Source: Ruminococcus sp. YE71 (GTDB taxonomy: Bacteria; Bacillota; Clostridia; Oscillospirales; Ruminococcaceae). From it: a stretch of 64,000 bases of DNA. The notes below the pieces were generated by a model. That model was given only the letters and a program-made list of their open reading frames with translations, was not told where the DNA came from and ran no database searches. The stretch spans positions 17,513 through 81,512 of the forward strand of contig NZ_FPIR01000020.1 of NCBI RefSeq assembly GCF_900119155.1, in the 5' to 3' direction. Below are positions 1 to 64,000 of this stretch, one piece after another (the first letter of the stretch is position 1; every line of letters begins with the position of its first letter). The translations under genes and the position numbers were made by a program.

Positions 1-650
1 AACGCCGCTCCTATCGCCGTCAGCGCACAGCTCTCGGAAGCGACCGCATAGCCGCCGTCGGGCAGTCTGCCGTAGCACAGCGGACGGAACCCGAATGGGT
101 CGCGGACAGCGATGAGCTTGGTGGGCGACATCACCACAAGGGAATATGCGCCCTCGATGATGTTCATCGTCCTCAGCACCGCTTCTTCGATGGACGCGGT
201 CTGCAAACGCTGCTTCGTGATGATGTACGCGATGGTCTCGGTGTCGGATGTTGTGTGGAATATCGCCCCCGACAGCTCAAGCTCCGAACGGAGCGAGGCG
301 GCGTTGGAAAGGTTGCCGTTGTGCGCAAGCGCCATCCTGCCTTTCTGGTGGTTGACGACTATCGGCTGGCAGTTGCGCCGCTCGTTTCCGCCCGTGGTCG
401 AGTAGCGGACGTGCCCGACTGCCATGTTCCCGTGGGGTAGCTCACCCAGCGAACGGTGGTCGAATACCTCGCCCACAAGCCCGATGTCCTTGTGCGCAGT
501 GATGACACCATCGTCACACACCGCGATGCCGCACCCCTCCTGACCTCTGTGCTGCAAAGCATAAAGCCCGTAGTAAACAGTCTCCGCAAGCGCCCTGTGC
601 TCGGGCGAAAAGATCCCGAATACACCACATTCCTCATGTAAAGTGCTCAT
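1..650 (-). CDS. purF: amidophosphoribosyltransferase (PurF), N-terminal part, runs off window
   Basis: First committed step of purine synthesis: transfers glutamine-derived ammonia to PRPP. Reading the minus strand from ATG at 650 gives MSTLHEECGVFGIF, with the Ntn-hydrolase cysteine just after a short propeptide. It is followed by glutaminase motifs YALQHRGQEGCGIA, VGHVRYSTTG, AHNGNLSN, HTTSDTETIA and VRDPFGFRPL, the usual order in PurF. GGAGG at 658-662 lies 7 nt before the ATG at 650; an ATG at 656 abuts the ribosome site and is less likely. Only about 216 codons are in the window, so the PRTase domain is not seen. The frame has no stop. Confidence 0.93.
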   Translation of the reverse strand, partial: MSTLHEECGVFGIFSPEHRALAETVYYGLYALQHRGQEGCGIAVCDDGVITAHKDIGLVGEVFDHRSLGELPHGNMAVGHVRYSTTGGNERRNCQPIVVNHQKGRMALAHNGNLSNAASLRSELELSGAIFHTTSDTETIAYIITKQRLQTASIEEAVLRTMNIIEGAYSLVVMSPTKLIAVRDPFGFRPLCYGRLPDGGYAVASESCALTAIGAA

Positions 651-743
651 TTCCATACCTCCAACCCCATCCTTGCTGGTGCTTCATCATTATAGAGAGT
701 GCGGGTCTTTCTTTTCGGAACCCCTTTCCTAAAACTTTTAATA

Positions 744-834
744 CTTTTTGGCAAGGGGTGTTGTTCTTCCTCGGGGAGTACTGGTCGTGAAGATAGAAGT
801 TCTTCTGCTATGTAGTTTATCCCTTGCCAAAAAG
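744..834. repeat. short interspersed repeat with inverted ends (copy 1)
   Basis: CTTTTTGGCAAGGG (744-757) is mirrored by CCCTTGCCAAAAAG (821-834). The same ends and flanks (CCCCTTTCCTAAA before, GACGTT after) recur at 58941-59041. The interior differs more than the ends. No coding content. It resembles a miniature inverted-repeat element. Confidence 0.7.
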
Positions 835-915
835 ACGTTCAATGGAGCGTAACGCATCATTTGCGGTATTCTTCAGATTGTATCTCTTGAAATGTAGAGA
901 GCTAAATGTACTCTT

Positions 916-1028
916 TACATCCAACTGCCAACATATTAGAAGTCTTTGGAAGGGGGGCTGGGGGAGAACCTTTCTTCTAGCCGTGCGAAGCTAAGGCGGA
1001 CGTGCGAAGCTAAGGCGGGTTGCCCCCG
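916..1028. repeat. interspersed GGGGGAGAACC repeat with two 19-bp tandem units
   Basis: Contains AGTCTTTGGAAGGGGGG, CTGGGGGAGAACCTTTCTTC and then two tandem 19-mers (981-999 and 1000-1018) of the type CGTGCGAAGCTAAGGCGG. The same core recurs at 11641-11757 (five 19-mers, inverted), 19493-19600, 57752-57827 and 58862-58935. Noncoding. Confidence 0.75.
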
Positions 1029-1082
1029 GATAAAGTCTGCACTCATGAAAAAAGCGCACCAACAGGGAGGGGAAAATAAAAA

Positions 1083-1117
1083 GCGTCCGCAGGGGACAGT
1101 TTGTCCCTGTGCGAACG
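1083..1117. other. imperfect hairpin in the purF-esterase spacer
   Basis: GCGTCCGCAGGGGACA pairs imperfectly with TGTCCCTGTGCGAACGC. On the minus strand it is followed by CTTTTTATTTTC, like a terminator, but no minus-strand gene ends here. The 651-1264 spacer otherwise holds only the two repeats. Confidence 0.4.
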
Positions 1118-1264
1118 CCGTTGTTCAGAGAATATTTTACCACGTTGAGAGGAAAATGTCAATATGCTGAGGGATATTTTTTTGAGGTTTGTCATAATAG
1201 TGATTTTTGAGGGTGAGAAATTATTGGTTTTGACTGTAAAACTGTATATTTTATAAAATCTTTA

Positions 1265-1293
1265 TTGATTTTATCTGTCCGATAGTGTATAAT
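1265..1293 (+). promoter_or_regulatory. sigma-A promoter of the esterase gene
   Basis: TTGATT (1265-1270), 17-nt spacer, TATAAT (1288-1293). It overlaps the upstream ATG of the long open frame at 1285, which argues that the later ATG is used. Confidence 0.8.
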
Positions 1294-1329
1294 CGGTTTG
1301 TACGAATCAGATACTGCGGAGGTCAGAGA

Positions 1330-2121
1330 ATGGCTCAATTAAATGTAAAATACTACTCGGAATGTCTGAAACGGCCTGCTTCGTTCCAGATGTTCATACC
1401 GAACGACATGAGAAACGACGCGCCGTGGGAGAAGCCCCATAAGTTCTGCGCCGACCGTCCGATGAAGACGCTTTTCCTTCTGCACGGCTATGCAGGCTGT
1501 GCGTGGAACTGGGTCAGCGAGGGGCTGGCGAAGAAATACAACTTCGCGATAGTCGCGCCCGAGGGCGAGAACGGCTTCTGGCTGGACGGCATCTCCACGG
1601 GACACAGGTTCTGCACGATGCTCGGCGAGGAGCTTATCGGCTACATCCGAAAGACTTTCAGACTCGCGATGACGCCCGGGGACACGTTCATCCTCGGCTA
1701 CTCGATGGGCGGATTCGGTGCGCTGCACACGGGCTTTGCCTACCCAGAAGTCTTCGGCAAAGTAGGCGCGATGTCCTCGGCGCTCATCGTTCATGAGGTC
1801 GCGGAGATGGAGGAGGGCAGAGGCAATAACGTGGCGAATTTCGAGTACTACCGCGAGTGCTTTGGCGACCCGACGAAACTGCTTGGCAGCGTGAACGACC
1901 CCGAGATGCTCGTGGACAGGCTGATAGCCGACGGCGCGAAAATGCCCGAAATATATATGTGCTGCGGAACACAGGATTTCCTCATCGGCAATAACCGCAG
2001 GTTCCATGAATTCCTCGAAAGCAGGGGAGTCCCCCACATTTACAAGGAGAGCGAAGGCGCTCACGATATGCCCTTCTGGAACGAATACACCGAAAAGATA
2101 ATCGGCTGGATGTTTGAATGA
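1330..2121 (+). CDS. alpha/beta-hydrolase esterase (FrmB / putative esterase family)
   Basis: Secretion signal is absent, so this is probably a cytoplasmic serine esterase of about 263 residues. The nucleophile elbow GYSMGGFGALH and the early TLFLLHGYAGCAWNW oxyanion region are typical of the S-formylglutathione hydrolase/tributyrin-esterase family. A late GAHDMPFW supplies the catalytic histidine, and CGTQDF marks the acid region. The start at 1330 follows GGAGG (1318-1322) by 7 nt; a frame start at 1285 falls inside the promoter. Substrate is not shown by sequence: acetyl, feruloyl or formylglutathione esters are all possible. It is transcribed alone from a clear promoter. Confidence 0.8.
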   Translation: MAQLNVKYYSECLKRPASFQMFIPNDMRNDAPWEKPHKFCADRPMKTLFLLHGYAGCAWNWVSEGLAKKYNFAIVAPEGENGFWLDGISTGHRFCTMLGEELIGYIRKTFRLAMTPGDTFILGYSMGGFGALHTGFAYPEVFGKVGAMSSALIVHEVAEMEEGRGNNVANFEYYRECFGDPTKLLGSVNDPEMLVDRLIADGAKMPEIYMCCGTQDFLIGNNRRFHEFLESRGVPHIYKESEGAHDMPFWNEYTEKIIGWMFE

Positions 2122-2160
2122 CAACAGCACCCTTACGCCGACAGGTCGGAGATGTCGTGA

Positions 2161-2166
2161 TATAAT
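2161..2166 (+). promoter_or_regulatory. -10 element for the LD-carboxypeptidase gene
   Basis: TATAAT at 2161-2166 with CCGACA 17 nt upstream (2138-2143), between the esterase stop and the next ATG. Confidence 0.5.
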
Positions 2167-2206
2167 TGTTACTAACATAAATCGGAATTTAACGGGGGTA
2201 AGCAAA

Positions 2207-3235
2207 ATGGTAAAAAATATTGCTATTGTAAGTCTTTCAAGTGGTATAGCCGGCGAGCCGCTTGCTCGGTTCGAGTTGGAGATAGGACTTAAAAGACTGA
2301 ATGAATACGGCTTGAATGTCAAGTTTATGCCTAATGCGCTCAAAGGTCTGGAATACATAAAGTCTCACCCTGAAAAGAGAGCAGAGGATCTTTTGCAGGC
2401 ATTCCTTGATCCCGAAACGGATATGATACTTACTGCGATCGGCGGAGATGATACATACAGATTGCTTCCATATTTGTTTGATAATAATGAGCTGGCAAAG
2501 GCTGTAACAGAAAAGATCTTTCTGGGATTTTCCGATACAACTATCAATCATTTTATGTTACATAAAATGGGTATCCCTACTTTCTACGGACAGGCTTTTC
2601 TTCCCGATATATGTGAACTGAGCCGGGAAATGCTGCCATATACCCGCAAGTATTTTGAAGAACTGATATCGACAGGAACGATCAGGGAAATAACCCCTGC
2701 CGATGTCTGGTACGAGGAGAGAAAAGAGTTTTCTCCCGAACAGGCAGGCAAACCTCTGACAGCCCATTCAAACAATGGATTTGAGCTTTTGCAAGGTAGC
2801 CCTGTCTTTTCGGGAAAAATACTCGGTGGCTGTATCTGCACGATATTTGATATGTTTGACGGCGAACGTTATTCGGATATGCCTGAACTCTGCAAAAAGT
2901 ATCAGCTATTCCCTGATAAGGAGAACTGGAGAGGCCGTATCCTGCTATTGGAAAGCAGTGAAGAAAAGCCCTCACCGCAAAAATATAAAAAAGCACTTGA
3001 ATACTTGAAAGCAACAGGTATATTCGAGGTAATATCGGGTGTTCTGATCGGGAAACCTATGGATGAAGTATACGCAGAAGAATATAAGAAATTACTTGTT
3101 CAAGTGATCGACAACCTCGAAATACCGGTAGTATGTAATCTGAATATAGGTCATGCGATGCCTCGCTGCATTATTCCTTTTGGGAAAAAAGCAATAGTAG
3201 ATTCAAATAAACAAAGCATACGTTTTATTGATTAA
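2207..3235 (+). CDS. S66-family LD-carboxypeptidase / MccF-like peptidase
   Basis: About 342 residues of the peptidase S66 fold (LdcA, MccF). Members trim the terminal D-residue from murein tetrapeptides or hydrolyse microcin-C-type acyl-sulfamoyl adenylates. The nucleophile lies in GFSDTT after TAIGGDDTYRLLPYL, the family glutamate in RILLLESSEEKPS, and the histidine in NIGHAMPRCIIPFGKKA. Start at 2207 is chosen because GGGGG (2193-2197) precedes it, while the frame opening at 2114 overlaps the upstream gene and lies before the promoter. The overall layout resembles the MccF branch more than classical LdcA, so a self-immunity or detoxification role is possible. Confidence 0.85.
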   Translation: MVKNIAIVSLSSGIAGEPLARFELEIGLKRLNEYGLNVKFMPNALKGLEYIKSHPEKRAEDLLQAFLDPETDMILTAIGGDDTYRLLPYLFDNNELAKAVTEKIFLGFSDTTINHFMLHKMGIPTFYGQAFLPDICELSREMLPYTRKYFEELISTGTIREITPADVWYEERKEFSPEQAGKPLTAHSNNGFELLQGSPVFSGKILGGCICTIFDMFDGERYSDMPELCKKYQLFPDKENWRGRILLLESSEEKPSPQKYKKALEYLKATGIFEVISGVLIGKPMDEVYAEEYKKLLVQVIDNLEIPVVCNLNIGHAMPRCIIPFGKKAIVDSNKQSIRFID

Positions 3236-3277
3236 ATGGTAAATTCTGATTTATCTTAGCGGTCAAATAAATACGAT

Positions 3278-3306
3278 GCCCCAAAGCAGGTCAGCTGCTT
3301 TGGGGC
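3278..3306. terminator. 12-bp hairpin between convergent genes
   Basis: GCCCCAAAGCAG and CTGCTTTGGGGC pair perfectly around a 5-nt loop. It lies between a plus-strand gene ending at 3235 and a minus-strand gene ending at 3344. T-tracts are weak on both sides. Confidence 0.65.
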
Positions 3307-3343
3307 AAAACTTCTTATATGACGTGAGGGTGCTGTTTCTTCA

Positions 3344-4048
3344 TCAGAAAAGCGGCGCGAGGGATATGTCCGTGTCCCTGAAAGCGTTCTCTATGAACTG
3401 CTCGTCGTCGAGATGCATCAGAAATACTTTCACGCCCTTTTCTGACAGGGCTTTCAGCTGTTCCGCATTGTCCCCGAGGAACAGGTGTACCCCCGAATCC
3501 ACCACTGATATCTCCGTGTAAAGCTCGGTATCGTCGCCGATGTACGGCAGGAATGGTACGAGCGTGTTGGTGTCGCCCGTGTATATCGCCTTTTTGCCGC
3601 GGATGTTCAGCAGATACCCGAAGCATCTGCCGTCGAGCGAAGGTACGTGCTTTGTGGGAATGACTTTCTCCACCCAGTCAAGGCTGTCGGCGGGAACTAT
3701 ACTGTAAGCCTGCTCATCGCACCCCTCGACATTGGCGAGACAGTAGCGAAGCTGTTCTCCCACCTCGTCCGAAGGCACGGCTATCGTCACGGGTATGTCC
3801 CACACGTAAAAAGCGTAGTGTACCAGCAGAGGTATGCCGCTGATGTGGTCGCTGTGGGTGTGGGTCACCAGTACGCAGATGCGGTCGGTCTTTCCGCTCT
3901 CGGTGAATCTGTCTGTCCCGAGCTTCCGCAGCTTGTTGAACGCGCTGATGGAATGGTCTATCAGCACCAGCGAGCCGCCGTCCGAAAAAAATGCGCTGTT
4001 GTGTTCATCGGTAAAAGCCGAACCCCGTCCGAAAAATCTTAGCAGCAT
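3344..4048 (-). CDS. metallo-beta-lactamase-fold hydrolase (RNase Z-like)
   Basis: A 234-residue single-domain MBL protein. The zinc motif THTHSDHISG sits near residue 62, and the later ligands in TKHVPS, AIYTGDTNT and FLMHLDD follow the RNase Z/PhnP-like order. No signal peptide or second domain. The gene ends 20 nt downstream of the diguanylate cyclase gene on the same strand, suggesting an operon, and has a GGGGGAG ribosome site. The substrate cannot be told from the sequence; phosphodiesterase activity is usual in this group. Confidence 0.8.
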   Translation of the reverse strand: MLLRFFGRGSAFTDEHNSAFFSDGGSLVLIDHSISAFNKLRKLGTDRFTESGKTDRICVLVTHTHSDHISGIPLLVHYAFYVWDIPVTIAVPSDEVGEQLRYCLANVEGCDEQAYSIVPADSLDWVEKVIPTKHVPSLDGRCFGYLLNIRGKKAIYTGDTNTLVPFLPYIGDDTELYTEISVVDSGVHLFLGDNAEQLKALSEKGVKVFLMHLDDEQFIENAFRDTDISLAPLF

Positions 4049-4068
4049 TTTATCTCCCCCTTTTTTCG

Positions 4069-5076
4069 TCAGAAGACCACTCTGTTTCTGCCGCTTTCCT
4101 TTGCGGTATAGAGTTTCTCGTCTGCGGAGCTTATATTTTCTTCGATAGTCCTGTTGCTGTCGAATTCAGAAACGCCGAAGCTGAGGGTCAGCTTTATGTC
4201 GTTGCCCTCGGCGTGACATACCGACTCCATGATCTTGACGCGTATCTCTTCCGCCTTGTCGATGCAGGTCTGCTTGTCGGCGTCGGTCATTATCATGACG
4301 AATTCCTCGCCGCCCCAGCGGTAGATGCCGTCGTTCTCGCCGCAGCAGGTGCCGAGGAGCGCCGCCGTATGCTTCAGCACCTCGTCGCCTGCGTTGTGAC
4401 CGTAGGTGTCGTTGATGCGTTTGAACTTGTCTATATCGCAGATGAACAGGCTGAGCTTCTTGCCCGTCTCCACGAGCTTGAGATACCGTTTGGAGAAATC
4501 GCTGTAGAAGCCCATGCGGTTCTTGAGCTGAGTGAGCTTGTCGTGGTGAGACTCATCGAGGAAGGTCTCCGACTCCAGCGCTATGCCGCAGATGACCGCC
4601 GCCAGGGACAGCCTGCGCACATCCTCGTCGCCGAACTTTCCGTCGCTGCCCAGCTTGTTTATCGCCTGATACGCGCCGATGAACTCGCCGTTCACGTCAG
4701 CGACGGGCATGACGAGTATCGACTTTGTGACGTAGCCCGTTTTCTTGTCCACCGCCGAGTTGAAGTCGGGGTCGCTGTAGGGGTCGTTGGTGATGATGAC
4801 GCGCTTTTCGGCAAGCGCCTTCCCGACGAGACCCGTGTTGTCGGGTATGATTATCTTATCCGCGCCGACAGCGGCGGCAGTCCACAGGGTGTGGTTGCGC
4901 TTGTCCCACTTCCAGAAGCTCGTCCTGTCAGATTCGGAAAGCGTTTTGCCGAGACGGGTTATGTACTCGAAAACCTTTGTGTGGTCGGTATCGCTCACAT
5001 CGTCGGACATATCCTTGTATATTTCCTCACTAACGGAGAATATCTCCGAAAGCATTCTTTCGTGGTCTGTAGGCAT
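4069..5076 (-). CDS. GAF-GGDEF diguanylate cyclase
   Basis: Cytoplasmic sensor enzyme of 335 residues making cyclic di-GMP. A GAF-like domain spans roughly residues 30-165 (FWKWDKRNHTLW, IIPDNTGLVGKALAEKRVI). A GGDEF domain fills the rest, with intact GGEEF near residue 255, ICDIDKFKRINDTYGHNAGD and LTLSFGVS. The residues five positions before GGEEF read GEND, so the RxxD inhibitory site is missing and product inhibition may be weak. GGAGG 8 nt before the ATG at 5076 fixes the start; the frame opening at 5103 overlaps that ribosome site. A second cyclase lies at 13094. Confidence 0.9.
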   Translation of the reverse strand: MPTDHERMLSEIFSVSEEIYKDMSDDVSDTDHTKVFEYITRLGKTLSESDRTSFWKWDKRNHTLWTAAAVGADKIIIPDNTGLVGKALAEKRVIITNDPYSDPDFNSAVDKKTGYVTKSILVMPVADVNGEFIGAYQAINKLGSDGKFGDEDVRRLSLAAVICGIALESETFLDESHHDKLTQLKNRMGFYSDFSKRYLKLVETGKKLSLFICDIDKFKRINDTYGHNAGDEVLKHTAALLGTCCGENDGIYRWGGEEFVMIMTDADKQTCIDKAEEIRVKIMESVCHAEGNDIKLTLSFGVSEFDSNRTIEENISSADEKLYTAKESGRNRVVF

Positions 5077-5116
5077 AGCGTGTTCCTCCTTAAATAGTGA
5101 CAATACGTCTCAGTTT

Positions 5117-5145
5117 ATTATACCACAATTGCTTACGGTTTTCAA
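5117..5145 (-). promoter_or_regulatory. promoter of the GAF-GGDEF/MBL operon
   Basis: On the minus strand TTGAAA (5145-5140), 17-nt spacer, TATAAT (5122-5117). Confidence 0.75.
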
Positions 5146-5207
5146 GGTCAAAAAATAAATTTTTTGTGCATAACGCCCAGTGCGCCGACTGCAGAAAAAT
5201 GCTGTCC

Positions 5208-5645
5208 TCACAGCTCCTTTTCCATGCGTATGCAGTCGAAGGTATCACCGTGTATCACGGTGCTGTCGGTCACGGTATAGCCGAGCTTTTCGTAGAATCC
5301 CACCGCAACGTCGCGGCTCTCGATGACCGCGGTCTTTGCCCCCAGTTCACCGAGCCACGCTTCGGCTTCGAGTATGACGCGCCGTCCGAGACCTTTGCCG
5401 CGGTATTCGGGCAGGACTACCACCCTGCCTATCATCGCGCTCCCTTCGCCGATGGGGAAGAAGCGGCAGGTCGCCACGGGAAAATCACTGTCGGTGAGGA
5501 CTATGTATTTCGTGTCGGGGGCGTCATGCTCGTCGAACTCGCGCCGCAGGGTGATGCCATGCTGTTTCGCCATGCCCTGTATGCGCACGTAATATGCGCC
5601 TGCCTGCTGCCACGTTTCGGTGGCTCTTATTACCTGTATATCCAT
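5208..5645 (-). CDS. GNAT-family N-acetyltransferase
   Basis: Small acetyltransferase of about 145 residues. The acetyl-CoA pyrophosphate loop reads VVLPEYRGKGLGRRVI and is followed by FYEKLGYTV, the usual C-terminal GNAT strand; the layout is close to YjcF/ElaA. ATG at 5645 is preferred over GTG at 5654 because GAGG lies 8 nt before it. It begins one base after the stop of the upstream peptidase gene, so the two are translationally coupled. Acceptor substrate unknown. Confidence 0.82.
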   Translation of the reverse strand: MDIQVIRATETWQQAGAYYVRIQGMAKQHGITLRREFDEHDAPDTKYIVLTDSDFPVATCRFFPIGEGSAMIGRVVVLPEYRGKGLGRRVILEAEAWLGELGAKTAVIESRDVAVGFYEKLGYTVTDSTVIHGDTFDCIRMEKEL

Positions 5646-5646
5646 T

Positions 5647-6615
5647 TCATTCACCTCTTACCGAAGCTGCCGAGGGGATGCCGAAAGCGCTCTCGGCACT
5701 CTCCACGGCGCAGATTATCGCACGGCTGACCACCTCGGCGGCAAGGGTGCCCACCACGTCCATATCGGCTTTTACGTCGCCGACCGACAGCGCGTAAAGG
5801 CTGTCACCGTCCGCTGACGTGTGTACGGGGTCAACCGACCTTGCGAGACCGTCATGCGCCATGCCCGCTATCTTGCAGAGCTGCGTCTTGCCGAAATACG
5901 CGTTGGTGATGACAGCCCCGATCGTGGTGTTCCCGACGAACCTGTTCTCCACCGCCTGCGTCCTCAGCTTCATCAGCTCGGAAGTCCTGCGGAAGCCTGT
6001 TTTTTCTTCGTTCAGCAGGCCTGCTATCTGCCTGCCCGTCTCAAAGTCGAAAATGTCGCCGAGTGCGTTCAGCACCACAACCGCCCCCACCTGAAGCTCA
6101 CCGACCTGCATGGCGAAGCTGCCGATGCCCGTCTTTGTGCAGTGATCCATACCGCAGAATTTCCCCACCGTCGCTCCGCAGCCTGCGCCGTAATTGCCGT
6201 CGCGGTAGTTCGGGGATTCGAGGGCGAGCTGTGCTGCACGCCGTCCCATGTTCCTGTCGGGGCGGATGTCCTTTCTGCCGACGGTGAGGTCGAAGATATC
6301 CGACTGCACCACCAGCGGGACTTTCGTCACTCCCACATCGTAGCCGATGTCCTGCTCTTCGAGATACTCCATCACGCCGTCCGCAGCCGCGAGCCCGAAG
6401 GCGCTGCCGCCGCCCAGCACTACAGCGTGTATTGCCTGCGCCGACATCAGCGGGTCGAGGAGCGTGGTCTCCCTCGAAGCGGGGCCGCCGCCGCGCACGT
6501 CAACTCCTGCCCTCATTCCGTCTCTGCCGACGATGACGGTGCAGCCAGTGCCTGCCTCGGCGTCTTCGAGCTGTCCTATGGCTATGCCTTGTATATCGGT
6601 TATCGGGATATTCAT
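5647..6615 (-). CDS. P1/DmpA-type peptidase (L-aminopeptidase/D-esterase, S58 family)
   Basis: A 322-residue Ntn-like aminopeptidase. Family features are GCTVIVGRDGMRAGVDVRGGGPASRE split near the N-terminus, VVLGGGSAFGLAAADGVM, and the self-cleavage site GNTTIGAVITNA, where a threonine becomes the N-terminal nucleophile after autoproteolysis. AGGAGG 9 nt upstream selects ATG 6615 over GTG 6624. No signal peptide, so cytoplasmic. First gene of an operon with the GNAT gene. Likely role: hydrolysis of peptides or beta-amino amides; exact substrate unknown. Confidence 0.85.
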   Translation of the reverse strand: MNIPITDIQGIAIGQLEDAEAGTGCTVIVGRDGMRAGVDVRGGGPASRETTLLDPLMSAQAIHAVVLGGGSAFGLAAADGVMEYLEEQDIGYDVGVTKVPLVVQSDIFDLTVGRKDIRPDRNMGRRAAQLALESPNYRDGNYGAGCGATVGKFCGMDHCTKTGIGSFAMQVGELQVGAVVVLNALGDIFDFETGRQIAGLLNEEKTGFRRTSELMKLRTQAVENRFVGNTTIGAVITNAYFGKTQLCKIAGMAHDGLARSVDPVHTSADGDSLYALSVGDVKADMDVVGTLAAEVVSRAIICAVESAESAFGIPSAASVRGE

Positions 6616-6644
6616 CGGATGCACCTCCTGTTATGGTTGTGTTT

Positions 6645-6673
6645 AGTATACCACATTTCGGGGAAATATTCAA
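6645..6673 (-). promoter_or_regulatory. promoter of the peptidase-GNAT operon
   Basis: Minus strand TTGAAT (6673-6668), 17-nt spacer, TATACT (6650-6645). Confidence 0.7.
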
Positions 6674-6805
6674 TAGCGGAAAGTCCTCAGATGAGCATGA
6701 GCGCGGCAGTCATCCGCCCCGAAGAACGGACGAAACACTCTTCGTGACAATGCACAAAGCGAGTGGGATTTTTGATCGCTCACCTGTATAATTTGGAAAG
6801 TGGAA

Positions 6806-6825
6806 AATTGAAAACGTTTTCAATT
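6806..6825. promoter_or_regulatory. perfect 20-bp palindrome, CcpA/LacI-family operator
   Basis: AATTGAAAACGTTTTCAATT is its own reverse complement and contains the central CG and half-site spacing of catabolite-responsive elements. It lies 158 nt before the condensation-like gene. A TATAAT lies upstream (6787-6792) and another TATAAT at 6929-6934 nearer the gene, so the site could act as either a roadblock or an upstream operator. The 6674-6982 spacer holds nothing else recognised. Confidence 0.7.
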
Positions 6826-6982
6826 GACTGCAATATGCCCATTTATGAATGGATTTTGTGTTGTTTTCTGACATAATATGACGAAATATAGCAAAATATC
6901 TTGATTTTTTTACCAAACTATGCTAAAATATAATTTAGGTAAATTGATTTAGCGCTCAGCAACAAAATTATGGGGGAACTGT

Positions 6983-8371
6983 ATGAAGAAATTATATTCG
7001 TTGACAGCGGCGCAGAATATGCATTATCAGTGGATAAAAGAGTACAAGACACAGCAGGTGTCGGGACTCAGCATAGTTGCGGCATTCAAGGCTGACATCG
7101 ACGTGGATGTGCTGAAAAAGAGCATCGCACTGGAGATGGAAAGATACTCCTGCCTCAGGCTCCGCTTCACCGCACCCGATGAAAACGGCGAGATAAAACA
7201 GTACATCGCCGACTGTGGGGATGAGGACTTCGAGGAACGCGACCTGACGGGAATGACCATGCAGGAAGCCAACGATACCATGCAGCAGTGGGCTTACGAG
7301 ACTTTCGACGGCGACGATATCCCGATGTGTGAGTTCCGCATCGTAAAGCTCCCCGAGGGCTACACGGGATTCTTCGTACATATGGATCACAGACTCAACG
7401 ACTCGGTGGGCGTGGCGGTCATGGCTACCGACATCATGGGCGTTTACAAGCACCTGAAATACGGCACCGAGATGCCCGCACCCCTCGCGGATTTCGAGAA
7501 GGTGCTGGTCAGCGATCTTGAGAAGGCCGCGAATCAGAAGCGCCTTGCAAAGGCGAAGCGTTTCTGGGACGAACAGCTCGACGAACTGGGCGAGCCGCTC
7601 TATTCGGATATACAGGGTACTTCGGTGCTCGAAGAAGCACGAAGAAAGCACAACGACCCTGATCTCCGCGCAGGCGACATCGAACGCAAGGAGCTTTTCG
7701 TGGCGGTAAAGGACTACCAGCTTGAGGTAGACAGTATGCAGAGGGCTATAAACTTCTGCCTTTACAATCAGATATCACCTACGAACCTCATACTGCTCGT
7801 CATCAGGACTTATCTGTCGAAGATGAACGGCGGTCAGGAGGATATAACCATCGAGAATTTCATATCGCGCCGCTCCACGCAGGACGAGCTGACCTCGGGA
7901 GGGAGCCGCGTGCTCTGCTTCCCGTGCAGAACGGTCATCTCGGGCGATACGACATTCATCGACGCGGCAAGGATGATACAGAATCATCAGAACCGCATAT
8001 ATATGTACTCGGGATACGACCCCGAATTCATCCGTCAGGAGATGAAGAGGCGCTACAACACGCCCGACGACACTACATACGTCAGCGTGTACCTCACCTA
8101 TCAGCCGCCGATGAATACCAGCGACCTCGACCCGAATTCGGAACAGCTCCCCATTTACGTCAAGTGGTTCGCAAACGGCGCGGCTACAAAGAAGATGTAC
8201 CTCACCGTATCGCATCTGCCCGACAGAAAGCTCAATTTCTCCTATCACTACCAGACGGCACACCTCACCGAGAAGGACGCTGAGCTTATGTACTACTACA
8301 TGATGCGCATACTGTTCAGAGGAATAGAAGATCCCGGAAGGACCATCTCCGAGATCATAGATATGGTCTGA
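6983..8371 (+). CDS. stand-alone condensation-domain-like acyltransferase
   Basis: A 462-residue protein with the two-lobed chloramphenicol-acetyltransferase-like fold of NRPS condensation domains. These join a carrier-bound acyl group to an amine or alcohol. The active-site motif at residues 135-141 reads DHRLNDS where HHxxxDG is normal: the second histidine (136) and aspartate (140) remain, the first histidine is aspartate and the glycine is serine. N-terminal SLTAAQNMHYQWIKEY matches the C1 region. No signal peptide or carrier domain is fused. First gene of an operon with a carrier protein and AMP-ligase, which should supply its substrate. The product is unknown. Confidence 0.7.
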   Translation: MKKLYSLTAAQNMHYQWIKEYKTQQVSGLSIVAAFKADIDVDVLKKSIALEMERYSCLRLRFTAPDENGEIKQYIADCGDEDFEERDLTGMTMQEANDTMQQWAYETFDGDDIPMCEFRIVKLPEGYTGFFVHMDHRLNDSVGVAVMATDIMGVYKHLKYGTEMPAPLADFEKVLVSDLEKAANQKRLAKAKRFWDEQLDELGEPLYSDIQGTSVLEEARRKHNDPDLRAGDIERKELFVAVKDYQLEVDSMQRAINFCLYNQISPTNLILLVIRTYLSKMNGGQEDITIENFISRRSTQDELTSGGSRVLCFPCRTVISGDTTFIDAARMIQNHQNRIYMYSGYDPEFIRQEMKRRYNTPDDTTYVSVYLTYQPPMNTSDLDPNSEQLPIYVKWFANGAATKKMYLTVSHLPDRKLNFSYHYQTAHLTEKDAELMYYYMMRILFRGIEDPGRTISEIIDMV

Positions 8372-8454
8372 TCTTTTTTTAGTAACAAAAGAGCAAAACG
8401 GAAATACCGCACATTCGGTGCGATATCATATACTTTTTATTTGGAGGCAATATT

Positions 8455-8697
8455 ATGAAGAAAACGAAGACTTGTCCGAAATGCGGCAGCCAGGATCTGA
8501 CTCTGTTCAGATATGAGGGTTTCCCCAACGCTGAACACGAGAAGGATATCCACTACAACACCAGCATGATGATGGGCGTTATCAGCTTACAGCGCTACAT
8601 CTGCCACAACTGCGATTACTCGGAGGGCTGGATAGTTGAAGAGGATATCAGAACAGTCCTGAAGACCAAGCCTGCGAACTTAGAGGAGATCGGCTGA
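8455..8697 (+). CDS. small zinc-ribbon protein
   Basis: 80 residues with two cysteine pairs, CPKCGS near the N-terminus and CHNCDY near residue 50, so probably a zinc ribbon. GGAGG precedes the ATG. No enzyme domain is visible. Its position between the condensation-like and carrier-protein genes suggests a role in the same pathway, but it could simply be a bystander regulator or scaffold. Function not recognised. Confidence 0.7.
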   Translation: MKKTKTCPKCGSQDLTLFRYEGFPNAEHEKDIHYNTSMMMGVISLQRYICHNCDYSEGWIVEEDIRTVLKTKPANLEEIG

Positions 8698-8743
8698 TCT
8701 GCACGAATGCAGGGGCTTTTCGGTAAATAAAACGACCATACAG

Positions 8744-8784
8744 TCGGCACCGTACAAATGTGTGACACTGATGTGCGGTGCCGA
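8744..8784 (+). other. hairpin between zinc-ribbon and carrier-protein genes
   Basis: TCGGCACCG (8744-8752) pairs with CGGTGCCGA (8776-8784). Only TTTGTGG follows, so it is a weak terminator at best; it may be a processing or differential-stability site within the operon. Confidence 0.5.
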
Positions 8785-8835
8785 TTTGTGGATATACGCA
8801 AAATTATTGCATTATATTTGGGAGGAGTAAAAATT

Positions 8836-9075
8836 ATGGAAGCACAGTTCAAAGAGATCTTGTCAAACTACTGCTCGGTCGAGGCAGGGGACATCACCGA
8901 TGAGATGAACCTCAGAAGCGACATCGGGCTCAGCTCGCTGGATCTGATGACCTTTCTCGGCGACCTTGAGGACGAGTTCGACATCGAGTTCGACTTCGGC
9001 GACAACGGTCAGAAGCTGACAGGCATCAACACCGTAGGCGACGCCATCGCACTGCTCAGAGAGTACATAGGCTGA
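8836..9075 (+). CDS. acyl/peptidyl carrier protein
   Basis: 79 residues, acidic, the usual size of a free-standing carrier. The phosphopantetheine attachment motif is DIGLSSLDLMTF, with the modified serine before LDLM. LEDEFDIEFDF is the recognition helix typical of ACPs. GGAGGAG precedes ATG 8836; the frame opening at 8758 lies within the spacer hairpin and has no ribosome site. It lies 23 nt before the AMP-ligase gene, which likely loads it. A dedicated carrier rather than the fatty-acid ACP, by context. Confidence 0.88.
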   Translation: MEAQFKEILSNYCSVEAGDITDEMNLRSDIGLSSLDLMTFLGDLEDEFDIEFDFGDNGQKLTGINTVGDAIALLREYIG

Positions 9076-9098
9076 CCTTTGGGGAGGAAAAAGGAAAT

Positions 9099-10631
9099 AT
9101 GAAAAAGACGATCTTTACAATGTGGAAAAGATGCGGCGAACAGTACAAAGACCTTCCCGCAGTCCGCTGGCTGGTCAAGAAGGATGTTCACGAACTGAGC
9201 TACGGCGAGCTTGCCGCAAAGACCGCCGAGATCAGAAAGGGTCTTGCGGCGCTCAGTTTCGACCACAAGCATATCTCCATCATCGGAACGAGCTCTATCG
9301 AGTGGATCAAGGCTTATATGTCGGTCGTTTCGAGCAGCAACGCGGCTGTTCCCCTCGACCCCGCTCTGCCTGCCGAGGATCTTATCGACCTCGTGGCGCG
9401 TTCGGATTCCGAAGGCGTGTTCCTCGACAAGAAATTCGCGGCTCTTGCTGACGCTATTAAGGCAGGCTGCCCGAAGCTGAGACATCTCTGGATGCTCTCC
9501 GAGGAAAAGGAAGAGGGCGCCGAGACCATCGCTGACCTTATCGAAGCAGGCAAGGACACCCCCGAGGGCGAACCCCCTGCCGAGGACGACGTTTCGATGA
9601 TCGTGTTCACATCGGGTACTACGGGCAAGAGCAAGGGCGTTATGCTGACACAGAGCAACCTCTACTGCAACGTGGAAGCCATAGTATACGACGAGCCGCC
9701 CGGAGTAGTGTTCCTGAGCGTGCTTCCCGTACATCACGCCTTCTGCCTGTCGATGGACTGGCTCAACGGTTTCTGGATGGGCGGCATAATCTGCATCAAC
9801 GACTCGCTGATGCACATGGTAAGGAACATGACCATCTTCAATCCCCACGTAATGCTGATGGTGCCGCTGATGCTGGAGACCATCTACAAGCGCGTGAAGG
9901 CGCTGGGCGACGGCGTTCCTCCCGAGATACTCGCGAAGAAGGTGTTCGGTCCGAACCTCACCAGGATATTCACTGGCGGTGCGCATCTTGAACCCTACTA
10001 TATCGACGAGTTCGCGAAGTTCGGCATCGAGGTATATGAGGGCTACGGCATGAGCGAGTGCGCCCCTGTTATCACTTCCAACAAGGCAGGCGCATGGAAG
10101 CCGGGTTCTATCGGCAAGCCGCTGCCGAACGTTGAGGTGAAGTTCGAGGACGGCGAGATATGCGTCCGCGGAACGAGCGTCATGAAGGGTTACTACAACA
10201 TGGAGACCGAGACCGAACAGACCCTCCGGGACGGCTGGCTGCACACGGGCGACAAGGGCTACATGGACGAGGACGGCTTCCTGTTCATCAACGGCAGAGT
10301 CAAGAACCTCATCATCCTCTCCAACGGCGAGAACATCTCTCCCGAGGAGATAGAGGGCAAGCTGGCACTCAAGGAGTTTGTGGGCGAAGTCATCGTTACG
10401 GGCGAGGACAATCTGCTGACCGCACGCATCTATCCCGACCCTGACACGACTGAGGGCAAGACCGCCGAAGAGATACGCGCAGCTTTGCAGGCGATACTCG
10501 ACGACTATAACAAGGATCAGCCTACCTACAAGCAGCTTTCGAGACTTGTCGTGAGGGAGAACCCCTTCTTCAAGAATTCCTCACGCAAGATAATCCGCAC
10601 CGAGGTGCTGAGGGACGAACCTTTAGCATAA
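9099..10631 (+). CDS. AMP-dependent acyl/aminoacyl ligase
   Basis: 510-residue member of the ANL adenylate-forming superfamily. P-loop IVFTSGTTGKSKGVML, A5-like GYGMSECAPV, A7 LHTGDKGYMDEDG, A8 GRVKNLIILSNGENISPEE and a terminal SSRKIIRTEV with the catalytic lysine are all present, so it should be active. The sequence is more like long-chain acyl-CoA/ACP synthetases than NRPS adenylation domains. It is cytoplasmic. With the neighbouring carrier it probably activates and loads a fatty or aryl acid. Substrate cannot be deduced. Confidence 0.88.
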   Translation: MKKTIFTMWKRCGEQYKDLPAVRWLVKKDVHELSYGELAAKTAEIRKGLAALSFDHKHISIIGTSSIEWIKAYMSVVSSSNAAVPLDPALPAEDLIDLVARSDSEGVFLDKKFAALADAIKAGCPKLRHLWMLSEEKEEGAETIADLIEAGKDTPEGEPPAEDDVSMIVFTSGTTGKSKGVMLTQSNLYCNVEAIVYDEPPGVVFLSVLPVHHAFCLSMDWLNGFWMGGIICINDSLMHMVRNMTIFNPHVMLMVPLMLETIYKRVKALGDGVPPEILAKKVFGPNLTRIFTGGAHLEPYYIDEFAKFGIEVYEGYGMSECAPVITSNKAGAWKPGSIGKPLPNVEVKFEDGEICVRGTSVMKGYYNMETETEQTLRDGWLHTGDKGYMDEDGFLFINGRVKNLIILSNGENISPEEIEGKLALKEFVGEVIVTGEDNLLTARIYPDPDTTEGKTAEEIRAALQAILDDYNKDQPTYKQLSRLVVRENPFFKNSSRKIIRTEVLRDEPLA

Positions 10632-10635
10632 GCAT

Positions 10636-11589
10636 ATGTACAGGATAACAGAACTTTCCGAAACGAGATACATTCACATCTCGGGCTCGGACGGACTGCC
10701 GCTCAGTGTGCTCCGCATCGAGCCCGAAGACCCTGCACGCATCAGGGGCATAGTCCAGATAGTTCACGGCAAGAACGAGCACAAGGGACGCTACGCCGCG
10801 TTCATGCGGTATCTTGCCGCAAGGGGATACATCGCAGTCGCAAACGACCACCGCGGTCACGGCGAGAGCGTGCTGTCATCCGACGATCTGGGGTATTTCT
10901 ACAAGGGCGGCGCTCACGCGCTGGTGGAAGATCTTCACGAGATAACTCTTGAAGTGAAGGACTACGCCGAAAAGAAGTGCGGGAAAAAGCTGCCCGTGAC
11001 GATGCTGGGACACAGCATGGGTTCGCTGGCGGCGAGGTGCTATATCAGAAGGTTCGACGCGGATATCGACAAGCTGGTGATACTCGGCTGCCCGTCCAAG
11101 TCGAACATGGTGAGACAGGGCATAATGATGGTGAAGCTGTTGGAACTGGCAGAGGGCAAAAGAGCCCGTTCGCGGTTCGCAAAGCTGCTCATCATGGGCG
11201 TGTCCTACGAGTTCAGATTCAGAAAAGAGGGGCTGAGGAATTCGTGGACAAACACGGATTTCGATGCGGTCGTCGAACACAACAACGACCCCCTGTGCAG
11301 ATATAACTTCACGCTGGCAGGCTACGAGGAGATGCTGAAACTCGCAAGGCTCACCTACACGGGCGGTTTCAGACCCGATAACCCCGATATGCCTATCCGA
11401 TTCTTCTCGGGAGCGGACGACCCCTGCGCCCTCTCGCGCAAAAAAATCGTTCAGGCAATACACTTCCTGCAAAGGAACGGCTACCGCAACGTCCGCGGCA
11501 AGCTGTACGAAGGTATGCGCCACGACATCCTCCACGAGAAACAAAAGGTCCGCGTCTACCGCGACATCCTGAAATTCATCGGATCCTGA
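10636..11589 (+). CDS. alpha/beta hydrolase (monoacylglycerol-lipase-like)
   Basis: 317 residues with nucleophile elbow GHSMGS, oxyanion region IVQIVHGKNEHKGRY, DHRGHGES motif, acid in SGADDP and histidine in GMRHDILHE, a complete serine-hydrolase triad. Similar to PldB/monoacylglycerol lipases. It starts 4 nt after the ligase stop without an obvious ribosome site, indicating translational coupling. In this operon it might release or edit the carrier-bound product like a thioesterase, or hydrolyse the lipid precursor. A strong terminator follows. Confidence 0.82.
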   Translation: MYRITELSETRYIHISGSDGLPLSVLRIEPEDPARIRGIVQIVHGKNEHKGRYAAFMRYLAARGYIAVANDHRGHGESVLSSDDLGYFYKGGAHALVEDLHEITLEVKDYAEKKCGKKLPVTMLGHSMGSLAARCYIRRFDADIDKLVILGCPSKSNMVRQGIMMVKLLELAEGKRARSRFAKLLIMGVSYEFRFRKEGLRNSWTNTDFDAVVEHNNDPLCRYNFTLAGYEEMLKLARLTYTGGFRPDNPDMPIRFFSGADDPCALSRKKIVQAIHFLQRNGYRNVRGKLYEGMRHDILHEKQKVRVYRDILKFIGS

Positions 11590-11593
11590 CCAT

Positions 11594-11628
11594 CCGCCGC
11601 ACGACTCCAACGTCATGCGGCGGTTTTT
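11594..11628 (+). terminator. Rho-independent terminator of the carrier-protein operon
   Basis: CCGCCGCACGAC / GTCATGCGGCGG stem with 6-nt loop, followed by TTTTT. Confidence 0.88.
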
Positions 11629-11640
11629 GCTGGGGAAAAC

Positions 11641-11757
11641 CCGCCTTAGCTTCGCACTTCCGCCTTTGCTTCGCACTTCCGCCTTAGCTTCGCACGGCCG
11701 CCTTAGCTTCGCACGTCCGCCTTTGCTTCGCACGGCTAGAAGAAAGGTTCTCCCCCA
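11641..11757. repeat. five tandem 19-bp units plus GGGGGAGAACC repeat core
   Basis: Five head-to-tail 19-mers (11641-11735) of the form CCGCCTTAGCTTCGCACNN, differing at the A/T in the middle and the last two bases, then CTAGAAGAAAGGTTCTCCCCC. It is the reverse complement of the arrangement at 916-1028. Confidence 0.85.
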
Positions 11758-11772
11758 AGAAGTCCCGCACTC

Positions 11773-11801
11773 TTGAAATTTGAAAAAGAATATGATATAA
11801 T
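11773..11801 (+). promoter_or_regulatory. promoter of the tocopherol-cyclase-like gene
   Basis: TTGAAA (11773-11778), 17-nt spacer, extended -10 TGATATAAT (TATAAT 11796-11801). Confidence 0.82.
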
Positions 11802-11837
11802 AAATATATAAAGTATATGCATAAAGGAGGTGCGGCT

Positions 11838-12971
11838 ATGGGTTATTTCAACAGGCACGACACGGCGCGTGATGCTTGTCAGCTTTTTGGCAGGCAGGCG
11901 AGGCAGGGATACGACTGGTGGTGGCATTCCTTCACTGCCTACAGTGTGCGAACGGGCAGAGCAAGGCCGTTTTTCATCGAGTTTTTCCTTTGTGACCCCG
12001 AGCTCGGGGGGAGCGGGCCTGTGTTCGGGCAGCTTCCCGAGAACAAGGCGAAGGGCAGGCGTCCCTCCTACCTCATGGTAAACGTGGGTGCGTGGGGAGA
12101 GGACGCTGTTCAGCTGCACCGATTCTACGGCTGGGACGGCATCCGTGTGGATATGAGCGAGGATTTCTCGGTCACGGCGGAGGGCTGTTATCTGGACGAG
12201 CACCGCACTTACGGCAGCGTGAAGGTCACGCCCGAGGAAGCGGCGGCGCATCCCGAGTATATGTGCGGTTCGGGGGAGATGTCGTGGGAGCTGACCATCG
12301 ACAAGAAGATAGCGTTCAACGTGGGCTACGGTGCGGGCAGTCTTTTCCGCAGTATGCAGCTTTTCGAGATGTTCTGGCACGCCGAGGGTATGAAAACGGC
12401 TTTCAGCGGCGAGATAGTCTTCAACGGCGAGCGCTACACCGTCTCGCCCGAGAATTGTTACGGCTACGCGGACAAGAACTGGGGCAGGGATTTCACTTCG
12501 CCGTGGGTGTGGCTGTCCTCGAACGACCTTGTGAGCAGGAAAACGGGCAGACGGCTGAACGACAGCGTGTTCGACATCGGCGGCGGCTGTCCGAAGATCG
12601 GCAGGATAGCGCTGAAACGCAAGCTGCTGTCGGCATTCTGGTACGAGGGCAAATGTTTTGAGTTCAATTTCTCGAAGTTCTGGGAGCTGCCGATGACGCG
12701 ATTCGACTGCCGCGAGACCGGGGACAGGATATACTGGCACGTTGTGCAGACTACCCTGTTCAACAGGCTGACCGCCGACATAGTGTGCGACAAAAAGGAT
12801 ATGCTGCTGATAAACTACGAAGCTCCCGACGGCAGCAAGCGGCATGACCGTCTGTGGAACGGCGGAAACGGCAGGGGAGTGGTGAAGCTCTACCGTCACG
12901 GCAGGCTGGTGGACGAGATAGTCTGCCGAAAAGTCGGGTGCGAGTACGGCGAATACGGGCAGAAAAAATAA
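11838..12971 (+). CDS. tocopherol-cyclase-family / lipocalin-like protein
   Basis: 377 residues without signal peptide. The central YADKNWGRDFTSPWVWLSS segment matches the conserved NWG...P..W.W core of the tocopherol cyclase family, whose bacterial members are double-beta-barrel proteins of mostly unknown role, some handling prenyl or carotenoid lipids. N-terminal YDWWWHSFTA and FFIEFFL also fit a beta-sandwich binding apolar ligands. GGAGG 7 nt before ATG 11838 fixes the start. Firmicutes of this type do not make tocopherol, so the family name should not be taken as function. Transcribed alone. Confidence 0.65.
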   Translation: MGYFNRHDTARDACQLFGRQARQGYDWWWHSFTAYSVRTGRARPFFIEFFLCDPELGGSGPVFGQLPENKAKGRRPSYLMVNVGAWGEDAVQLHRFYGWDGIRVDMSEDFSVTAEGCYLDEHRTYGSVKVTPEEAAAHPEYMCGSGEMSWELTIDKKIAFNVGYGAGSLFRSMQLFEMFWHAEGMKTAFSGEIVFNGERYTVSPENCYGYADKNWGRDFTSPWVWLSSNDLVSRKTGRRLNDSVFDIGGGCPKIGRIALKRKLLSAFWYEGKCFEFNFSKFWELPMTRFDCRETGDRIYWHVVQTTLFNRLTADIVCDKKDMLLINYEAPDGSKRHDRLWNGGNGRGVVKLYRHGRLVDEIVCRKVGCEYGEYGQKK

Positions 12972-12988
12972 AAAATGCACTGTTTTCG

Positions 12989-13017
12989 TTGACATCGGGA
13001 GTGAAATGTTGTATAAT
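12989..13017 (+). promoter_or_regulatory. consensus promoter of the second diguanylate cyclase
   Basis: TTGACA (12989-12994), 17-nt spacer, TATAAT (13012-13017), an exact consensus match. Confidence 0.9.
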
Positions 13018-13093
13018 ATATATAAGGGGGCCGCGGCGTCATGCGTCGGGCTGTAGAAAAATAAACAGCGTTCAAGCTGGAGAAGGGGTAAAA

Positions 13094-14515
13094 ATGGATT
13101 TTCAGAAATTAGCCGATAGTTTTCTTTCGCCTACCTGCATCATCTCGGTCGAGAAGATAAGCGGCGGAGGATACGGCGAGATACGTATAGTTGCGGGCAA
13201 CGAGGCATATCTTGCTCCTATCGAGCATCCCGCCTTTGCGGTATCGCCCGATATCCCTGCGAATACACACAACAAGTTCATCCCGAATTCCCTGTACGAA
13301 AAATACCTTCCGAAGGATCTGGGGTTTGAAGATCTCTGCTACCGTTCGGCGGTCATGAAGACGCCTGTCCACACCTACGTCCACCTGAACAAGCTCGATA
13401 TGTGGTTCGACATCTTCGCGATGCCGATAAACTGCGAGATAGGGAACATCTGCTACTGCACCTACACCACGAAGCTCAGCAGTCCGTCGGACATCGGCAT
13501 CAGCTCGGGAATGTCGGGCGGCACTTCCGAGGACGTGCTCAAGACCTGTATCAAGCTCCACGGCGCAAAGGACTTCAAGAAGACGATAGACGAGGTCATC
13601 ACCGACATACGTATGCTCTGCCGCGCCGAGGTCTGCACCATCATGCTCATCGACAATGCCGAGGCGACCTGTTCGGTGCTGGCGACGAACGTTGCCGAGA
13701 ACAGCAGGCTGAAACGCGTGACGCAGTTCAGCGACTTCTACGACATCGCCTTCTCGTGGCTGAGCATGATAGGCGAGAGCGACTGCCTCATCATCAAGAA
13801 CGATAACGACATGAATTTCGTCAAGGAGGTCAACAGGAGATGGTATGACACCCTTGTTGAGGCGAATGTCAAGAGCGTGGTCATGTTCCCGCTGAGGTAC
13901 ACCGACGAGGTCATAGGCTTCATCTGGGCGACGAATTTCGATACCAACAACACCATGCGCATCAAGGAGATGCTGGAGCTGACGACCTTCTTCATCTCGT
14001 CGCAGATAACAAGCTACAAGATGATGGAGCGGCTCGAACATATCAGCTACACCGACCTGCTCACGGGCGTGAAAAACCGCAACGCCATGAACAGCAGGCT
14101 CAACAGCATCGCGGAGGGGAAGGAGTACCTTTCGTCGCCGCTGGGGATGATATTCACCGACATGAACGGGCTGAAATACGTCAACGACACTCACGGCCAT
14201 GCCGCAGGCGACCTTATGCTGAAAAAGTTCGCGATACTGCTTCAGGAGACCGTTCCCGACGGGGACATCTACCGCACGGGCGGCGACGAGTTCCTGATAC
14301 TGGTGAAGTGTGCCGACAGTGAAGAGCTCGCGTCGAAGGTCGCGGCGCTCGCGGAGCGTTCGTATGACCCCGAGGGCATATGCTTTGCCGTGGGCAGCAG
14401 CTTTATCGCGCAGGGAAGCGATATCCACGACGCCATGCACACCGCGGACGAGGCTATGTACAGGAACAAGGCACGTTTCTACGCAGAACATCCCGAACGC
14501 AAAACAAGGCTGTAA
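13094..14515 (+). CDS. PAS/GAF-GGDEF diguanylate cyclase
   Basis: 473 residues, cytoplasmic. An N-terminal PAS-like region (about 1-140), a GAF-like region (about 150-310, CRAEVCTIMLIDN, VMFPLRYTDEVIGFIWATN) and a C-terminal GGDEF domain. Catalytic GGDEF is exact (IYRTGGDEFLIL) with FTDMNGLKYVNDTHGHAAGD metal/nucleotide site, so an active c-di-GMP synthase is expected. No RxxD inhibitory site is seen before the motif. The start at 13094 lies after AAGGGG and 77 nt after a consensus promoter; the open frame extends further upstream into the preceding gene but that is not credible. Confidence 0.88.
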   Translation: MDFQKLADSFLSPTCIISVEKISGGGYGEIRIVAGNEAYLAPIEHPAFAVSPDIPANTHNKFIPNSLYEKYLPKDLGFEDLCYRSAVMKTPVHTYVHLNKLDMWFDIFAMPINCEIGNICYCTYTTKLSSPSDIGISSGMSGGTSEDVLKTCIKLHGAKDFKKTIDEVITDIRMLCRAEVCTIMLIDNAEATCSVLATNVAENSRLKRVTQFSDFYDIAFSWLSMIGESDCLIIKNDNDMNFVKEVNRRWYDTLVEANVKSVVMFPLRYTDEVIGFIWATNFDTNNTMRIKEMLELTTFFISSQITSYKMMERLEHISYTDLLTGVKNRNAMNSRLNSIAEGKEYLSSPLGMIFTDMNGLKYVNDTHGHAAGDLMLKKFAILLQETVPDGDIYRTGGDEFLILVKCADSEELASKVAALAERSYDPEGICFAVGSSFIAQGSDIHDAMHTADEAMYRNKARFYAEHPERKTRL

Positions 14516-14565
14516 AAGCCGCAGGCATAACTCGGTCAGGCTGTTATATCATTACATATTGAGAG

Positions 14566-14593
14566 AGTCCGCCTTTTCGGGGCGGACTTTTTG
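14566..14593 (+). terminator. terminator of the cyclase gene
   Basis: AGTCCGCC / GGCGGACT stem with 7-nt loop and a T run. Confidence 0.85.
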
Positions 14594-14720
14594 CTGTATT
14601 CGGCTCTGTGACTTCCTACAAATAAGATGTCGGTTTTTTGTGTATCATACCGAGAATGGTCGCCGTAACGTGTGATTAAATATTCAAGTATACGAAAATA
14701 TCTTTGTAACAAAAAGTACA

Positions 14721-14749
14721 TTGAATCACAAATACAAAAGTAGTATAAT
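14721..14749 (+). promoter_or_regulatory. promoter of the SulP gene
   Basis: TTGAAT (14721-14726), 17 nt, TATAAT (14744-14749). The leader holds a short GCCGAC/GTCGGC hairpin (14761-14782). Confidence 0.78.
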
Positions 14750-14812
14750 CTTATTTGTCCGCCGACTTTTTTGGCTGTCGGCAAAGATTTTTTATAAACG
14801 GGGTCAGAGAAT

Positions 14813-16495
14813 ATGAAAGTTCAGCAGAACACCTCTGTAAAGGCTACGGAGGAAAAACTCAAACCGAAGCTGTTTTCGGTCATCAAAGGCTACACACCTC
14901 AGCAGTTCGTAAAAGACCTTATCGCAGGCGTTATCGTCGCGATAATCGCTCTGCCGCTGTCGATAGCGCTGGCACTCGCGTCGGGAGTCAATCCCGAGCA
15001 GGGTCTGTACACCTCCATCGTAGCAGGCTTCATCGTGTCGTTCCTCGGCGGAAGCCGCGTGCAGATAGCAGGCCCTACAGCCGCATTCGCGACCATAGTG
15101 GCAGGCATCGTCGCCTCGGAGGGCATGGACGGTCTGGTCATCTCGACGGTCATGGCAGGCATCATCATGATAATCATGGGCGTATGCAGGTTCGGAAAGC
15201 TTATAAAGTACATCCCGGGCACTATCACATCGGGCTTTACTTTCGGCATCGCGGTGACGATACTCATCGGACAGATAAAGGATTTCCTCGGTCTGACATT
15301 CAAGCACTCACCTATCGAGACGGCTGACAAGGTCATTGAGGTCTGCCGCTGCATCGGGACATTCAACCCGAACGCACTTCTTATCGGCGTCATCTCGCTG
15401 GCGATACTCATTCTCTGGCCGAAGAAGCTGGAGAAGATACCCGCTTCGCTCATCGCTGTCATCGTATGTTCGGCTATCGTGAAGCTGACGGGCATGAACG
15501 TGAACACCATCGGCGACCTTTACACCATTTCTTCCGCACCCCCGAAGTTCTCACTGCCTGCGGTGAGCTTCGCAAGGATACGTACCCTTGTTCCCTCGGC
15601 ATTTACCATCGCGCTTCTGGCGGCGGTGGAGTCGCTGCTCTCCTGCGTTGTCGCTGACGGCATGATAGGCTCGAAGCACCGTTCCAATATGGAGCTTATC
15701 GCACAGGGCGCCGCAAACATCGGTTCGGCGCTGTTCGGCGGTATCCCCGCTACGGGCGCTATCGCAAGAACAGCCGCCAACGTCAAGAACGGCGGCAGAA
15801 CACCTGTTTCGGGCATGGTACATTCGATAGTGGTGCTGCTGATACTCGTGCTGCTGATGCAGTTCGCAGCCATGATACCGATGCCTACCATCGCGGCGAT
15901 ACTCTTCATCGTGGCGTACAATATGTGCGGCTGGAGAAACATCCGCAACACCCTGAAGACCGCTCCCAAGAGCGACATCGCGGTGCTGCTGACCACTCTC
16001 GTGCTGACCGTCGTGTTCGACCTTGTGGTGGCTATCGGCGTTGGCATGGTAATGGCTTCGCTGCTCTTCATGAAGCGCATGGCTGACGTTACCGAGGCTC
16101 ACACCTGGATCGACGACGACGATGAGGACACCGACCCCGACAATATTCTTCTCAAGCACATCCCCGAGCACACAAAGGTCTACGAGATCAACGGACCTAT
16201 GTTCTTCGCGGCTTCCGAGAAGTTCCGCTATATGCTGCACGATAAGGACACGAACGTTCTCGTTATCCGCATGAGGAACGTTCCCGCCATCGACGAGTCG
16301 GGCGTTGCGGCGCTCAGGGATGTCGTGAGCAGCTGCGCAAAGCAGAACGTGAAGGTCGTGTTCTCACACGTAAACGAGCAACCGTTCCACGCGATGCAGA
16401 AGGCTGGTCTGACCGAAACGGTCGGCAGTGAGAATTTCTGCGATCACATCGATACAGCGCTGCTGCGTGCCGAGGAGATAGCTCTTTCGGCGTGA
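14813..16495 (+). CDS. SulP-family anion permease with STAS domain
   Basis: 560-residue inner-membrane transporter. About 10-14 hydrophobic segments from residue 35 to 430 carry SulP signatures (VNPEQGLYTSIVAGFIVSF, GPTAAFATIV, SALFGGIPATGAIARTAANV). The C-terminal STAS domain (about 445-555) has RMRNVPAIDESGVAAL, where the serine is the usual phospho- or ligand-responsive position. SulP proteins carry sulfate, bicarbonate or dicarboxylates; nothing here decides between them. It is monocistronic with its own promoter and terminator. Confidence 0.9.
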   Translation: MKVQQNTSVKATEEKLKPKLFSVIKGYTPQQFVKDLIAGVIVAIIALPLSIALALASGVNPEQGLYTSIVAGFIVSFLGGSRVQIAGPTAAFATIVAGIVASEGMDGLVISTVMAGIIMIIMGVCRFGKLIKYIPGTITSGFTFGIAVTILIGQIKDFLGLTFKHSPIETADKVIEVCRCIGTFNPNALLIGVISLAILILWPKKLEKIPASLIAVIVCSAIVKLTGMNVNTIGDLYTISSAPPKFSLPAVSFARIRTLVPSAFTIALLAAVESLLSCVVADGMIGSKHRSNMELIAQGAANIGSALFGGIPATGAIARTAANVKNGGRTPVSGMVHSIVVLLILVLLMQFAAMIPMPTIAAILFIVAYNMCGWRNIRNTLKTAPKSDIAVLLTTLVLTVVFDLVVAIGVGMVMASLLFMKRMADVTEAHTWIDDDDEDTDPDNILLKHIPEHTKVYEINGPMFFAASEKFRYMLHDKDTNVLVIRMRNVPAIDESGVAALRDVVSSCAKQNVKVVFSHVNEQPFHAMQKAGLTETVGSENFCDHIDTALLRAEEIALSA

Positions 16496-16505
16496 TAATG
16501 ACAGC

Positions 16506-16541
16506 TTGCCGTCCGGACAGTCCGGGCGGTATTTGCTTTTT
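16506..16541 (+). terminator. terminator of the SulP gene
   Basis: GCCGTCCGGAC pairs with GTCCGGGCGGT with a wobble, followed by ATTTGCTTTTT. Confidence 0.7.
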
Positions 16542-16561
16542 ATGGGAGATAGTGGTATAAT
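16533..16561 (+). promoter_or_regulatory. promoter of the ECF sigma operon
   Basis: TTGCTT (16533-16538), 17 nt, TATAAT (16556-16561), overlapping the tail of the preceding terminator. Confidence 0.6.
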
Positions 16562-16701
16562 GTCTTTACGGGCTGATACCGAAGTTGATTGTATATTATG
16601 ACGAAAAGGCACTTTGATTTTTGTTCATTCCTACAAAGTTGCCGCTTTTCTGTCAGAAATGACCTTTACCAAACAATTAGTTAGCAGAGGAGGCGAGAGA
16701 T

Positions 16702-17208
16702 ATGGCACAAAATAATACCGACGATCTGACCCGGGTGATCGAACGGTACAGAGAGCTTATCTACGGTCTGGCGCTCGCGGAGACAAACTGCCGCGCCGAC
16801 GCCGATGACGTCTATCAGGAAGTCTTTCTGCTGTACTATACGAAAGATCTGGTCTTTGAGGACGAAAAGGCGAGACGTTCATGGCTCATACGTGCCTGCA
16901 TCAACATCTCGCGGACCTGCAACAAAAGCTCGTGGTACCGAAAACGCTCGGACGATGATCTTGACTCGATCCCCGACGAACGCTCCTGTCGGACGCCTGC
17001 ACAGCAGGAACTGTGGGAAGCGGTGAAGTCGCTGAAGCCGAAATACCGTACCGCTGTGTATATGTACTACTTTGAGAACATACCGTCCGCAGAGATAGCC
17101 GAGACCCTCGGCATATCGGAGGACGCACTTAGAACAAGACTTTCGCGCGCGAGAAAGATCTTGAAAGAAAAAATGAGGGAGAGTGGTTATTTTGAAAAAG
17201 CTATGTGA
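16702..17208 (+). CDS. ECF-type RNA polymerase sigma factor
   Basis: 168 residues with sigma-2 (DADDVYQEVFLLYYT, SWLIRACINISRTCNKSSWYRK) and sigma-4 (LKPKYRTAVYMYYFENIPSAEIAETLGISEDALRTRLSRARKIL, split here only for naming) regions, the typical size of group IV sigma factors. GGAGGCGAGAG precedes the ATG. The downstream gene overlaps its end and encodes a single-span membrane protein, the usual arrangement for an anti-sigma partner. No obvious autoregulated ECF promoter was identified; a sigma-A promoter lies upstream. Confidence 0.9.
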   Translation: MAQNNTDDLTRVIERYRELIYGLALAETNCRADADDVYQEVFLLYYTKDLVFEDEKARRSWLIRACINISRTCNKSSWYRKRSDDDLDSIPDERSCRTPAQQELWEAVKSLKPKYRTAVYMYYFENIPSAEIAETLGISEDALRTRLSRARKILKEKMRESGYFEKAM

Positions 17209-18871
17209 AGAAATCCGCAGACAGAATACGCCCGATCTCTCGCTTGACAAGGAGATACTCGAAAGAGCGAAAACTTTAAGGGCAGGGAATAAGGTCATCC
17301 TGTCGGAACAGAGAAAGGAACGAAACGGAATGAACATAACAATGAACAAGTCGGAAAACGCCGCTCCGACGGCAGTAAAGAGAAGTTACGGCGGCATCGT
17401 GGCAGCGGCTGCGGCGATCGTGTTCGCGGCAGGCGGAGTATTCGCGGCGGTGAACCTCGGCAAAGAAAAGATCGTGCCTGCCGCAGGCTCGTCCTCGGGC
17501 AGTATCGAAGCACTGACGGGCGGGGAGAGCAAGGCGGAAAACGAAGCCGATACCCCGAAAAGAGAAGTGAAGGACTGGGCTAAGCCGTATCTCGAAGAAA
17601 ATGCCGATACGGTGGGCTACATGAGTCTCGGAACATACGAGGATCAGAACGGCGAATACGGTGAACTCAGTTTTCCCATCGTGCAGAGCAGCACCAATGA
17701 GTACTACGAGACCAACGGCTTCGACAAGCAGCCGAACGACAGCGGCGCTGTTCAGGCGGACTGCAACGCCCCGATAGACGAAAATGGTCAGCCGCAGAAT
17801 ATCATCCTCTGGGCTAATGACCTTGAGTGGAGCGGCGGCGGATACGCGATAAGTCTCCTGTACGCTCAGTATGATCCCGAGGCTTCGGAGGATTCCTTCA
17901 AGTCGGGCATCATCAGATTCAAGTCGATCTATGATGACGAGTATTCGGAGTATCAGATCGTTTCGGACTTTTTCATGAATCTTGACGGTACCTGCGCAAA
18001 TGATCTTGAGTTCTACGACAAGGAGCTGAGATACAACAGCTTTGACGAAGAACACAGCTTCGGGAGCTGGAGAGAAATGCAGAGGAGCTTCAGGGACAAC
18101 AAGCATAATATCTTCGATGAGGACATTCCCTGCACCGAAAACGACGAGTATATCACTCTGTCGGTAGGCTATCACGATGCAATGAACGAGTACAGTGGTC
18201 ATCCGTGGAGACAGAATATCATCGCAAAGAAGATCACCCCAGCCGATAAGCAGGAGCTTACCGACAGCACCGAGTCCGTAACTGAGGATACCTCGTCTGC
18301 GGAGGATACATCTTCGGCGGACAGCAAGGCGGATGAACAGGTATCGGATACAGACATGGTCAAAGTCCCGAACGTTATCGGCATGGTTCAGGAAAAGGCT
18401 GTGACCGTACTCAAGGACGCAGGCTTTGAATGCGAAGTCGAAGAGATACGTCACGACGGCGACAAGGGCAAGGTGGTCGAGCAGTCGCTTTCGGAAGGCA
18501 TGAGCGCGGAGAAGGGTTCGACAGTCATCATCTATGTCTCCAACGGTGAGTCCGATCCTATCGAGATGACGCTGAAAATACCCATGCCCGAGGGTATCAA
18601 AGGCTCCTACACCATCGACGTTTACCGCGACGGTGTCGTAGCTTACACCAAGACGATCGAGAAAGGCGAGGTTGTTGCAGGCGGTACGGTTTCGCTGGAA
18701 GTAGTCGGCATCAAGACCGAGACGCTCGTGGTCTATGTCAGATCCAACGATCTCGGCGATGAGAATGAGGTCAAGTATGCGACATATGAGATAGATTATG
18801 ACGCGAAGACCTTCACTCTTAACGGCGAGCTGAACACGGCAGAACTTCTGAAACTGATCCCGAATAACTGA
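17192..18871 (+). CDS. membrane-anchored putative anti-sigma factor with PASTA domain
   Basis: About 559 residues. A short cytoplasmic N-terminus (KKLCEEIRRQNTPDLSLDKEIL) could hold the sigma factor, then one membrane span near residues 68-88 (IVAAAAAIVFAAGGVFAAV), a long extracellular region and a PASTA domain near 395-455 (VPNVIGMVQEKAVTVLKDAG). PASTA domains bind muropeptide or beta-lactam-like cell-wall ligands. TTG at 17192 is preferred because GAGGGAG lies about 10 nt before it; GTG at 17183 is too close. It overlaps the sigma gene by 17 nt. The N-terminus is too short to show a classical zinc anti-sigma motif, so the role is inferred from position. Confidence 0.7.
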   Translation: MKKLCEEIRRQNTPDLSLDKEILERAKTLRAGNKVILSEQRKERNGMNITMNKSENAAPTAVKRSYGGIVAAAAAIVFAAGGVFAAVNLGKEKIVPAAGSSSGSIEALTGGESKAENEADTPKREVKDWAKPYLEENADTVGYMSLGTYEDQNGEYGELSFPIVQSSTNEYYETNGFDKQPNDSGAVQADCNAPIDENGQPQNIILWANDLEWSGGGYAISLLYAQYDPEASEDSFKSGIIRFKSIYDDEYSEYQIVSDFFMNLDGTCANDLEFYDKELRYNSFDEEHSFGSWREMQRSFRDNKHNIFDEDIPCTENDEYITLSVGYHDAMNEYSGHPWRQNIIAKKITPADKQELTDSTESVTEDTSSAEDTSSADSKADEQVSDTDMVKVPNVIGMVQEKAVTVLKDAGFECEVEEIRHDGDKGKVVEQSLSEGMSAEKGSTVIIYVSNGESDPIEMTLKIPMPEGIKGSYTIDVYRDGVVAYTKTIEKGEVVAGGTVSLEVVGIKTETLVVYVRSNDLGDENEVKYATYEIDYDAKTFTLNGELNTAELLKLIPNN

Positions 18872-18878
18872 TACAAAA

Positions 18879-18920
18879 CAGCATCGGACGTTCACACGGA
18901 TGTCCGATGCTGCTGTTTTT
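18879..18920 (+). terminator. terminator of the sigma/PASTA operon
   Basis: CAGCATCGGAC / GTCCGATGCTG stem followed by CTGTTTTT. Confidence 0.88.
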
Positions 18921-19101
18921 GAGACCGAGTGTCCCTGTGAAGTCCTTTTCATACGATATTAGTGTAGAAAAGTCAAGCGTTCCGACGGGCTGAAATGGGA
19001 AGCGGGCTCTAACTATCGGCTTAATTAACAAACAGATAACGATTGTGTTTGTTAATATTCACGAAAAGGCTGTTAAATGAACAACTTTTTTCTGAAATCA
19101 C

Positions 19102-19130
19102 TTGTAATTAAGAACCTTTTGTGTTATAAT
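19102..19130 (+). promoter_or_regulatory. promoter of the orphan structured RNA
   Basis: TTGTAA (19102-19107), 17 nt, TATAAT (19125-19130); predicted transcript start near 19137. Confidence 0.65.
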
Positions 19131-19136
19131 TGTAAA

Positions 19137-19445
19137 TACAAGAGAGATAGGCATGAAAAATGTTAATATTTCTCGCATATTTCGGCGCTCCCAAGTGTGA
19201 TTGGCAAAGAACTGATGACGGCTACACCGCGACCGCAGTCATAACGGTTTGACCTCCACCATAGACAAAGGTTCCCAACGGTTTTCCAAGATAGCAGTTA
19301 TCGCCATTACAGGCGGTAAAGAGGGACACGGATGACCTCGGAAACGAGAGATCAAAGTGCCCATCCAATAAAGCGTGTTACATATCTTCCGATATGTAGA
19401 AATGAAAAGATCGGCAGCTTCTTCGGGGGCTGTCGGTTTTTTCTT
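19137..19445 (+). ncRNA. structured noncoding RNA of unrecognised class, about 300 nt
   Basis: The stretch has its own promoter and a terminator but no reading frame with a ribosome site. It can fold into several compact hairpins: CGCC-ATTACA-GGCG (near 19306), CTCG-GAAA-CGAG with a GNRA loop (near 19336) and ACATATC-TTCC-GATATGT (19380-19397). The purine-rich unpaired segments such as GGCAAAGAACTGATGACGG look conserved rather than random. I do not recognise it as 6S, tmRNA, RNase P, SRP, T-box or any common riboswitch. raiA-type or another clostridial structured RNA is possible. It is not a leader of the cellulase gene because a terminator and a separate promoter intervene. Confidence 0.6.
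19411..19445 (+). terminator. terminator of the structured RNA
   Basis: CGGCAGC... / GGCTGTCGG stem with wobble pairs, then TTTTTTCTTT. Confidence 0.8.
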
Positions 19446-19492
19446 TATTGCTGTAAACGATAATTTACCGTGCTGTCTGCGGGAATTACCGT

Positions 19493-19600
19493 GGAAAACC
19501 TTTCTGAAGAAAGGTTCTTCCCCAGACCCCTTTCCAAAGACTTTTAATTTTTTGGCAGGGGGGGCTTGGGGGAGAACCCTTTTTCAAAAGGGATTCCACC
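19493..19600. repeat. interspersed GGGGGAGAACC repeat
   Basis: Holds AAACCTTTCTGAAGAAAGGTT, a hairpin, then CCCAGACCCCTTTCCAAAG and GGGCTTGGGGGAGAACCC, i.e. two facing copies of the repeat core. Confidence 0.75.
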
Positions 19601-19685
19601 AATAGTCTCCGCAGTATAGCGCATTTTTACTGTTTTGGCAAACATAAATAATTTTTGGGGTAAAAATTAAATAATTTTCAAGTTG

Positions 19686-19714
19686 TTGACAAACCATAAT
19701 TAATGTGATATAGT
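19686..19714 (+). promoter_or_regulatory. promoter of the GH9-CBM3c gene
   Basis: TTGACA (19686-19691), 17 nt, extended -10 TGATATAGT (TATAGT 19709-19714). Confidence 0.85.
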
Positions 19715-19743
19715 TGTATTATTCAGGTGTAATTATATTATAC

Positions 19744-19759
19744 TGAAAACGATTACGTT
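19744..19759. promoter_or_regulatory. cre-like operator in the cellulase leader
   Basis: TGAAAACGATTACGTT fits the catabolite-responsive pattern TGnAAnCGnwnnC. It sits about 24 nt after the predicted transcription start, a roadblock position. Confidence 0.55.
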
Positions 19760-19790
19760 CAACTAACTTTTTTCAGGGAGGGTAATAATT

Positions 19791-22508
19791 ATGTTACTTA
19801 AAAAAGTTACCGCAGCAGTGTCGGCACTCGTGCTGACAGCAGGAATGGCTTCCGTTATGCCTCAGGGTTCGTCCGCAGTCATAACCGCAAGCGCTGATTC
19901 TGAGTACAACTACGCAGAAGCGCTCCAGAAGTCCATGTTCTTCTACGAGGTTCAGCAGTCGGGCGTTCTTCCCGATTGGAACAACGTTCAGTGGAGAGAC
20001 AACTCCATGGTGGACGAGGACGGCAACGATACCGATTTCGTAAAGGGCGGCTGGTTCGACGCAGGCGACCACTTCAAGTTCACACTGACCAACGCTTACT
20101 CCGCTTCCATCATGGCATGGGGCTACATCGAGTATAAGGACGCCGTTGACAAGGCTGGTCTCGGCGAGCTTTACCGCAACAACCTCAAGTGGGGCCTTGA
20201 CTACGTTCTGGGCTGCGACCAGGGCAACGGCAAGATGGTCGGCACCATCGGCGACTTCTCGGGCGGTTCCACCGACCACAACATCTGGTGCAGCGCTGAG
20301 GTTTATCTGCGCAAGCATAATCTCAACAGCAAGGACTGGGTTCGTCCCTATGACGTTGTAGAGAACTCGACCGTTTCGGCTCTCTCCGCAGCAGCACTCG
20401 CTCAGGGCTACCTGATCTTCAAGGATTCCGACCCTGCGACCGCTAACAATTACTTAAAGCACGCTAAGGATCTGTATGCAGGTGCAGACAGGATCAGAGA
20501 TTCAGAGGAAGAAAGAGGCGGCATGGGTTCGATGTACCCGACCTCCACATGGGTAGACGACTGTATGTACGCTGCTCTGTGGCTCTACAAGGCAACGGGC
20601 GACAGCAGCTATCTGACTAAGGTTGAGACCGACTACATCCCGAAGTTCCCGACCGAGAGCCAGTCCACCACATGGAAGTACTCCTGGGGTCTCTGCTGGG
20701 ACGACACCACTCAGGCAGCAGCACTGCTCTATGCTCAGATCACGGGCAAGCAGGAGTGGGTTAATCACATCGACAAGCACATCCGCTACTGGATGGGCGA
20801 GGGTTCTAACGGCGGAGATATCAAGCCTTTCGAGGGCAAGATCACCGCTGACGGACTTTCGCATCTGACTAACTGGGGCAGCCTGCGTCACGCTACCAAC
20901 ACTGCATGGGTAGCTAAGCTCGCAAGCGACACCCTCTTCAAGAACGACGCTGCAAAGGCTAAGAAGTACAACGACTGGGCTAAGACTCAGATGGATTACT
21001 GTCTCGGCGACAACGCTCTCGGCCTGACATATGTTCTCGGCATGGGCGAGAAGAACCCTATCGCTATCCACCACAGAACCGCTTCGGGTATCCACGACGA
21101 CCACTGGAATGAGCTTGGTAAGGAAAGCAGCGATGAGGGTTGGCAGACTGAATATGCTCACACCCTTTACGGTGCCCTCATCGGCGGTCCTGACAGCACG
21201 GGCGCATATGACGTCGGCAAGATCGGCGTAGGTCAGTATGAGTACACCGAGGTAGCTATCGACTACAACGCAGGCTACACCGCTGCACTCTGCGCTATGA
21301 TCGAAGACTTCGGCGGAAAGCCCCTCGCTAACTTCCCCGAGAAGGAAGAGCCCAAGTGGGCTGAGTGGGAAGTTGCCGCTGTCCTCAACGGCAAGGGCAA
21401 CAGCTACACCGAGATCAAGGCTTGGGCTATGAACCACACCGCATGGCCTGCAAGAGTTGCCAAGGACATCGAGTACAGATATTACTTCGACGCTTCCGAG
21501 ATCTTCGCAGCAGGTCTTACTATCGACGATATTACGGTAAAGAGCAACAGCCAGCAGTATCAGGAAGGTCAGCAGGGCTATGCTACCGTTACGGGCCCCT
21601 TCGTTTACGAGGGCGACAAGACAGGCAACACTCTGTACGCTTCGATCAAGTTCGAGGACGGCCGCGCTATCCAGCCGACAGGTCAGAGCGAGCACCGCGA
21701 TGAGGTACAGTTCAGAGTTTCTATCCCTGACGCTGTAAACGGCAAGCCCACCACAGGCGCATGGGATCCTACCAATGACTGGTCCTACAAGGGCGGCATC
21801 GCGACCGCTTCCAATATCAAGTCGGATGATGCTCTCAACCAGAATATGCCTATGTACGTAAACGGCATCCAGGTATGGGGCGTTGAGCCTGACGGCACTA
21901 AGCCGACCAAGTCCGACTACACCTTCACCAGAGGCGGCGGCAACACCGATCCAGATCCTGTCGTTGACACTCCGAAGCTCTCCTTTGAGGCTCTCGAAAA
22001 CGGCGTTAAGCTCGACTGGACTTCCGTAAGCGGCGCTACAAATTACGCTATATACTGCTATCAGAACAACAACTGGATCAAGCTGACCGAGAGCAAGGCA
22101 AACACCTACACCTTCAAGAACCTGAAGGAAGGCAACTACAAGGTAGCTGTCCTTGCATACGTAAACGACAAGTGGAACGTGGATTATTCCAACGCTATCG
22201 TCGTTTCGCCCAAGGCTTCTTCCGGCACCACCGTTCCGAATGTTACAGGCATCAGCTATGACCAGAAGAACCACACCGTAACTCTCAAGTGGGATGCTGT
22301 CAGCGGTGCTCAGGCTTACGGCGTTGCTTACTACTCCGCAGGCAAGTGGAGGATCTGCACTCAGAGCATCTCGCCCAAGACCCTCAGCTGGACTTCGCCC
22401 AAGCTGCCCGCAGGCAAGAGCTACAAGGTAACTGTTGCTGCTAAGGTCAACGGTTCATGGGATACCAACGGCGCTATCAAGAGTGCTCTTACCGTGACCA
22501 TCAAGTGA
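19791..22508 (+). CDS. secreted GH9 endo-/processive cellulase with CBM3c and CBM37/FN3-like modules
   Basis: 905-residue secreted cellulase. Signal peptide about 1-34. GH9 catalytic domain about 40-505: D90-A-G-D93 holds the base/nucleophile-water aspartates, H427-H428-R429 is the GH9 histidine signature and E487 (YEYTEVAIDYNAGY) the acid. CBM3c about 520-690 (WEVAAVLNGKGNSYTEIKAW) is the module that turns GH9 enzymes processive. Two related about 90-residue beta-sandwich modules (about 727-805 and 812-905) close the protein; they resemble FN3 and the CBM37 family of R. albus, which anchors enzymes to cell surface and fibre. There is no dockerin. GGGAGGG precedes the ATG. Confidence 0.92.
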   Translation: MLLKKVTAAVSALVLTAGMASVMPQGSSAVITASADSEYNYAEALQKSMFFYEVQQSGVLPDWNNVQWRDNSMVDEDGNDTDFVKGGWFDAGDHFKFTLTNAYSASIMAWGYIEYKDAVDKAGLGELYRNNLKWGLDYVLGCDQGNGKMVGTIGDFSGGSTDHNIWCSAEVYLRKHNLNSKDWVRPYDVVENSTVSALSAAALAQGYLIFKDSDPATANNYLKHAKDLYAGADRIRDSEEERGGMGSMYPTSTWVDDCMYAALWLYKATGDSSYLTKVETDYIPKFPTESQSTTWKYSWGLCWDDTTQAAALLYAQITGKQEWVNHIDKHIRYWMGEGSNGGDIKPFEGKITADGLSHLTNWGSLRHATNTAWVAKLASDTLFKNDAAKAKKYNDWAKTQMDYCLGDNALGLTYVLGMGEKNPIAIHHRTASGIHDDHWNELGKESSDEGWQTEYAHTLYGALIGGPDSTGAYDVGKIGVGQYEYTEVAIDYNAGYTAALCAMIEDFGGKPLANFPEKEEPKWAEWEVAAVLNGKGNSYTEIKAWAMNHTAWPARVAKDIEYRYYFDASEIFAAGLTIDDITVKSNSQQYQEGQQGYATVTGPFVYEGDKTGNTLYASIKFEDGRAIQPTGQSEHRDEVQFRVSIPDAVNGKPTTGAWDPTNDWSYKGGIATASNIKSDDALNQNMPMYVNGIQVWGVEPDGTKPTKSDYTFTRGGGNTDPDPVVDTPKLSFEALENGVKLDWTSVSGATNYAIYCYQNNNWIKLTESKANTYTFKNLKEGNYKVAVLAYVNDKWNVDYSNAIVVSPKASSGTTVPNVTGISYDQKNHTVTLKWDAVSGAQAYGVAYYSAGKWRICTQSISPKTLSWTSPKLPAGKSYKVTVAAKVNGSWDTNGAIKSALTVTIK

Positions 22509-22543
22509 GTACGGACAGGGTACGATCGTTATCTGTACAAAAA

Positions 22544-22593
22544 AACCGCCTGCTTTGACGGCGGTTCTGAAAACGTTTGAGAAAAACGTTTTC
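22544..22593 (+). terminator. double hairpin after the GH9-CBM3c gene, second one cre-like
   Basis: AACCGCC/GGCGGTT (22544-22566), then GAAAACGTTT/AAACGTTTTC (22569-22593). The second contains two CcpA-like AAAACGTTT cores. Neither is followed by a good T run on the plus strand, so it may be an operator pair or 3' stabiliser rather than a strict terminator. The spacer up to 22780 shows nothing else recognised. Confidence 0.5.
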
Positions 22594-22780
22594 TTATCCC
22601 GAAAACGCAGCTTTTTAAATATTAATAAGCATTAATATGCTGTTAATATCACGTAATACCGCGTTAATAAGGCGTTCGTAAAGGGGAGCTCGGCTCCCCT
22701 TTGAATGCTTAAAAAGTTGTGAGGAATGCATAATTTCCCAATGGTACAATTGTTAATGTTAATGAATTTTACAAAGGGTC

Positions 22781-22808
22781 TTGACATTTTTTTGGGATAT
22801 GTTATAAT
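22781..22808 (+). promoter_or_regulatory. promoter of the CBM4-Ig-GH9 gene
   Basis: TTGACA (22781-22786), 16 nt, extended -10 TGTTATAAT (TATAAT 22803-22808). The roughly 135-nt leader contains GTCGAAAACGAC followed by TTCTTTTTTT, a short hairpin plus T tract. Confidence 0.85.
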
Positions 22809-22949
22809 ATTAATGGTTAGAAAAAAAGGATACGGTACAGGTCGAAAACGACTTCTTTTTTTCAGAGAGACCGATGCTTATAATAGCAGCAGTGTACCGA
22901 TGCTGCATTATGAATCAACTGTTGTTTTACATCAGGGAGGGTTAAAACA

Positions 22950-25943
22950 ATGCACAAATCCATGAAAAAAGTAGTCAGCGGAATCGCTGCACTGGCAATC
23001 ACTGCTTCTATCACTCCGATGAGTGCTTTTGCAGGTCAGCAGCTCGGTCAGACTAACTTCAACGCAGGCGTTGGTCTTCCGTGGCACACCTGTGAGACAA
23101 ACCCCGCTAAGCAGACATTCGATATCTCCGGCGGTACCTACAACGTAACTATCAAGAATAACGACGGTCCTGAGTCCAGATGGGATCTTCAGCTTCGTCA
23201 CAGAGGCCTCCACATCGAGAAGGATCATAAGTACAAGATCACCTGGGAAGTAACTGCTTCCACTGCCGGTGAAATGTACACCAAGATCGGTAACTACGGC
23301 GGAACTGTTGAAGTATGGCACAACAACTGCACAGACAGCGACTTCGATCAGCACTGGACGTGCGTTCCGATCGCACAGGGCAAGAACACCTTTACTGCTG
23401 AGTTCACCGCTAAGGAGACCGTAGAGGTTGCTGAGTGGGCATTCCACTACGGCGGCAAGGGTAAGTATCAGGATGTTGACTGCTTCCCCAACAAGACCAC
23501 TCTGAAGTTCGATAACCTCTCGCTCATCGATGAGACTTCCTCTGAATGGGACTGGAAGAAAGAGAACGAAATGGGCGTTGTAAGACCTGAGAGCAACGTT
23601 CGTCTTAATCAGCTCGGCTACTATCCGAACCTCAGCAAGAAGGCTTCCTATGTAACTGATGCTGCTTCGCCTCTCACATTCGAGATCCGCGATACTTCCG
23701 GCAACGTTAAGTACACCGGCAAGACCAAGGTATTCGGTAATGACCCCGATTCCGGTACAGGCACTACCACTACCGTAAAGGTCGGCGATGAGAACGTAAC
23801 CAGATACAAGGATTCCGGTTCTAACGTTCACATCATCGACTTCTCTGACTTCAAGACTGAGGGTACTTACTACATCTTCGTTAAGGATACCGTTGGTGTT
23901 TCCGGCACTCAGGTTCTTCTTGATGAAGGCGTTAACGATACTACCCGCAGCGGCGATCAGCTGATCTGGACCAACCCCCAGACCGAGAAGAAGTACGTAA
24001 TGAACAAGAGCCATGAGTTCGAGATCTCTAATGATATCTACAGCACTCAGCTCCTCAAGGATTCCATGAACTACTACTATCAGAACCGTTCCGGCATTCC
24101 GATAGAAGAGCAGTACATCACTTCCGGCGACAAGTCCAAACTTGCTCACTCGAAGTACGGTCACAACCCTGACACCGCTTACGTTCAGTCCAAGTGGGAA
24201 AATTCCCCCGACGAGAGTAAGCTTGACAAGGGCGAGACTATCGATGGTACAGGCGGTTGGTACGATGCAGGTGACCACGGTAAATACGTAGTTAACGGCG
24301 GTATCTCCGTATGGACTCTCCAGAACGCTTACGAGATCGACAAGAAGAACGGTAAGACTGAGAAGTGGACTAACGGCACTGTCGCTATCCCTGAGAACGG
24401 CGATAAGAATCCTGATATCCTCGACGAGGCAAGAGTTGAGCTCGAGTGGATGTTCAAGATGATCGATCAGGACGGCTTCGTATATCACAAGCTCCACGAC
24501 CACAAGTGGACCGGTCTTGCTACCAAGCCCTGGGACTACTATAAGGAAACCATGGAGAACGGTGAGAAGGGCTGGGGTACTGTTCGTATCGTTAAGCCTG
24601 CAACCTACGCTGCTACCTTCAACATGATCGCTTGCGCTGCACAGGCTGCACGTCTGTGGAAGGGCATTGACGACCAGTTCGCTAACGAGTGCCTCCAGCA
24701 CGCTCAGTCCAGCTGGACAGCTATCATGGCTAAGGAGTCCAAGTGGAACATCGCTAAGGGCGACTCTGACACCGATCCTTACTTCGCTCCTCTGGATCAG
24801 GCAATCGGCGGCGGTGCTTACGGCGATACCTATGTAGGCGACGATGCTTACTGGGCAGCTTGCGAGCTCTACTCTACCACCGGTAAGAGCGACTACTACA
24901 CATTCCTCAAGAAGTACAAGAACCCGAACGACAATACTCAGAATGATAAGGCATTCAGCCTGACCACCAACCTCGGCGGCGGCGAGAACAACGGTTCGTT
25001 CAGCTCGTTCAACTGGGGATGCACTTCCGGTCTCGGAACCCTCTCTCTCTACCTGAGCGATAAGGTTACCACAGCTGAGAAGACTGCTATCAAGAATTCT
25101 ATCACTACGGCAGCTAATACTTACCTCGAGCAGATGTCCAATGAAGGCATGGGCATTCCTTACAAGGAGGCTACCTTCGAGGACGCCGTTAACATCGGTG
25201 CAGGAATCAAGGTTACCGGTTATGAGTGGGGTTCCAACTCCTTCGTAATCAACAACGCTATGGTTCTCTCCTATGCTTATGATGCAAATAAGGATGATAA
25301 GAATCTCAGCGCTAAGTACCTCAACGGTGCTGCTGAAGCTCTTGACTACATCTACGGACGTAACGGCCTTGGATTCTCTTATGTATCCGGTTACGGCGAC
25401 AAGACCATGGAGTGGCCTCACCACAGATACTGGGCCAACGGTATCGATCCTACCTTCCCGAAGGCTCCGAACGGTGTTCTTTCCGGCGGTCCTGGCGCTG
25501 GTATGCAGGATCCGTACATCGGCGGTCTCGGCTATAAGAGAGGTACTCTTGCTAACCAGAAGTGCTATGTTGACTCCGCTGAGTCCTGGTCTGTAAACGA
25601 AGTTACCATCAACTGGAATGCTCCGCTTGTATGGATGACTGACTTCATGCTCAATGAAGCTGCTTCTAAGCCCAATCCTAATCCGTATCCTGTAGCTAAG
25701 GCTACTACCTCCAAGAACGCATTCAAGCTTGAGTGGACCGCTGTTGAAGGCGCAGACAAGTACTGTGTTGCTTACTACACCGCTGGTAAGTGGAAGATCC
25801 TTGCTCAGGGCAACGTTCTTACTTACAGCAGAACCGGCGTTCCTGCTGGCACTTACAAGGTTGTTGTTGGCGCAAGAATCAACGGCAACTGGGATACTAG
25901 CAACATCAACAAGAGAGCTATCACCCTCACTATCCCGGGCTGA
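22950..25943 (+). CDS. secreted CBM4-Ig-GH9 cellulase with C-terminal CBM37/FN3-like module
   Basis: 997 residues, module order signal peptide (1-28), CBM4-like beta-sandwich (about 30-195), CelD_N-type Ig domain (about 210-345, NVRLNQLGYYPNLSKKA), GH9 (about 360-895) and a terminal module (about 915-997). Catalytic residues are visible: D439-A-G-D442, H824-H825-R826 and E884 in SVNEVTINWNAP. The layout matches R. albus Cel9B as described in the literature. The terminal module is clearly homologous to those of the neighbouring GH9. Codons favour GCT/GGT, unlike surrounding genes, consistent with high expression. No dockerin. Confidence 0.92.
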   Translation: MHKSMKKVVSGIAALAITASITPMSAFAGQQLGQTNFNAGVGLPWHTCETNPAKQTFDISGGTYNVTIKNNDGPESRWDLQLRHRGLHIEKDHKYKITWEVTASTAGEMYTKIGNYGGTVEVWHNNCTDSDFDQHWTCVPIAQGKNTFTAEFTAKETVEVAEWAFHYGGKGKYQDVDCFPNKTTLKFDNLSLIDETSSEWDWKKENEMGVVRPESNVRLNQLGYYPNLSKKASYVTDAASPLTFEIRDTSGNVKYTGKTKVFGNDPDSGTGTTTTVKVGDENVTRYKDSGSNVHIIDFSDFKTEGTYYIFVKDTVGVSGTQVLLDEGVNDTTRSGDQLIWTNPQTEKKYVMNKSHEFEISNDIYSTQLLKDSMNYYYQNRSGIPIEEQYITSGDKSKLAHSKYGHNPDTAYVQSKWENSPDESKLDKGETIDGTGGWYDAGDHGKYVVNGGISVWTLQNAYEIDKKNGKTEKWTNGTVAIPENGDKNPDILDEARVELEWMFKMIDQDGFVYHKLHDHKWTGLATKPWDYYKETMENGEKGWGTVRIVKPATYAATFNMIACAAQAARLWKGIDDQFANECLQHAQSSWTAIMAKESKWNIAKGDSDTDPYFAPLDQAIGGGAYGDTYVGDDAYWAACELYSTTGKSDYYTFLKKYKNPNDNTQNDKAFSLTTNLGGGENNGSFSSFNWGCTSGLGTLSLYLSDKVTTAEKTAIKNSITTAANTYLEQMSNEGMGIPYKEATFEDAVNIGAGIKVTGYEWGSNSFVINNAMVLSYAYDANKDDKNLSAKYLNGAAEALDYIYGRNGLGFSYVSGYGDKTMEWPHHRYWANGIDPTFPKAPNGVLSGGPGAGMQDPYIGGLGYKRGTLANQKCYVDSAESWSVNEVTINWNAPLVWMTDFMLNEAASKPNPNPYPVAKATTSKNAFKLEWTAVEGADKYCVAYYTAGKWKILAQGNVLTYSRTGVPAGTYKVVVGARINGNWDTSNINKRAITLTIPG

Positions 25944-25974
25944 TAAGGTCTCTGAACCGAATATCGGATCAACT

Positions 25975-26008
25975 TCGGCAGTTCCTTCGGGAACTGCCGA
26001 TTTTTTTG
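25975..26008 (+). terminator. terminator of the CBM4-Ig-GH9 gene
   Basis: TCGGCAGTTCC-TTCG-GGAACTGCCGA hairpin with UUCG loop, followed by seven T. Confidence 0.95.
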
Positions 26009-26124
26009 CGGAAGTTTATTTTAGGGAAGACAGATCCATATTTTTTGATTTGGATTAACTCGTCATTTTGCTTAATTTTCACTAAAAATACCGAAAAAAT
26101 TTAATTATTGTTCTTGCATATGTG

Positions 26125-26153
26125 TTGACAAACCCTTTATACAATCGTATAAT
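26125..26153 (+). promoter_or_regulatory. consensus promoter of the GH26 gene
   Basis: TTGACA (26125-26130), 17 nt, TATAAT (26148-26153), exact consensus. Confidence 0.9.
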
Positions 26154-26163
26154 ATAATTAAAT

Positions 26164-26203
26164 TTTATTTCATTCTTTTAATCGGATGAAAGAGTGAAAT
26201 AAA
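26164..26203 (+). other. 15-bp hairpin at the 5' end of the GH26 mRNA leader
   Basis: TTTATTTCATTCTTT pairs with AAAGAGTGAAATAAA (one wobble) around a 10-nt loop, beginning within a few bases of the predicted transcription start. The leader is nearly 200 nt. No T tract follows, so a 5'-protecting or regulatory structure is more likely than a terminator. Confidence 0.65.
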
Positions 26204-26357
26204 GTGAGGCAATTTCAGGAAGTGCAAAATACGGTCGGTTTTTCTGCGTTCCTCCCAACAAAAACGTGGAAGATGTCCGCTTTTTGCATTTGCTGATTAA
26301 ATTGCTTGTTTATGGTCGTTGGTTAATTTTGATTTACTTACAGGAGGACAATCTACA

Positions 26358-28235
26358 ATGAAAATCAGTCTTAAAAGAGTTTTAGCAGCTCTTGCAGCTT
26401 CTGCTGTGTCGGCGACTTCTGTTTCGGGAATGATGCCTGTTGTGGCTGTTGAAGCAGGTTCCGCATCTGCCGATGCTTTCCCCTTCGTCATCGAGGGCGA
26501 GGACATGGAGGGCGCATCCCTCTGGACTCAGAACTACGGTCCCGCTCCGAAGGACAGCTCGGGTGACGGCTTCTTCTACCTCACGGGCAGCTCGGCATCC
26601 TTTACCGTGAACGTCCCCGAGGACGGAATGTACACCATCGTCGCAAGAGCGGCTCAGACCCTCGACAAGAACGGCAGACAGGAGTCGGTGTGCGTAAACG
26701 GCATCAAGCGTATGCTCAATATGCCCTACTCGGAGGAGTGGATGGATTTCAGCTTCGGCAGCTTCCGCCTGAACAAGGGCGTGAACACCATCGAGTTCAT
26801 CAGCGAGTACGGCTACATGGCAATCGACAAGGTGACCGTCAGCGCGACCCCAAAGCATGACTACACCCTCGCCGACGGCGACCTCACCGACAAGAAGGCT
26901 ACCCCCGAAGCAAAGTCTCTGATGGCTTATCTCAAGAGCGTTTACGGCAAGCACATCATCGCGGGTCAGCAGGAGATCTACGGCGGCGGTCACGGCGGCA
27001 ACTATGAGTGGGAGAACGAGTTCCTCGAAAACCTCACAGGCAAGGTTCCCGCTATCAGGGGCGTTGACTTCATGAACTACAACCCCCTCTACGGCTGGGA
27101 CGACGGCACCACCGAGCGCTGCATCGAGTGGGCGACCGAGAGAAACGGCATCATCACCGCTTCGTGGCATATCAACATCCCGAAGGACTTCGAGAACTAC
27201 ACGCTCGGCGAAAGGGTAGACTGGAAGGGCTGCACCTACAAGAACTACCAGAGCGGCGAGGGTTCGCAGAGCTTCGACACGAGAAACGTCGTTATCGAGG
27301 GCACCAAGGAATACGACTATTTCCAGCTCGCCATCAAGGATCTGGCTGAGCAGCTCACCAGATTGCAGGACGCAGGCGTGCCCGTTATCTGGAGACCTCT
27401 CCACGAGGCGCAGGGCAACGAGGGCAACTATTCCGACGGAACCGCGTGGTTTTGGTGGGGTGACAGAGGCGCCGAGACCTACAAGGAGATCTGGAAGCTC
27501 CTCTACAACACCCTCACCGAGGAGTACGGCCTGCACAACCTCATCTGGGAGTTCAACAGCTACGACTACTCCAACTCCGCCACATGGTACCCCGGCGATG
27601 ATTATGTAGACATCGTTGCTTACGACAAGTACAACGTTGAGTACAACAGAGGCGACGGCAAGTCGAGCGGCCCGAACCTGCTGGCTATCCCCGCTAAATT
27701 CGACTCGCTCTACGCGCTCACCAACGGCAAGAAGATGATTGCGATGGCTGAGAACGACACCATCCCCGCTCTCGACAACCTCGTCGTTGAGGACGCAGGC
27801 TGGCTGTACTTCTGCCCGTGGTATGACGGCGGCGAGGACGGCGGCACAGCGTTCCTCGGCACGGCTTATCAGGATCACGACGAGCTGAAGAAGATCTATC
27901 AGAGCGAGTACTGCATCACTCTCGACGAGCTACCTGTTGACCTCTATAAGAACGGCGGCACGACTGTGGAAGACAACGCGTATCTCTACGGTGACGCGAA
28001 CTGCGACGGTTATGTTGACATCGCCGATGCTGTCCTTGTCACGAAGTACGTTGCAGACCCTGCAAACACAACTATCTCCGCGCAGGGACTCAAGAATGCC
28101 GACTGCGTTGACAGCGGTAAGGGTGTTGACGAAAGGGACGCATACGCTATTCAGCTGGTGGTTTCGGAGATCCTTGACCCGAAGTCTCTGCCTGCTGCTA
28201 ACAACAGTCTCCCTGTAATTAACGTCGCTGAATAA
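26358..28235 (+). CDS. secreted GH26 beta-mannanase with CBM35-like module and type I dockerin
   Basis: 625 residues. Signal peptide about 1-38; CBM35-like module about 43-160 (VIEGEDMEG, FYLTGSSASFTVNVPEDGMYTI divided over two strands); GH26 catalytic domain about 165-530 with acid/base E350 in WRPLHEA and nucleophile E465 in MAEND; dockerin about 541-608 with calcium loops GDANCDGYVDIADAV and ADCVDSGKGVDERDAYAI. The dockerin means this enzyme can dock onto a cohesin, unlike the two cellulases beside it. AGGAGG precedes ATG 26358; the frame opens earlier without a ribosome site. GC content is higher than in the CBM4-GH9 gene. Confidence 0.9.
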   Translation: MKISLKRVLAALAASAVSATSVSGMMPVVAVEAGSASADAFPFVIEGEDMEGASLWTQNYGPAPKDSSGDGFFYLTGSSASFTVNVPEDGMYTIVARAAQTLDKNGRQESVCVNGIKRMLNMPYSEEWMDFSFGSFRLNKGVNTIEFISEYGYMAIDKVTVSATPKHDYTLADGDLTDKKATPEAKSLMAYLKSVYGKHIIAGQQEIYGGGHGGNYEWENEFLENLTGKVPAIRGVDFMNYNPLYGWDDGTTERCIEWATERNGIITASWHINIPKDFENYTLGERVDWKGCTYKNYQSGEGSQSFDTRNVVIEGTKEYDYFQLAIKDLAEQLTRLQDAGVPVIWRPLHEAQGNEGNYSDGTAWFWWGDRGAETYKEIWKLLYNTLTEEYGLHNLIWEFNSYDYSNSATWYPGDDYVDIVAYDKYNVEYNRGDGKSSGPNLLAIPAKFDSLYALTNGKKMIAMAENDTIPALDNLVVEDAGWLYFCPWYDGGEDGGTAFLGTAYQDHDELKKIYQSEYCITLDELPVDLYKNGGTTVEDNAYLYGDANCDGYVDIADAVLVTKYVADPANTTISAQGLKNADCVDSGKGVDERDAYAIQLVVSEILDPKSLPAANNSLPVINVAE

Positions 28236-28257
28236 AGCTTTCAAATGACAAATAAAG

Positions 28258-28293
28258 AACTCTCCGATCATTTTCAGGTCGGAGAGTTTTTTT
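28258..28293 (+). terminator. terminator of the GH26 gene
   Basis: ACTCTCCGA / TCGGAGAGT stem and seven T. Confidence 0.92.
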
Positions 28294-28301
28294 GATGTGA
28301 T

Positions 28302-28344
28302 TAAAAAGAACAGGCTGCGCAGACATGATGCTGCACAGCCTGTT
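28302..28344 (-). terminator. terminator of the leucine-rich-repeat gene
   Basis: On the minus strand AACAGGCTGTGCAG pairs with CTGCGCAGCCTGTT and is followed by CTTTTTAA. Confidence 0.8.
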
Positions 28345-28369
28345 TATATGTACCGTTCGGAAGTGAGCT

Positions 28370-30007
28370 TTACTTGATCGTGATGGTCTTGACCGAGCTG
28401 TAATCGCCGTACTTTACTCCGTTCACGGTGATGTAGGGACGGTATGCCACATACCATACATCGCCCGATTTCATCTTCGCCGAGGCTGCGGTAGTGGTGT
28501 TGACGTTGGAGATGTTGTACTTGACAACGCCTGTCTTGAAATTCTTGTCCTTGCTGAGAACTATCTCATAGCCGCTTGCCGAGGTGTTCTTCGTCCACGA
28601 AGCCTTGATGGAGTTCTTCGACGGCGATGAAACGGTGATAGTTCCCGGATTGGGCTTGATAACGAATGTCTTTGTGCAGGTGCCCTTTACGTTAGCGGTC
28701 TTGCCCTTGACGGTGATGGTCGCTAAGCCGACCTTTGTGTTGTTTGCGTAGGTGACGGTGTACTGGTCAGAGGAGACAACGGTGCCGTCCTTGTAGCCCA
28801 CCTTGATGGCGGGTCTGATAGCCGAACCCGTGTAGTTGTAGCTGGAAGCGGAGATGGCAGTCCTTGCGTCGCTGGTGCTAAGGTTGAGCGCCTTGATGGT
28901 GAAGGTCTTCTTGATGGAACCTGTGTATTTGCCCATGCCGCTGATGGTGACGGTGGCTGTGCCTGCATTGATGTTGCCCGAATAGCTTACGGTGAAGTCG
29001 ATGTCCTGAACGAGGGTCTGACCTTCGGTGTTCTTGACGGTAACGGTCGGTTTCAGAGCCTTTCCGCAGTAAGCGTGGCTGGTGTAGCCGAGGGTTATCT
29101 TGCACTTGTACATTCTGAGGTCGATATACTTAACGCCGCATTCCGCTGCGGAATCCTGAGCAGCGTTGCTCGAACCATATATCGTGAGCTTGCTGCATCC
29201 CGAGAAGACCTTGCTGCCGATGGTCTTTACGCTGCTTGGGATAGTCACGCTTGTCAGGGCATAGCAGTTGCTGAAGGCTTCGTCCTTGATGTTTGTGACG
29301 CTTGAGGGGATGGTCAGGCTCTTCAGGCTCTTGCAGGAGGTGAAGGCGCGCCAGCCGATGGTGGTCACGGTGGAAGGGATGCTGATGTTGGTAAGGCTTG
29401 TACACCAGCTGAACATATCGTCGCTTATTGCGGTGATGCCTTCGCCGATGGTCACGGACTTGAGGCTCTCACAGTTCTCGAACAGATAGCCGCCGACGCT
29501 GGTAACGCTGTTCGGGATCTTGAACGAGGTGATGCTCTTGCAGCCGTAGAATGCGAAATCGCCGATAGACTTCACGTTACTCGAAAGGGTGATGCCTTTC
29601 AGGCTGCCGCATTTATAAAAAGCGTAGTTGCCGATCAGCTTGACGCTGCTTGGGATGGTGATGGAAGTCATGTTGGAACAGCCGTTGAAAGCGTCGTCGC
29701 CGATGTTTAAAAGACCGCTGGGGAGAGTCACCGTCGTGATCTTGGTGCAGTTCATGAACGCGCTCTTGCCGATATGAGCCACAGTCTTTCCTGCGATCTT
29801 AGCGGGCACGCTGACATTCGCTGCCGAGCCTGTGTACTTGGTGATCTCGACAGTGCCGTCGGAGCACTCTTTGTACTCAAAGCTGCCAGATGTTGCCGCG
29901 CTGACAACGATGTCGTTACCGAGGGTGAACGAGCCGTTCGGAAGTACCTCTGCCGCGCCGAAGAGAAGCGATACCGAGAGAACTCCTGCGATTATCTTTT
30001 TTCTCAT
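28370..30007 (-). CDS. secreted leucine-rich-repeat (BspA-type) surface protein
   Basis: 545 residues. Signal peptide about 1-38, then roughly nine 23-residue LRR_5 repeats (about 45-290) built on the pattern SVTIPSSVTSIGxxAFxxC. Two beta-sandwich repeats of the MBG/Big type follow (about 305-450, FTIKALNLS and TFVIKPNPG edges), then a C-terminal FN3-like domain (about 455-545). Such proteins in gut bacteria bind host or plant surfaces or other cells. No LPXTG or dockerin is seen, so attachment is unclear. A consensus promoter drives it. Confidence 0.85.
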   Translation of the reverse strand: MRKKIIAGVLSVSLLFGAAEVLPNGSFTLGNDIVVSAATSGSFEYKECSDGTVEITKYTGSAANVSVPAKIAGKTVAHIGKSAFMNCTKITTVTLPSGLLNIGDDAFNGCSNMTSITIPSSVKLIGNYAFYKCGSLKGITLSSNVKSIGDFAFYGCKSITSFKIPNSVTSVGGYLFENCESLKSVTIGEGITAISDDMFSWCTSLTNISIPSTVTTIGWRAFTSCKSLKSLTIPSSVTNIKDEAFSNCYALTSVTIPSSVKTIGSKVFSGCSKLTIYGSSNAAQDSAAECGVKYIDLRMYKCKITLGYTSHAYCGKALKPTVTVKNTEGQTLVQDIDFTVSYSGNINAGTATVTISGMGKYTGSIKKTFTIKALNLSTSDARTAISASSYNYTGSAIRPAIKVGYKDGTVVSSDQYTVTYANNTKVGLATITVKGKTANVKGTCTKTFVIKPNPGTITVSSPSKNSIKASWTKNTSASGYEIVLSKDKNFKTGVVKYNISNVNTTTAASAKMKSGDVWYVAYRPYITVNGVKYGDYSSVKTITIK

Positions 30008-30042
30008 GTGAAAAGCCTCCTTAATAATATATCTGTACCTAC

Positions 30043-30071
30043 ATTATAGCATATTCAACATAATATGTCAA
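30043..30071 (-). promoter_or_regulatory. consensus promoter of the LRR gene
   Basis: Minus strand TTGACA (30071-30066), 17 nt, TATAAT (30048-30043). Confidence 0.9.
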
Positions 30072-30314
30072 ATATATTTACTAATTTTAACATTTTGCAA
30101 TAATACCTTATGATAATTAACGCCTCATTTGGACAGAACGCTGATGAACTGCCCGAATGAGGCGGAATTATCGCAGTATTTCGTTATATTTCATTATTTT
30201 TCTTGTTCAGAAGTAAAATGTTTTTTTCTGCTTTTTATACTATACATTTCTACATAGAACACAATAATAAACGATCTGCAAGCACAGAATATAGGCAAAA
30301 ATCAGACATATATA

Positions 30315-30343
30315 TTGACAAAAGATGAACTTTATGGTATAAT
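30315..30343 (+). promoter_or_regulatory. consensus promoter of the ATPase-HNH pair
   Basis: TTGACA (30315-30320), 17 nt, TATAAT (30338-30343). The preceding spacer (30072-30314) is AT-rich and holds only a long-loop hairpin, CGCCTCATT / AATGAGGCG (30121-30164). Confidence 0.88.
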
Positions 30344-30424
30344 GTAATAACAGATATCAGTCTGTCTTATGATATCATGTGAATAGAATTGTCGGATCGT
30401 ATTATGACACGAAAGGAGATAATT

Positions 30425-32653
30425 ATGTTTGATTCAGTGGCATATTCCCAAAAAAAGGTTTTGGAATTTTATAATAAAAAGTTTGGTCATGAGTACAATG
30501 AAATTAATGACGGCAACAAAAGTACAATTATCGGAAAGATAATCAATGAGTATTTCGGAAAGCTCAGCGACTGGGATTGGTCTGATTATTCCGATTCAAT
30601 AAGAGTACTGAGCTGTTGCAGTTATCTTATGACTCTTGACGAACTTAATACAGAGGGGCTTGACATATCATTTTTTGATAGTATCTGTCATGGGTTAAGA
30701 ATGGCAGGGGAGAGCGATGAGATCGGTTATGATTTTAAAGGAATAAGCACAATTGAAAAAAATGCAGAACTACTTCCGTTTGAATACTTAGTTAGGATCT
30801 TTAAACACGAAGAGTTTATAATTGACGGTAATGTTGATACTTATTTTCGCACAAAAGTTGTACAACGTCTGATAAAGTGCAGCTCTGTGACAGAAAAAGA
30901 AAAGATGCAATTAAAATTCAGATATTATTACTCATATCAGTTGTTAAAATTGCTTGTCCGCAAGTTCAGAAACTATTTTGCAACTAAAAACTCAGATTAT
31001 AAATATAAACTGCTCGAAGAAGTTGAAAGAGAAAAAAATATCGAGATCAATAGGGATATCTTTTTATTTGCATTGCAAAATGATAATGATGATATCCTAT
31101 ATATCAAAAACGACAGAACGTTAAATGGTATCTTTCTGTCAATAACACCAAATACAGATATATATAATATGTCGGACTATGTGTTTGATATGAGGATATT
31201 ATTAGATCTTGAAACTAATAAACCGTTTATAAAAATAGATTGTTCTCGGGGGTATAAAGAGGATGATCTATATATATATTTGAACGATAATTGGGATGAG
31301 ATATCAGCCGATGATCTGTCAAAGATCGATGGTATATTGAAAAAAACATTGTTCCTTGGAATGAACGTTAAGACAGAAAATTTTGAGATCATATGTTTTC
31401 ATTGCAAGGGAGTGAACGGTTTACCTGAGCGCACAGTATATTTTCAAAACGATTTTGTTATTAGTACTTCTGATGAAAATACTATCAATGTGTCTGTAAA
31501 TGAAAGTGTCAGAAAAATGCCTGAGGGTTTCTTCGGGAAATCGATACGGAATATTTGTGCTGTCATTGGAAAGAACGGCAGCGGAAAAAGCACCGTATTC
31601 AAGTCGATACTTCATACCCCTATATTCGGCAACAATATCTCCGATATTGCGTTATCGGATGAAAAATATCTTATTATATATAAGATAGGTAAGAATTATT
31701 ATTACAGTAAATCAGACGATATTGAAATAAAATATGACAATCAAATAAATATTAGCAAATATAGCGAGCCCTCTAATACAAATATATGTTATATATCTAA
31801 TACTTTCGATCCTTTTGCACTTAAGTTTGATGATCGCACATATAAAATGACTGACGGTAATAAATTATCGGGATATATTGACCTGTCTACAGATCATATG
31901 ATACAGTCAATGATAGATATATATGCCGATCAGAACTATGATACAAAAGATTCGGGTTCGGGATTGAAAGTATATCAGAACCGTGAAAAAGAAAGAATAT
32001 ATAATCTGAAAAAATATATTACTGAGAATGCAGACACAATAAATCTGGATGTTCTTAAACTCAAGGCACTGGATGATAATAACCTCGATATATGTCCGAG
32101 AATGTCATCGGGTGAATATGCACGGTGGTCGTTATTTGGCCGCATACTTTCGATATTTTACCGCGGTGATACGCTGAAAAGTTCACTCCCTGAAATACAA
32201 AAACGTGATAACTATATACTTATATTCGATGAAGCTGAATTATATATGCACCCTGAGTGGCAGAGAAGCCTGATAAATGATATAATCGAATTTCTCGAAG
32301 CTATAAATAAGGATGAAAGATTCTTTTCAAATATGACTCTGCTTTTCTCCTCGAATTCACCGTTTCTTATGTCGGATCTTCCTGCTGACAAGATACAGCT
32401 TTTTGAAGCCGACGATACCGAGCTCAAAAATACATTTGGCCAGAACATATACACGATACTTCAGGACCGATTCTTTATGTCCAGAGGAACACTGGGCGAA
32501 TTTTCGAGGAAATGTATTGATAAAGCACTGGGAGACAGCAGTGATAAAGAATATCTCGGATATGTTTACGATATTACGGGGGACAAGCTTATCAAACATT
32601 ATCTTAAACTAAAATTGCAGGAAAATAATAGTCAGGAGAATGATGATGTTTAG
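30425..32653 (+). CDS. Septu PtuA-like / AAA15-21 ATPase of a probable phage-defence pair
   Basis: 742 residues. A long N-terminal region (1-370) without recognisable motif is followed by an ABC/SMC-like ATPase: Walker A G382KNGSGKST, LMSG-like MSSGEYARWSLFGRIL, Walker B YILIFDEAELYMHPEW (D602 E603) and a late LLFSSNSPFLMSDLP. OLD-type TOPRIM is not seen. GGAG 5 nt before ATG 30425 sets the start. The next gene overlaps and encodes an HNH nuclease, the gene order of Septu (ptuAB) and related ATPase-HNH systems. The gene is much more AT-rich than its neighbours, supporting recent transfer. The large N-terminus is unlike classical PtuA. Confidence 0.75.
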   Translation: MFDSVAYSQKKVLEFYNKKFGHEYNEINDGNKSTIIGKIINEYFGKLSDWDWSDYSDSIRVLSCCSYLMTLDELNTEGLDISFFDSICHGLRMAGESDEIGYDFKGISTIEKNAELLPFEYLVRIFKHEEFIIDGNVDTYFRTKVVQRLIKCSSVTEKEKMQLKFRYYYSYQLLKLLVRKFRNYFATKNSDYKYKLLEEVEREKNIEINRDIFLFALQNDNDDILYIKNDRTLNGIFLSITPNTDIYNMSDYVFDMRILLDLETNKPFIKIDCSRGYKEDDLYIYLNDNWDEISADDLSKIDGILKKTLFLGMNVKTENFEIICFHCKGVNGLPERTVYFQNDFVISTSDENTINVSVNESVRKMPEGFFGKSIRNICAVIGKNGSGKSTVFKSILHTPIFGNNISDIALSDEKYLIIYKIGKNYYYSKSDDIEIKYDNQINISKYSEPSNTNICYISNTFDPFALKFDDRTYKMTDGNKLSGYIDLSTDHMIQSMIDIYADQNYDTKDSGSGLKVYQNREKERIYNLKKYITENADTINLDVLKLKALDDNNLDICPRMSSGEYARWSLFGRILSIFYRGDTLKSSLPEIQKRDNYILIFDEAELYMHPEWQRSLINDIIEFLEAINKDERFFSNMTLLFSSNSPFLMSDLPADKIQLFEADDTELKNTFGQNIYTILQDRFFMSRGTLGEFSRKCIDKALGDSSDKEYLGYVYDITGDKLIKHYLKLKLQENNSQENDDV

Positions 32654-33605
32654 CGTGCCGTATAATGACAAAGCAGCAGAATGGTATTGTAAAAAACAAA
32701 GCCCGATCTGCAAGGATATAATCAAAGATGAGCTGAAAAAAACAACTAATGCTGATGAGATCAACTTCCTTAATGATGTTCAATCAAGTCTTGAGATATT
32801 ACTTAAAGGGAAGCCGAAAGCGTTGCTTGATATACAAAATTATTTCAGTGAAAAATATGGTATGAACAGTGATGATCCTTACGGAGGATCTGAATATTTC
32901 TGTGATGTAACAAATAAGATATTTAATTATGCCAAGTTATCCGGTAATAAAGAGTTCGCATATGAATTAGCTAAAAAGATAGGTGTTACCATATGTCCTT
33001 ACTGCAATCGTGAATTTATAAACACTATTGTTATAGAGGAGAGTGAAGAATCACGTTCAAAATGTGAAATATCACGTCCCGAATTCGATCATTTCTTTCC
33101 TAAAAGTAAATATCCGCTTCTCGCTCTTTCTTACTATAATCTTATACCGAGCGGACATATTTGTAATAGCAGTATCAAACATGATCGGGAATTGGATATC
33201 AATACACATATACATCCATATATCAAAGACAGCAATGATGTCTTTAATTTCAGATCAGAGCTGACGGGAATGAAGGATGGTTATTCACAGTATAAGATCG
33301 ATATAGCTACAGAATCGGAAAAAGTCAGAAATACATTTGATTTCTTTTATCTGCGTGATATATATCAGTCTCATATCGATATCGTAGAAAGGATATATGA
33401 AATATATAATAAATATCCCGACGGAGAATTCCGGAGACTTGTCGAATATTTTAAAAAATTTGATATGCCTATCGTAGAAACCGAAGAGGATCTTCTCAAT
33501 ATCCTATATAGTGAGTTTATCATTAAAGACGCAGATAAAGAGATACTTGGTAAACTAAAGCAGGATATGTATCTTGAGATACTGCAATTATATGATCTTG
33601 ATTAA
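32646..33605 (+). CDS. HNH endonuclease, partner of the ATPase (PtuB-like)
   Basis: 319 residues. A zinc-knuckle HNH domain lies near 115-185: C117PYC120, EFDHFFPKSKYP with D148-H149, YYNLIPSGHICNSSIKH with the final N and the second cysteine. The order CxxC...DHF.PK...N.IPsh..CN matches the HNH of retron- and Septu-linked nucleases. Three consecutive ATGs (32640, 32643, 32646) are present; AGGAG at 32634-32638 favours 32646. It overlaps the ATPase stop by 8 nt, so the two are co-translated. Expected to cut DNA or RNA once released by the ATPase, by analogy only. Confidence 0.78.
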   Translation: MFSVPYNDKAAEWYCKKQSPICKDIIKDELKKTTNADEINFLNDVQSSLEILLKGKPKALLDIQNYFSEKYGMNSDDPYGGSEYFCDVTNKIFNYAKLSGNKEFAYELAKKIGVTICPYCNREFINTIVIEESEESRSKCEISRPEFDHFFPKSKYPLLALSYYNLIPSGHICNSSIKHDRELDINTHIHPYIKDSNDVFNFRSELTGMKDGYSQYKIDIATESEKVRNTFDFFYLRDIYQSHIDIVERIYEIYNKYPDGEFRRLVEYFKKFDMPIVETEEDLLNILYSEFIIKDADKEILGKLKQDMYLEILQLYDLD

Positions 33606-33630
33606 CGGTCGTACATATGGGTAAAATAAG

Positions 33631-33672
33631 ACGGTATCCTTTCGGTTTGTGTCCGAAAAGGATACCGTTTTT
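33631..33672 (+). terminator. terminator of the ATPase-HNH operon
   Basis: ACGGTATCCTTT / AAAGGATACCGT stem followed by TTTTT. Confidence 0.9.
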
Positions 33673-33727
33673 GAGTTTATTCTACGCTGACAAGCACATC
33701 GTAGGTCACGCCTTACTTTTCATATGC

Positions 33728-33871
33728 TTACAGTTTCTTTAGCGGGATACCGATATAGCTGACGTTCTCGGCAGGATCATCTTCGGGAGGAAGATAAAAC
33801 TCCGGCGAGTAATTTCCTGCTAAGGTATAGCCCTTCAAAGCCGGCAGCCATTCCGACCATATCTGTGTAAT
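33728..33871 (-). pseudogene. C-terminal remnant of a GyrI/AraC effector-binding-domain protein
   Basis: The minus strand reads ITQIWSEWLPALKGYTLAG then EFYLPPEDDPAENVSYIGIP and LKKL-stop. WLP..gy.laG...E.Y.p.......Y.GIP is the closing motif of GyrI-like/AraC effector-binding domains. Nothing upstream continues the frame and there is no start, so only the last roughly 47 codons survive. Immediately beyond (33677-33710) the minus strand also reads GVTYDVLVSVE-stop, which looks like another such end. It lies at the edge of the AT-rich defence pair and may mark its insertion point. Confidence 0.65.
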
Positions 33872-34006
33872 ATCTTGTTAGTATTATAGCATAACAGTTC
33901 AATAATTTCAAGATATAAGAAATAAGCACATGAAAAACCAAAGATCCGCAGAAGAAGATCACCCCTGCGGATCCAAGTTTTTAGATAAGACAGATATCCT
34001 TTTTGA

Positions 34007-34327
34007 TTATCGGTTATTTCTGTTTAATATATTGCTTTTAAGTGTGCCCGAGGGGTCCTTGATGAGCAGATATATCACCCATACGACCAGAGCAAGGGCG
34101 ACAACAGATATCCCGAGGAAGGTGTCATTGAGCATATCCGAAGCCGACGGCGTGAAGAATTCCGCACCTGCTTCAAGATATTCGACTACTGCATCGACCA
34201 GCCACATCAGAGACGCGCCCCAGAACATATACAGCAGAACACCTGTTTTCAGCTCTCTTGCCTTAGAACTTGTATACCATATCACCGTTGAGATAACGGC
34301 TGCGATAACTGTGATAAGCAGCGTCAT
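34007..34327 (-). CDS. small membrane protein of the CooS cluster
   Basis: 106 residues with about three hydrophobic spans (LLITVIAAVISTVIWY, GVLLYMFWGASLMWLVDAVV, LGISVVALALVVWVIYLLI). No catalytic or cofactor motif is recognised. It overlaps the end of the next upstream gene by 4 nt, so it is co-translated with it and sits last in the CooS operon. Possibly part of a membrane complex receiving electrons or ions, an inference from position only. Confidence 0.7.
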   Translation of the reverse strand: MTLLITVIAAVISTVIWYTSSKARELKTGVLLYMFWGASLMWLVDAVVEYLEAGAEFFTPSASDMLNDTFLGISVVALALVVWVIYLLIKDPSGTLKSNILNRNNR

Positions 34328-34713
34328 GACGATGCACCTGCCTTTCCGGTATCGGGTCTGGCGGTGAGTTTATCCGAAATTATCGTCAGGGCTGCCCACA
34401 CGGCGGTGACCAGTATCGCCATAGCCGAGCCCGAAGTGGCGATCTCATGCAGCATCTCCGCAGTGTCCGCAGGGTCGCTTGCCGCAGTCAGGAAGGGGAA
34501 AAACGGTGTTATCTCGCCGTGCCATAAATGCTCGAACGCAAGAAGTCCTGAACCGCCCCAGAGCATTCCGTTCAGCCATCTGAGCTTTTCGGAAAGGGGG
34601 AGCTTATGATCGCAGTTTTCCTTGTGCTCACTGCTGTTCTCCTTTTTCTTTACTGCCTTCTGAACGACAGTAGTAACTATCGCTTCTGTCATTGGTGCTA
34701 AAAAACAAGCCAT
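34324..34713 (-). CDS. membrane protein next to CooS
   Basis: 129 residues from ATG 34713, chosen because GGAGGG lies just before it. Hydrophobic spans near 48-70 (WLNGMLWGGSGLLAFEHLW) and 95-115 (AMAILVTAVWAALTIIS) with a charged, lysine-rich N-terminal region. Family not recognised. It starts 16 nt after the CooS stop and overlaps the following small membrane gene, so the three form one operon. The pair might anchor the CooS homologue at the membrane. Confidence 0.68.
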   Translation of the reverse strand: MACFLAPMTEAIVTTVVQKAVKKKENSSEHKENCDHKLPLSEKLRWLNGMLWGGSGLLAFEHLWHGEITPFFPFLTAASDPADTAEMLHEIATSGSAMAILVTAVWAALTIISDKLTARPDTGKAGASS

Positions 34714-34729
34714 TTGATATCCCTCCGAA

Positions 34730-36856
34730 TCATTTATCCCAGCCAAGCGCTTTTCTCTTGGCTTTCATATCAGCAACTATCTTTTCTCCCAGCTTCACGG
34801 GGTCGGTGTCAACGTTCATGGTCGAACCCAGCGTTTCGAGAGTTCCGTATTTGAGGAACTCGATGACATTCTTTGAGCCGAAGATCTGCGCTTCAACGCA
34901 GTGATAGGAGCTTATACCGTTAAGTCTGAATCCGAGGGCTGCGTCCACACCCTTTTCGTTGCCCCATTCAGGCGAGGAGAAAGCAAACGGCATCTCGAAC
35001 ATTTTGTGTCCCAGCGCACCTGCAACTCCTGCGAATATTCCCGAGGAACGGGTGTTGTCGATACATTCTCCGACGTGCCATACGGGCGGCAGGTCGGGTT
35101 CGAGGAATTCTCTGAGGCTGTCTCCTGCTTTTTCCTTGCCCGACACAGCGCAGTATCCGAGCTTCATAAGCGGGAACGAAGCACAGCCGTTTGAGATTAT
35201 CAGAACGTTGTTTTTCAGAAGAACATCGGCGACGTCAACTATGCATTTTTCGTACAGCACCTTCGGATTGTTGCAGCCGACCATGTTGACGATGCCGAGT
35301 ATCCTGCCGTCCTTTATGGCTTCGGCAAGGGGCTTCATGCTGCCGAAACGCTTGCAGATATATTCTACCGAGAAGCCCACCTCAGCTTCGACCTCGTAAG
35401 GCGGGATGTAGACGGGTATGCCCTTTCGCGCTTCAAAGCTCTCTATCGCACGGCGGACGATCTTTTCGGCAAGAGCCTTGGTCTCGCCGATGTTTGAATG
35501 GTGATGATCGTATTCATAGCGCTCTGCACCGGGAAGTCTTGCCGACTCGCTGGTGGTGACTACCGTTGTTTTGAAGCAGTGAGCGACCTCCATGATCGAC
35601 GGGAAAACGTCCTGAACGTCTGCCACCCAGAGATCAAGAGCGCCTGTTCCGAGTACGAGCTCGGCGGAAACAGCGTTCGACAGGGGGATAACGCCTGCAT
35701 ATCTGTACATTGCCGACAGTCCCGAACAGCAGATGCCGTAAAAGCGTATTCCCTTAGCGCCCTTCGACTTTGCAAGCTCGATAAGGTCATCGCGCTTTCC
35801 TGCTTCAACTATCTGACTTACGAGCAGCGGAAGATGACCGTGTACCGCAATATTCACATAGCCCTTTTCAAGTGCTCCGATATTGACCTTTGAGGTGACT
35901 CTGTCACCGACGCCGAACAGGCTGTCCGTTGCGATGGAAGCGCCCACAACGCCCGAGAATGTAAATGCCAGACCGCATCTTAAAAACTGCTGCATCACCG
36001 ATCTCCAGTCGCCGTCGGTAGCACAGCCTGACTTGTGATATGCCTCAAAGACCTCATGATATGCGCTGACGGGGAGAATGTCAAGCTCCTTCCAGATCTC
36101 CTGTCTTTCGGGGACAGCGCAGGCGGAGATGGTCTTGTACTCACCGGGGACAGTTCTCGACAGGTCTTCGAGCAGAGCGTCGGCAAGGTCTCTTGCGACG
36201 TTTTTCAGCTGACGTTTCTTCTGTTTGATGCCGAATGCCTCGGCAGTAGCGCGGATCTTCTGTTCGCCGAGTATGGGCACATCGAGTTTTCCCTCAGCCG
36301 CCCATTTGAGTGCGAGCATGACCTCTCTTGCGTGCATTCCGTGCTGGGCAGCGCCTGCCGCAGCAGAACGCAGAAGATTTCTCGCAACGATGAGGTCGGC
36401 ATCGGCACCGCAGATACCCTTCGGGGATTTTGCGGTGATGCGGCAGGGCCCCATATTGCATATCTTGCAGCAGATACCTGCAAGTCCGAAATTGCACTGC
36501 GGCTTCTGCTTGTCGAAGCGGTCAAAAGCGGTATCTATTCCCAGCTGCTCCATTCTGAGCAGCATTTCCCTGACGGCAGGGTCGGGGGTCTGTTCGATAA
36601 CATCCTGTTTGGACGGGAAGGTCTTTCTGTATTCCGACACAGCATTCATGTAGTCCCTGATGAATGCCTGCGGATCGTCACTTTCACCTTCGCCGTGGCT
36701 TGCCTTCAATATCACGGTAGGTATACCGTGTTCGTCAAAGCCGATTATATTTCTGTGTGAATGGATATGTGCCGGTGAATGATCGTGTTCATGGGTATGT
36801 TCATGTTCGTGTTCGTGTTTATGCTCATGAGAGTGTTCATGATCTTTATGGCTCAT
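34730..36856 (-). CDS. CooS-type Ni-Fe-S carbon monoxide dehydrogenase homologue, divergent C-cluster
   Basis: 708 residues. The N-terminus is histidine-rich (HEHSHEHKHEHEHEH and more in residues 3-33), likely nickel-binding. B/D-cluster cysteines are in CNFGLAGICCKICNMGPC. C-cluster region: HGH histidine, GICCSG, MVGCNNPK, SNGCASFPLMKLG, HVGECIDNTRS and the EKG lysine are kept, but the usual VDVQC cysteine is replaced: the DNA codes ADVQDVFPS. Also GNE after the CCTG motif is GLS. So one of the C-cluster ligands (Cys333 in C. hydrogenoformans CooS-II, from memory) is aspartate. AAGGAG precedes the ATG. No acetyl-CoA synthase gene is nearby; neighbours are two membrane proteins and an ABC transporter. 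Confidence 0.88.
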   Translation of the reverse strand: MSHKDHEHSHEHKHEHEHEHTHEHDHSPAHIHSHRNIIGFDEHGIPTVILKASHGEGESDDPQAFIRDYMNAVSEYRKTFPSKQDVIEQTPDPAVREMLLRMEQLGIDTAFDRFDKQKPQCNFGLAGICCKICNMGPCRITAKSPKGICGADADLIVARNLLRSAAAGAAQHGMHAREVMLALKWAAEGKLDVPILGEQKIRATAEAFGIKQKKRQLKNVARDLADALLEDLSRTVPGEYKTISACAVPERQEIWKELDILPVSAYHEVFEAYHKSGCATDGDWRSVMQQFLRCGLAFTFSGVVGASIATDSLFGVGDRVTSKVNIGALEKGYVNIAVHGHLPLLVSQIVEAGKRDDLIELAKSKGAKGIRFYGICCSGLSAMYRYAGVIPLSNAVSAELVLGTGALDLWVADVQDVFPSIMEVAHCFKTTVVTTSESARLPGAERYEYDHHHSNIGETKALAEKIVRRAIESFEARKGIPVYIPPYEVEAEVGFSVEYICKRFGSMKPLAEAIKDGRILGIVNMVGCNNPKVLYEKCIVDVADVLLKNNVLIISNGCASFPLMKLGYCAVSGKEKAGDSLREFLEPDLPPVWHVGECIDNTRSSGIFAGVAGALGHKMFEMPFAFSSPEWGNEKGVDAALGFRLNGISSYHCVEAQIFGSKNVIEFLKYGTLETLGSTMNVDTDPVKLGEKIVADMKAKRKALGWDK

Positions 36857-36889
36857 TTAAATCCCTCTCCTTTACTATGAGATATAATA

Positions 36890-36918
36890 ATTATATCATA
36901 ACAGCATTAAAAGGTCAA
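36890..36918 (-). promoter_or_regulatory. promoter of the CooS operon
   Basis: Minus strand TTGACC (36918-36913), 17 nt, extended -10 TGATATAAT (36895-36890). Confidence 0.82.
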
Positions 36919-36945
36919 TACTGCTATGATATAATTCAGTTTTTT

Positions 36946-37162
36946 AAGGCAATACCGCACGACCATTGTGCGTCAGATGCGCCGCACCAGCGAAGCTGGT
37001 GCCACAAATTTTTCGTCAGATTGTCTAAATTCGACGCAGGCTTGCTGACGCAAGTCAAGGAGAATTTGGGCAATATGACGGAATAATATGTGTATCAAGC
37101 TTATGCTTGATACGGCATATGACGTGCAAAGGCGCGAGCCGGTGGTTGTGCGGTGTTGCCTT
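36946..37162. mobile_element. 217-bp MITE-like element with 20-bp inverted ends
   Basis: AAGGCAATACCGCACGACCA (36946-36965) mirrors TGGTTGTGCGGTGTTGCCTT (37143-37162) with two mismatches. Both outer edges read TTAA/TTAAG, suggesting a TA or TTAA target. Inside are hairpins GCACCAGC-GAA-GCTGGTGC and TATCAAGC-TTAT-GCTTGATA. No transposase is encoded. Its right end touches the stop codon of the ABC ATPase gene, separating the transporter operon from cooS. Confidence 0.75.
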
Positions 37163-37931
37163 AAATATAATACTCAATGTAGCTTTCCGATTTCATATTG
37201 AACAGCTCAAATATCTTATCGCGGACGTACAGAAAATCCTTGCTCGTCCTGTCGCGGTGTGAACCGAGAGGGACCGTGACGATGCTCTTTATCCTGCCGG
37301 GGTCAGCCATCATGACGACTATCCTGTCAGCGAGAAATACGGCTTCCTCGATATCGTGCGTGACGAAAATGATAGTCTTTTTTTCCTCTCTTGAAATTCT
37401 AAGGATGTCTTCCTGCAATTTCATTCTGGTGATAGCGTCAAGGGCACCGAAGGGTTCGTCCATGAAGATGATATCGGGATCAACCGCCAGTCCTCTTGCG
37501 ATCGCGACTCTCTGCTGCTGACCGCCCGAAAGCTGCTTGGGATAGCGCTTCTCAAATCCCGACAGTCCCACAAGTTCGAGGTATTTCTGTGCGGTCTTTC
37601 TGCGTTCTTCCTTGCCTATCCTCTTTGATTCAAGACCCAGCTCAACGTTTTTCAGAACATTTCTCCAGGGCAGAAGTCCGTAATTCTGAAAGATGGTTAT
37701 GTTGTTTATCGAAGGTGCTGTGACTTCCTTTCCGTCGATCTTAACGCTTCCGCTGCTGACCTTTTCAAAGCCTGCAAGAGCGTTCAGGAGCGTGCTTTTT
37801 CCGCAGCCCGAAGGCCCCAGCAGGCAGATGAATTCGCCCTTATCAATGTCGAGCGACACATGATCGAGAGCGGTAAATTCCTTTCCGTCCTGAACAAAGT
37901 TTTTGCAGGTGTCCTTTACTTCAATATACAT
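37161..37931 (-). CDS. ABC transporter ATP-binding protein (SsuB/TauB/NrtD type)
   Basis: 257 residues. Walker A GPSGCGKST, signature LSGGQQQRV, Walker B PDIIFMDEPFGALDAITR and the switch histidine in FVTHDIEEA are all intact. The family energises uptake of nitrate, sulfonates, taurine or pyrimidine precursors. ATG at 37931 overlaps the permease stop (TGATG) and follows GGGGAGG by 8 nt. The stop codon lies exactly at the edge of the MITE-like element, so the insertion just spared or rebuilt the last codons. Confidence 0.88.
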   Translation of the reverse strand: MYIEVKDTCKNFVQDGKEFTALDHVSLDIDKGEFICLLGPSGCGKSTLLNALAGFEKVSSGSVKIDGKEVTAPSINNITIFQNYGLLPWRNVLKNVELGLESKRIGKEERRKTAQKYLELVGLSGFEKRYPKQLSGGQQQRVAIARGLAVDPDIIFMDEPFGALDAITRMKLQEDILRISREEKKTIIFVTHDIEEAVFLADRIVVMMADPGRIKSIVTVPLGSHRDRTSKDFLYVRDKIFELFNMKSESYIEYYI

Positions 37932-38701
37932 CAGCCCTGACCTCCCCACGCTCTGAGAATCCTTTTTTCCGCAAGTCTGAGCAGACCGTCAAGAATTATC
38001 CCTATTATGCCGATCACAAGTATGGTCGCCAAGAGAATATCTGCACGGATATTGTTTCTTGCATCGATTATCTGATAGCCCAGTCCCGACTGCGCACCCA
38101 CCATCTCGCCTGCGACAAGGAATATCCAGGCAGTTCCCAGTGCAAGATGTATGCCGTTTGCGATCTGAGGGAAAGCGGCAGGGAAGATGACCTTCCAGGT
38201 GAGTTCAGGCTGTTTTATCCCGAAATTCCTAGAGACCTTCAGATAGATAGGGTCGATATTGCCCACAGCCGAAACTGTCGAGAGCAGTACAGGGAAAAAG
38301 GTTGCGATAAAGATGATAACGATGGCAGGAACATCTCCGATACCGAACAGCAGCACGATAAACGGCATCCATGCTGTCGGTGAGATGGGTCTTAAAAGCT
38401 GTGCCATAGGGTTGACATACTGAAAGACCTTCGGAAGTCTTCCGAGGATCAGACCGAGGATGACCGCAACGATGACCGAGCTGAAATAGCCTGTGACAAA
38501 ACGGTACATACTTGTTTTGATATTCTCGAACAGACTTCCGTTCCCGATCATCTCGACCAAAGCGTCAAAAGCCATTTTCGGCGACGGGAACAGTGCTTTG
38601 TCATAGCTGCTGAAACTGAATGCGATCTGCCATATCAATATCAGTATCGATACGGAAATGATAACATTTTTCAGAGAAATAAGCTTTTTCAAAATTATCA
38701 C
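37931..38701 (-). CDS. ABC transporter permease (SsuC/TauC type)
   Basis: 256 residues with about six membrane spans and the BPD permease EAA-like loop (VSRNFGIKQPELTWKVIFPAAFPQI, quoted only in part). Start is GTG at 38701; TTG at 38692 is an alternative. Six nucleotides separate it from the lipoprotein gene and it overlaps the ATPase start, so the three genes form one operon. Substrate is set by the binding protein. Confidence 0.85.
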   Translation of the reverse strand: MIILKKLISLKNVIISVSILILIWQIAFSFSSYDKALFPSPKMAFDALVEMIGNGSLFENIKTSMYRFVTGYFSSVIVAVILGLILGRLPKVFQYVNPMAQLLRPISPTAWMPFIVLLFGIGDVPAIVIIFIATFFPVLLSTVSAVGNIDPIYLKVSRNFGIKQPELTWKVIFPAAFPQIANGIHLALGTAWIFLVAGEMVGAQSGLGYQIIDARNNIRADILLATILVIGIIGIILDGLLRLAEKRILRAWGGQG

Positions 38702-38707
38702 GCCTTA

Positions 38708-39631
38708 TCAAAAATCATTTTTCACAAAATCCGCATAGGAAGGCGGATTGTCCGACAGTCCGTATTCCTTGACCTTCTCGGCAAGCTCGTTGTAGGCTTC
38801 CTCGGTGATGTCAAGATCGTTGTAGGATATCCATTGGAGAGAGGTGTCAAGTACCTCGTCCGACTGGTTGAGATACTTTTTCGCAGTCTGCTTGGCGGTT
38901 TCCTTATCGAGCGAGTTTCCTGCTGTCTTGTAGCTCGCGACAAAGGACTTCGCATCGTCATAGCGTTCGTCGATGAACTTGTCGGTAAGCACCAGACCGC
39001 AGCAGAGAGAATCCTCCCAGAGTTCCTCCGAAGTGAAAAGCACCTTGCCGACGCCGAGGTCAACACCCATCGCGCCGAAAGGCTCGGCGACGCAGTAACC
39101 GTCTATCTGACCGCTTGCAAGCGCCGACGGCATTTCGGTAGGCGCAAGCTCGGTTATATTCAGGTCGTCAACTTTAAGTCCTGCGGTCGCAAGCGCGTCG
39201 TTGAGCAGTATGTTGTGTGACGACTGTCTGTGAGGGATAGCAAAGGTCTTGCCTTTAAGGTCGGCAGCAGAGCTGATATCGTTCGAGACGATTATCACGT
39301 TTCCGTCATGGTGTCCCAGAGCGACCGCTTTAAGTCCGACACCTTCCTCCTTGGATTTCATCGCAAGCTCAATAAGCACCGAAGCGCCGTCAACTCTGTT
39401 TGAATTGAGTGCATCGAGCAGTTCTGCCCATGAACCGTACTTTACAAGCTCGACCTTCAGACCCGACTGCTTTTCAAGCTCCTCAGCCTCTTCCAGAACA
39501 GCGAGCGAATGTGTGATCGGTAAATATGCGATCTTTACCGTGTTTTCATCGCTTTTTTCGGTTTTTCCGCAGGATGAAGCCGATAATGCCAGTGTGAACG
39601 AGAGTGCCAGTGCCAATAATCTTTTTTTCAT
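38708..39631 (-). CDS. ABC transporter substrate-binding lipoprotein (NMT1/SsuA-like)
   Basis: 307 residues. A lipoprotein signal ends LALSASSCGK, with the cysteine near residue 21. The mature protein is a type II periplasmic-binding fold of the NitT/TauT group (IAYLPITHSLAVLEEAEELEK, DGNVIIVSNDISSAADLKGKTFAIP in two pieces, DGYCVAEPFGA). ATG 39631 follows GGAAGG; the frame start at 39664 lies before it. Ligand unknown. In this neighbourhood, a ligand linked to the CooS homologue is conceivable, but a sulfur or nitrogen compound is the family norm. Confidence 0.85.
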   Translation of the reverse strand: MKKRLLALALSFTLALSASSCGKTEKSDENTVKIAYLPITHSLAVLEEAEELEKQSGLKVELVKYGSWAELLDALNSNRVDGASVLIELAMKSKEEGVGLKAVALGHHDGNVIIVSNDISSAADLKGKTFAIPHRQSSHNILLNDALATAGLKVDDLNITELAPTEMPSALASGQIDGYCVAEPFGAMGVDLGVGKVLFTSEELWEDSLCCGLVLTDKFIDERYDDAKSFVASYKTAGNSLDKETAKQTAKKYLNQSDEVLDTSLQWISYNDLDITEEAYNELAEKVKEYGLSDNPPSYADFVKNDF

Positions 39632-39720
39632 ATAAATTCTTCCTTCCGTGATCAGAGAATACAATATAACATATCTAAATCATTGTTTTTAAATATATCA
39701 TATCGACTTAATAGGATTTC

Positions 39721-39756
39721 ATTATACACTAAAAATTCCTATATGTCAAGTAGGAA
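39721..39756 (-). promoter_or_regulatory. consensus promoter with overlapping inverted-repeat operator
   Basis: Minus strand TTGACA (39749-39744), 17 nt, TATAAT (39726-39721). TTCCTA (39736-39741) and TAGGAA (39751-39756) form an inverted repeat straddling the -35, placed to block polymerase. The regulator is not known. Confidence 0.8.
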
Positions 39757-40020
39757 AAGCGGCGCTTTTATAAAATTGTATAAATTGCTTTAAATATCCA
39801 AGGAAATGCGTTTCTTTTATACAAAATATGCAAATGCTGAAAGAGGGGACAACTCGAACAGAAGATCGATGAGTGCTGTGAGTACGACCGTGTGAGCAAG
39901 TAACGCCGCAAAAGCCGCAGACGAAATCTGCGGCTCGATACATATGCGAGAATTTCAGCTTGTCGGAAGCATTAACATCATGGGTATCTGACTTCTAAGA
40001 GAAAAAACAGATTATCAAAC

Positions 40021-40055
40021 AAAAAAACCTCGTAAACAACACGTTTACGAGGTTT
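40021..40055 (-). terminator. terminator of the interrupted tRNA-Leu
   Basis: AACCTCGTAAAC / GTTTACGAGGTT hairpin with TTTTTTT on the minus strand, downstream of the tRNA 3' half. A near copy follows the intact tRNA at 52613-52650. Confidence 0.85.
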
Positions 40056-40080
40056 GGGTCTGAACTTGTTCAGACGGTAG

Positions 40081-40131
40081 TGCAGGTGAAGGGACTTGAA
40101 CCCATACGACCTTGCGATCACTAGCACCTGA
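40081..40131 (-). pseudogene. 3' part of tRNA-Leu(CAG), left junction of the integrated element
   Basis: 51 nt identical to the 3' end of the intact tRNA at 52658-52741, stopping in the anticodon loop at the GA core (40130-40131). The remaining 33 nt are at 52859-52891, and 51+33 equals the 84-nt gene exactly. Confidence 0.93.
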
Positions 40132-40164
40132 GGGTGGTGTAACGACAGGGTGTTTATCACAAAT

Positions 40165-40194
40165 GCGGCATACCCGACGAGGCAGGTATGCCGC
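40165..40194 (-). terminator. GGTATGCCG-type terminator (copy 1)
   Basis: GCGGCATACC / GGTATGCCGC stem downstream of the XRE gene. Same hairpin at 41457-41485 and 43215-43243. Confidence 0.75.
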
Positions 40195-40199
40195 AAGCA

Positions 40200-41348
40200 T
40201 CAATATAGATTCCTAATTCTTTCCTTGACTTTTTCAAATCTCTCATTACCGTTAAGCGCCGAATAGCACTCCTTGCTCAGCATATTCTCAAGAATTATCT
40301 GCGCATGCGAACGTGAATCTGCGGTGTGCCATTTCGTATCTCCTACAGAACCCCTGACAAGCGGTGAGGTGTAGGTATACTTTTCGGGCAGAGCATAGAA
40401 TTTTTCAAGATAATCGCAAGCCTTTTCGCTGTAAGCAAGAGCTTCATCAAGTCTGTCGAGCGAGATCAAGTCGGGGACTATCTGCGAAAAATACTCTATG
40501 GGAAGTGTGCGGTAAAAAAGCCCGTGGTCGTCCTCATTAAAGATCAGCGCCTCGATGTCCTCTATCACCTGCATGTACTTTATCCGTTCCTCAGCGGAAA
40601 AGTATGGCGCGCATTTTTCATCTTCACTTTCTATATCCCATTCATCGCCGTTTTTTATCATTCGCCAGATGTTCCACTGCAAAGACCCTGCTGAGGAACG
40701 AATTCGTCTGCCAAGATAATCGAGCCGCTCTTCGCCGCGCAATGCCCAGATCATATATTCCTCTTTGCAGAACATCTCGCTGGGGAGACTCTCAAATATC
40801 GCCTTGCCCTTTTCCAGGTCGTGCATATTGTCGCAGTAGTGAAAGCCAAGTCTCGCTTTAACTTCTATGCGGATATTATCGTCAGTACAGCCCTTTAGGA
40901 TATGCTCTCCCAAATCAATTATTTCCTGCTTGTATTTCTCCTGATTTAACTGCCAGTCGGGGATATTTCCCGTATCATCACCCGATACGAACAGCGCATA
41001 CATCAGATTATTCATCAGCTCATAGCTGTGGGGAAACTCCTTTAGTCCCGCTCGGGCGATCTCTATGCAGTCGTTCACTCTGCCGCTTTTTATTGCCGTT
41101 TCAAAGTCGTTCATATACTGCACGTGGAGAGCTTTGCGCTTCTCGCTGTCCACACCCAGCAGAGTTTCAATGCTCACACCGAAATACTCCGCAATTATCG
41201 GCAGAAGTGATATATCCGGGCTTGTCTGACCGTTCTCCCAGCGACTGACTGCCTGTGTCGATACCGAGAAAGCCTCGGCAGCCTGCTCCTGCATAAGCTC
41301 GCGCTCACGGCGCAGCTTCTTGAATACTTCGCTGAAATTTATGTTCAT
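40200..41348 (-). CDS. XRE-family transcriptional regulator with long C-terminal domain
   Basis: 382 residues. An HTH_3 DNA-binding domain at 5-60 (FKKLRRERELMQEQAAEAF, VSTQAVSRWENGQTSPDIS) is followed by a helical, TPR-like region rich in W, Y and acidic residues, the usual architecture of Rgg/SinR-related or peptide-sensing regulators. GGAGGTAAC precedes the ATG. It lies just inside the left end of the integrated element with its own promoter. Likely regulates element genes or the neighbouring sigma factor; targets unknown. Confidence 0.82.
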   Translation of the reverse strand: MNINFSEVFKKLRRERELMQEQAAEAFSVSTQAVSRWENGQTSPDISLLPIIAEYFGVSIETLLGVDSEKRKALHVQYMNDFETAIKSGRVNDCIEIARAGLKEFPHSYELMNNLMYALFVSGDDTGNIPDWQLNQEKYKQEIIDLGEHILKGCTDDNIRIEVKARLGFHYCDNMHDLEKGKAIFESLPSEMFCKEEYMIWALRGEERLDYLGRRIRSSAGSLQWNIWRMIKNGDEWDIESEDEKCAPYFSAEERIKYMQVIEDIEALIFNEDDHGLFYRTLPIEYFSQIVPDLISLDRLDEALAYSEKACDYLEKFYALPEKYTYTSPLVRGSVGDTKWHTADSRSHAQIILENMLSKECYSALNGNERFEKVKERIRNLY

Positions 41349-41389
41349 AAGTGTTACCTCCGTGTGTTTATTCCGACGTCGTTGATATT

Positions 41390-41417
41390 ATTATAACACA
41401 TTTTGGGCGAAGGTCAA
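41390..41417 (-). promoter_or_regulatory. promoter of the XRE regulator
   Basis: Minus strand TTGACC (41417-41412), 16 nt, TATAAT (41395-41390). Confidence 0.7.
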
Positions 41418-41456
41418 TCACTTATTTGATGATAAAAATTCAACTAAAGTGAAAAT

Positions 41457-41485
41457 CGGCATACCCACACAAGGTAGGTATGCCG
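41457..41485 (-). terminator. GGTATGCCG-type terminator (copy 2)
   Basis: CGGCATACC / GGTATGCCG stem just after the sigma-like gene, then ATTTTCA on the minus strand. Confidence 0.78.
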
Positions 41486-41494
41486 CATTCATTA

Positions 41495-43117
41495 TTATTT
41501 ATTTGCCGGAAACAGCACAGAAAATACGCTCTTTTTCTGAATGTCTGCAAGCGGCTCCAGCTGACCGCTTTCAAGCAGCTTTTCGATCACTCTGGGCAGC
41601 ATGGTCATAGCGCCAAGGATATTGGTGTAAAACTCTCTGATAAGACCGTGCATATGCTTTGGGTGTTTTTTGAGATTGAATTCAATGAATTTCTTATCGA
41701 CTTCGGTACACATAGCCCTTATCTCTTCGGGAACGACGATCTTATCATCACAATATGTGTACAAAATATCGGATAGTTTATCCGTATCTGTCCTTACAAT
41801 CACGGGCTGGGGTCTGTCCTCAAAAACATAGCCCTTGTCAATGAGCCTTTTGTATTCATCGGGTGAGAGACTCTCCTTTCCCCGGTTGATGAATTTTGTC
41901 AGCGAGTCCCAGTCGGTATCAAGATTATCACGCCAGCGCCCCTGCCTGTCGGCATAGCAGCAGTCCACCTGAAGGCTTGCGTTTCTGGTCGGGAGGTCTC
42001 CGTCTATGCTCCCCCTTGTCATATCACCGCAGCTCCAGTATTTGTATTCCTTCGGCTTGAAGCTGCCGTCTGCAACGCCTGCATATGCCACGAAACAGCC
42101 GCCGTCGGGGCGTTCAACTGCATACCTGCTCACATCGCTACTGTTTATCCTCAGCTTTCTTATGGCTAACATCACAAGGCTGTACTTCATAAAGTTCAGA
42201 TCATCACCGTCGCAGGTCATTCCCCAGCGGTCAGGTGATGTCTCGAAATTGGCAAAGATCTTCGGGATATACTTTTCTGCAAGCACGCTCGCCGCCTCAT
42301 CAAATATCCTGTCACGCTCTTCGTCGCCATCTGTATCACGCAGATCGTCGATCAGCATATTGGTGCGGTACTTTGGGTTGCTTGAATTATCCAGCTTGTC
42401 GATAAACCCGAACCTGACCAGCGCCACAAGCTGATCGCATACATACACCTGCGGAACACCTATCTCACGGGATATTTCCTCCAAGGTTTTCGGCTCGTGA
42501 TAGCAAGCCCATGCGATGTTCATCTTGATAGCTGAGTCAAAAATATCGGCGGTATCACCCTTGCTGCCTGTGTAACCGTTGTGCCCCATATCGGTAAAAT
42601 ATATCGGGTTGATCTCTAAGTTCTTTTCGATGTTCATTTCAATTCCCTCTTTCAGCTTTTCTCTTGCGTCAGACAAGTGCCATTTTACGGTACCGGCGGA
42701 TATTTCAAGCCTTTTTGCGATTTCGGCAACAGTCAGCTTGTCATAATAGTGCATATAGATGACAGCCCTCTGCCGCCCCGAAAGATAGCCTATCTCGCGC
42801 CTTAAAAGCTGCTGCATTGCAAGCTCGTCCTCGCTGTTATCCTCGGGGGCGGCTATCTCCATATTGCTTATGTCCTCAAACTGTCTGCCCGTTTCGAGCT
42901 TATGTACGAACTTTGCCCATACGTTTCCGGCTATCCTGTAAACATAGCCGTCAAGGTTGGCGATATCTCCGCGCTTCAGAAAAGCGCTGTACACCTCACA
43001 CATTATGTCAGATGCAAGCTCTTGTGCCTGATCTACATTCCTTGTCTTGTCAAGCGCAAAGCCGAATATCCTGTCTCGGTACTCAAATATTGTCTTGTCT
43101 GCTGTTTTCTTATCCAT
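41495..43117 (-). CDS. ECF sigma factor fused to a large C-terminal domain
   Basis: 540 residues. Residues 1-160 are a group IV sigma factor: sigma-2 (ELASDIMCEVYSAFLKRG, YVYRIAGNVWAKF) and sigma-4 (LSGRQRAVIYMHYYDKLTV, AEIAKRLEISAGTVKWHLSD). The remaining 370 residues begin with a winged-helix-like segment (EPKTLEEISREIGVPQVYVCDQLVALVRFGF) and continue as an unrecognised globular region. This is far longer than ordinary ECFs (about 170-200), so it is probably a one-piece sensor-sigma without separate anti-sigma. GGAGGG precedes ATG 43117. Related proteins are common in Ruminococcaceae as far as I recall. Confidence 0.8.
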   Translation of the reverse strand: MDKKTADKTIFEYRDRIFGFALDKTRNVDQAQELASDIMCEVYSAFLKRGDIANLDGYVYRIAGNVWAKFVHKLETGRQFEDISNMEIAAPEDNSEDELAMQQLLRREIGYLSGRQRAVIYMHYYDKLTVAEIAKRLEISAGTVKWHLSDAREKLKEGIEMNIEKNLEINPIYFTDMGHNGYTGSKGDTADIFDSAIKMNIAWACYHEPKTLEEISREIGVPQVYVCDQLVALVRFGFIDKLDNSSNPKYRTNMLIDDLRDTDGDEERDRIFDEAASVLAEKYIPKIFANFETSPDRWGMTCDGDDLNFMKYSLVMLAIRKLRINSSDVSRYAVERPDGGCFVAYAGVADGSFKPKEYKYWSCGDMTRGSIDGDLPTRNASLQVDCCYADRQGRWRDNLDTDWDSLTKFINRGKESLSPDEYKRLIDKGYVFEDRPQPVIVRTDTDKLSDILYTYCDDKIVVPEEIRAMCTEVDKKFIEFNLKKHPKHMHGLIREFYTNILGAMTMLPRVIEKLLESGQLEPLADIQKKSVFSVLFPANK

Positions 43118-43214
43118 TCTGAAAGCCCTCCGGAAGCGTTTTCATATATATAGTGCGGAGAAATCCGAAAAGGTTGGGTGGGTTTTATTATATAATAATT
43201 TTTTTTCAAGAAAA

Positions 43215-43243
43215 CGGCATACCCAAATAAGGCAGGTATGCCG
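43215..43243 (-). terminator. GGTATGCCG-type terminator (copy 3)
   Basis: CGGCATACC / GGTATGCCG stem followed on the minus strand by TTTTCTTG, just past the broken frame at 43260. Confidence 0.78.
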
Positions 43244-43259
43244 AAATCACTTAATCTTT

Positions 43260-43425
43260 TCAGACCCAATATATCTCATAGCTTTCTGCCGTAGTTGACT
43301 TCGGCACATAACCGCTCTTGCCAAGCACATTCGCCTTATCAGCAGTATCTCACTGCTCATGTTGGTAATATCATCACGCTTCACCGATTCATAGGCGGGC
43401 AAAAGCAGCACCTCGTTATTTTCAT
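43260..43425 (-). pseudogene. frameshifted gene remnant downstream of the ASCH gene
   Basis: Minus strand reads GYENNEVLLLPAYESVKRDD then ITNMSSEILL in one frame and, after a frameshift near 43330, DKANVLGKSGYVPKSTTAES and YEIYWV-stop in another. It looks like the C-terminal end of a decayed protein of unknown family. No start is present. Confidence 0.45.
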
Positions 43426-43766
43426 AACCGTCCGATCTCTATTCCCACGACCCCATATTCCTGCTGACGTTCTCTGGAATAATATGCTTCCATATCCTTT
43501 GGCGCTGCGGTCTGAACAGTCTGCTCATTGTACCCGCATTTCAGCAGCGGCAATTTGTCATACAGCGCTTCAAACGAATCAAAAATGTGAAGCCCTACAA
43601 CCTTGACTTCAAGCGTTTCATCGTTGCTGTTGTTATTGGTAAAAATGATCGTATCGCCAATTTTGATCTTTCTGCGCTTTTCATCGTACAGACGCAGCTC
43701 GATGGTCTTTGTGCCGTTTCTGATGTTTTCAAACGGGGACGGGTTCAGGTTCATTTTGTGTGTCAT
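43422..43766 (-). CDS. ASCH-domain protein
   Basis: 114 residues, essentially one ASCH domain: NLNPSPFENIRNGTKTIELRLYDE (first part of the PUA-like fold), KIKIGDTIIFTNN and VVGIEIGRL. ASCH proteins bind RNA or modified nucleosides; some are cytidine amidohydrolases. Its ATG overlaps the stop of a 31-codon frame (ATGA), so the two are translationally coupled. Within a mobile element a regulatory or defence-linked role is possible but not shown. Confidence 0.8.
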   Translation of the reverse strand: MTHKMNLNPSPFENIRNGTKTIELRLYDEKRRKIKIGDTIIFTNNNSNDETLEVKVVGLHIFDSFEALYDKLPLLKCGYNEQTVQTAAPKDMEAYYSRERQQEYGVVGIEIGRL

Positions 43767-43858
43767 ATCAGTTTCTCCAGTTCCTCAAGCAGCCTGCGTT
43801 TCATATCGGCAAGCTGTTCCTTGCTCGGTCTGTTGTCATCGGAATACATATTCTCCAT
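43763..43858 (-). CDS. 31-residue ORF coupled to the ASCH gene
   Basis: Minus strand ATG 43858 gives MENMYSDDNRPSKEQLADMK and RRLLEELEKLI, a charged helical peptide ending in a 4-nt ATGA overlap with the ASCH start. The same frame stays open upstream (GNNGRGPVWWYP) to near the promoter, so it may be the tail of a truncated longer protein. Weak ribosome site. Confidence 0.5.
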   Translation of the reverse strand: MENMYSDDNRPSKEQLADMKRRLLEELEKLI

Positions 43859-43923
43859 AGGATACCACCAGACAGGACCTCTGCCATTGTTGCCATAGTT
43901 CTCAATATCTCCGCTTACAATTA

Positions 43924-43952
43924 TTATAGCACACCGCGAACGTCAAATCAAT
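43924..43952 (-). promoter_or_regulatory. promoter of the small ORF-ASCH pair
   Basis: Minus strand TTGATT (43952-43947), 17 nt, TATAAT (43929-43924). Confidence 0.65.
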
Positions 43953-43967
43953 AGATAGAGAAAAATG

Positions 43968-44460
43968 TCCTGCAAGATAAAAAATAAATGTCCGGCGATT
44001 TTATACCTTTTCTGAAAATCGGCACATATAAATAATGTAAAGCGATATTTCCCCGAACAAACCACAAGCGCTCGGGGCACTCTCTATTTCCATAAATCCG
44101 TCTTACAGTGCATACAAGCCGCAAAAAGCCCGCAAAACTGTCGTTTTAGCAGTAATGCGCCCTGGGAAACTGTTCTTACAAAGTGCTTACAAATGCCGCC
44201 TTGTAATGCGTGTAAAAAATGTCCTGCGGGACGAAAATTAAATGTTCAGACTTTTTATGCCTTTTCTCACAAACTGCACATATAGATAATGGAAAGCAAA
44301 TTTGCCTCGAACACAGCAACGTGTTCGGGGCATTTTTTCGCAGAACTGTTCCTGCAAGGTGCTTTCATCTGCCGTGTAATGCGATTTGTAGGTCGCAGTA
44401 ATGCGGATGTAATGCGGACGAAAGTGTTCCAAATGCCCGAAAACACTTGCTTTTCTGCGT
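43968..44460. repeat. diverged tandem duplication with GTAATGCG motifs, possible origin
   Basis: Two about 245-bp copies, beginning ATGTCCTGC (near 43969 and 44219), share the order ATGTCCTGC, TAAATGT, CCTTTTCT, CACATATA, ATAATG and a G/C hairpin. Copy 2's hairpin CCTCGAACAC / GTGTTCGGGG is followed by six T, copy 1's CCCCGA/TCGGGG by none. GTAATGCG occurs at 44152, 44203, 44376, 44398 and 44409. No credible gene; lies just before the DUF927-like gene. Confidence 0.65.
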
Positions 44461-44505
44461 TTTGTAATACTGTAATACGAAAAGAAAAATAAGGAGGTCG
44501 ATCTA

Positions 44506-45519
44506 TTGAACGAACAAAATTCACGCTACAATGACACGATTTACAACGAACCGTACATTGTCAAGGACGGCTGTCTCTACGAGCAGGTCACGATCAAAGA
44601 CCAGCTCGTAGATGTCAAGTTCGCAGACTTTGTGCCGGTGCTGAAAGCAGAGATCACGCACGATGATGGCATTGAACAGCGCAAACTGTTCCTCATCGCT
44701 GCGACGTACAAAACAGGACTGGCGCTGCCGGAGCAGACTGTTTCTGCTGACGAGATGCAGTCGATGAAGTGGCTGCTGCAACGCTGGGAGCAATACGGCG
44801 CCGTCGCCCCGAAGCAAAATGTCCTCGCAAAAGTCTGCCACGCGATCATGCAGACCAAGCAGCCGGTGCGTAACGAAACGGTCTTCTCGCAGACCGGCTG
44901 GCGCAAGATCGACGGCGAGTGGGTGTTCCTGATGCCGCGCCCCGACAATGACCTCACGGTCGAACTGCAAGGCAAGCTGAGAAGTTACAACTTCACAAAT
45001 CCATGCAGCACTGATGGCTTCCTTCACGACTATGAGCAGCTCACCGCGCAAGAAGTCAGCGGACATACAAAAGTGTTTGATAGCGTTCTACTGCAAAGTT
45101 GTTCACTCAACGCGGAGATCATCGTCAACGAGAATCCGACCACGCGTTTCTGTGAGAAGCTGCGGAGTCTCCTCGACAGTGGTCGATGCTATGTCGAAAC
45201 TCGCGGTCTCGAAGCGCAGCCGCGACTGAAGAACTGCATCGGCTTGCAGGACAGCGATCACTACTATCTGTTCGCCGACGCAGCGCATTCAGAGGTGCGA
45301 AAGCTCTGCACCGAGCAGGGTGAGCACTTAACGATAAGCAAAAATGAGCTGCTCCGTCAGCTGCGCAGCGAGGGTCTGCTGCTGTCCCGAACTAGTCGCA
45401 ACACTATTTCGATACGCGACAACTCCAACACGGTCGTGAACGTGGCGATGCTCGACAAGCGACAGATAGAACAGCGATTGTCGGGCGATTTGTACCCTCC
45501 GAGCGATGAGGTCGGGTAA
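44506..45519 (+). CDS. DUF927-like helicase-associated protein, probably internally deleted
   Basis: 337 residues from TTG 44506, fixed by AAGGAGG 8 nt upstream. The first about 185 residues (KAEITHDDGIEQRKLFLIAA, LLQRWEQYGAVAPKQNVLAK, VFSQTGWRKIDGEWVFLMP) resemble the N-terminal DUF927 part of mobile-element primase-helicases. At about residue 187 the sequence jumps to what looks like the C-terminal end of such a protein (NPTTRFCEKLRSLLDSGRCY, ISKNELLRQLRSEGLLLSRT). The ATPase core expected between them (Walker A GxxxGKS) is absent, so a large in-frame deletion is likely and helicase activity is not expected. Confidence 0.6.
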   Translation: MNEQNSRYNDTIYNEPYIVKDGCLYEQVTIKDQLVDVKFADFVPVLKAEITHDDGIEQRKLFLIAATYKTGLALPEQTVSADEMQSMKWLLQRWEQYGAVAPKQNVLAKVCHAIMQTKQPVRNETVFSQTGWRKIDGEWVFLMPRPDNDLTVELQGKLRSYNFTNPCSTDGFLHDYEQLTAQEVSGHTKVFDSVLLQSCSLNAEIIVNENPTTRFCEKLRSLLDSGRCYVETRGLEAQPRLKNCIGLQDSDHYYLFADAAHSEVRKLCTEQGEHLTISKNELLRQLRSEGLLLSRTSRNTISIRDNSNTVVNVAMLDKRQIEQRLSGDLYPPSDEVG

Positions 45520-45880
45520 ACAGCCGAGCGCCGACGATAAACGCCACACAAGCGATCTGTCGGCGTTTGTGGGCGCGGTACGGCGAATGAAAAAATGAAC
45601 GGAGATGAGCAAAAATGATTCAATAAACGGCAGTCGGCATAATGCACAAACCACCCGGCTCAATGGCAGTGAAATCGCTAATTAGTAGAGTTGCAGGTTA
45701 AAGCAGCGTGAACGCTGCACTCACAGCGGACGGCAAAGCCGACCGCAATTCGAGGGTTTTGTGCAGTATTTCAAGGGGTTGTGGGTTTGGAATGTGTTAC
45801 CGCAGGAGGGTAATGCAACAGACTACCGACCGAATTATCAGCGAAAAAGAAAAGTCGGACAGTATTAAGGAGGGATTTCG
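45520..45880. other. intergenic region with short hairpins
   Basis: Holds GCAGCGT-GA-ACGCTGC (near 45702) and GCGG-A-CGGC-AAA-GCCG-A-CCGC (near 45726) hairpins. A 40-codon frame from ATG 45813 with GGAGGG upstream overlaps the next gene and was not called. Confidence 0.5.
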
Positions 45881-46287
45881 ATGGCAAACAAGGAAAAGCA
45901 GGCGGTATGGCTCTATCCCGACACCAAAGAGCTGATGACCACCCACATGGCGGCGGCGAATGCAAAATCGCAGAGCGACTTCATCGAGAAGGCTATAAAG
46001 TTCTACGCAGGCTATCTCGATTGCCGCTCGGACAACATGATGGAATATCTCGGCGCAACTGTGGCGGCTGTCATGGACGGAATCGTCAAGGGCAGCGAAC
46101 AGCGCATCAGCAGGGCGTTGTTCAAGCTGGCGGTCGAGTCGGCGATGCAGTCGCATATCATCGCGGCACTCAACGATGTCGATGAGAAGACAATCGACGA
46201 CCTGCGCGGATGTGCATCAACGACGTGCGCAAGACCAACGGCATCATCGATTTCAAAAGCGCCTACAGATATCAGAGGGAGGACTGA
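45881..46287 (+). pseudogene. frameshifted RHH/plasmid-type small protein
   Basis: ATG 45881 after AAGGAGG. MANKEKQAVWLYPDTKELMT through NDVDEKTIDDLRG is in frame, then one base is missing near 46209: the correct continuation in another frame is MCINDVRKTNGIIDFKSAYR and YQRED-stop at 46287. It is a paralogue of the next gene (same length and pattern VxLYPDTKELM...SxSDFIEKAIKFY), a family seen beside recombinases in mobile elements. The N-terminus looks like a ribbon-helix-helix accessory DNA-binding protein. Either decayed or a sequencing error. Confidence 0.7.
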
Positions 46288-46289
46288 AC

Positions 46290-46712
46290 ATGGAGAAGAT
46301 AAGAACCGGAATTTATGCGTCAGGCGAAGTGCTTGCGGAGTGCGATGACTACTGTGCCAAGCATGAAATAAGCCGCTCGGAACTGATAGAGCAGTCATTG
46401 AAATTGTTTCTTGCAACAAGAGTGATTGCTGACAAGTGTGATGTGCTTGTACCAGAACTCGCGGAGTGCATCGCTCACGCCAGCGATGACGGGATAACAA
46501 AAATCTCGAAAGGTTTGTTCCGATACGCAGTCGAAGTCGAGATGCTGATAGCAATCCTCGCGGACACATTCGATGTCAGCAAGAACGAGCTGAAGGAAAT
46601 CCGCAGAGAAGCGGTCAACAATGTTCGCAGGACAAGAGGAAAAATCAATCTCGATGACCTCATCACTCGCAACTTAGCAGAGGGGATAACAGACGAGGAC
46701 TCCTATGAATAG
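46290..46712 (+). CDS. ribbon-helix-helix-like accessory protein
   Basis: 140 residues from ATG 46290 (GGGAGGAC upstream). N-terminal RTGIYASGEVLAECDDYCAK, HEISRSELIEQSLKLFL is a short beta strand plus two helices, as in CopG/MobC-type DNA-binding proteins. The rest is helical with charged tail. It is homologous to the frameshifted gene just before it, 2 nt away. Likely a DNA-binding accessory factor for the element; partner unknown. Confidence 0.65.
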   Translation: MEKIRTGIYASGEVLAECDDYCAKHEISRSELIEQSLKLFLATRVIADKCDVLVPELAECIAHASDDGITKISKGLFRYAVEVEMLIAILADTFDVSKNELKEIRREAVNNVRRTRGKINLDDLITRNLAEGITDEDSYE

Positions 46713-46723
46713 AGTACGCTCAT

Positions 46724-46932
46724 ACCGAAACGGTATTGAGTTTAAGTACCGTTTCAGTAGCCGAAAGATGCAACTTCAAATCGAGACTGCACCTGCTGTC
46801 GTGAAACACTATGACAGATAACTCAGGGACAGAACGCTACCGAGTTCCCAAAATGGGAATTCGGTACTATCCCGTCATCGAAAGGGGCGAACAAACCGTT
46901 CAGTCCCGATGGGGTACAGTTATCGTACCCCA
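46724..46932. other. three consecutive inverted repeats, candidate oriT/control region
   Basis: ACCGAAACGGTA / TACCGTTTCAGT (46724-46758), TACCGAGTTCCCA / TGGGAATTCGGTA with AAA loop (46838-46866) and TGGGGTAC / GTACCCCA (46910-46932). All three lie in a 335-bp noncoding stretch between the accessory genes and the recombinase. Confidence 0.65.
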
Positions 46933-47047
46933 CAGGTGTTTCCATAACGGCAACTGCTGGTGAGATATATAAACGAAAGGACAGATAATAAATGAACAAC
47001 TCAAATCACATCCGCACAACAACCGCAACCCAAAGGAGCGTGATCCA

Positions 47048-47230
47048 ATGCCGAGAAAGGCAGAAACACCGAACATCAATTCAGCAACTTTCAGATACAA
47101 CGGAGACAAAAAGTCCTTCGATATTTTCATGGAGGGTCTGATACGAAGCTATCTCGAGCAGGGTAGTGTGCCCAAATCAGCGGCAGAGGCTTCTGTCGAA
47201 AAGGTAGAACTTTCTGAAAATTCCGCGTGA
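47048..47230 (+). CDS. 60-residue protein preceding the recombinase
   Basis: ATG 47048 after AAAGGAG. MPRKAETPNINSATFRYNGD, KKSFDIFMEGLIRSYLEQG, then an acidic tail. Similar short proteins with a TFRYNGDKKSFDxFM-like segment sit before serine recombinases in Firmicutes elements as I recall; role not established, possibly a recombination directionality factor. The overlapping frame at 46992 was not chosen. Confidence 0.6.
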   Translation: MPRKAETPNINSATFRYNGDKKSFDIFMEGLIRSYLEQGSVPKSAAEASVEKVELSENSA

Positions 47231-47318
47231 AAGCTGGATATGTGATAACGTTCGTGGTATGGTGTAGTTGCGCCGGGGCGACCTGCGCATCACACCAAGT
47301 TTCAGAAAGGGGAATCAC

Positions 47319-48896
47319 ATGAAAAGAGCATGGCTATATTTCAGGCTGTCGCGTGACGAGGATCAGGAGATGAACAGCCTGCAAAACCAGAAGCAGATCA
47401 TCGTTGACTATGCGGAGAAAAACGGCTACGAGATCGTCGGCGAGAGCTTCGATGACAATGTCACCGGTATGACCTTCGAGCGTGATGGCATCATCAAGAT
47501 CGAGGAGGCTGTTGACAGCGGACTCATCGACACGGTACTTGTCAAGGACATGAGTAGATTGGGACGTCATAGAACTCAGACCGCGCTGTTCCTCGACTAT
47601 CTCACCGAGAACAAGGTCAACATGATCTCGGTCACCGAGGGCATCGACAGCTCCAACGAAAACGACGACCTCATCATCGGCTTCAAGCAGATCGTCAACG
47701 ATCTGTACTGCAAGGACATCAGCCGCAAGGTCAGCGCCGGAGTTCGTCAGAAACAGAAGGACAAAGGCTTGATCGAGACCCTGCCGATGGGTTACTACAA
47801 GGATAAAAACACCAACAAAATCTGCATCGACAGCGAAGCCGCAGAAATAATCCGCGAGGTCTATGCGCTGTATATCGAAGGCTACGGCATGACGACGATA
47901 GCAAAAACGCTGAACGAGCGCGGCGTCAAATCGCCCGAGTATTATATGCGCCGCCGTCTTGCCGACTGGAAACCCGATATCAGCAAGAAATACCTGTGGG
48001 TTCAGACGGCGGTCAAGCGTATCCTCACAAACGAACTGTACATCGGAGTGATGGTCAACCACAAGACTGTCTCCAACAAAATTCGCAAGACCAAAACTTT
48101 CATACCATCCGAAGAACAGTTCCGCCACCCAAACTTCTGTGAACCGATAATCGAGGAAAGCGTCTGGAACACCGTGCAGTTCCTGATGACGCAGAGGGCT
48201 GATACAAGACCGCGGGCATCGGGCGGCAGAAAAATACACCGCTACTGCGGTCTGATAAAATGCGCCGAATGCGGGGCGAGCCTTATCGCTCAGACCCGCA
48301 GATGGAACGGCTCGGAGTACGTCGAGTACAGCTGCAACAGCAACCACCGCTACGGCAAAAGCTACTGCACACCGCACCGGGTCCGCGAAAGTCAGCTCGA
48401 CGAGCTTATCGTTGACGAAGTCCGGAGACTGCAAGAAAATATCCTTGCCGAAGCGGAAAAGTACGACAGCATCGTCCGCGAGTGGAACAAGAATAAGCCG
48501 AAATACGAGCGGCAGATTGCACAGCATGAGTCTAAGATCAACGGTCTGAACCGCGAGATCGAGGGTTTGATAATCGACCGCATGAACGACCGCGCCCACA
48601 GCGATCTCTATAACAAGATGATTGCGGACAGAGAGAAGCAGATTGCCGATCTCCGGCAGAAGATCGACGAGTGCCGCGAGTTCGACCGTGTGAGCAAGGA
48701 ACGCCGAAAAAGCCTCACCAAGACCTCGGAGGTCATCGAGGAAATACTGGAGGAGGGGAATATCAGCGACGCACACCTGCGAATGCTGGTTCGGCAGGTG
48801 ACCATCCACCAGAACGGGGACAAGTCCCTTGACATCAACTTCGAGATGAACGGTAACTGGAACGGCTCGGTGGCGGTGTACGTCAAGCCCGAGTAA
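47319..48896 (+). CDS. large serine recombinase (integrase) of the 40.1-52.9 kb element
   Basis: 525 residues. The resolvase catalytic domain spans 1-150, with the nucleophile in YFRLSRDED (Ser10) and arginines in VKDMSRLGRHR. The recombinase domain spans about 160-290 (EAAEIIREVYALYIEGYGM), the zinc ribbon about 310-365 (CGLIKCAECGASL, CNSNHRYGKSYC), then a coiled coil about 375-480. AAGGGG 6 nt before ATG 47319 sets the start. The reconstructed attP with a 2-bp core fits this enzyme class. It lies mid-element rather than at one end, unlike many phage integrases. Confidence 0.9.
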   Translation: MKRAWLYFRLSRDEDQEMNSLQNQKQIIVDYAEKNGYEIVGESFDDNVTGMTFERDGIIKIEEAVDSGLIDTVLVKDMSRLGRHRTQTALFLDYLTENKVNMISVTEGIDSSNENDDLIIGFKQIVNDLYCKDISRKVSAGVRQKQKDKGLIETLPMGYYKDKNTNKICIDSEAAEIIREVYALYIEGYGMTTIAKTLNERGVKSPEYYMRRRLADWKPDISKKYLWVQTAVKRILTNELYIGVMVNHKTVSNKIRKTKTFIPSEEQFRHPNFCEPIIEESVWNTVQFLMTQRADTRPRASGGRKIHRYCGLIKCAECGASLIAQTRRWNGSEYVEYSCNSNHRYGKSYCTPHRVRESQLDELIVDEVRRLQENILAEAEKYDSIVREWNKNKPKYERQIAQHESKINGLNREIEGLIIDRMNDRAHSDLYNKMIADREKQIADLRQKIDECREFDRVSKERRKSLTKTSEVIEEILEEGNISDAHLRMLVRQVTIHQNGDKSLDINFEMNGNWNGSVAVYVKPE

Positions 48897-48962
48897 CCGC
48901 AAAAAAGCCACAGACAGAAGATGAATGCTCATAAATACATTTTGTGATTTGAAAATATGGTT

Positions 48963-48983
48963 GCGTAACCTTATCGGTTACGC
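48963..48983 (+). terminator. hairpin after the recombinase gene
   Basis: GCGTAACC-TTATC-GGTTACGC perfect stem, followed by TGCCTTTCTCTT; the T tract is interrupted. Confidence 0.6.
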
Positions 48984-49067
48984 TGCCTTTCTCTTCACAA
49001 AAATGATTAAGCTCTTGTACGGGCTGGAAGAGTGCTTGTTCATGAATCGTCTAATTTAGTAATAGTG

Positions 49068-49096
49068 TTGCTTTTTCATCATGACTATGCTATAAT
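49068..49096 (+). promoter_or_regulatory. promoter of mcrBC
   Basis: TTGCTT (49068-49073), 17 nt, TATAAT (49091-49096). Confidence 0.75.
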
Positions 49097-49155
49097 GATA
49101 AGAGAAACTATCTATTATTGACAAATGCAATTCATTTTGAGGAGGATAGAATATC

Positions 49156-51315
49156 GTGGATAATCAATACACATGGATACCATTTTATATGGAACTGGCG
49201 GATAAGTTGAAAAACTATTCGGATAACCGTTCGGAGCTGATTCAGATGATTACTGATGTATATGATAAAATAGGCATTCCTTTGCCCACGCTTGAAAAGG
49301 ATGGAATGCATCCGGTTGATCTTGATCCTTTTACAGTGTTCGGGCTTTTCAATAAAAAAATCAAGGAAAAGACGAGAATCGCAATTTGCACTGCATTGGC
49401 AGAGCAATTACATATCACTGCTGGTATTCCTAATGATTTTAACGGGATTCCTATCCTGAATAATTTGAGTTCTACCTTTTACTGTTTTGTTGGTGAACGA
49501 GGCGAACAGGATATTGATAACCTCTGGAAGATTTTCATTGCTGCTTTGAACTATGCTGACGAACAGTCAGAATCAAATCTATCTGAATTTTGTAAGTACT
49601 ACGATATTGTAAAAAAGCAGAAAGGCATACGCCGTAATTTATCAATAGGGCTTTTCTGGATCCGTCCGTATCATTATTTGAATCTGGACTCGTGCAATAC
49701 TGATTTTCTCAAAAACAGCAATTCAATCCCAGACAATGTAAGAAAAATGGTTTCTGCATATAAGGGAGGATTGCCTTCAGCGGATGCATATTTGCAGTTA
49801 TGTGCAGTATGCAAAGAAGCCTTTCAGACTGCCGGACTTATATATACCAGCTTTCCCTCTATGTCTTATTATGCATGGTCGCAAAGCAACAATAGCACCA
49901 CATCTTATAATTATGATGCTGAATCAGATTTGAATAATGATAATAATTCTGATGCACCTGTCATCTGGAAAATAAGCCATGGTACAAACAGTACCGGTGT
50001 TCCGGAAGAATTAAGAGAAACGCTCGAAAAAAGAAAAGTAGTTACAGTGCATCGTTACACAAAAGCCCTGGCTACATCTAATATTTCACAGGGCGAAAGT
50101 TTTATGACACAGATCAAAAGCGGTGACTATTTCTATCTGTGTTATGGCGCTGAGATAGTATTATTTGGACAATTCTTGAATGATTTACCAAAGCCAAATC
50201 CCGAAATGTCAGAACAGTACAATGCTGAAAACTGGTATGAAAGAGAATATAAGTTGATAGCAGAATCAAAGGATAGGAACAAATATAACGGTGTAAAAAA
50301 ATGGTGGACTTCAAATTACAACTCAACTTGTGTGAAAGTTACTGAAAATGCACTTTTTGAAGAACTGATCTTAGAGCCTTATTTTGGATTGAAACTATCT
50401 GATTTGAAAACCGGCGAATATCATGAACTATATACAAAAGAGGAATTCTTAAATGACGTATTCATCACCGAATCCGAATACGACAAGCTTCGTTCTCTCG
50501 TCCTCAGAAAGAAAAATATCATCTTGCAGGGTGCGCCCGGTGTCGGAAAGACTTTCTCTGCAAAACGTCTGGCGTATTCTGTTATTGGCGAGAAGAACGA
50601 AAGCCGTATCTGTATGGTGCAGTTCCACCAGAACTATTCCTATGAGGATTTCATCATGGGATACCGCCCGAATGACAGCGGCGGATTTGAACTGCAAAGT
50701 GGTGTGTTTTATAACTTCTGCATCAGATGCCAAGAAAACCCCAACAAACCGTATTTCTTTATCATTGACGAGATCAATCGAGGTAACCTCAGCAAGATAT
50801 TCGGTGAACTGCTTATGCTGATCGAGACTGACAAGCGCGGAGAAAGGCACAAGCTAAATCTGGTCTATGGCGGAACGGCTTTCTATATCCCCGAAAATCT
50901 GCATATCATCGGCATGATGAACACCGCCGACCGCAGTCTTGCCATGATAGATTACGCTCTCCGCAGACGTTTTAGCTTCTATACGATGCAGCCTGCTTTT
51001 GAAAATGAGGACAAGAACGGCTTTGGTAATTATACATTGGATATTTCTTGTAAGATGTATCATACTGTTATCGCTAAAATCAGAGAGCTGAATAGTGTCA
51101 TTCGTAAGGATACTACTCTCGGCAAAGGCTTTGAGATCGGTCACAGCTATTTTGCTCCCGAAAACATCTCTGTTATTGATGATGAGTGGGTGCGTAATGT
51201 GGTCGAATATGAGATCATTCCGCTTATTGAAGAATACTGGTTCGATAACGATAAAAAGCTCGATGAATGGACAAAGGCTCTGTATCAGGTATTAGGTGAG
51301 GAATATGACGGTTGA
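49156..51315 (+). CDS. mcrB: McrB-type GTPase of a type IV restriction system
   Basis: 719 residues from GTG 49156 (GGAGG upstream). The N-terminal about 430 residues hold the target-recognition part (an EVE/PUA-like IKSGDYFYLCYGAEIVLFGQF segment near 320), then an AAA+ domain: Walker A LQGAPGVGKTFSAKRLAY, MVQFHQNYSYEDFIMGYRP, Walker B PYFFIIDEINRGNLSKIFGE, the McrB GTP motif MNTADRS and sensor arginines ALRRRFSF. It binds modified DNA and powers translocation with McrC. It overlaps mcrC by 11 nt. Lower GC than the recombinase. Which base modification is read cannot be told. Confidence 0.92.
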   Translation: MDNQYTWIPFYMELADKLKNYSDNRSELIQMITDVYDKIGIPLPTLEKDGMHPVDLDPFTVFGLFNKKIKEKTRIAICTALAEQLHITAGIPNDFNGIPILNNLSSTFYCFVGERGEQDIDNLWKIFIAALNYADEQSESNLSEFCKYYDIVKKQKGIRRNLSIGLFWIRPYHYLNLDSCNTDFLKNSNSIPDNVRKMVSAYKGGLPSADAYLQLCAVCKEAFQTAGLIYTSFPSMSYYAWSQSNNSTTSYNYDAESDLNNDNNSDAPVIWKISHGTNSTGVPEELRETLEKRKVVTVHRYTKALATSNISQGESFMTQIKSGDYFYLCYGAEIVLFGQFLNDLPKPNPEMSEQYNAENWYEREYKLIAESKDRNKYNGVKKWWTSNYNSTCVKVTENALFEELILEPYFGLKLSDLKTGEYHELYTKEEFLNDVFITESEYDKLRSLVLRKKNIILQGAPGVGKTFSAKRLAYSVIGEKNESRICMVQFHQNYSYEDFIMGYRPNDSGGFELQSGVFYNFCIRCQENPNKPYFFIIDEINRGNLSKIFGELLMLIETDKRGERHKLNLVYGGTAFYIPENLHIIGMMNTADRSLAMIDYALRRRFSFYTMQPAFENEDKNGFGNYTLDISCKMYHTVIAKIRELNSVIRKDTTLGKGFEIGHSYFAPENISVIDDEWVRNVVEYEIIPLIEEYWFDNDKKLDEWTKALYQVLGEEYDG

Positions 51316-52366
51316 TAAGGGCATTTTTATCCAGAACATCTACTATATGCTGTCCTATGCTTTTCAAATTTTGAAGCAGGAGGACTACCGTAATGTCGCT
51401 GGGGAAAAGTTCGACAAGATACATGACCTCTTTGCGGCGATATTGGAAAAAGGCGTTTCTCGTCAGTTGAAACAGGGCTTATATCGTGAATATGTCCCGA
51501 TGCAGGAAAAACTTTCTGTTATGCGTGGAAAGCTGAACATGAACAGCACGATACAGCTGAAGGTTCAGCAAAAGCAGAAACTATCCTGCGAATTTGATGA
51601 GTTCTCCGAGGACAACCTCTATAATCAGATACTGAAAGTCACGATACACAGGCTTATCCGAGCAGAGGACGTTGCACCGGAACGGAAGCAGGCACTCAAA
51701 AAGCTGATTGTATTCTTTGGAAATGTCCAACTGATACAGACCGATCATATCGCATGGAACAGGCTCATCTATCAGCGAAATAACCGCAACTATGAGCTGC
51801 TGCTCAATATCTGCTATCTTGTGCTGAAACATCTATTGCAGACCACTGATGATGGACAGTATAAACTTATTGAGTTTTCGGATGAGCAAATGAATCTGCT
51901 TTTTCAGCGTTTTGTTTTTGAATATTTTAATCAGGAGCATAAAGAACTATCGGTTTCAGCACCAACTATGAAGTGGAGTGAGGAATCTGAAGATAAGAAT
52001 TCATTGATCAGTTTTCTTCCGATAATGAAAACCGATATCGTGTTGAAAGATAAGCATAGTGATAAAACATTGATAATCGACACTAAGTATTACAAAAAGA
52101 TATTTAATGAAAACTTCGGAAAACAGACTATTAATCCAGCACACCTCTATCAGATATTCGCCTATGTAAAGAACATGGATAAAGAAAATACCGGCAATGT
52201 GTCGGGGCTTCTGCTTTATGCCAAGACCGAGGACGAGATGTTTCCGGAGGGCGAGCCATTTGTGATCGGTGGGAATAGTATCGGGGCGAGGACGCTGGAT
52301 CTGAATGTTTCTTTTGATAAATTGAGGATACAACTTGACAACATAGCGGAAGAATGCTTTAAATAA
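51305..52366 (+). CDS. mcrC: McrC-type nuclease of a type IV restriction system
   Basis: 353 residues from ATG 51305. McrC features: N-terminal KGIFIQNIYYMLSYAFQIL, a helical middle, and the PD-(D/E)xK catalytic site TDIVLKDKHSDKTLIIDTKYY near residues 245-265 (D...DTKYYK). With McrB it cleaves foreign DNA carrying modified bases. Overlap with mcrB means coupled translation. Cargo of the mobile element, last gene before its right end. Confidence 0.9.
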   Translation: MTVDKGIFIQNIYYMLSYAFQILKQEDYRNVAGEKFDKIHDLFAAILEKGVSRQLKQGLYREYVPMQEKLSVMRGKLNMNSTIQLKVQQKQKLSCEFDEFSEDNLYNQILKVTIHRLIRAEDVAPERKQALKKLIVFFGNVQLIQTDHIAWNRLIYQRNNRNYELLLNICYLVLKHLLQTTDDGQYKLIEFSDEQMNLLFQRFVFEYFNQEHKELSVSAPTMKWSEESEDKNSLISFLPIMKTDIVLKDKHSDKTLIIDTKYYKKIFNENFGKQTINPAHLYQIFAYVKNMDKENTGNVSGLLLYAKTEDEMFPEGEPFVIGGNSIGARTLDLNVSFDKLRIQLDNIAEECFK

Positions 52367-52612
52367 ATAGTAGGCTAATTCAGAAAACTTTATGATGCTA
52401 CTTACAGTATTGTTATATTGGTACTGACCTAAACATCTGCGGCTCGATACATATACAAACATTTTAGCTTGTCAGACGCGCAGGCTGTCTCGTGAAACGA
52501 CAGCACCAACGAGCGTAAATACGCCGTAATTACGCGGCTTTGAAAAACCCTCGGCAGACGCACTACCGTCTCAAAAAAAGGCTTCATAGATAATAAGAGT
52601 GTTTGATAGACA

Positions 52613-52650
52613 AAGAAAAACCCTCGTAAACAACGTGTTTACGAGGGTTT
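52613..52650 (-). terminator. terminator of the intact tRNA-Leu
   Basis: AAACCCTCGTAAAC / GTTTACGAGGGTTT with TTTTTCTTT on the minus strand. Confidence 0.88.
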
Positions 52651-52657
52651 CAAGTAG

Positions 52658-52741
52658 TGCAGGTGAAGGGACTTGAACCCATACGACCTTGCGATCACTA
52701 GCACCTGAAGCTAGCGCGTCTGCCGATTCCGCCACACCTGC
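52658..52741 (-). tRNA. tRNA-Leu(CAG), intact copy carried by the element
   Basis: 84 nt, class II with a long variable arm. Acceptor GCAGGTG/CACCTGC, discriminator A, anticodon arm CTAGC-TTCAGGT-GCTAG with CAG at 52707-52705, T arm GGGTTCAAGTCCC. CCA is not encoded. Identical to the gene rebuilt from the two split halves. It lies 115 bp inside the right end. Confidence 0.93.
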
Positions 52742-52856
52742 ATATAAGAATTTGAAATTTTCACTCGGCTCAAATCCAGTTACCGAGGCGAGATGCTTTC
52801 GCACCGATTCGCATTTTGCAAGCTGACTAAATAACCGCACTGTCGTTACGCCACCC

Positions 52857-52891
52857 GAAGCTAGCGCGTCTGCCGATTCCGCCACACCTGC
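52857..52891 (-). pseudogene. 5' part of the interrupted host tRNA-Leu(CAG), right junction
   Basis: 35 nt from the 5' end GCAGGTGTGGCGGAATCGGC to the anticodon loop, ending in the GA core (52857-52858). Still preceded by the host promoter. Confidence 0.93.
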
Positions 52892-52923
52892 GTTATTTTT
52901 GTTCCGTTCCGAAGAACATAACT

Positions 52924-52952
52924 ATTATACCACAAGATTTTCGGTTTGTCAA
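52924..52952 (-). promoter_or_regulatory. host tRNA-Leu promoter
   Basis: Minus strand TTGACA (52952-52947), 17 nt, TATAAT (52929-52924). It now reads through the 5' tRNA fragment and the element end into the intact copy about 115 bp on. Confidence 0.9.
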
Positions 52953-52990
52953 CCCCTTTTTTAGATTTTTTTTGAAAAAATTGAAAAAAA

Positions 52991-53019
52991 TCACGGACAC
53001 AGCATTCCTGCGTCCGTGA
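52991..53019 (-). terminator. terminator of the phosphofructokinase gene
   Basis: TCACGGAC...GTCCGTGA hairpin followed on the minus strand by TTTTTTTCAATTTTTT. Confidence 0.88.
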
Positions 53020-53024
53020 AACGA

Positions 53025-54236
53025 TCATTTCAGCTTGAAATGCAGCGGCATACCGTTGCGCATCGCGATGTTTACCTCGCCCTGTATCAGCGGCAGGAAG
53101 TACTTTATCGCTTCGTCCGAGATGCCGTTGCCGGCGGAGTTTATCCACTCGCGGGGGAAGAACTTCTCCTTGTTTGCCAGCAGGGAAGTGTCCGCACTCT
53201 CGATGGTCACCACATACGGCTTGTCCGACAGTCTGTGGAATACCATTGTTCTGCCAGTCTCGCCGCGCATCGCCGCCTTGACTGCCTCAGCGCCGATAGC
53301 CTCGGCCTCGTCGATGTCGGTCTTGGAGCAGATGTGGCTCGAACATCTCTGCATTACGTTCAGCTCGATGGAGCGCACCTTGCAGCCGATGTTGTCGCGT
53401 ACCAGCTGTTCCAGCGCCTTGCCGATGCCCGAGAGGTACTTGTGACCGAAGTTGTCCACCGCGCCGCTGCGCATATCGTCGCCGTCCTTCAGCTCAACGC
53501 CTTCGGATACCGCCACGATCAGCGCCATATGCTTCGCACGCTCAGCTCTCACGTCCTCAAGGAACTTCTCCGCCGAGAACTCACATTCGGGCAGGTAGAT
53601 GAGGTGCGGTGCGATCTCGTCATTTGCGCGGAGCACACAGGTCGAAGCGGTCAGCCAGCCTGCGTGTCTGCCCATGATCTCGATAATGGTTATCGAGTCG
53701 ATGGAGTAAACGCTTGAATCGCGGATGATCTCCTGTACCGTCGCGGTGACGTACTTCGCAGCCGAACCGAATCCCGGGGTGTGGTCGGTGACGGGCAGGT
53801 CGTTGTCGATGGTCTTGGGCACGCCGATGAAGCGCACTCCCGAGCCTATCTTCTTTGCGTATTCCGACAGCTTCTGCACGGTGTCCATCGAGTCGTTGCC
53901 GCCGATGTAGAAGAATGCTTCTATGCGGTGCTTGTCGAGAGTCGAGAATATCTTCTCGTAGAGCTGTACCTCGCTGTCGTCGTCCAGAGGCGGCAGCTTG
54001 AAGCGGCAGGAGCCGAGCACCGTCGAAGGTGTCTGACGGAGAAGCTCCATGTCCTCATTTGTGCGGATGACGCGCTTGAGGTCGAGCAGTTCGTCCTTGA
54101 TGATACCCTCGATACCGCAGCGCGAGCCGAATACCGCGTCGATCTCGGGAGTTTTCAGAGCCTGCCTGAACACCCCGACCAGCGAGGCGTTTATCGCGCA
54201 GGTAGGTCCTCCCGACTGAGCGATCACTATGTTCAT
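53025..54236 (-). CDS. 6-phosphofructokinase, probably pyrophosphate-dependent
   Basis: 403 residues, glycolytic enzyme phosphorylating fructose 6-phosphate. N-terminal IVIAQSGGPTCAINASL glycine loop, GGNDSMDT at the phosphate-donor site, catalytic GVPKTIDNDLPVTDHTPGFGSA and the MGRHAGWL substrate motif are present. GGNDS instead of the ATP-enzyme GGDGS, together with the length, points to the PPi-dependent group; the call is by motif only. ATG 54236 is preferred over the frame start 54263. Monocistronic with own promoter and terminator. Confidence 0.85.
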   Translation of the reverse strand: MNIVIAQSGGPTCAINASLVGVFRQALKTPEIDAVFGSRCGIEGIIKDELLDLKRVIRTNEDMELLRQTPSTVLGSCRFKLPPLDDDSEVQLYEKIFSTLDKHRIEAFFYIGGNDSMDTVQKLSEYAKKIGSGVRFIGVPKTIDNDLPVTDHTPGFGSAAKYVTATVQEIIRDSSVYSIDSITIIEIMGRHAGWLTASTCVLRANDEIAPHLIYLPECEFSAEKFLEDVRAERAKHMALIVAVSEGVELKDGDDMRSGAVDNFGHKYLSGIGKALEQLVRDNIGCKVRSIELNVMQRCSSHICSKTDIDEAEAIGAEAVKAAMRGETGRTMVFHRLSDKPYVVTIESADTSLLANKEKFFPREWINSAGNGISDEAIKYFLPLIQGEVNIAMRNGMPLHFKLK

Positions 54237-54276
54237 ATGTTCCCAACCTTTCGTATATTTCAATGCATTATCTCTA

Positions 54277-54305
54277 TTATATCACATTTGTACGGTCGGT
54301 GCAAG
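54277..54305 (-). promoter_or_regulatory. promoter of the phosphofructokinase gene
   Basis: Minus strand TTGCAC (54305-54300), 17 nt, extended -10 TGATATAAT (54282-54277). Confidence 0.75.
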
Positions 54306-54349
54306 ATGGCATAGTGACGGTTTTATCGGTCGGAGTGACGATTATTTTG

Positions 54350-54634
54350 TCATCCCGTGCAGTGGGTCTCAAGAACGTTTTTCAGCGCACTTACGCTTGC
54401 ACTGTGACAGCGCACTACCTTGATGCGTTCCTTTTCGGCTTTGCGGTCAACTGTTCCGACCATCTTGTGCGAGCAGGTGCTGGTGAACACCACCATGAGG
54501 TCTGGTGTGCCGAGCTTGCTGCCGAAATCCGCAGGCATCTGAGTGAACACCTTTGCCTTGCAGTTGTAAGCCTTACAGATATCCTTGTATCGGGTCGCCA
54601 TGCGGTCGTTGCCGCCTACTACTACTATACTCAT
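54350..54634 (-). CDS. DUF2325-domain protein
   Basis: 94 residues, one DUF2325 domain: MSIVVVGGNDRMATRYKDIC, DLMVVFTSTCSHKMVG, then a basic segment. The pattern VVVGGxxR...Y...C and T.SHxM suggests a small nucleotide- or metal-responsive fold; function unknown in the literature as I recall. AGGAG precedes the ATG. Its leader contains two palindromes. Confidence 0.78.
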   Translation of the reverse strand: MSIVVVGGNDRMATRYKDICKAYNCKAKVFTQMPADFGSKLGTPDLMVVFTSTCSHKMVGTVDRKAEKERIKVVRCHSASVSALKNVLETHCTG

Positions 54635-54664
54635 TTTTGACTCCTGTTCTGTGGTCTTTGTTAA

Positions 54665-54752
54665 TTAGCATATGCTAACTATGCTTTCAAAATATGTGGT
54701 TAGTTGCATCTAACCACATACATATCATACCATGTTCGTCCACGAATGTCAA
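54665..54752 (-). promoter_or_regulatory. DUF2325 promoter with two palindromes in the leader
   Basis: Minus strand TTGACA (54752-54747), 17 nt, TATGAT (54729-54724). TGTGGTTAG / CTAACCACA (54695-54718) lies at the transcript start and TTAGCATATGCTAA (54665-54678) further in; both look like operators or a leader hairpin. Confidence 0.75.
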
Positions 54753-54779
54753 GCAGAAAGAGCAGGATTTACAGTTTGT

Positions 54780-55514
54780 TTACATTCCCCACAGCCCGAA
54801 GGGGTCGCGTCGCAGCTCGTTCTCGTATATCGAGACCACGTCCCATATGCCGAAAAACATCGCCTTGCAGCTGCCTATCATCCTCTCTCTGATGAGTCCC
54901 CGCTCGTAAGCCATGCGCTGAATGGTGTACCATGCTTTGACGGGCGGATGTCCCGTCTCGATGAACCACTTGTCGGGGGGATAGACGGCGTTCACCTCGT
55001 CGCTCGGGGCGAATTTCGCGTTTATCTCCTCGGGGGTGATGTCCTCAACGTAGTGCATGGCGGTGAGCTTGTAGATGTCCACCCCCAGCATCAGCGCCTT
55101 GCCGCCGTTGTGTATGGGGTAGTCGAGACCGCCCGTGAGCGCGTCCATGCCGTGCCTGCCCCATCCCGAAGTGCTGATGGTGTCCCGTCCCGTAAAGGTG
55201 TCGGGCAGCTTTCGGAAGGTGTCCGCAACGATGCCCATAGCCGTGCGGTCGGCGTCGGGGTCGAGTACCTTTATCTTGACGGTGATGCCGAGCCGTCTGT
55301 CCTTGTCGGTGAGTTCAAGCTCGGGGCTTAGACGGAGCGCGGGCATGAAGATGCTGCCCTCCTCCGTGACCAGCTCTTTCAGCGTGTCGATGACGGTCAG
55401 AGCGCCGCCCTCCAGCTCCCCGAAGCTCGACAGCGAGCTGTGAACTTCGAGGGTCATCCCCCTCGACACGCCCAGCTCCGACAGCGCGTTTTTCAGCTGT
55501 TCCTTAGTCACCAT
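54780..55514 (-). CDS. AAC(3)-family N-acetyltransferase (YokD-like)
   Basis: 244 residues. LEVHSSLSSFGELEGGALTV near the N-terminus and IFMPAL, the later ALMLGV and TAMHYVE fit the aminoglycoside 3-N-acetyltransferase fold, which uses acetyl-CoA. ATG 55514 overlaps the stop of the alpha-galactosidase gene by 7 nt; the open frame upstream of it is the shadow of that gene. Whether it acetylates an aminoglycoside is not shown; chromosomal YokD-type proteins often have other substrates. Co-transcription with a glycosidase hints at a sugar-linked substrate. Confidence 0.8.
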   Translation of the reverse strand: MVTKEQLKNALSELGVSRGMTLEVHSSLSSFGELEGGALTVIDTLKELVTEEGSIFMPALRLSPELELTDKDRRLGITVKIKVLDPDADRTAMGIVADTFRKLPDTFTGRDTISTSGWGRHGMDALTGGLDYPIHNGGKALMLGVDIYKLTAMHYVEDITPEEINAKFAPSDEVNAVYPPDKWFIETGHPPVKAWYTIQRMAYERGLIRERMIGSCKAMFFGIWDVVSIYENELRRDPFGLWGM

Positions 55515-57622
55515 GTCAGTTTGAACAGTCTCGCCGTATTCTGCGTTCTCAGCTGAACGCTCAGCCTGCCCGAAGCGGTGTTCCACAGGAAACGCTCCTC
55601 GTTGAAGTCGGGGTAGATGCACTCGACTCTGACCTGCACACCTTTGAGGAAATCTATCGGCAGCGAGATGCTGTCGCCGTTGGTCTCGCGCCGCCATACC
55701 GCGATGTAGGCGCAGTTCTCGCGTCGCAGACCGAGGCTCACCCAGCCGTCCCCGAAGCCAGATGTGCCCAGCGCCCAGAAGGGAACAGCTTCCCTGATGT
55801 TGGCGCGTATCTGCTTGTAGACCGCGATGCCCTGCTTGACGAGGGCGCGGTTGTCGTCGTCGATGTTCGCCAGGTGTCCCGACTGGTGGATGCGCAGCAG
55901 CATCGAGTTTATCATGTTGAACACGGTGCGTTCACGGTCGCCGCCCTGCATGGGGTAGCTCCATACCGCCGCCTGTTCGGGGGTCAGCGCAAGGGGAGCA
56001 TTCGCGGCGATGGTGGCGTAGCGCCTGTAGTCGTCCTGGTCTGATGTGGACTGTATCGAGTAGTGGGACAGCATCGCATAGTCCATCCTCATGCTGCCCG
56101 AGGAGCAGTTCTCAACGATGAGGTCGGGATAGCGTGCGAACACTCCGTCCAGCCACGCCAGATAGCAGCGCTCATGCCCCAGCAGTCCGTCGCCGAAGCT
56201 GTCCGCGTCCGTTTCGGTGCCGATGCCCGGCTCGATGTTGTAGTCCATCTTGATGTAGCCCACGCCGTAGTCCTTCACCAGCCTGTCGATGACCGAATCG
56301 GCGTACTCGCGAACCTTATGATTGCGGAAGTCCAGCTGATAGCGCGAACGGTCGAACACGCGCCTGCCGTGCCGCATGAAGAACCAGCTGTCGTCCACGT
56401 CCCCGCGGTCGAGCAGGGGAGAGTGGATGCCCACCACCTCTATCTCAAGCCACACGCCGGGTATCATGCCCTTCTTTCGGATGTAGTCGGTGACCTCTTT
56501 CAGACCGTTCGGGAAGCGCTTGCGGCTCTCCTTCCACTCGCCGACCTCGTCCCACCAGAACCCGTCGGCGTACCAGCCCGCGTCGATGCAGAAGTAGTTG
56601 CAGCCGCATTCGGCAGCCGCATCCACGAGGGGGAACTCCGCTTCGGCTGTGGGATTGCCCCACAGACAGTTCATGTAGTCGTTGAAGATGACCGCGAGGG
56701 TCTTGTTGTCGCGGTTCTTGCGGCGGATAAGTCGGCGGTAGCGTGTCAGTTCACCGATCGCGTCATCGAAGCTCTCGTCCGAAAACGCCACGCCGCAGGT
56801 CACGCTCTCGAAGCTCTCGCCCGTTTTCAGCTCCTTCGACCAGTGGGATTCTATCTCGCTGGGTCCCGACGCTTGCAGGTAGAGATGCCCCTCGCGGTCG
56901 CTTATCTCCCAGTGCCAGCTGCCGTTGTGCTCTATCTGCCACACCATGTGCGTGCCTGTCTCGGTGTTGGAGACGCAGCCCATCGGGATGTACTCCTTGC
57001 TCGACCAGTTGCCCGCATTGGTGCAGGCGAACACCTTCGATGAGTGCAGCCACTCCTGCGGCTGACTTCTCGCAAGACCCAGCTCAGGCAGGGTGTAGGT
57101 CTTCCACTGGAGCTCCCTGAACCACGAGTTGTGGCAGACCCCGATGCGCAGCTTGTCGTCCTCATCGAGAACGCCGTCCTTCTGGATGCCCGTCAGGCAG
57201 AAGCTCGAAACGTATTCAAGGGTCTGTGTTTCGCTGCCCTTGTTGGTGACGGTCGTCCATGTGCGGACAGCCCTCACGCCGTTGAAGAACCTGAAATGCG
57301 ATACCACCTCGACCCCCGTGCCTTCGTCGGTCTGAGTGACCTCGATGATGCGCCCCTGCTGGTCGCAGGTGTCGTTGATGCCCGCGAATCTCAGCGTGTA
57401 GCCGGGAGCCGTGATGATATACTTGTTGCCGTGGCGCTCGCCTGCGCGGTCGAGCCCCGACATCTGCACCTCCACCATGTTGAACCCAAGCGTTCCCGAG
57501 CGGCCCTCAAGGGTGCTCTCATCGAAGGGCAGCGGCGACAGATGCAGCAGCCGCGTCCTGTTCTCGTCATCTATCTCAATGACCATATTTATCCCGTTTT
57601 CGGATATCTCGATACGTCTCAT
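55508..57622 (-). CDS. GH36 alpha-galactosidase
   Basis: 704 residues, cytoplasmic (no signal peptide). GH36 landmarks: FCIDAGWYADG...WWDEVGEW, the nucleophile in VGYIKMDYNIEPG, ENCSSGSMRMDYAML and the acid/base in SIQSTSDQDDYRRYA. N-terminal beta-supersandwich and C-terminal beta-domain are of normal length. It would release galactose from raffinose-type sugars or galactomannan oligomers, and so follows on from the secreted mannanase at 26358. Coupled to the AAC(3)-like gene downstream. Confidence 0.9.
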   Translation of the reverse strand: MRRIEISENGINMVIEIDDENRTRLLHLSPLPFDESTLEGRSGTLGFNMVEVQMSGLDRAGERHGNKYIITAPGYTLRFAGINDTCDQQGRIIEVTQTDEGTGVEVVSHFRFFNGVRAVRTWTTVTNKGSETQTLEYVSSFCLTGIQKDGVLDEDDKLRIGVCHNSWFRELQWKTYTLPELGLARSQPQEWLHSSKVFACTNAGNWSSKEYIPMGCVSNTETGTHMVWQIEHNGSWHWEISDREGHLYLQASGPSEIESHWSKELKTGESFESVTCGVAFSDESFDDAIGELTRYRRLIRRKNRDNKTLAVIFNDYMNCLWGNPTAEAEFPLVDAAAECGCNYFCIDAGWYADGFWWDEVGEWKESRKRFPNGLKEVTDYIRKKGMIPGVWLEIEVVGIHSPLLDRGDVDDSWFFMRHGRRVFDRSRYQLDFRNHKVREYADSVIDRLVKDYGVGYIKMDYNIEPGIGTETDADSFGDGLLGHERCYLAWLDGVFARYPDLIVENCSSGSMRMDYAMLSHYSIQSTSDQDDYRRYATIAANAPLALTPEQAAVWSYPMQGGDRERTVFNMINSMLLRIHQSGHLANIDDDNRALVKQGIAVYKQIRANIREAVPFWALGTSGFGDGWVSLGLRRENCAYIAVWRRETNGDSISLPIDFLKGVQVRVECIYPDFNEERFLWNTASGRLSVQLRTQNTARLFKLTW

Positions 57623-57751
57623 ATTTACCTCTATTCATTCAAATCCATAAAAGCAGTGGGGGCAAGCCCCCATCATAAAAATCTAACTTGTAAAACGTTC
57701 AGAACAAGTCTCTTGAAATGGTTACAGCCGAACGTCCCCCCTACATCCAAC

Positions 57752-57827
57752 AACCCCAATATCAAAAGTCTTTGGAAGGGGGTCTGGGGGAGAACCTTTC
57801 TTCAGAAAGGTTTCCCCCGGGAAAAAC
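57752..57827. repeat. interspersed GGGGGAGAACC repeat
   Basis: ACATCCAAC, AGTCTTTGGAAGGGGGTCTG, GGGGAGAACCTTTCTTCAGA and AAGGTTTCCCCC in order, with a GAACCTTTC-TTCA-GAAAGGTTT hairpin. Closest to the copy at 916-1028. Confidence 0.8.
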
Positions 57828-57846
57828 TGCCCGTCAGCACAAAAAG

Positions 57847-58719
57847 CTATTTAGCCTTAATAGTCACAACAGTCACATTGTCGTAGCCGCCCTTTTCGAC
57901 GGCGCGGTCGGCGAGGCGGCGGGCGGTGCGGGAGTCGTGCTCGGAGATAACCTCGGCGATGTCGGCGCTGCTGCACATATCGGAAAGTCCGTCGCTGCAC
58001 ATCATCAGCACGGTGCCCTGTTCGAGCTTTACGGGCTCGCAGCGCTGTACTTCGAGACCTTTTCTGTCGCTGTCCTCGCCGAGAAAGCTGACGAGCACAT
58101 GGCTCTCGTAGCTGCCGTCGGCTTCCTCTTCGGTCATGTAGCCGCCGTCAACGAGCCGTTGTGCGAGGGTCTGGTCGTGGCTTATCAGCGTGAGGGCGCC
58201 GTCCCTGTACAGATAGATCCTGCTGTCGCCGATGTAGTAGGGGTAAGCGACGCCGTCCTTGACGATTATCGCCGTGAAGGTGCTGCCGCCGCAGTCGGAG
58301 TTGTGCTCGGCGAGCATATCGAGTATCGCGGCGTTCGCACGGTCGGCGTACTCGGTCATGATACTGTCGAGCATATCCGCCGAAGCCGCTTTCAGCCGCG
58401 CGTTGAACCGTTCGAGAAGCTCGGCAGCTATCGCCGAAGCGACCTCGCCGTAGTCCTCGCCACCCAGTCCGTCGAAAACGCCGTAGACGTAGGTCTCCGA
58501 ACAGGGTTCGCAGTATTCCCCGACTTCGCTCTCGCCGAACTTGTGCTTTATCCTGCCGCCGATGTAGAAGCTGTCCTCGTTGTGGTCCCTGACCGCGCCC
58601 GTGTCGGTGGCGAAGCTGACTTTCAGACAGCCCCCCAGAAGATCCGAAGCGCGCCCCTCAATATCCCTCATGTATTCCCGAAAAGCTGTTCGCAGTCTCA
58701 CAATAGCCGACTCCGACAT
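57847..58719 (-). CDS. PP2C-type serine/threonine protein phosphatase
   Basis: 290 residues. Metal motifs DHNEDSFYIG, VYGVFDGLGGEDYGE, CGGSTFTAII, YYIGDSRIYLY, SHDQTL, MMCSDGLSDM and GYDNVTVVTIKAK at the C-terminus cover the full set of PPM/PP2C motifs, so an active Mn/Mg phosphatase is expected. ATG 58719 follows GGGGTG; GTG 58728 is possible. It may reverse a serine/threonine kinase such as PrkC, not seen in the window. Confidence 0.88.
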   Translation of the reverse strand: MSESAIVRLRTAFREYMRDIEGRASDLLGGCLKVSFATDTGAVRDHNEDSFYIGGRIKHKFGESEVGEYCEPCSETYVYGVFDGLGGEDYGEVASAIAAELLERFNARLKAASADMLDSIMTEYADRANAAILDMLAEHNSDCGGSTFTAIIVKDGVAYPYYIGDSRIYLYRDGALTLISHDQTLAQRLVDGGYMTEEEADGSYESHVLVSFLGEDSDRKGLEVQRCEPVKLEQGTVLMMCSDGLSDMCSSADIAEVISEHDSRTARRLADRAVEKGGYDNVTVVTIKAK

Positions 58720-58861
58720 AACATTCACCCCATCCTTAGCGTGTGTCCGATAAAAATTATATCACACTTCACAGCTTTTTTCAAGAGCAAAATGCAAAAA
58801 TCCAACAAAATTTTCCCCTCCCGTGTGCCGATTTTGAGAAAAATGCCGATTGGTGTGTTTT

Positions 58862-59041
58862 TTTGGGGGGGAGCACGTCTTGGGGGAAACCCTTTTGAAA
58901 AAGGGTTCTCCCCCAAACCCCTTTCCTAAAGCTTTTGATGCTTTTTGGCAAGGGGTGTTGTTCTTCTTTAGATAGTGTTGGCGGGGGAGTTTGGAGTTCT
59001 TTTCTTCAATGGATTGCCCCTTGCCAAAAAGACGTTTGAAG
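58862..59041. repeat. composite repeat: GGGGGAGAACC core plus inverted-end element
   Basis: CTTGGGGGAAACCC, then AAGGGTTCTCCCCC and ACCCCTTTCCTAAA (58862-58935), joined to CTTTTTGGCAAGGGG ... CCCCTTGCCAAAAAG (58941-59041). The second part is copy 2 of the element at 744-834. Confidence 0.78.
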
Positions 59042-59074
59042 GTGGGGGACGCTTCGTTTGTTGCGGCAGGGAAA

Positions 59075-59105
59075 AGAAAAAACCTTGCTGTTATCCAGCA
59101 AGGTT
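59075..59105 (-). terminator. terminator of the interrupted tRNA-Pro
   Basis: AACCTTGCTG-GATAA-CAGCAAGGTT with TTTTTTC on the minus strand. Confidence 0.88.
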
Positions 59106-59111
59106 TTTCAG

Positions 59112-59153
59112 TCGAGGTGACGGGATTCGAACCCACGGCCTCTTCGTCCCGAA
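59112..59153 (-). pseudogene. 3' part of tRNA-Pro(CGG), left junction of a second element
   Basis: Minus strand reads the anticodon loop TTCGGGA (anticodon CGG), CGAAG, AGGCC, T arm GTGGGTTCGAATCCCGT and CACCTCGA. Upstream of the loop the tRNA stops: element sequence AAAAGCGTCTC begins where CGAAGC is expected. The loop carries the same TC (plus-strand GA, 59151-59152) that is the core of the tRNA-Leu insertion. Confidence 0.85.
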
Positions 59154-59178
59154 AAAAGCGTCTCAAAGATTGCACGTT

Positions 59179-59208
59179 TACTATTTTATCATAAAAGATA
59201 AAATAGTA
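59179..59208. repeat. 12-bp perfect inverted repeat near the element end
   Basis: TACTATTTTATC / GATAAAATAGTA with a 6-nt spacer, 27 bp inside the element. Confidence 0.75.
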
Positions 59209-59249
59209 CAATTGAAAGACTATTAAATTTTAAGAAAGAAGGTATGAAA

Positions 59250-59462
59250 ATGAAAGCGATTATCAAACCCGATGCTCGTTACATTGTGGGCAGCAAAATG
59301 TCTCTTGATTCGATGTGCAAGCTGCTTAAGCAAGAGTGCGGCTTTTCAAGGAAGGAAGCAGAAGCAAACATAAAAACTCTTGTTGAAGCCGGATACATGG
59401 TACATGACGATGGCGGCTATCGTATGCTTGCTACAATGCCTATTCTTGACAGTCTGAGGTGA
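59250..59462 (+). CDS. small protein with winged-helix-like character
   Basis: 70 residues from ATG 59250 (AAGAAGG about 7 nt before; ATG 59244 is too close). SLDSMCKLLKQECGFSRKEA, EANIKTLVEAGYMVHDDG, GYRML suggests a helix-turn-helix followed by a beta wing, so a small DNA-binding protein is plausible. First gene inside the element; the next gene starts almost directly after it. Family not recognised. Confidence 0.6.
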   Translation: MKAIIKPDARYIVGSKMSLDSMCKLLKQECGFSRKEAEANIKTLVEAGYMVHDDGGYRMLATMPILDSLR

Positions 59463-59467
59463 TACAG

Positions 59468-59731
59468 ATGAAAAGATATTTTCTTGAATTCGATGTCAGG
59501 CATCCTGAACTTAGCCCCGGAATCGGCGGATGCTACGATCATCTCAAAGGTGATTACAGCAAGTCTCATGTTGGCGGCTATTGCGCTAACTCTTTAAAAA
59601 CTATCAGACAATATATCCGTAAGATTCGCAGCAGCTTAACCGATCTTGAACCGTTTGGTTTTCGTGTCTATGACTACGACGCACCTGATGAAGCTGACGG
59701 TCATGTCGGACAAATATACTTTGAAGAATAG
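59468..59731 (+). CDS. hypothetical 87-residue protein
   Basis: ATG 59468 follows GAGGTG by 6 nt. KRYFLEFDVRHPELSPGIGG, CYDHLKGDYSKSHVGGYCAN, SLKTIRQYIRKI, then an acidic tail ending VGQIYFEE. No known motif. Operon with the genes on both sides (5 and 11 nt gaps), so probably a replication or maintenance accessory of the plasmid-like element. Confidence 0.6.
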   Translation: MKRYFLEFDVRHPELSPGIGGCYDHLKGDYSKSHVGGYCANSLKTIRQYIRKIRSSLTDLEPFGFRVYDYDAPDEADGHVGQIYFEE

Positions 59732-59742
59732 CGGGTGACACC

Positions 59743-61077
59743 ATGAGTTACGATTTTTTCAATGTCGGCACTACCAATTGCCGTAAATTCCGTTTTTTTA
59801 AGCTATACCGTTATCTGATGACGGACAGCTCGTTTACCACTCTTAGCAGCGAATCAAAAATTGCGTATTCTCTCTTCGAGAACAGGCATCAGAGATCTAT
59901 CGACAACAAGACCTATCGTGATGAAAACGGCAGGGTCTTTTTTTATTTTTCGCGGAAAGAAATAATCGAAAGCATGAACGTTTCCGAGCATAAAGCGGCA
60001 GCGATAATGAAAGAACTGTTGGATTTCGGTCTGATCGAGCGCAGCGCAAAGATCGGCGGCTTTAACGGACATAAGGGCGCACAGTACAGACTATATCTCA
60101 ATGATTATGTTGACTTTATCAAAGATAAATCGCGTAAAACAAAGAATGGTCTTTATGATTCAACTAAGTCAAGGGACTTTATAATGATGCCTTTTGTGCT
60201 GTTCGATAAGGACAGCGTTTTTTATTATCTGCCGATCAACGTCAAAATAACCTATGCGATTTTGCTTAACCGCTGTCTGCTTTCGATGCAGAGCGACAGC
60301 TATCATGATGAAAATGGAAATATATACGTTAAGTTCTCCGTTAAGGAATTGCAAGATGTTTTTGGCGAAGAAAGATGTAGCAGAAGTACAGCTATCCGCT
60401 ATTTTGATAAACTTATTTCAGCCGATCTCATTGAAAGAGGATTCGTAAATGGCGAAAATGTAATCTATGTCAAAAATGCTATTGATATAGGTGTCAAAAC
60501 CGACACAACAGAAGGTGTCAAAACCGACACAACAGTAGGTGTCAAAACCGACACAACAGTAGGTGTCAAAATCGACACAACAGAAGGTGTCAAAACCGAC
60601 ACAACAGCAGGTGTCAAAACCGACACAACAGTAGGTGACAAAACTGACACAACAGCAGGTGTCAAAACCGACACAACACACATTAATGTAATTAGAAGAA
60701 TAGAATTAGAAGAAACTGAGTTAAAAGATTTAGAATTAGAAAGCGAAAGCTCACAATCTGACGTTCGTTTCGACGAGCAAGGATTCATCGAATATTTAAG
60801 CGTGTTCCTTGCGGCTTATCCGCAAGAGCAAAAAAGACGAATCGACATATACCGCAAGATGGTACGGCTCATCAAATGGGTATCGAAAGATATGAACCGT
60901 TCGTTCAGTCTCGGCGGTGATACAGTTTCAGCAGAAAGATTTAATAAACTACTTGATGCAATAGACGATTTTGATTTGATTGATACAGTCGAAAAAGTAG
61001 CAGAGTATGGAAAGCCTACAAATATCAACTATCAACTGACAGCATTATACAGCACAGCACTTGAAAAAGGAGAATGA
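59743..61077 (+). CDS. RepA_N-type replication initiator
   Basis: 444 residues. The N-terminal RepA domain (FFKLYRYLMTDSSFTTLSSE, SKIAYSLFENRHQRS, NGRVFFYFSRKEIIESMNVS, winged helix) is followed by a second similar block about 130-245 (MMPFVLFDKDSVFYYLPINV, VKFSVKELQDVFGEERCSRS). At 250-313 eight GVKTDTT[E/V/A]-type repeats form a linker; a C-terminal domain follows. RepA_N initiators usually have their origin inside the rep gene, and the linker DNA is an iteron array. It indicates theta replication. Confidence 0.85.
   Translation: MSYDFFNVGTTNCRKFRFFKLYRYLMTDSSFTTLSSESKIAYSLFENRHQRSIDNKTYRDENGRVFFYFSRKEIIESMNVSEHKAAAIMKELLDFGLIERSAKIGGFNGHKGAQYRLYLNDYVDFIKDKSRKTKNGLYDSTKSRDFIMMPFVLFDKDSVFYYLPINVKITYAILLNRCLLSMQSDSYHDENGNIYVKFSVKELQDVFGEERCSRSTAIRYFDKLISADLIERGFVNGENVIYVKNAIDIGVKTDTTEGVKTDTTVGVKTDTTVGVKIDTTEGVKTDTTAGVKTDTTVGDKTDTTAGVKTDTTHINVIRRIELEETELKDLELESESSQSDVRFDEQGFIEYLSVFLAAYPQEQKRRIDIYRKMVRLIKWVSKDMNRSFSLGGDTVSAERFNKLLDAIDDFDLIDTVEKVAEYGKPTNINYQLTALYSTALEKGE
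60490..60681 (+). repeat. eight 24-bp iterons inside repA, likely replication origin
   Basis: Eight head-to-tail copies of GGTGTCAAAACCGACACAAC plus AGNA, in register with codons. Each contains GTGTC...GACAC, a small inverted repeat. Unit 7 differs (GGTGACAAAACTGACACAAC). Spacing is exactly 24 bp, about 2.3 helical turns. Confidence 0.88.
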
Positions 61078-61080
61078 ACA

Positions 61081-61773
61081 ATGCCAATAGAACGCTCAAC
61101 GGCGTGTATCCTTGCGGTACAAGAAAGGATCGAGGAAAATCCAGGGAGTTTTTCAGATTCAGAATTGGACGGAATTGTAATTATCAAGGCAGATAGCGAA
61201 ATAGTATTACACGTTGATACAGTAAATGATGATAATCGAGCTGAGGTTATGACAAAAGCCAATAAGCTGTTCACAGACCCGAAAATTGAAACACTGATAG
61301 TTAAAGCCAATCAAGATAACACGCTCTTAGAATCAATCCTCAGTGGTCAGGCGATAAAAAGACTGATTCCTCGTAATCTCCCATCCGGTAAGGATTCACA
61401 GTATTCGATTAAGTCAAAAAACGATCAAGAGGTCAAGCCAATCAAGATAGAGTTACTTAATAGCACATTCAAGATCACAACTAACCAATTAAATGTCGAT
61501 GATATATCACTTGATGCTATGATGCAATATTACGGCATTGAGAGCGAAAAAAGCAAGTCGCTGCTTGATGAAGCATACGACATTCTTGCCGTGTGGGAAG
61601 CTATGCAGCCTTTCTATTTTTTCCCTTTACAAGAAAAAGAAAAACAGCCGTCTGTAAAAGACAGTGCTGTTAAAAAGCTAATGGAACGAAGAACACAACT
61701 ACTTGCGCAAAGAAAGAAAATTGATATGGAACTAAAAGAAATAGATCAGAAAATGAAAGGCGGCAGCTTGTAA
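61081..61773 (+). CDS. hypothetical protein downstream of repA
   Basis: 230 residues, starting 3 nt after repA. An N-terminal alpha/beta portion (VIIKADSEIVLHVDTVNDDN, IETLIVKANQDNTLLE), a middle with basic segments and a C-terminal coiled coil (VKKLMERRTQLLAQRKKIDM). No family recognised. It could be a replication accessory or partition adaptor. Its stop codon lies in the loop of a terminator hairpin. Confidence 0.65.
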   Translation: MPIERSTACILAVQERIEENPGSFSDSELDGIVIIKADSEIVLHVDTVNDDNRAEVMTKANKLFTDPKIETLIVKANQDNTLLESILSGQAIKRLIPRNLPSGKDSQYSIKSKNDQEVKPIKIELLNSTFKITTNQLNVDDISLDAMMQYYGIESEKSKSLLDEAYDILAVWEAMQPFYFFPLQEKEKQPSVKDSAVKKLMERRTQLLAQRKKIDMELKEIDQKMKGGSL

Positions 61774-61785
61774 AAACAAGCTGCC
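61762..61785 (+). terminator. terminator overlapping the stop of the repA operon
   Basis: GGCAGCTTG-TAAAAA-CAAGCTGCC with the TAA stop in the loop, then CATTTTC. Confidence 0.75.
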
Positions 61786-61843
61786 CATTTTCATACTCCG
61801 GGCAATGCCGTTCACGGACGGTATTGCCGAGGGTGTGAAAATG
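61786..61843. other. long imperfect inverted repeat upstream of parA
   Basis: CATTTTCATACTCCGGGCAA...GCCGT (61786-61811) pairs with the region to 61843 over about 26 nt, with a short loop. Downstream CTCGCGGCA occurs twice (near 61845 and 61874). Candidate parS, oriT or leader control; the 61844-61969 remainder has no gene. Confidence 0.6.
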
Positions 61844-61969
61844 CTCTCGCGGCACAAAGGTGATTGCAACACCTCGCGGCAGGTAACACACGGTTCTTCG
61901 CCTGCCGCACCGTGCCGATAAAATCGTAAAAAAGAGGAACCATCGTTTTAAAGAAAGGACTGTGTTATT

Positions 61970-62752
61970 ATGAAAAACACAAAGATCATCGCCGTAGCAA
62001 ATCAGAAGTCGAGCGGAAAGACTACCACCTGTGTCAATCTCGGAGCGGCGCTCGCTCTAAAGGGAAACAAGGTACTTCTCATTGACTTCGACCCGCAAGA
62101 GAGCCTTTCAAACTTTTTCGGGTGCTACAACAGCGAGAATAACATTGCCGATCTGATGCTGAAGCTGGCTAACAAGCAGCCGGTAAAGGCAGCCGAGTAC
62201 ATTATCCACAACGAGCTGAACGGTATCGACCTTATCCCCTCGAACAACACCGACATGAACGCTTTTTCAAGAGTGATACTTGCAAAGCGCGGTCAGGAGA
62301 CGGTGTTGAAAAGAGTGCTTTCAAGATTCGCGGTTTTCGAGGATTATGATTATATCATCGTTGACTGTAACGCAAGCGTGGATATTACTGTTGATAATGC
62401 CTTATGTGCCGCGAACAGCGTGATTATTCCGTGTTGGGCGGCTCCGTTCAACTTTGCACCGCTGACAAATACGATAAATCAGATCGAGGACATAAGGGAA
62501 GAGCTTAACCCCGACCTTGAAATCGTAGGAATACTCCTCACGTTCTGCGAGCGCACTAAAAACTGCGCTGCTGCGATTGATGCAATGAGAAAGAACTACG
62601 ATGGGCTTATCTTCGACACAACTATTACGCGCACGGCAAGAGCTGATACCTCACTTAGAGAAAAGGCTGCCGTACTTAGTACCGCTAAGGATAATAAGAC
62701 CGCAAGTGAATACCGTGCCGTAGCGGATGAAATAGTCAGAAGGGTGGGTTGA
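61970..62752 (+). CDS. parA: ParA-type partition ATPase
   Basis: 260 residues. Deviant Walker A NQKSSGKTTTCVNLGAAL (lysines at both positions), switch VLLIDFDPQESLSNFFG and Walker B YDYIIVDCNASVDITVDNAL identify the ParA/Soj family. It starts 4 codons before ParA-like chromosomes would, with no N-terminal DNA-binding extension (type Ib). ParB follows after 4 nt. Role: segregation of the element when extrachromosomal. Confidence 0.9.
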   Translation: MKNTKIIAVANQKSSGKTTTCVNLGAALALKGNKVLLIDFDPQESLSNFFGCYNSENNIADLMLKLANKQPVKAAEYIIHNELNGIDLIPSNNTDMNAFSRVILAKRGQETVLKRVLSRFAVFEDYDYIIVDCNASVDITVDNALCAANSVIIPCWAAPFNFAPLTNTINQIEDIREELNPDLEIVGILLTFCERTKNCAAAIDAMRKNYDGLIFDTTITRTARADTSLREKAAVLSTAKDNKTASEYRAVADEIVRRVG

Positions 62753-62756
62753 TGAT

Positions 62757-63692
62757 ATGAATTTCGATAAGATCGCGGACAGCAATAAAAACAGAAAGTC
62801 CCATGCAAGTGATGTACAACAGCTTATAGATGCCGCTGACAGCGGCGAACAGCTCATGATACCAATGAGCAAGATCAAGGAGTACACCGACAGCAAGGGC
62901 GGCGCACAGCCGTTTACCATAGACGATGACAAGGTTGAAGCACTTGCGGCGAGCATTGAGGAAAACGGACTTATCGAGCCTATCGTGGTTCGTGAGACAG
63001 AGAACGGCGAGTATCAGATACTTGCCGGACACCATCGTTACAGAGCTTGCCGGAAATGCAGCTTTCGGGACATTGAGTGCAAGATAGTAAATGTAAGCGA
63101 TTGGGAGGCATACCGCATTGTAGTTGAATCGAATGTTCATCATGGCAAGCCAAAGCCCACCGATATGATGAGGATACTTGTCGAGTACAAGGCGGCATCT
63201 GAGAGCGATCTTTGTGAGGATAAACTTACCAACAGCATGATCGCAAAGGCGTTCGATATTTCCGAGCGCCATCTGTACCGCTATCTCATCATGATGAAGC
63301 TCGATGACCGTATCAATGCTTTGATCGACGATGAAAGCGTAGCGATAGGCGCTGTCGATGATATTAAACAGCTTGACACAAATCAGCAGAAGTTATTCGC
63401 TGAGTATGTGGATGAGGTCGGCAAGGCATTCAATGCTTCAAAATGCAAAAAGCTCGTTAAGATCATTCTTTCGGGAGCATCTTCAATGGAGGAAATCGAC
63501 GAAGCGTTTGAATCCGGCAAGAAAAAGAAAAAGTACAAGACAGCACTTTACAATGACATTGAGAATTTGCAGCTTAAAGCAAAGGTGAACGAGCATACCG
63601 AGGAAGAACTGAATGAGCTTGTCACAAATCTGCTTGCAAAACACTTCGGCGTGGAGCTTAATGAAAGTGAGGAAAACTCAGACGAAGAATAA
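62757..63692 (+). CDS. parB: ParB-type partition protein
   Basis: 311 residues. Residues 60-125 hold the ParB/Spo0J nuclease-like domain (IEENGLIEPIVVRETENGEY, ILAGHHRYRACRK with the CTP-binding GHHRYR-type box), followed by the helix-turn-helix KAFDISERHLYRYLIMMKLD and a lysine-rich, acidic C-terminal dimer region. Operon with parA. A parS site was not identified with certainty. Confidence 0.9.
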   Translation: MNFDKIADSNKNRKSHASDVQQLIDAADSGEQLMIPMSKIKEYTDSKGGAQPFTIDDDKVEALAASIEENGLIEPIVVRETENGEYQILAGHHRYRACRKCSFRDIECKIVNVSDWEAYRIVVESNVHHGKPKPTDMMRILVEYKAASESDLCEDKLTNSMIAKAFDISERHLYRYLIMMKLDDRINALIDDESVAIGAVDDIKQLDTNQQKLFAEYVDEVGKAFNASKCKKLVKIILSGASSMEEIDEAFESGKKKKKYKTALYNDIENLQLKAKVNEHTEEELNELVTNLLAKHFGVELNESEENSDEE

Positions 63693-63704
63693 TCATCATA
63701 GGAC

Positions 63705-63733
63705 TTGACAAACGCGCAAAAATGTAGTACAAT
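63705..63733 (+). promoter_or_regulatory. promoter of the antitoxin gene
   Basis: TTGACA (63705-63710), 17 nt, TACAAT (63728-63733). Followed by CAAGGAGG. Confidence 0.82.
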
Positions 63734-63755
63734 AGTATTACAAGGAGGTGGCGTT

Positions 63756-64000
63756 ATGGCAAAGGAAGCTACTTTACAAGTCAGAATGGATGCATCTTTG
63801 AAGGAACAGGTCGAACAGCTTTACAAGGATCTCGGAACTTCATTTGCTGAAGCGGTAAGAATATTTGCAAGACAAAGCATTTCTGAACAGGGTATGCCGT
63901 TTGTTGTAAGAAAAACTGAAAGCGCGGTCAATTCGGATGCGCTGAATGTTCTTATGAGTTTTTCGGGTACGGTAACGGATGAAATAGATGCTAAAAAGGA
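63756..64000 (+). CDS. RelB/DinJ-family antitoxin, partial at window end
   Basis: ATG 63756 after AAGGAGGTG. ATLQVRMDASLKEQVEQLYK, DLGTSFAEAVRIFARQSI, SEQGMPFVV matches the ribbon-helix-helix DinJ/RelB antitoxin (xVRxDxxLKxxAExxxxxLG.S.SEAIRxFxxQ). The toxin, usually YafQ/RelE, would be just beyond 64000. A post-segregational stabiliser for the element. Confidence 0.88.
   Translation, partial: MAKEATLQVRMDASLKEQVEQLYKDLGTSFAEAVRIFARQSISEQGMPFVVRKTESAVNSDALNVLMSFSGTVTDEIDAKK

What the first reader, a model, noticed from the sequence alone, without database searches (positions are those of the whole stretch)
40081..52952. Element that splits tRNA-Leu(CAG) in the anticodon loop and brings its own replacement tRNA, driven by the host promoter
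The 3' 51 nt of tRNA-Leu(CAG) lie at 40081-40131 and the 5' 35 nt at 52857-52891. They overlap by the dinucleotide GA and together give exactly the 84-nt gene. The element ends are GGGTGGTGTAACGACAG and CTGTCGTTACGCCACCC; joined through GA they form a near-perfect palindromic attP, as serine integrases need, and a large serine recombinase is inside. An intact tRNA-Leu(CAG), identical to the broken one, lies 115 bp inside the right end, in the same orientation and with its own terminator. The native TTGACA-N17-TATAAT promoter outside the element points straight at it, so integration swaps the gene while keeping its promoter. Most tRNA-targeting elements restore a tRNA by carrying only its 3' end and use tyrosine integrases; cutting an anticodon loop and supplying a whole copy is unusual.
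Basis: partly seen in the sequence, partly recalled or inferred. Interest (0 to 1): 0.93.

Follow-up and report, generated by a model that had tools for sequence, protein, structure and literature searches.

The report
Mobile element that swaps host tRNA
A 12.7-kb element in a bacterium likely related to gut Ruminococcus sits inside the anticodon loop of the cell's leucine tRNA gene and carries a complete replacement behind the host's promoter; the inserting enzyme is predicted to be a serine recombinase, and related loci hold rows of cut tRNA halves that are likely a record of repeated tRNA takeovers.

Summary
The two tRNA-Leu(CAG) halves share only GA and rejoin to an exact 84-nt gene. The element ends form a near-palindrome around GA. 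A large serine recombinase lies inside, an identical intact tRNA starts 115 bp inside the right end, and the only strong promoter is outside and points at it.

It is one case of a broad family. Of 35 related integrases with enough flanking DNA, 29 have an intact tRNA-Leu within 7 kb and three more farther out. In two more the carried tRNA has itself been split; one is unresolved. Targets are Leu(CAG), Leu(TAG) and apparently Leu(GAG). The crossover dinucleotide is U33 plus the wobble base.

Because each element carries a fresh copy of its own target, it would renew the site. 13 of 34 loci hold two to ten spent 5' halves, in several cases from different tRNAs. In some genomes the tRNA, leader and scar remain with no element found.

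Precedent exists: 'tRNA-dependent lysogeny' in mycobacteriophages (tyrosine integrases, PMC10865867). New here are the serine integrase, the captured host promoter, the self-renewing site with its scar record, and lasting replacement of a core tRNA gene. Recombination and tRNA dependence remain untested.

The parts
40081..40131 (-). 3' half of the displaced host tRNA-Leu(CAG), gene nt 34-84
40130..40131 (-). crossover dinucleotide, left copy (GA on +, TC on tRNA strand)
   Evidence: same position in relatives
40132..40150 (-). left attP arm (CCCTGTCGTTACACCACCC on the tRNA strand)
40132..52856 (.). the element (12.7 kb)
40200..41348 (-). HTH_3 regulator (cargo)
41495..43117 (-). sigma-70 region 4 protein (cargo)
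43422..43766 (-). ASCH-domain protein (cargo)
44506..45519 (+). relative of a longer DUF927-type protein of L044, apparently with an internal deletion
45881..46348 (+). small protein with relatives in 13 distinct related loci, upstream of the integrase where checked; possible directionality or relaxosome factor (inference)
47319..48896 (+). large serine recombinase, predicted integrase (longest ORF from 47268; searches used 47310-48893)
49156..51315 (+). AAA_5 ATPase, McrB-like by its place before an McrC-like gene (cargo)
   Evidence: PADLOC's best model is a type II restriction enzyme
51296..52366 (+). McrC-like protein (Pfam McrBC; cargo)
   Evidence: no PADLOC family
52617..52651 (-). terminator of the carried tRNA
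52658..52741 (-). intact carried tRNA-Leu(CAG); also a complete fresh copy of the target site
52742..52837 (-). leader between the right arm and the carried tRNA; structured, conserved in much of the CAG clade
52838..52856 (-). right attP arm (GGGTGGCGTAACGACAGTG on the tRNA strand)
52857..52891 (-). 5' half of the displaced host tRNA, gene nt 1-35, includes the right copy of the dinucleotide
52924..52952 (-). host promoter TTGACA-N17-TATAAT
53025..54263 (-). host flank, phosphofructokinase-like gene (name recalled from its sequence; no family call was made on it)

Best explanation
This element interrupts the host tRNA-Leu(CAG) gene at U33 and the first anticodon base and holds an intact copy next to its right end, just downstream of the host's own tRNA promoter; a serine integrase encoded in the element likely made the insertion, and the host promoter would now drive the carried tRNA. 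Shown: the split, the near-palindromic ends, the single external promoter, the intact copy, and the same arrangement in distant relatives. Inferred: the integrase joins attP (paired arms around TC) to attB (the anticodon stem-loop); the host transcript runs through the dead 5' half and the leader into the carried tRNA; the cell then depends on that tRNA. Because the carried gene is itself a complete attB, the site would be renewed at each insertion. A later element would enter the newest tRNA, leaving one more dead 5' half on the promoter side, while older bodies are lost by deletion between repeated 3' halves or by composite excision. The tRNA can stay as the host's gene after the element is gone. 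The short distance between right arm and carried tRNA may keep the integrase from recombining attP with the element's own attB (speculation).
For: Exact halves, palindromic ends, promoter. Family: 43 loci; 39 have integrase alignments of 300 aa or more, 35 of these have at least 700 bp to the right; 29 of 35 have an intact minus-strand tRNA-Leu within 7 kb and 3 more 11-22 kb away (L054, L056, L065; the link to the integrase is less sure at that distance). L070 and L073 have a 3' half plus left arm there instead, i.e. the carried tRNA was itself cut. L064 is unresolved. Control: 0 of 42 other serine-recombinase loci with at most 1.5-kb flanks hold a Leu(CAG) or Leu(TAG) tRNA; 4 of 42 hold some other tRNA; 24 of the 35 family loci have tRNA-Leu within 1.5 kb on the right. 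Paired ends: arm symmetry 12-17 of 19 in 10 of 10 elements tested, p 5e-5 to 8e-4 by shuffling, although arm sequences differ (L040 not tested, its right arm reads N). Junction dinucleotide TC in CAG loci and TT in TAG loci in 56 of 59 halves. Renewal: 32 of 34 loci with an intact tRNA have a spent 5' half, 13 of 34 have two or more, L056 has ten. Independent arrivals: in L045 four dead halves are 35/35 identical while arms plus spacers match only 69-77 of 84, as expected if each half came from a working gene; L056 mixes several tRNA types. Former working tRNAs: in 7 of 7 loci examined the 3' half pairs 12 of 12 Watson-Crick with at least one 5' half; in 5 of the 6 arrays it does not fit the carried tRNA. 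Copy number: at most one intact pattern match in 17 of 18 genomes; G012 has two, G002 and G108 none. Takeover after loss: a leader model hit 4 further genomes of 119 searched, all at a tRNA-Leu(CAG), 3 with a spent half; in G174 no integrase relative and no separate 3' half lies in 56 kb downstream.
Against: No recombination was observed and no circular form found: no relative in viral contigs, and an attP-junction pattern hit 1 of 396 family genomes, with no tRNA there. No empty site with both window flanks was found; the left-flank gene is absent from the 68 stretches searched. In the window carried and displaced tRNAs are identical, so the window alone fits a host duplication. L058 and L072 have no 5' half. 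L057 has its own promoter-like site in the leader, so promoter capture is not universal. Four of 32 innermost leaders are 210-387 bp, against the short-spacing idea. Fewer 3' than 5' halves (one in 100 kb of R. bicirculans against three 5' halves) needs a deletion step that is inferred. tRNA-Leu(UAG) might read CUG (recalled), so the carried tRNA may not be essential.
Confidence: 0.88

Rival explanations
1. The intact tRNA is a host tandem duplication and the element landed in one copy; nothing is carried.
For: Carried and displaced tRNAs are identical here; their terminators are similar and about 45 bp beyond also matches; G012 has two tandem tRNA-Leu(CAG) genes and no such integrase in the contig fetched.
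Against: The intact tRNA lies between the two halves with an attP arm beside it; an intact tRNA-Leu recurs in 32 of 35 relatives; innermost half and carried tRNA differ by 3 or more of 33 nt in 12 of 29 loci, after dropping three of 32 with indels or decay (identical in 10); L070 and L073 show the carried copy itself being cut.
Confidence: 0.04
2. The rows of 5' halves are tandem duplications of one junction, not separate arrivals.
For: Near-constant spacing within a locus (162, 162, 163 bp in R. bicirculans).
Against: Units carry different tRNA types (L041, L055, L056, L057, L068) and spacers diverge while dead halves stay identical in L045; 3' halves match particular 5' halves.
Confidence: 0.12
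3. The carried tRNA is expressed from its own leader promoter and the host promoter is irrelevant, as in mycobacteriophage Fionnbharth.
For: L057 has a TTGACA-N17-TATAAT site in its leader; Fionnbharth's tRNA has its own promoter (PMC10865867, passages).
Against: No promoter-like site in the window leader, and a 12-of-12 promoter outside; the tRNA sits at the promoter-side end even in S. variabile, where the integrase is about 27 kb away.
Confidence: 0.15
4. A dead relic: the element no longer moves and only the tRNA has a function.
For: The DUF927-type gene is shortened relative to L044; no relaxase was found among the ten window proteins scanned; some relatives are scars only.
Against: Integrase frame is open and its catalytic-domain motif aligns with TnpX; both ends are intact and symmetric.
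Confidence: 0.3

Closest known systems
tRNA-dependent lysogeny of actinobacteriophages (Fionnbharth, LeBron, Gaia; PMC10865867: abstract, sections 10 and 11 and passages read)
   Same: [quoted passage not shown] Gaia uses a tRNA-Leu.
   Different: Tyrosine integrases with cores of 8-17 bp, whole phages, and a carried tRNA with its own promoter in Fionnbharth. Here: serine recombinase, 2-bp shared core at U33/N34, small integrative elements of Clostridia, tRNA placed behind the host promoter, rows of spent halves.
Genomic islands at tRNA genes (Islander; PMC4383910, start of abstract in a search listing only)
   Same: Target is a tRNA gene; islands can accumulate at one site (recalled).
   Different: Those rebuild the gene from sequence in the island and use tyrosine integrases; here the target is destroyed and a whole gene supplied.
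Large serine recombinases of the TnpX (Tn4451) kind
   Same: Resolvase, Recombinase and Zn-ribbon domains; N-terminal domain aligns with TnpX 2mhc, the only PDB sequence at E 1e-10 or better; 2-bp core and paired half-sites (general property of serine integrases, recalled).
   Different: Targets an anticodon loop and is tied to a carried tRNA.
Integrative and mobilizable elements with defence cargo
   Same: R. flavefaciens Y1 member has a MobA/VirD2-type relaxase, AAA_25/DnaB ATPase, BsuBI/PstI restriction genes, AbiH and a reverse transcriptase; the window carries McrBC-like genes.
   Different: No relaxase found in the window element; attachment strategy as above.

Membership tests
Large serine integrase element | Resolvase + Recombinase + Zn-ribbon protein inside the element | tested here: met
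Large serine integrase element | attP of two symmetric arms around a 2-bp asymmetric core shared with attB | tested here: met
Large serine integrase element | Recombination between attP and attB by this protein | not testable with these tools
   needs an assay
tRNA-dependent lysogeny | Host tRNA destroyed and not rebuilt at either junction | tested here: met
tRNA-dependent lysogeny | Cognate tRNA carried by the element | tested here: met
tRNA-dependent lysogeny | Tyrosine integrase | tested here: not met
   serine recombinase
tRNA-dependent lysogeny | Element is a temperate phage | tested here: not met
   no phage structural family in the ten window proteins scanned with Pfam or the six scanned with PHROGs; no relative of the integrase in viral contigs; phage records at 31.6% identity or less in the 15 rows listed, all 614 under 60%
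tRNA-dependent lysogeny | Carried tRNA required for stable integration | not testable with these tools
   only intact copy of its sequence in the genome, not essentiality
Integrative and mobilizable element | Relaxase | tested here: not met
   window: none among the ten proteins; a relative, L126, has one

The most novel reading that the evidence does not exclude
A self-renewing landing site run by tRNA hostage-taking: each element delivers both the rescue gene and the next attB, so the locus ratchets. The host's core tRNA-Leu gene is replaced again and again by foreign tRNAs, each arrival leaves one dead 5' half in order of arrival, and the foreign tRNA stays after the element is lost. Rows of halves are thus a readable history of mobile-element invasions (ten in one genome), and the tRNA-Leu genes of these gut bacteria are partly of mobile-element origin.
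Probability: 0.7. Interest if true: 0.86.

Novelty: new variant of a known kind. Interest (0 to 1): 0.78.

Why it matters
It makes two questions testable: how mobile DNA can keep invading one core gene, and how a core tRNA gene can be replaced horizontally. The integrases (3612 proteins at E of 1e-120 or better among the 7999 candidates scored) appear to recognise tRNA-Leu anticodon loops with a core that follows the wobble base, which could be of use for genome engineering in Clostridia.

Tried and rejected
Viral contigs with the integrase: none. Phage records: 25-32% identity in the 15 rows listed, all 614 under 60%. An attP-junction pattern for unintegrated circles in 396 family genomes: one match with no tRNA nearby, taken as chance. 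Two-sided empty site for the window flanks: not found; the left-flank gene is absent from the 68 stretches searched. G003 looked like an empty site next to the same phosphofructokinase-like gene, but its leader is element-like, so I read it as a scar. G089 (integrase 42%): 3' half of an apparent Leu(GAG) tRNA with core TG; ARAGORN found no Leu(GAG) tRNA in the 80 kb examined, only an intact Leu(CAG) gene just beyond the 3' half. Rfam: no family for the leader (six loci at gathering scores; window stretch at E up to 5, only weak hits below cut-off). Rows dropped before counts: two of 61 script-called halves (L044 -3535, L062 -1776, no arm); L036, L057 and L067 from the carried-versus-displaced count, because indels or decay inflate mismatches. 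The stem test used six arrays and the window, chosen because they have a 3' half and informative types. The control loci have flanks of 1.5 kb or less, shorter than most family loci. Papers: ten searches; two searches returned nothing, and in the listings of the others I saw no serine-integrase case and no rows of tRNA halves. They cover openly licensed PMC texts only. PMC12884075 and PMC4701971 were read as passages only.
Full report
WHAT IS THERE. The window holds an element at 40132-52856 that divides a tRNA-Leu(CAG) gene on the minus strand. The 3' part (40081-40131) and the 5' part (52857-52891) share only GA; joined, they are identical to the 84-nt gene found intact at 52658-52741. The element ends, read through GA, are 32 of 36 self-complementary. 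The only promoter-like site in 52550-53050 is a perfect one at 52952-52924 on the minus strand, outside the element and pointing at the 5' half and then the intact gene, which has its own terminator. Genes inside: a large serine recombinase (47319-48896), McrBC-like genes, a sigma-like protein, an HTH regulator, an ASCH protein and small proteins of unknown role. In the own genome the copy inside the element is the only intact match to this gene; a pattern search finds just that copy and the dead half.

THE FAMILY. One scan of bacterial genomes gave 43 relatives of the integrase, from 84% down to 42% identity, mostly labelled Ruminococcus and other Clostridia. Of 35 with an integrase alignment of 300 aa or more and at least 700 bp to the right, 29 have an intact tRNA-Leu within 7 kb, on the opposite strand, and three more have one 11-22 kb away. 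In L070 and L073 the place holds a 3' half preceded by a left arm: the carried tRNA was cut by another element. L064 ends too soon to tell. None of 42 other serine-recombinase loci, with flanks of 1.5 kb or less, has a Leu(CAG) or Leu(TAG) tRNA; 24 of the 35 family loci have it within that distance on the right. A S. variabile record (OY725838) shows the plan with different spacing: 5' half at 16507, intact tRNA at 16680, 3' half at 55788, integrase about 27 kb from the tRNA. The tRNA stays at the promoter-side end even where the integrase does not.

TARGET CHOICE. The junction lies at gene nt 34-35: TC in Leu(CAG), TT in Leu(TAG), in 56 of 59 halves (exceptions are the outermost halves of L055, L065 and L068, the last two shifted by an indel). 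In G089 the 3' half looks like Leu(GAG) with core TG. So the core is U33 plus the wobble base. Carried and displaced tRNAs are of the same isoacceptor in the 11 cases where a 3' half and a carried tRNA were both found. On the integrase tree the labels CAG and TAG alternate (four changes for TAG), so retargeting happened more than once. Arms pair with each other in all ten elements tested, although arm sequences differ widely.

RENEWED SITE AND SCAR ROWS. Of 34 loci with an intact tRNA, 32 have a spent 5' half upstream and 13 have two or more: three in the finished genome of R. bicirculans 80/3, four in L045, ten in L056. In L045 the four dead halves are identical while their arms and spacers differ by 8-18%; copies of a dead junction would drift alike, so each half was probably under selection in a working gene until it was cut. 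L056 mixes several kinds of tRNA-Leu(TAG). In seven loci tested, the remaining 3' half pairs perfectly in acceptor and anticodon stems with at least one of the 5' halves, and in five of six arrays it does not fit the carried tRNA. There the host gene was therefore replaced by a different tRNA. Bodies of older elements are mostly missing (one 3' half in 100 kb of R. bicirculans); deletion between repeated 3' halves or composite excision would explain this, but that step is inferred.

TAKEOVER AFTER LOSS. The 96-nt leader between arm and carried tRNA has a conserved fold in much of the CAG clade: a hairpin plus a likely pseudoknot, with 8 of 18 pairs changed on both sides (1 of 500 shuffles reaches this, but sliding by one column still gives 7; the structure was derived from this alignment, so this is support and not proof). 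A model of it, searched in 119 family genomes, hit the own genome and four others. All four lie at a tRNA-Leu(CAG), three with a spent half; in G132 the leader found precedes the spent half rather than the intact gene. In the nearly complete G174 no integrase relative and no separate 3' half lies in 56 kb downstream; G126 and G135 have too little downstream sequence to tell. L078 and L158 show a lone tRNA with only remnants of the integrase. The leader may keep the dead 5' half from pairing with the 3' part of the intact tRNA in the same transcript; this is a guess.

MECHANISM. Shown by sequence: target split, a fresh target carried along, replacement, scars. Inferred: catalysis by the serine recombinase, expression from the host promoter, dependence of the cell on the carried tRNA. 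In 28 of 32 loci the innermost distance from junction to tRNA is 138 bp or shorter. In the circle attP and the element's own attB would lie close together in direct orientation; such a short separation may hinder a suicidal attP x attB event. This is speculative, and four loci have 210-387 bp.

KNOWN OR NEW. The nearest known case is tRNA-dependent lysogeny (PMC10865867; abstract, sections 10, 11 and passages read): phages with tyrosine integrases that destroy a tRNA and supply their own, shown by experiment there. Its survey looked at phages with tyrosine integrases (section 10). I therefore file this as a new variant: same logic, different recombinase class, non-phage carrier, host promoter used, site renewed and recorded. 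My ten literature searches covered openly licensed papers only.

LIMITS. No wet-lab data, no circle, no strain with both window flanks and an uncut gene. Most loci are metagenome assemblies; R. bicirculans 80/3 is a finished chromosome. L047 is labelled Alistipes but groups with Ruminococcus elements and is probably a misbinned contig.

Noticed in passing
window 52742-52837 (-); L037, L038, L041, L044, L047, L048, L049, L152, L158: Conserved structured leader RNA (hairpin plus likely H-type pseudoknot) just before the carried tRNA; no Rfam family.
   Followed up: partly
L057 leader, just upstream of tRNA 17972-18056: This element has its own TTGACA-N17-TATAAT site in front of the carried tRNA, unlike the window.
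   Followed up: no
L058, L072: Intact tRNA-Leu directly under a promoter-like site with the integrase behind it and no 5' half; perhaps the halves recombined away.
   Followed up: no
L126 (R. flavefaciens Y1), 2075-17924: Related element rich in defence-type cargo: BsuBI/PstI restriction genes, AbiH, a reverse transcriptase, plus a MobA-type relaxase.
   Followed up: partly
window 44506-45519; L044 6993-8801: Window gene looks like an internally deleted form of a DUF927-type protein.
   Followed up: partly
L164 (G089:C1) around 154131: Distant relative of the integrase beside a 3' half of an apparent tRNA-Leu(GAG); no Leu(GAG) replacement found in 80 kb, an intact Leu(CAG) gene follows directly.
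   Followed up: partly
L151 (G012:C60) 13571-13808: Two identical tandem tRNA-Leu(CAG) genes with no such integrase in the contig fetched.
   Followed up: no
window 39926-39970 and 52435-52479: A 45-bp stretch downstream of both the host 3' half and the carried tRNA is 84% identical, hinting that the tRNA unit was taken from a close relative of this host.
   Followed up: no
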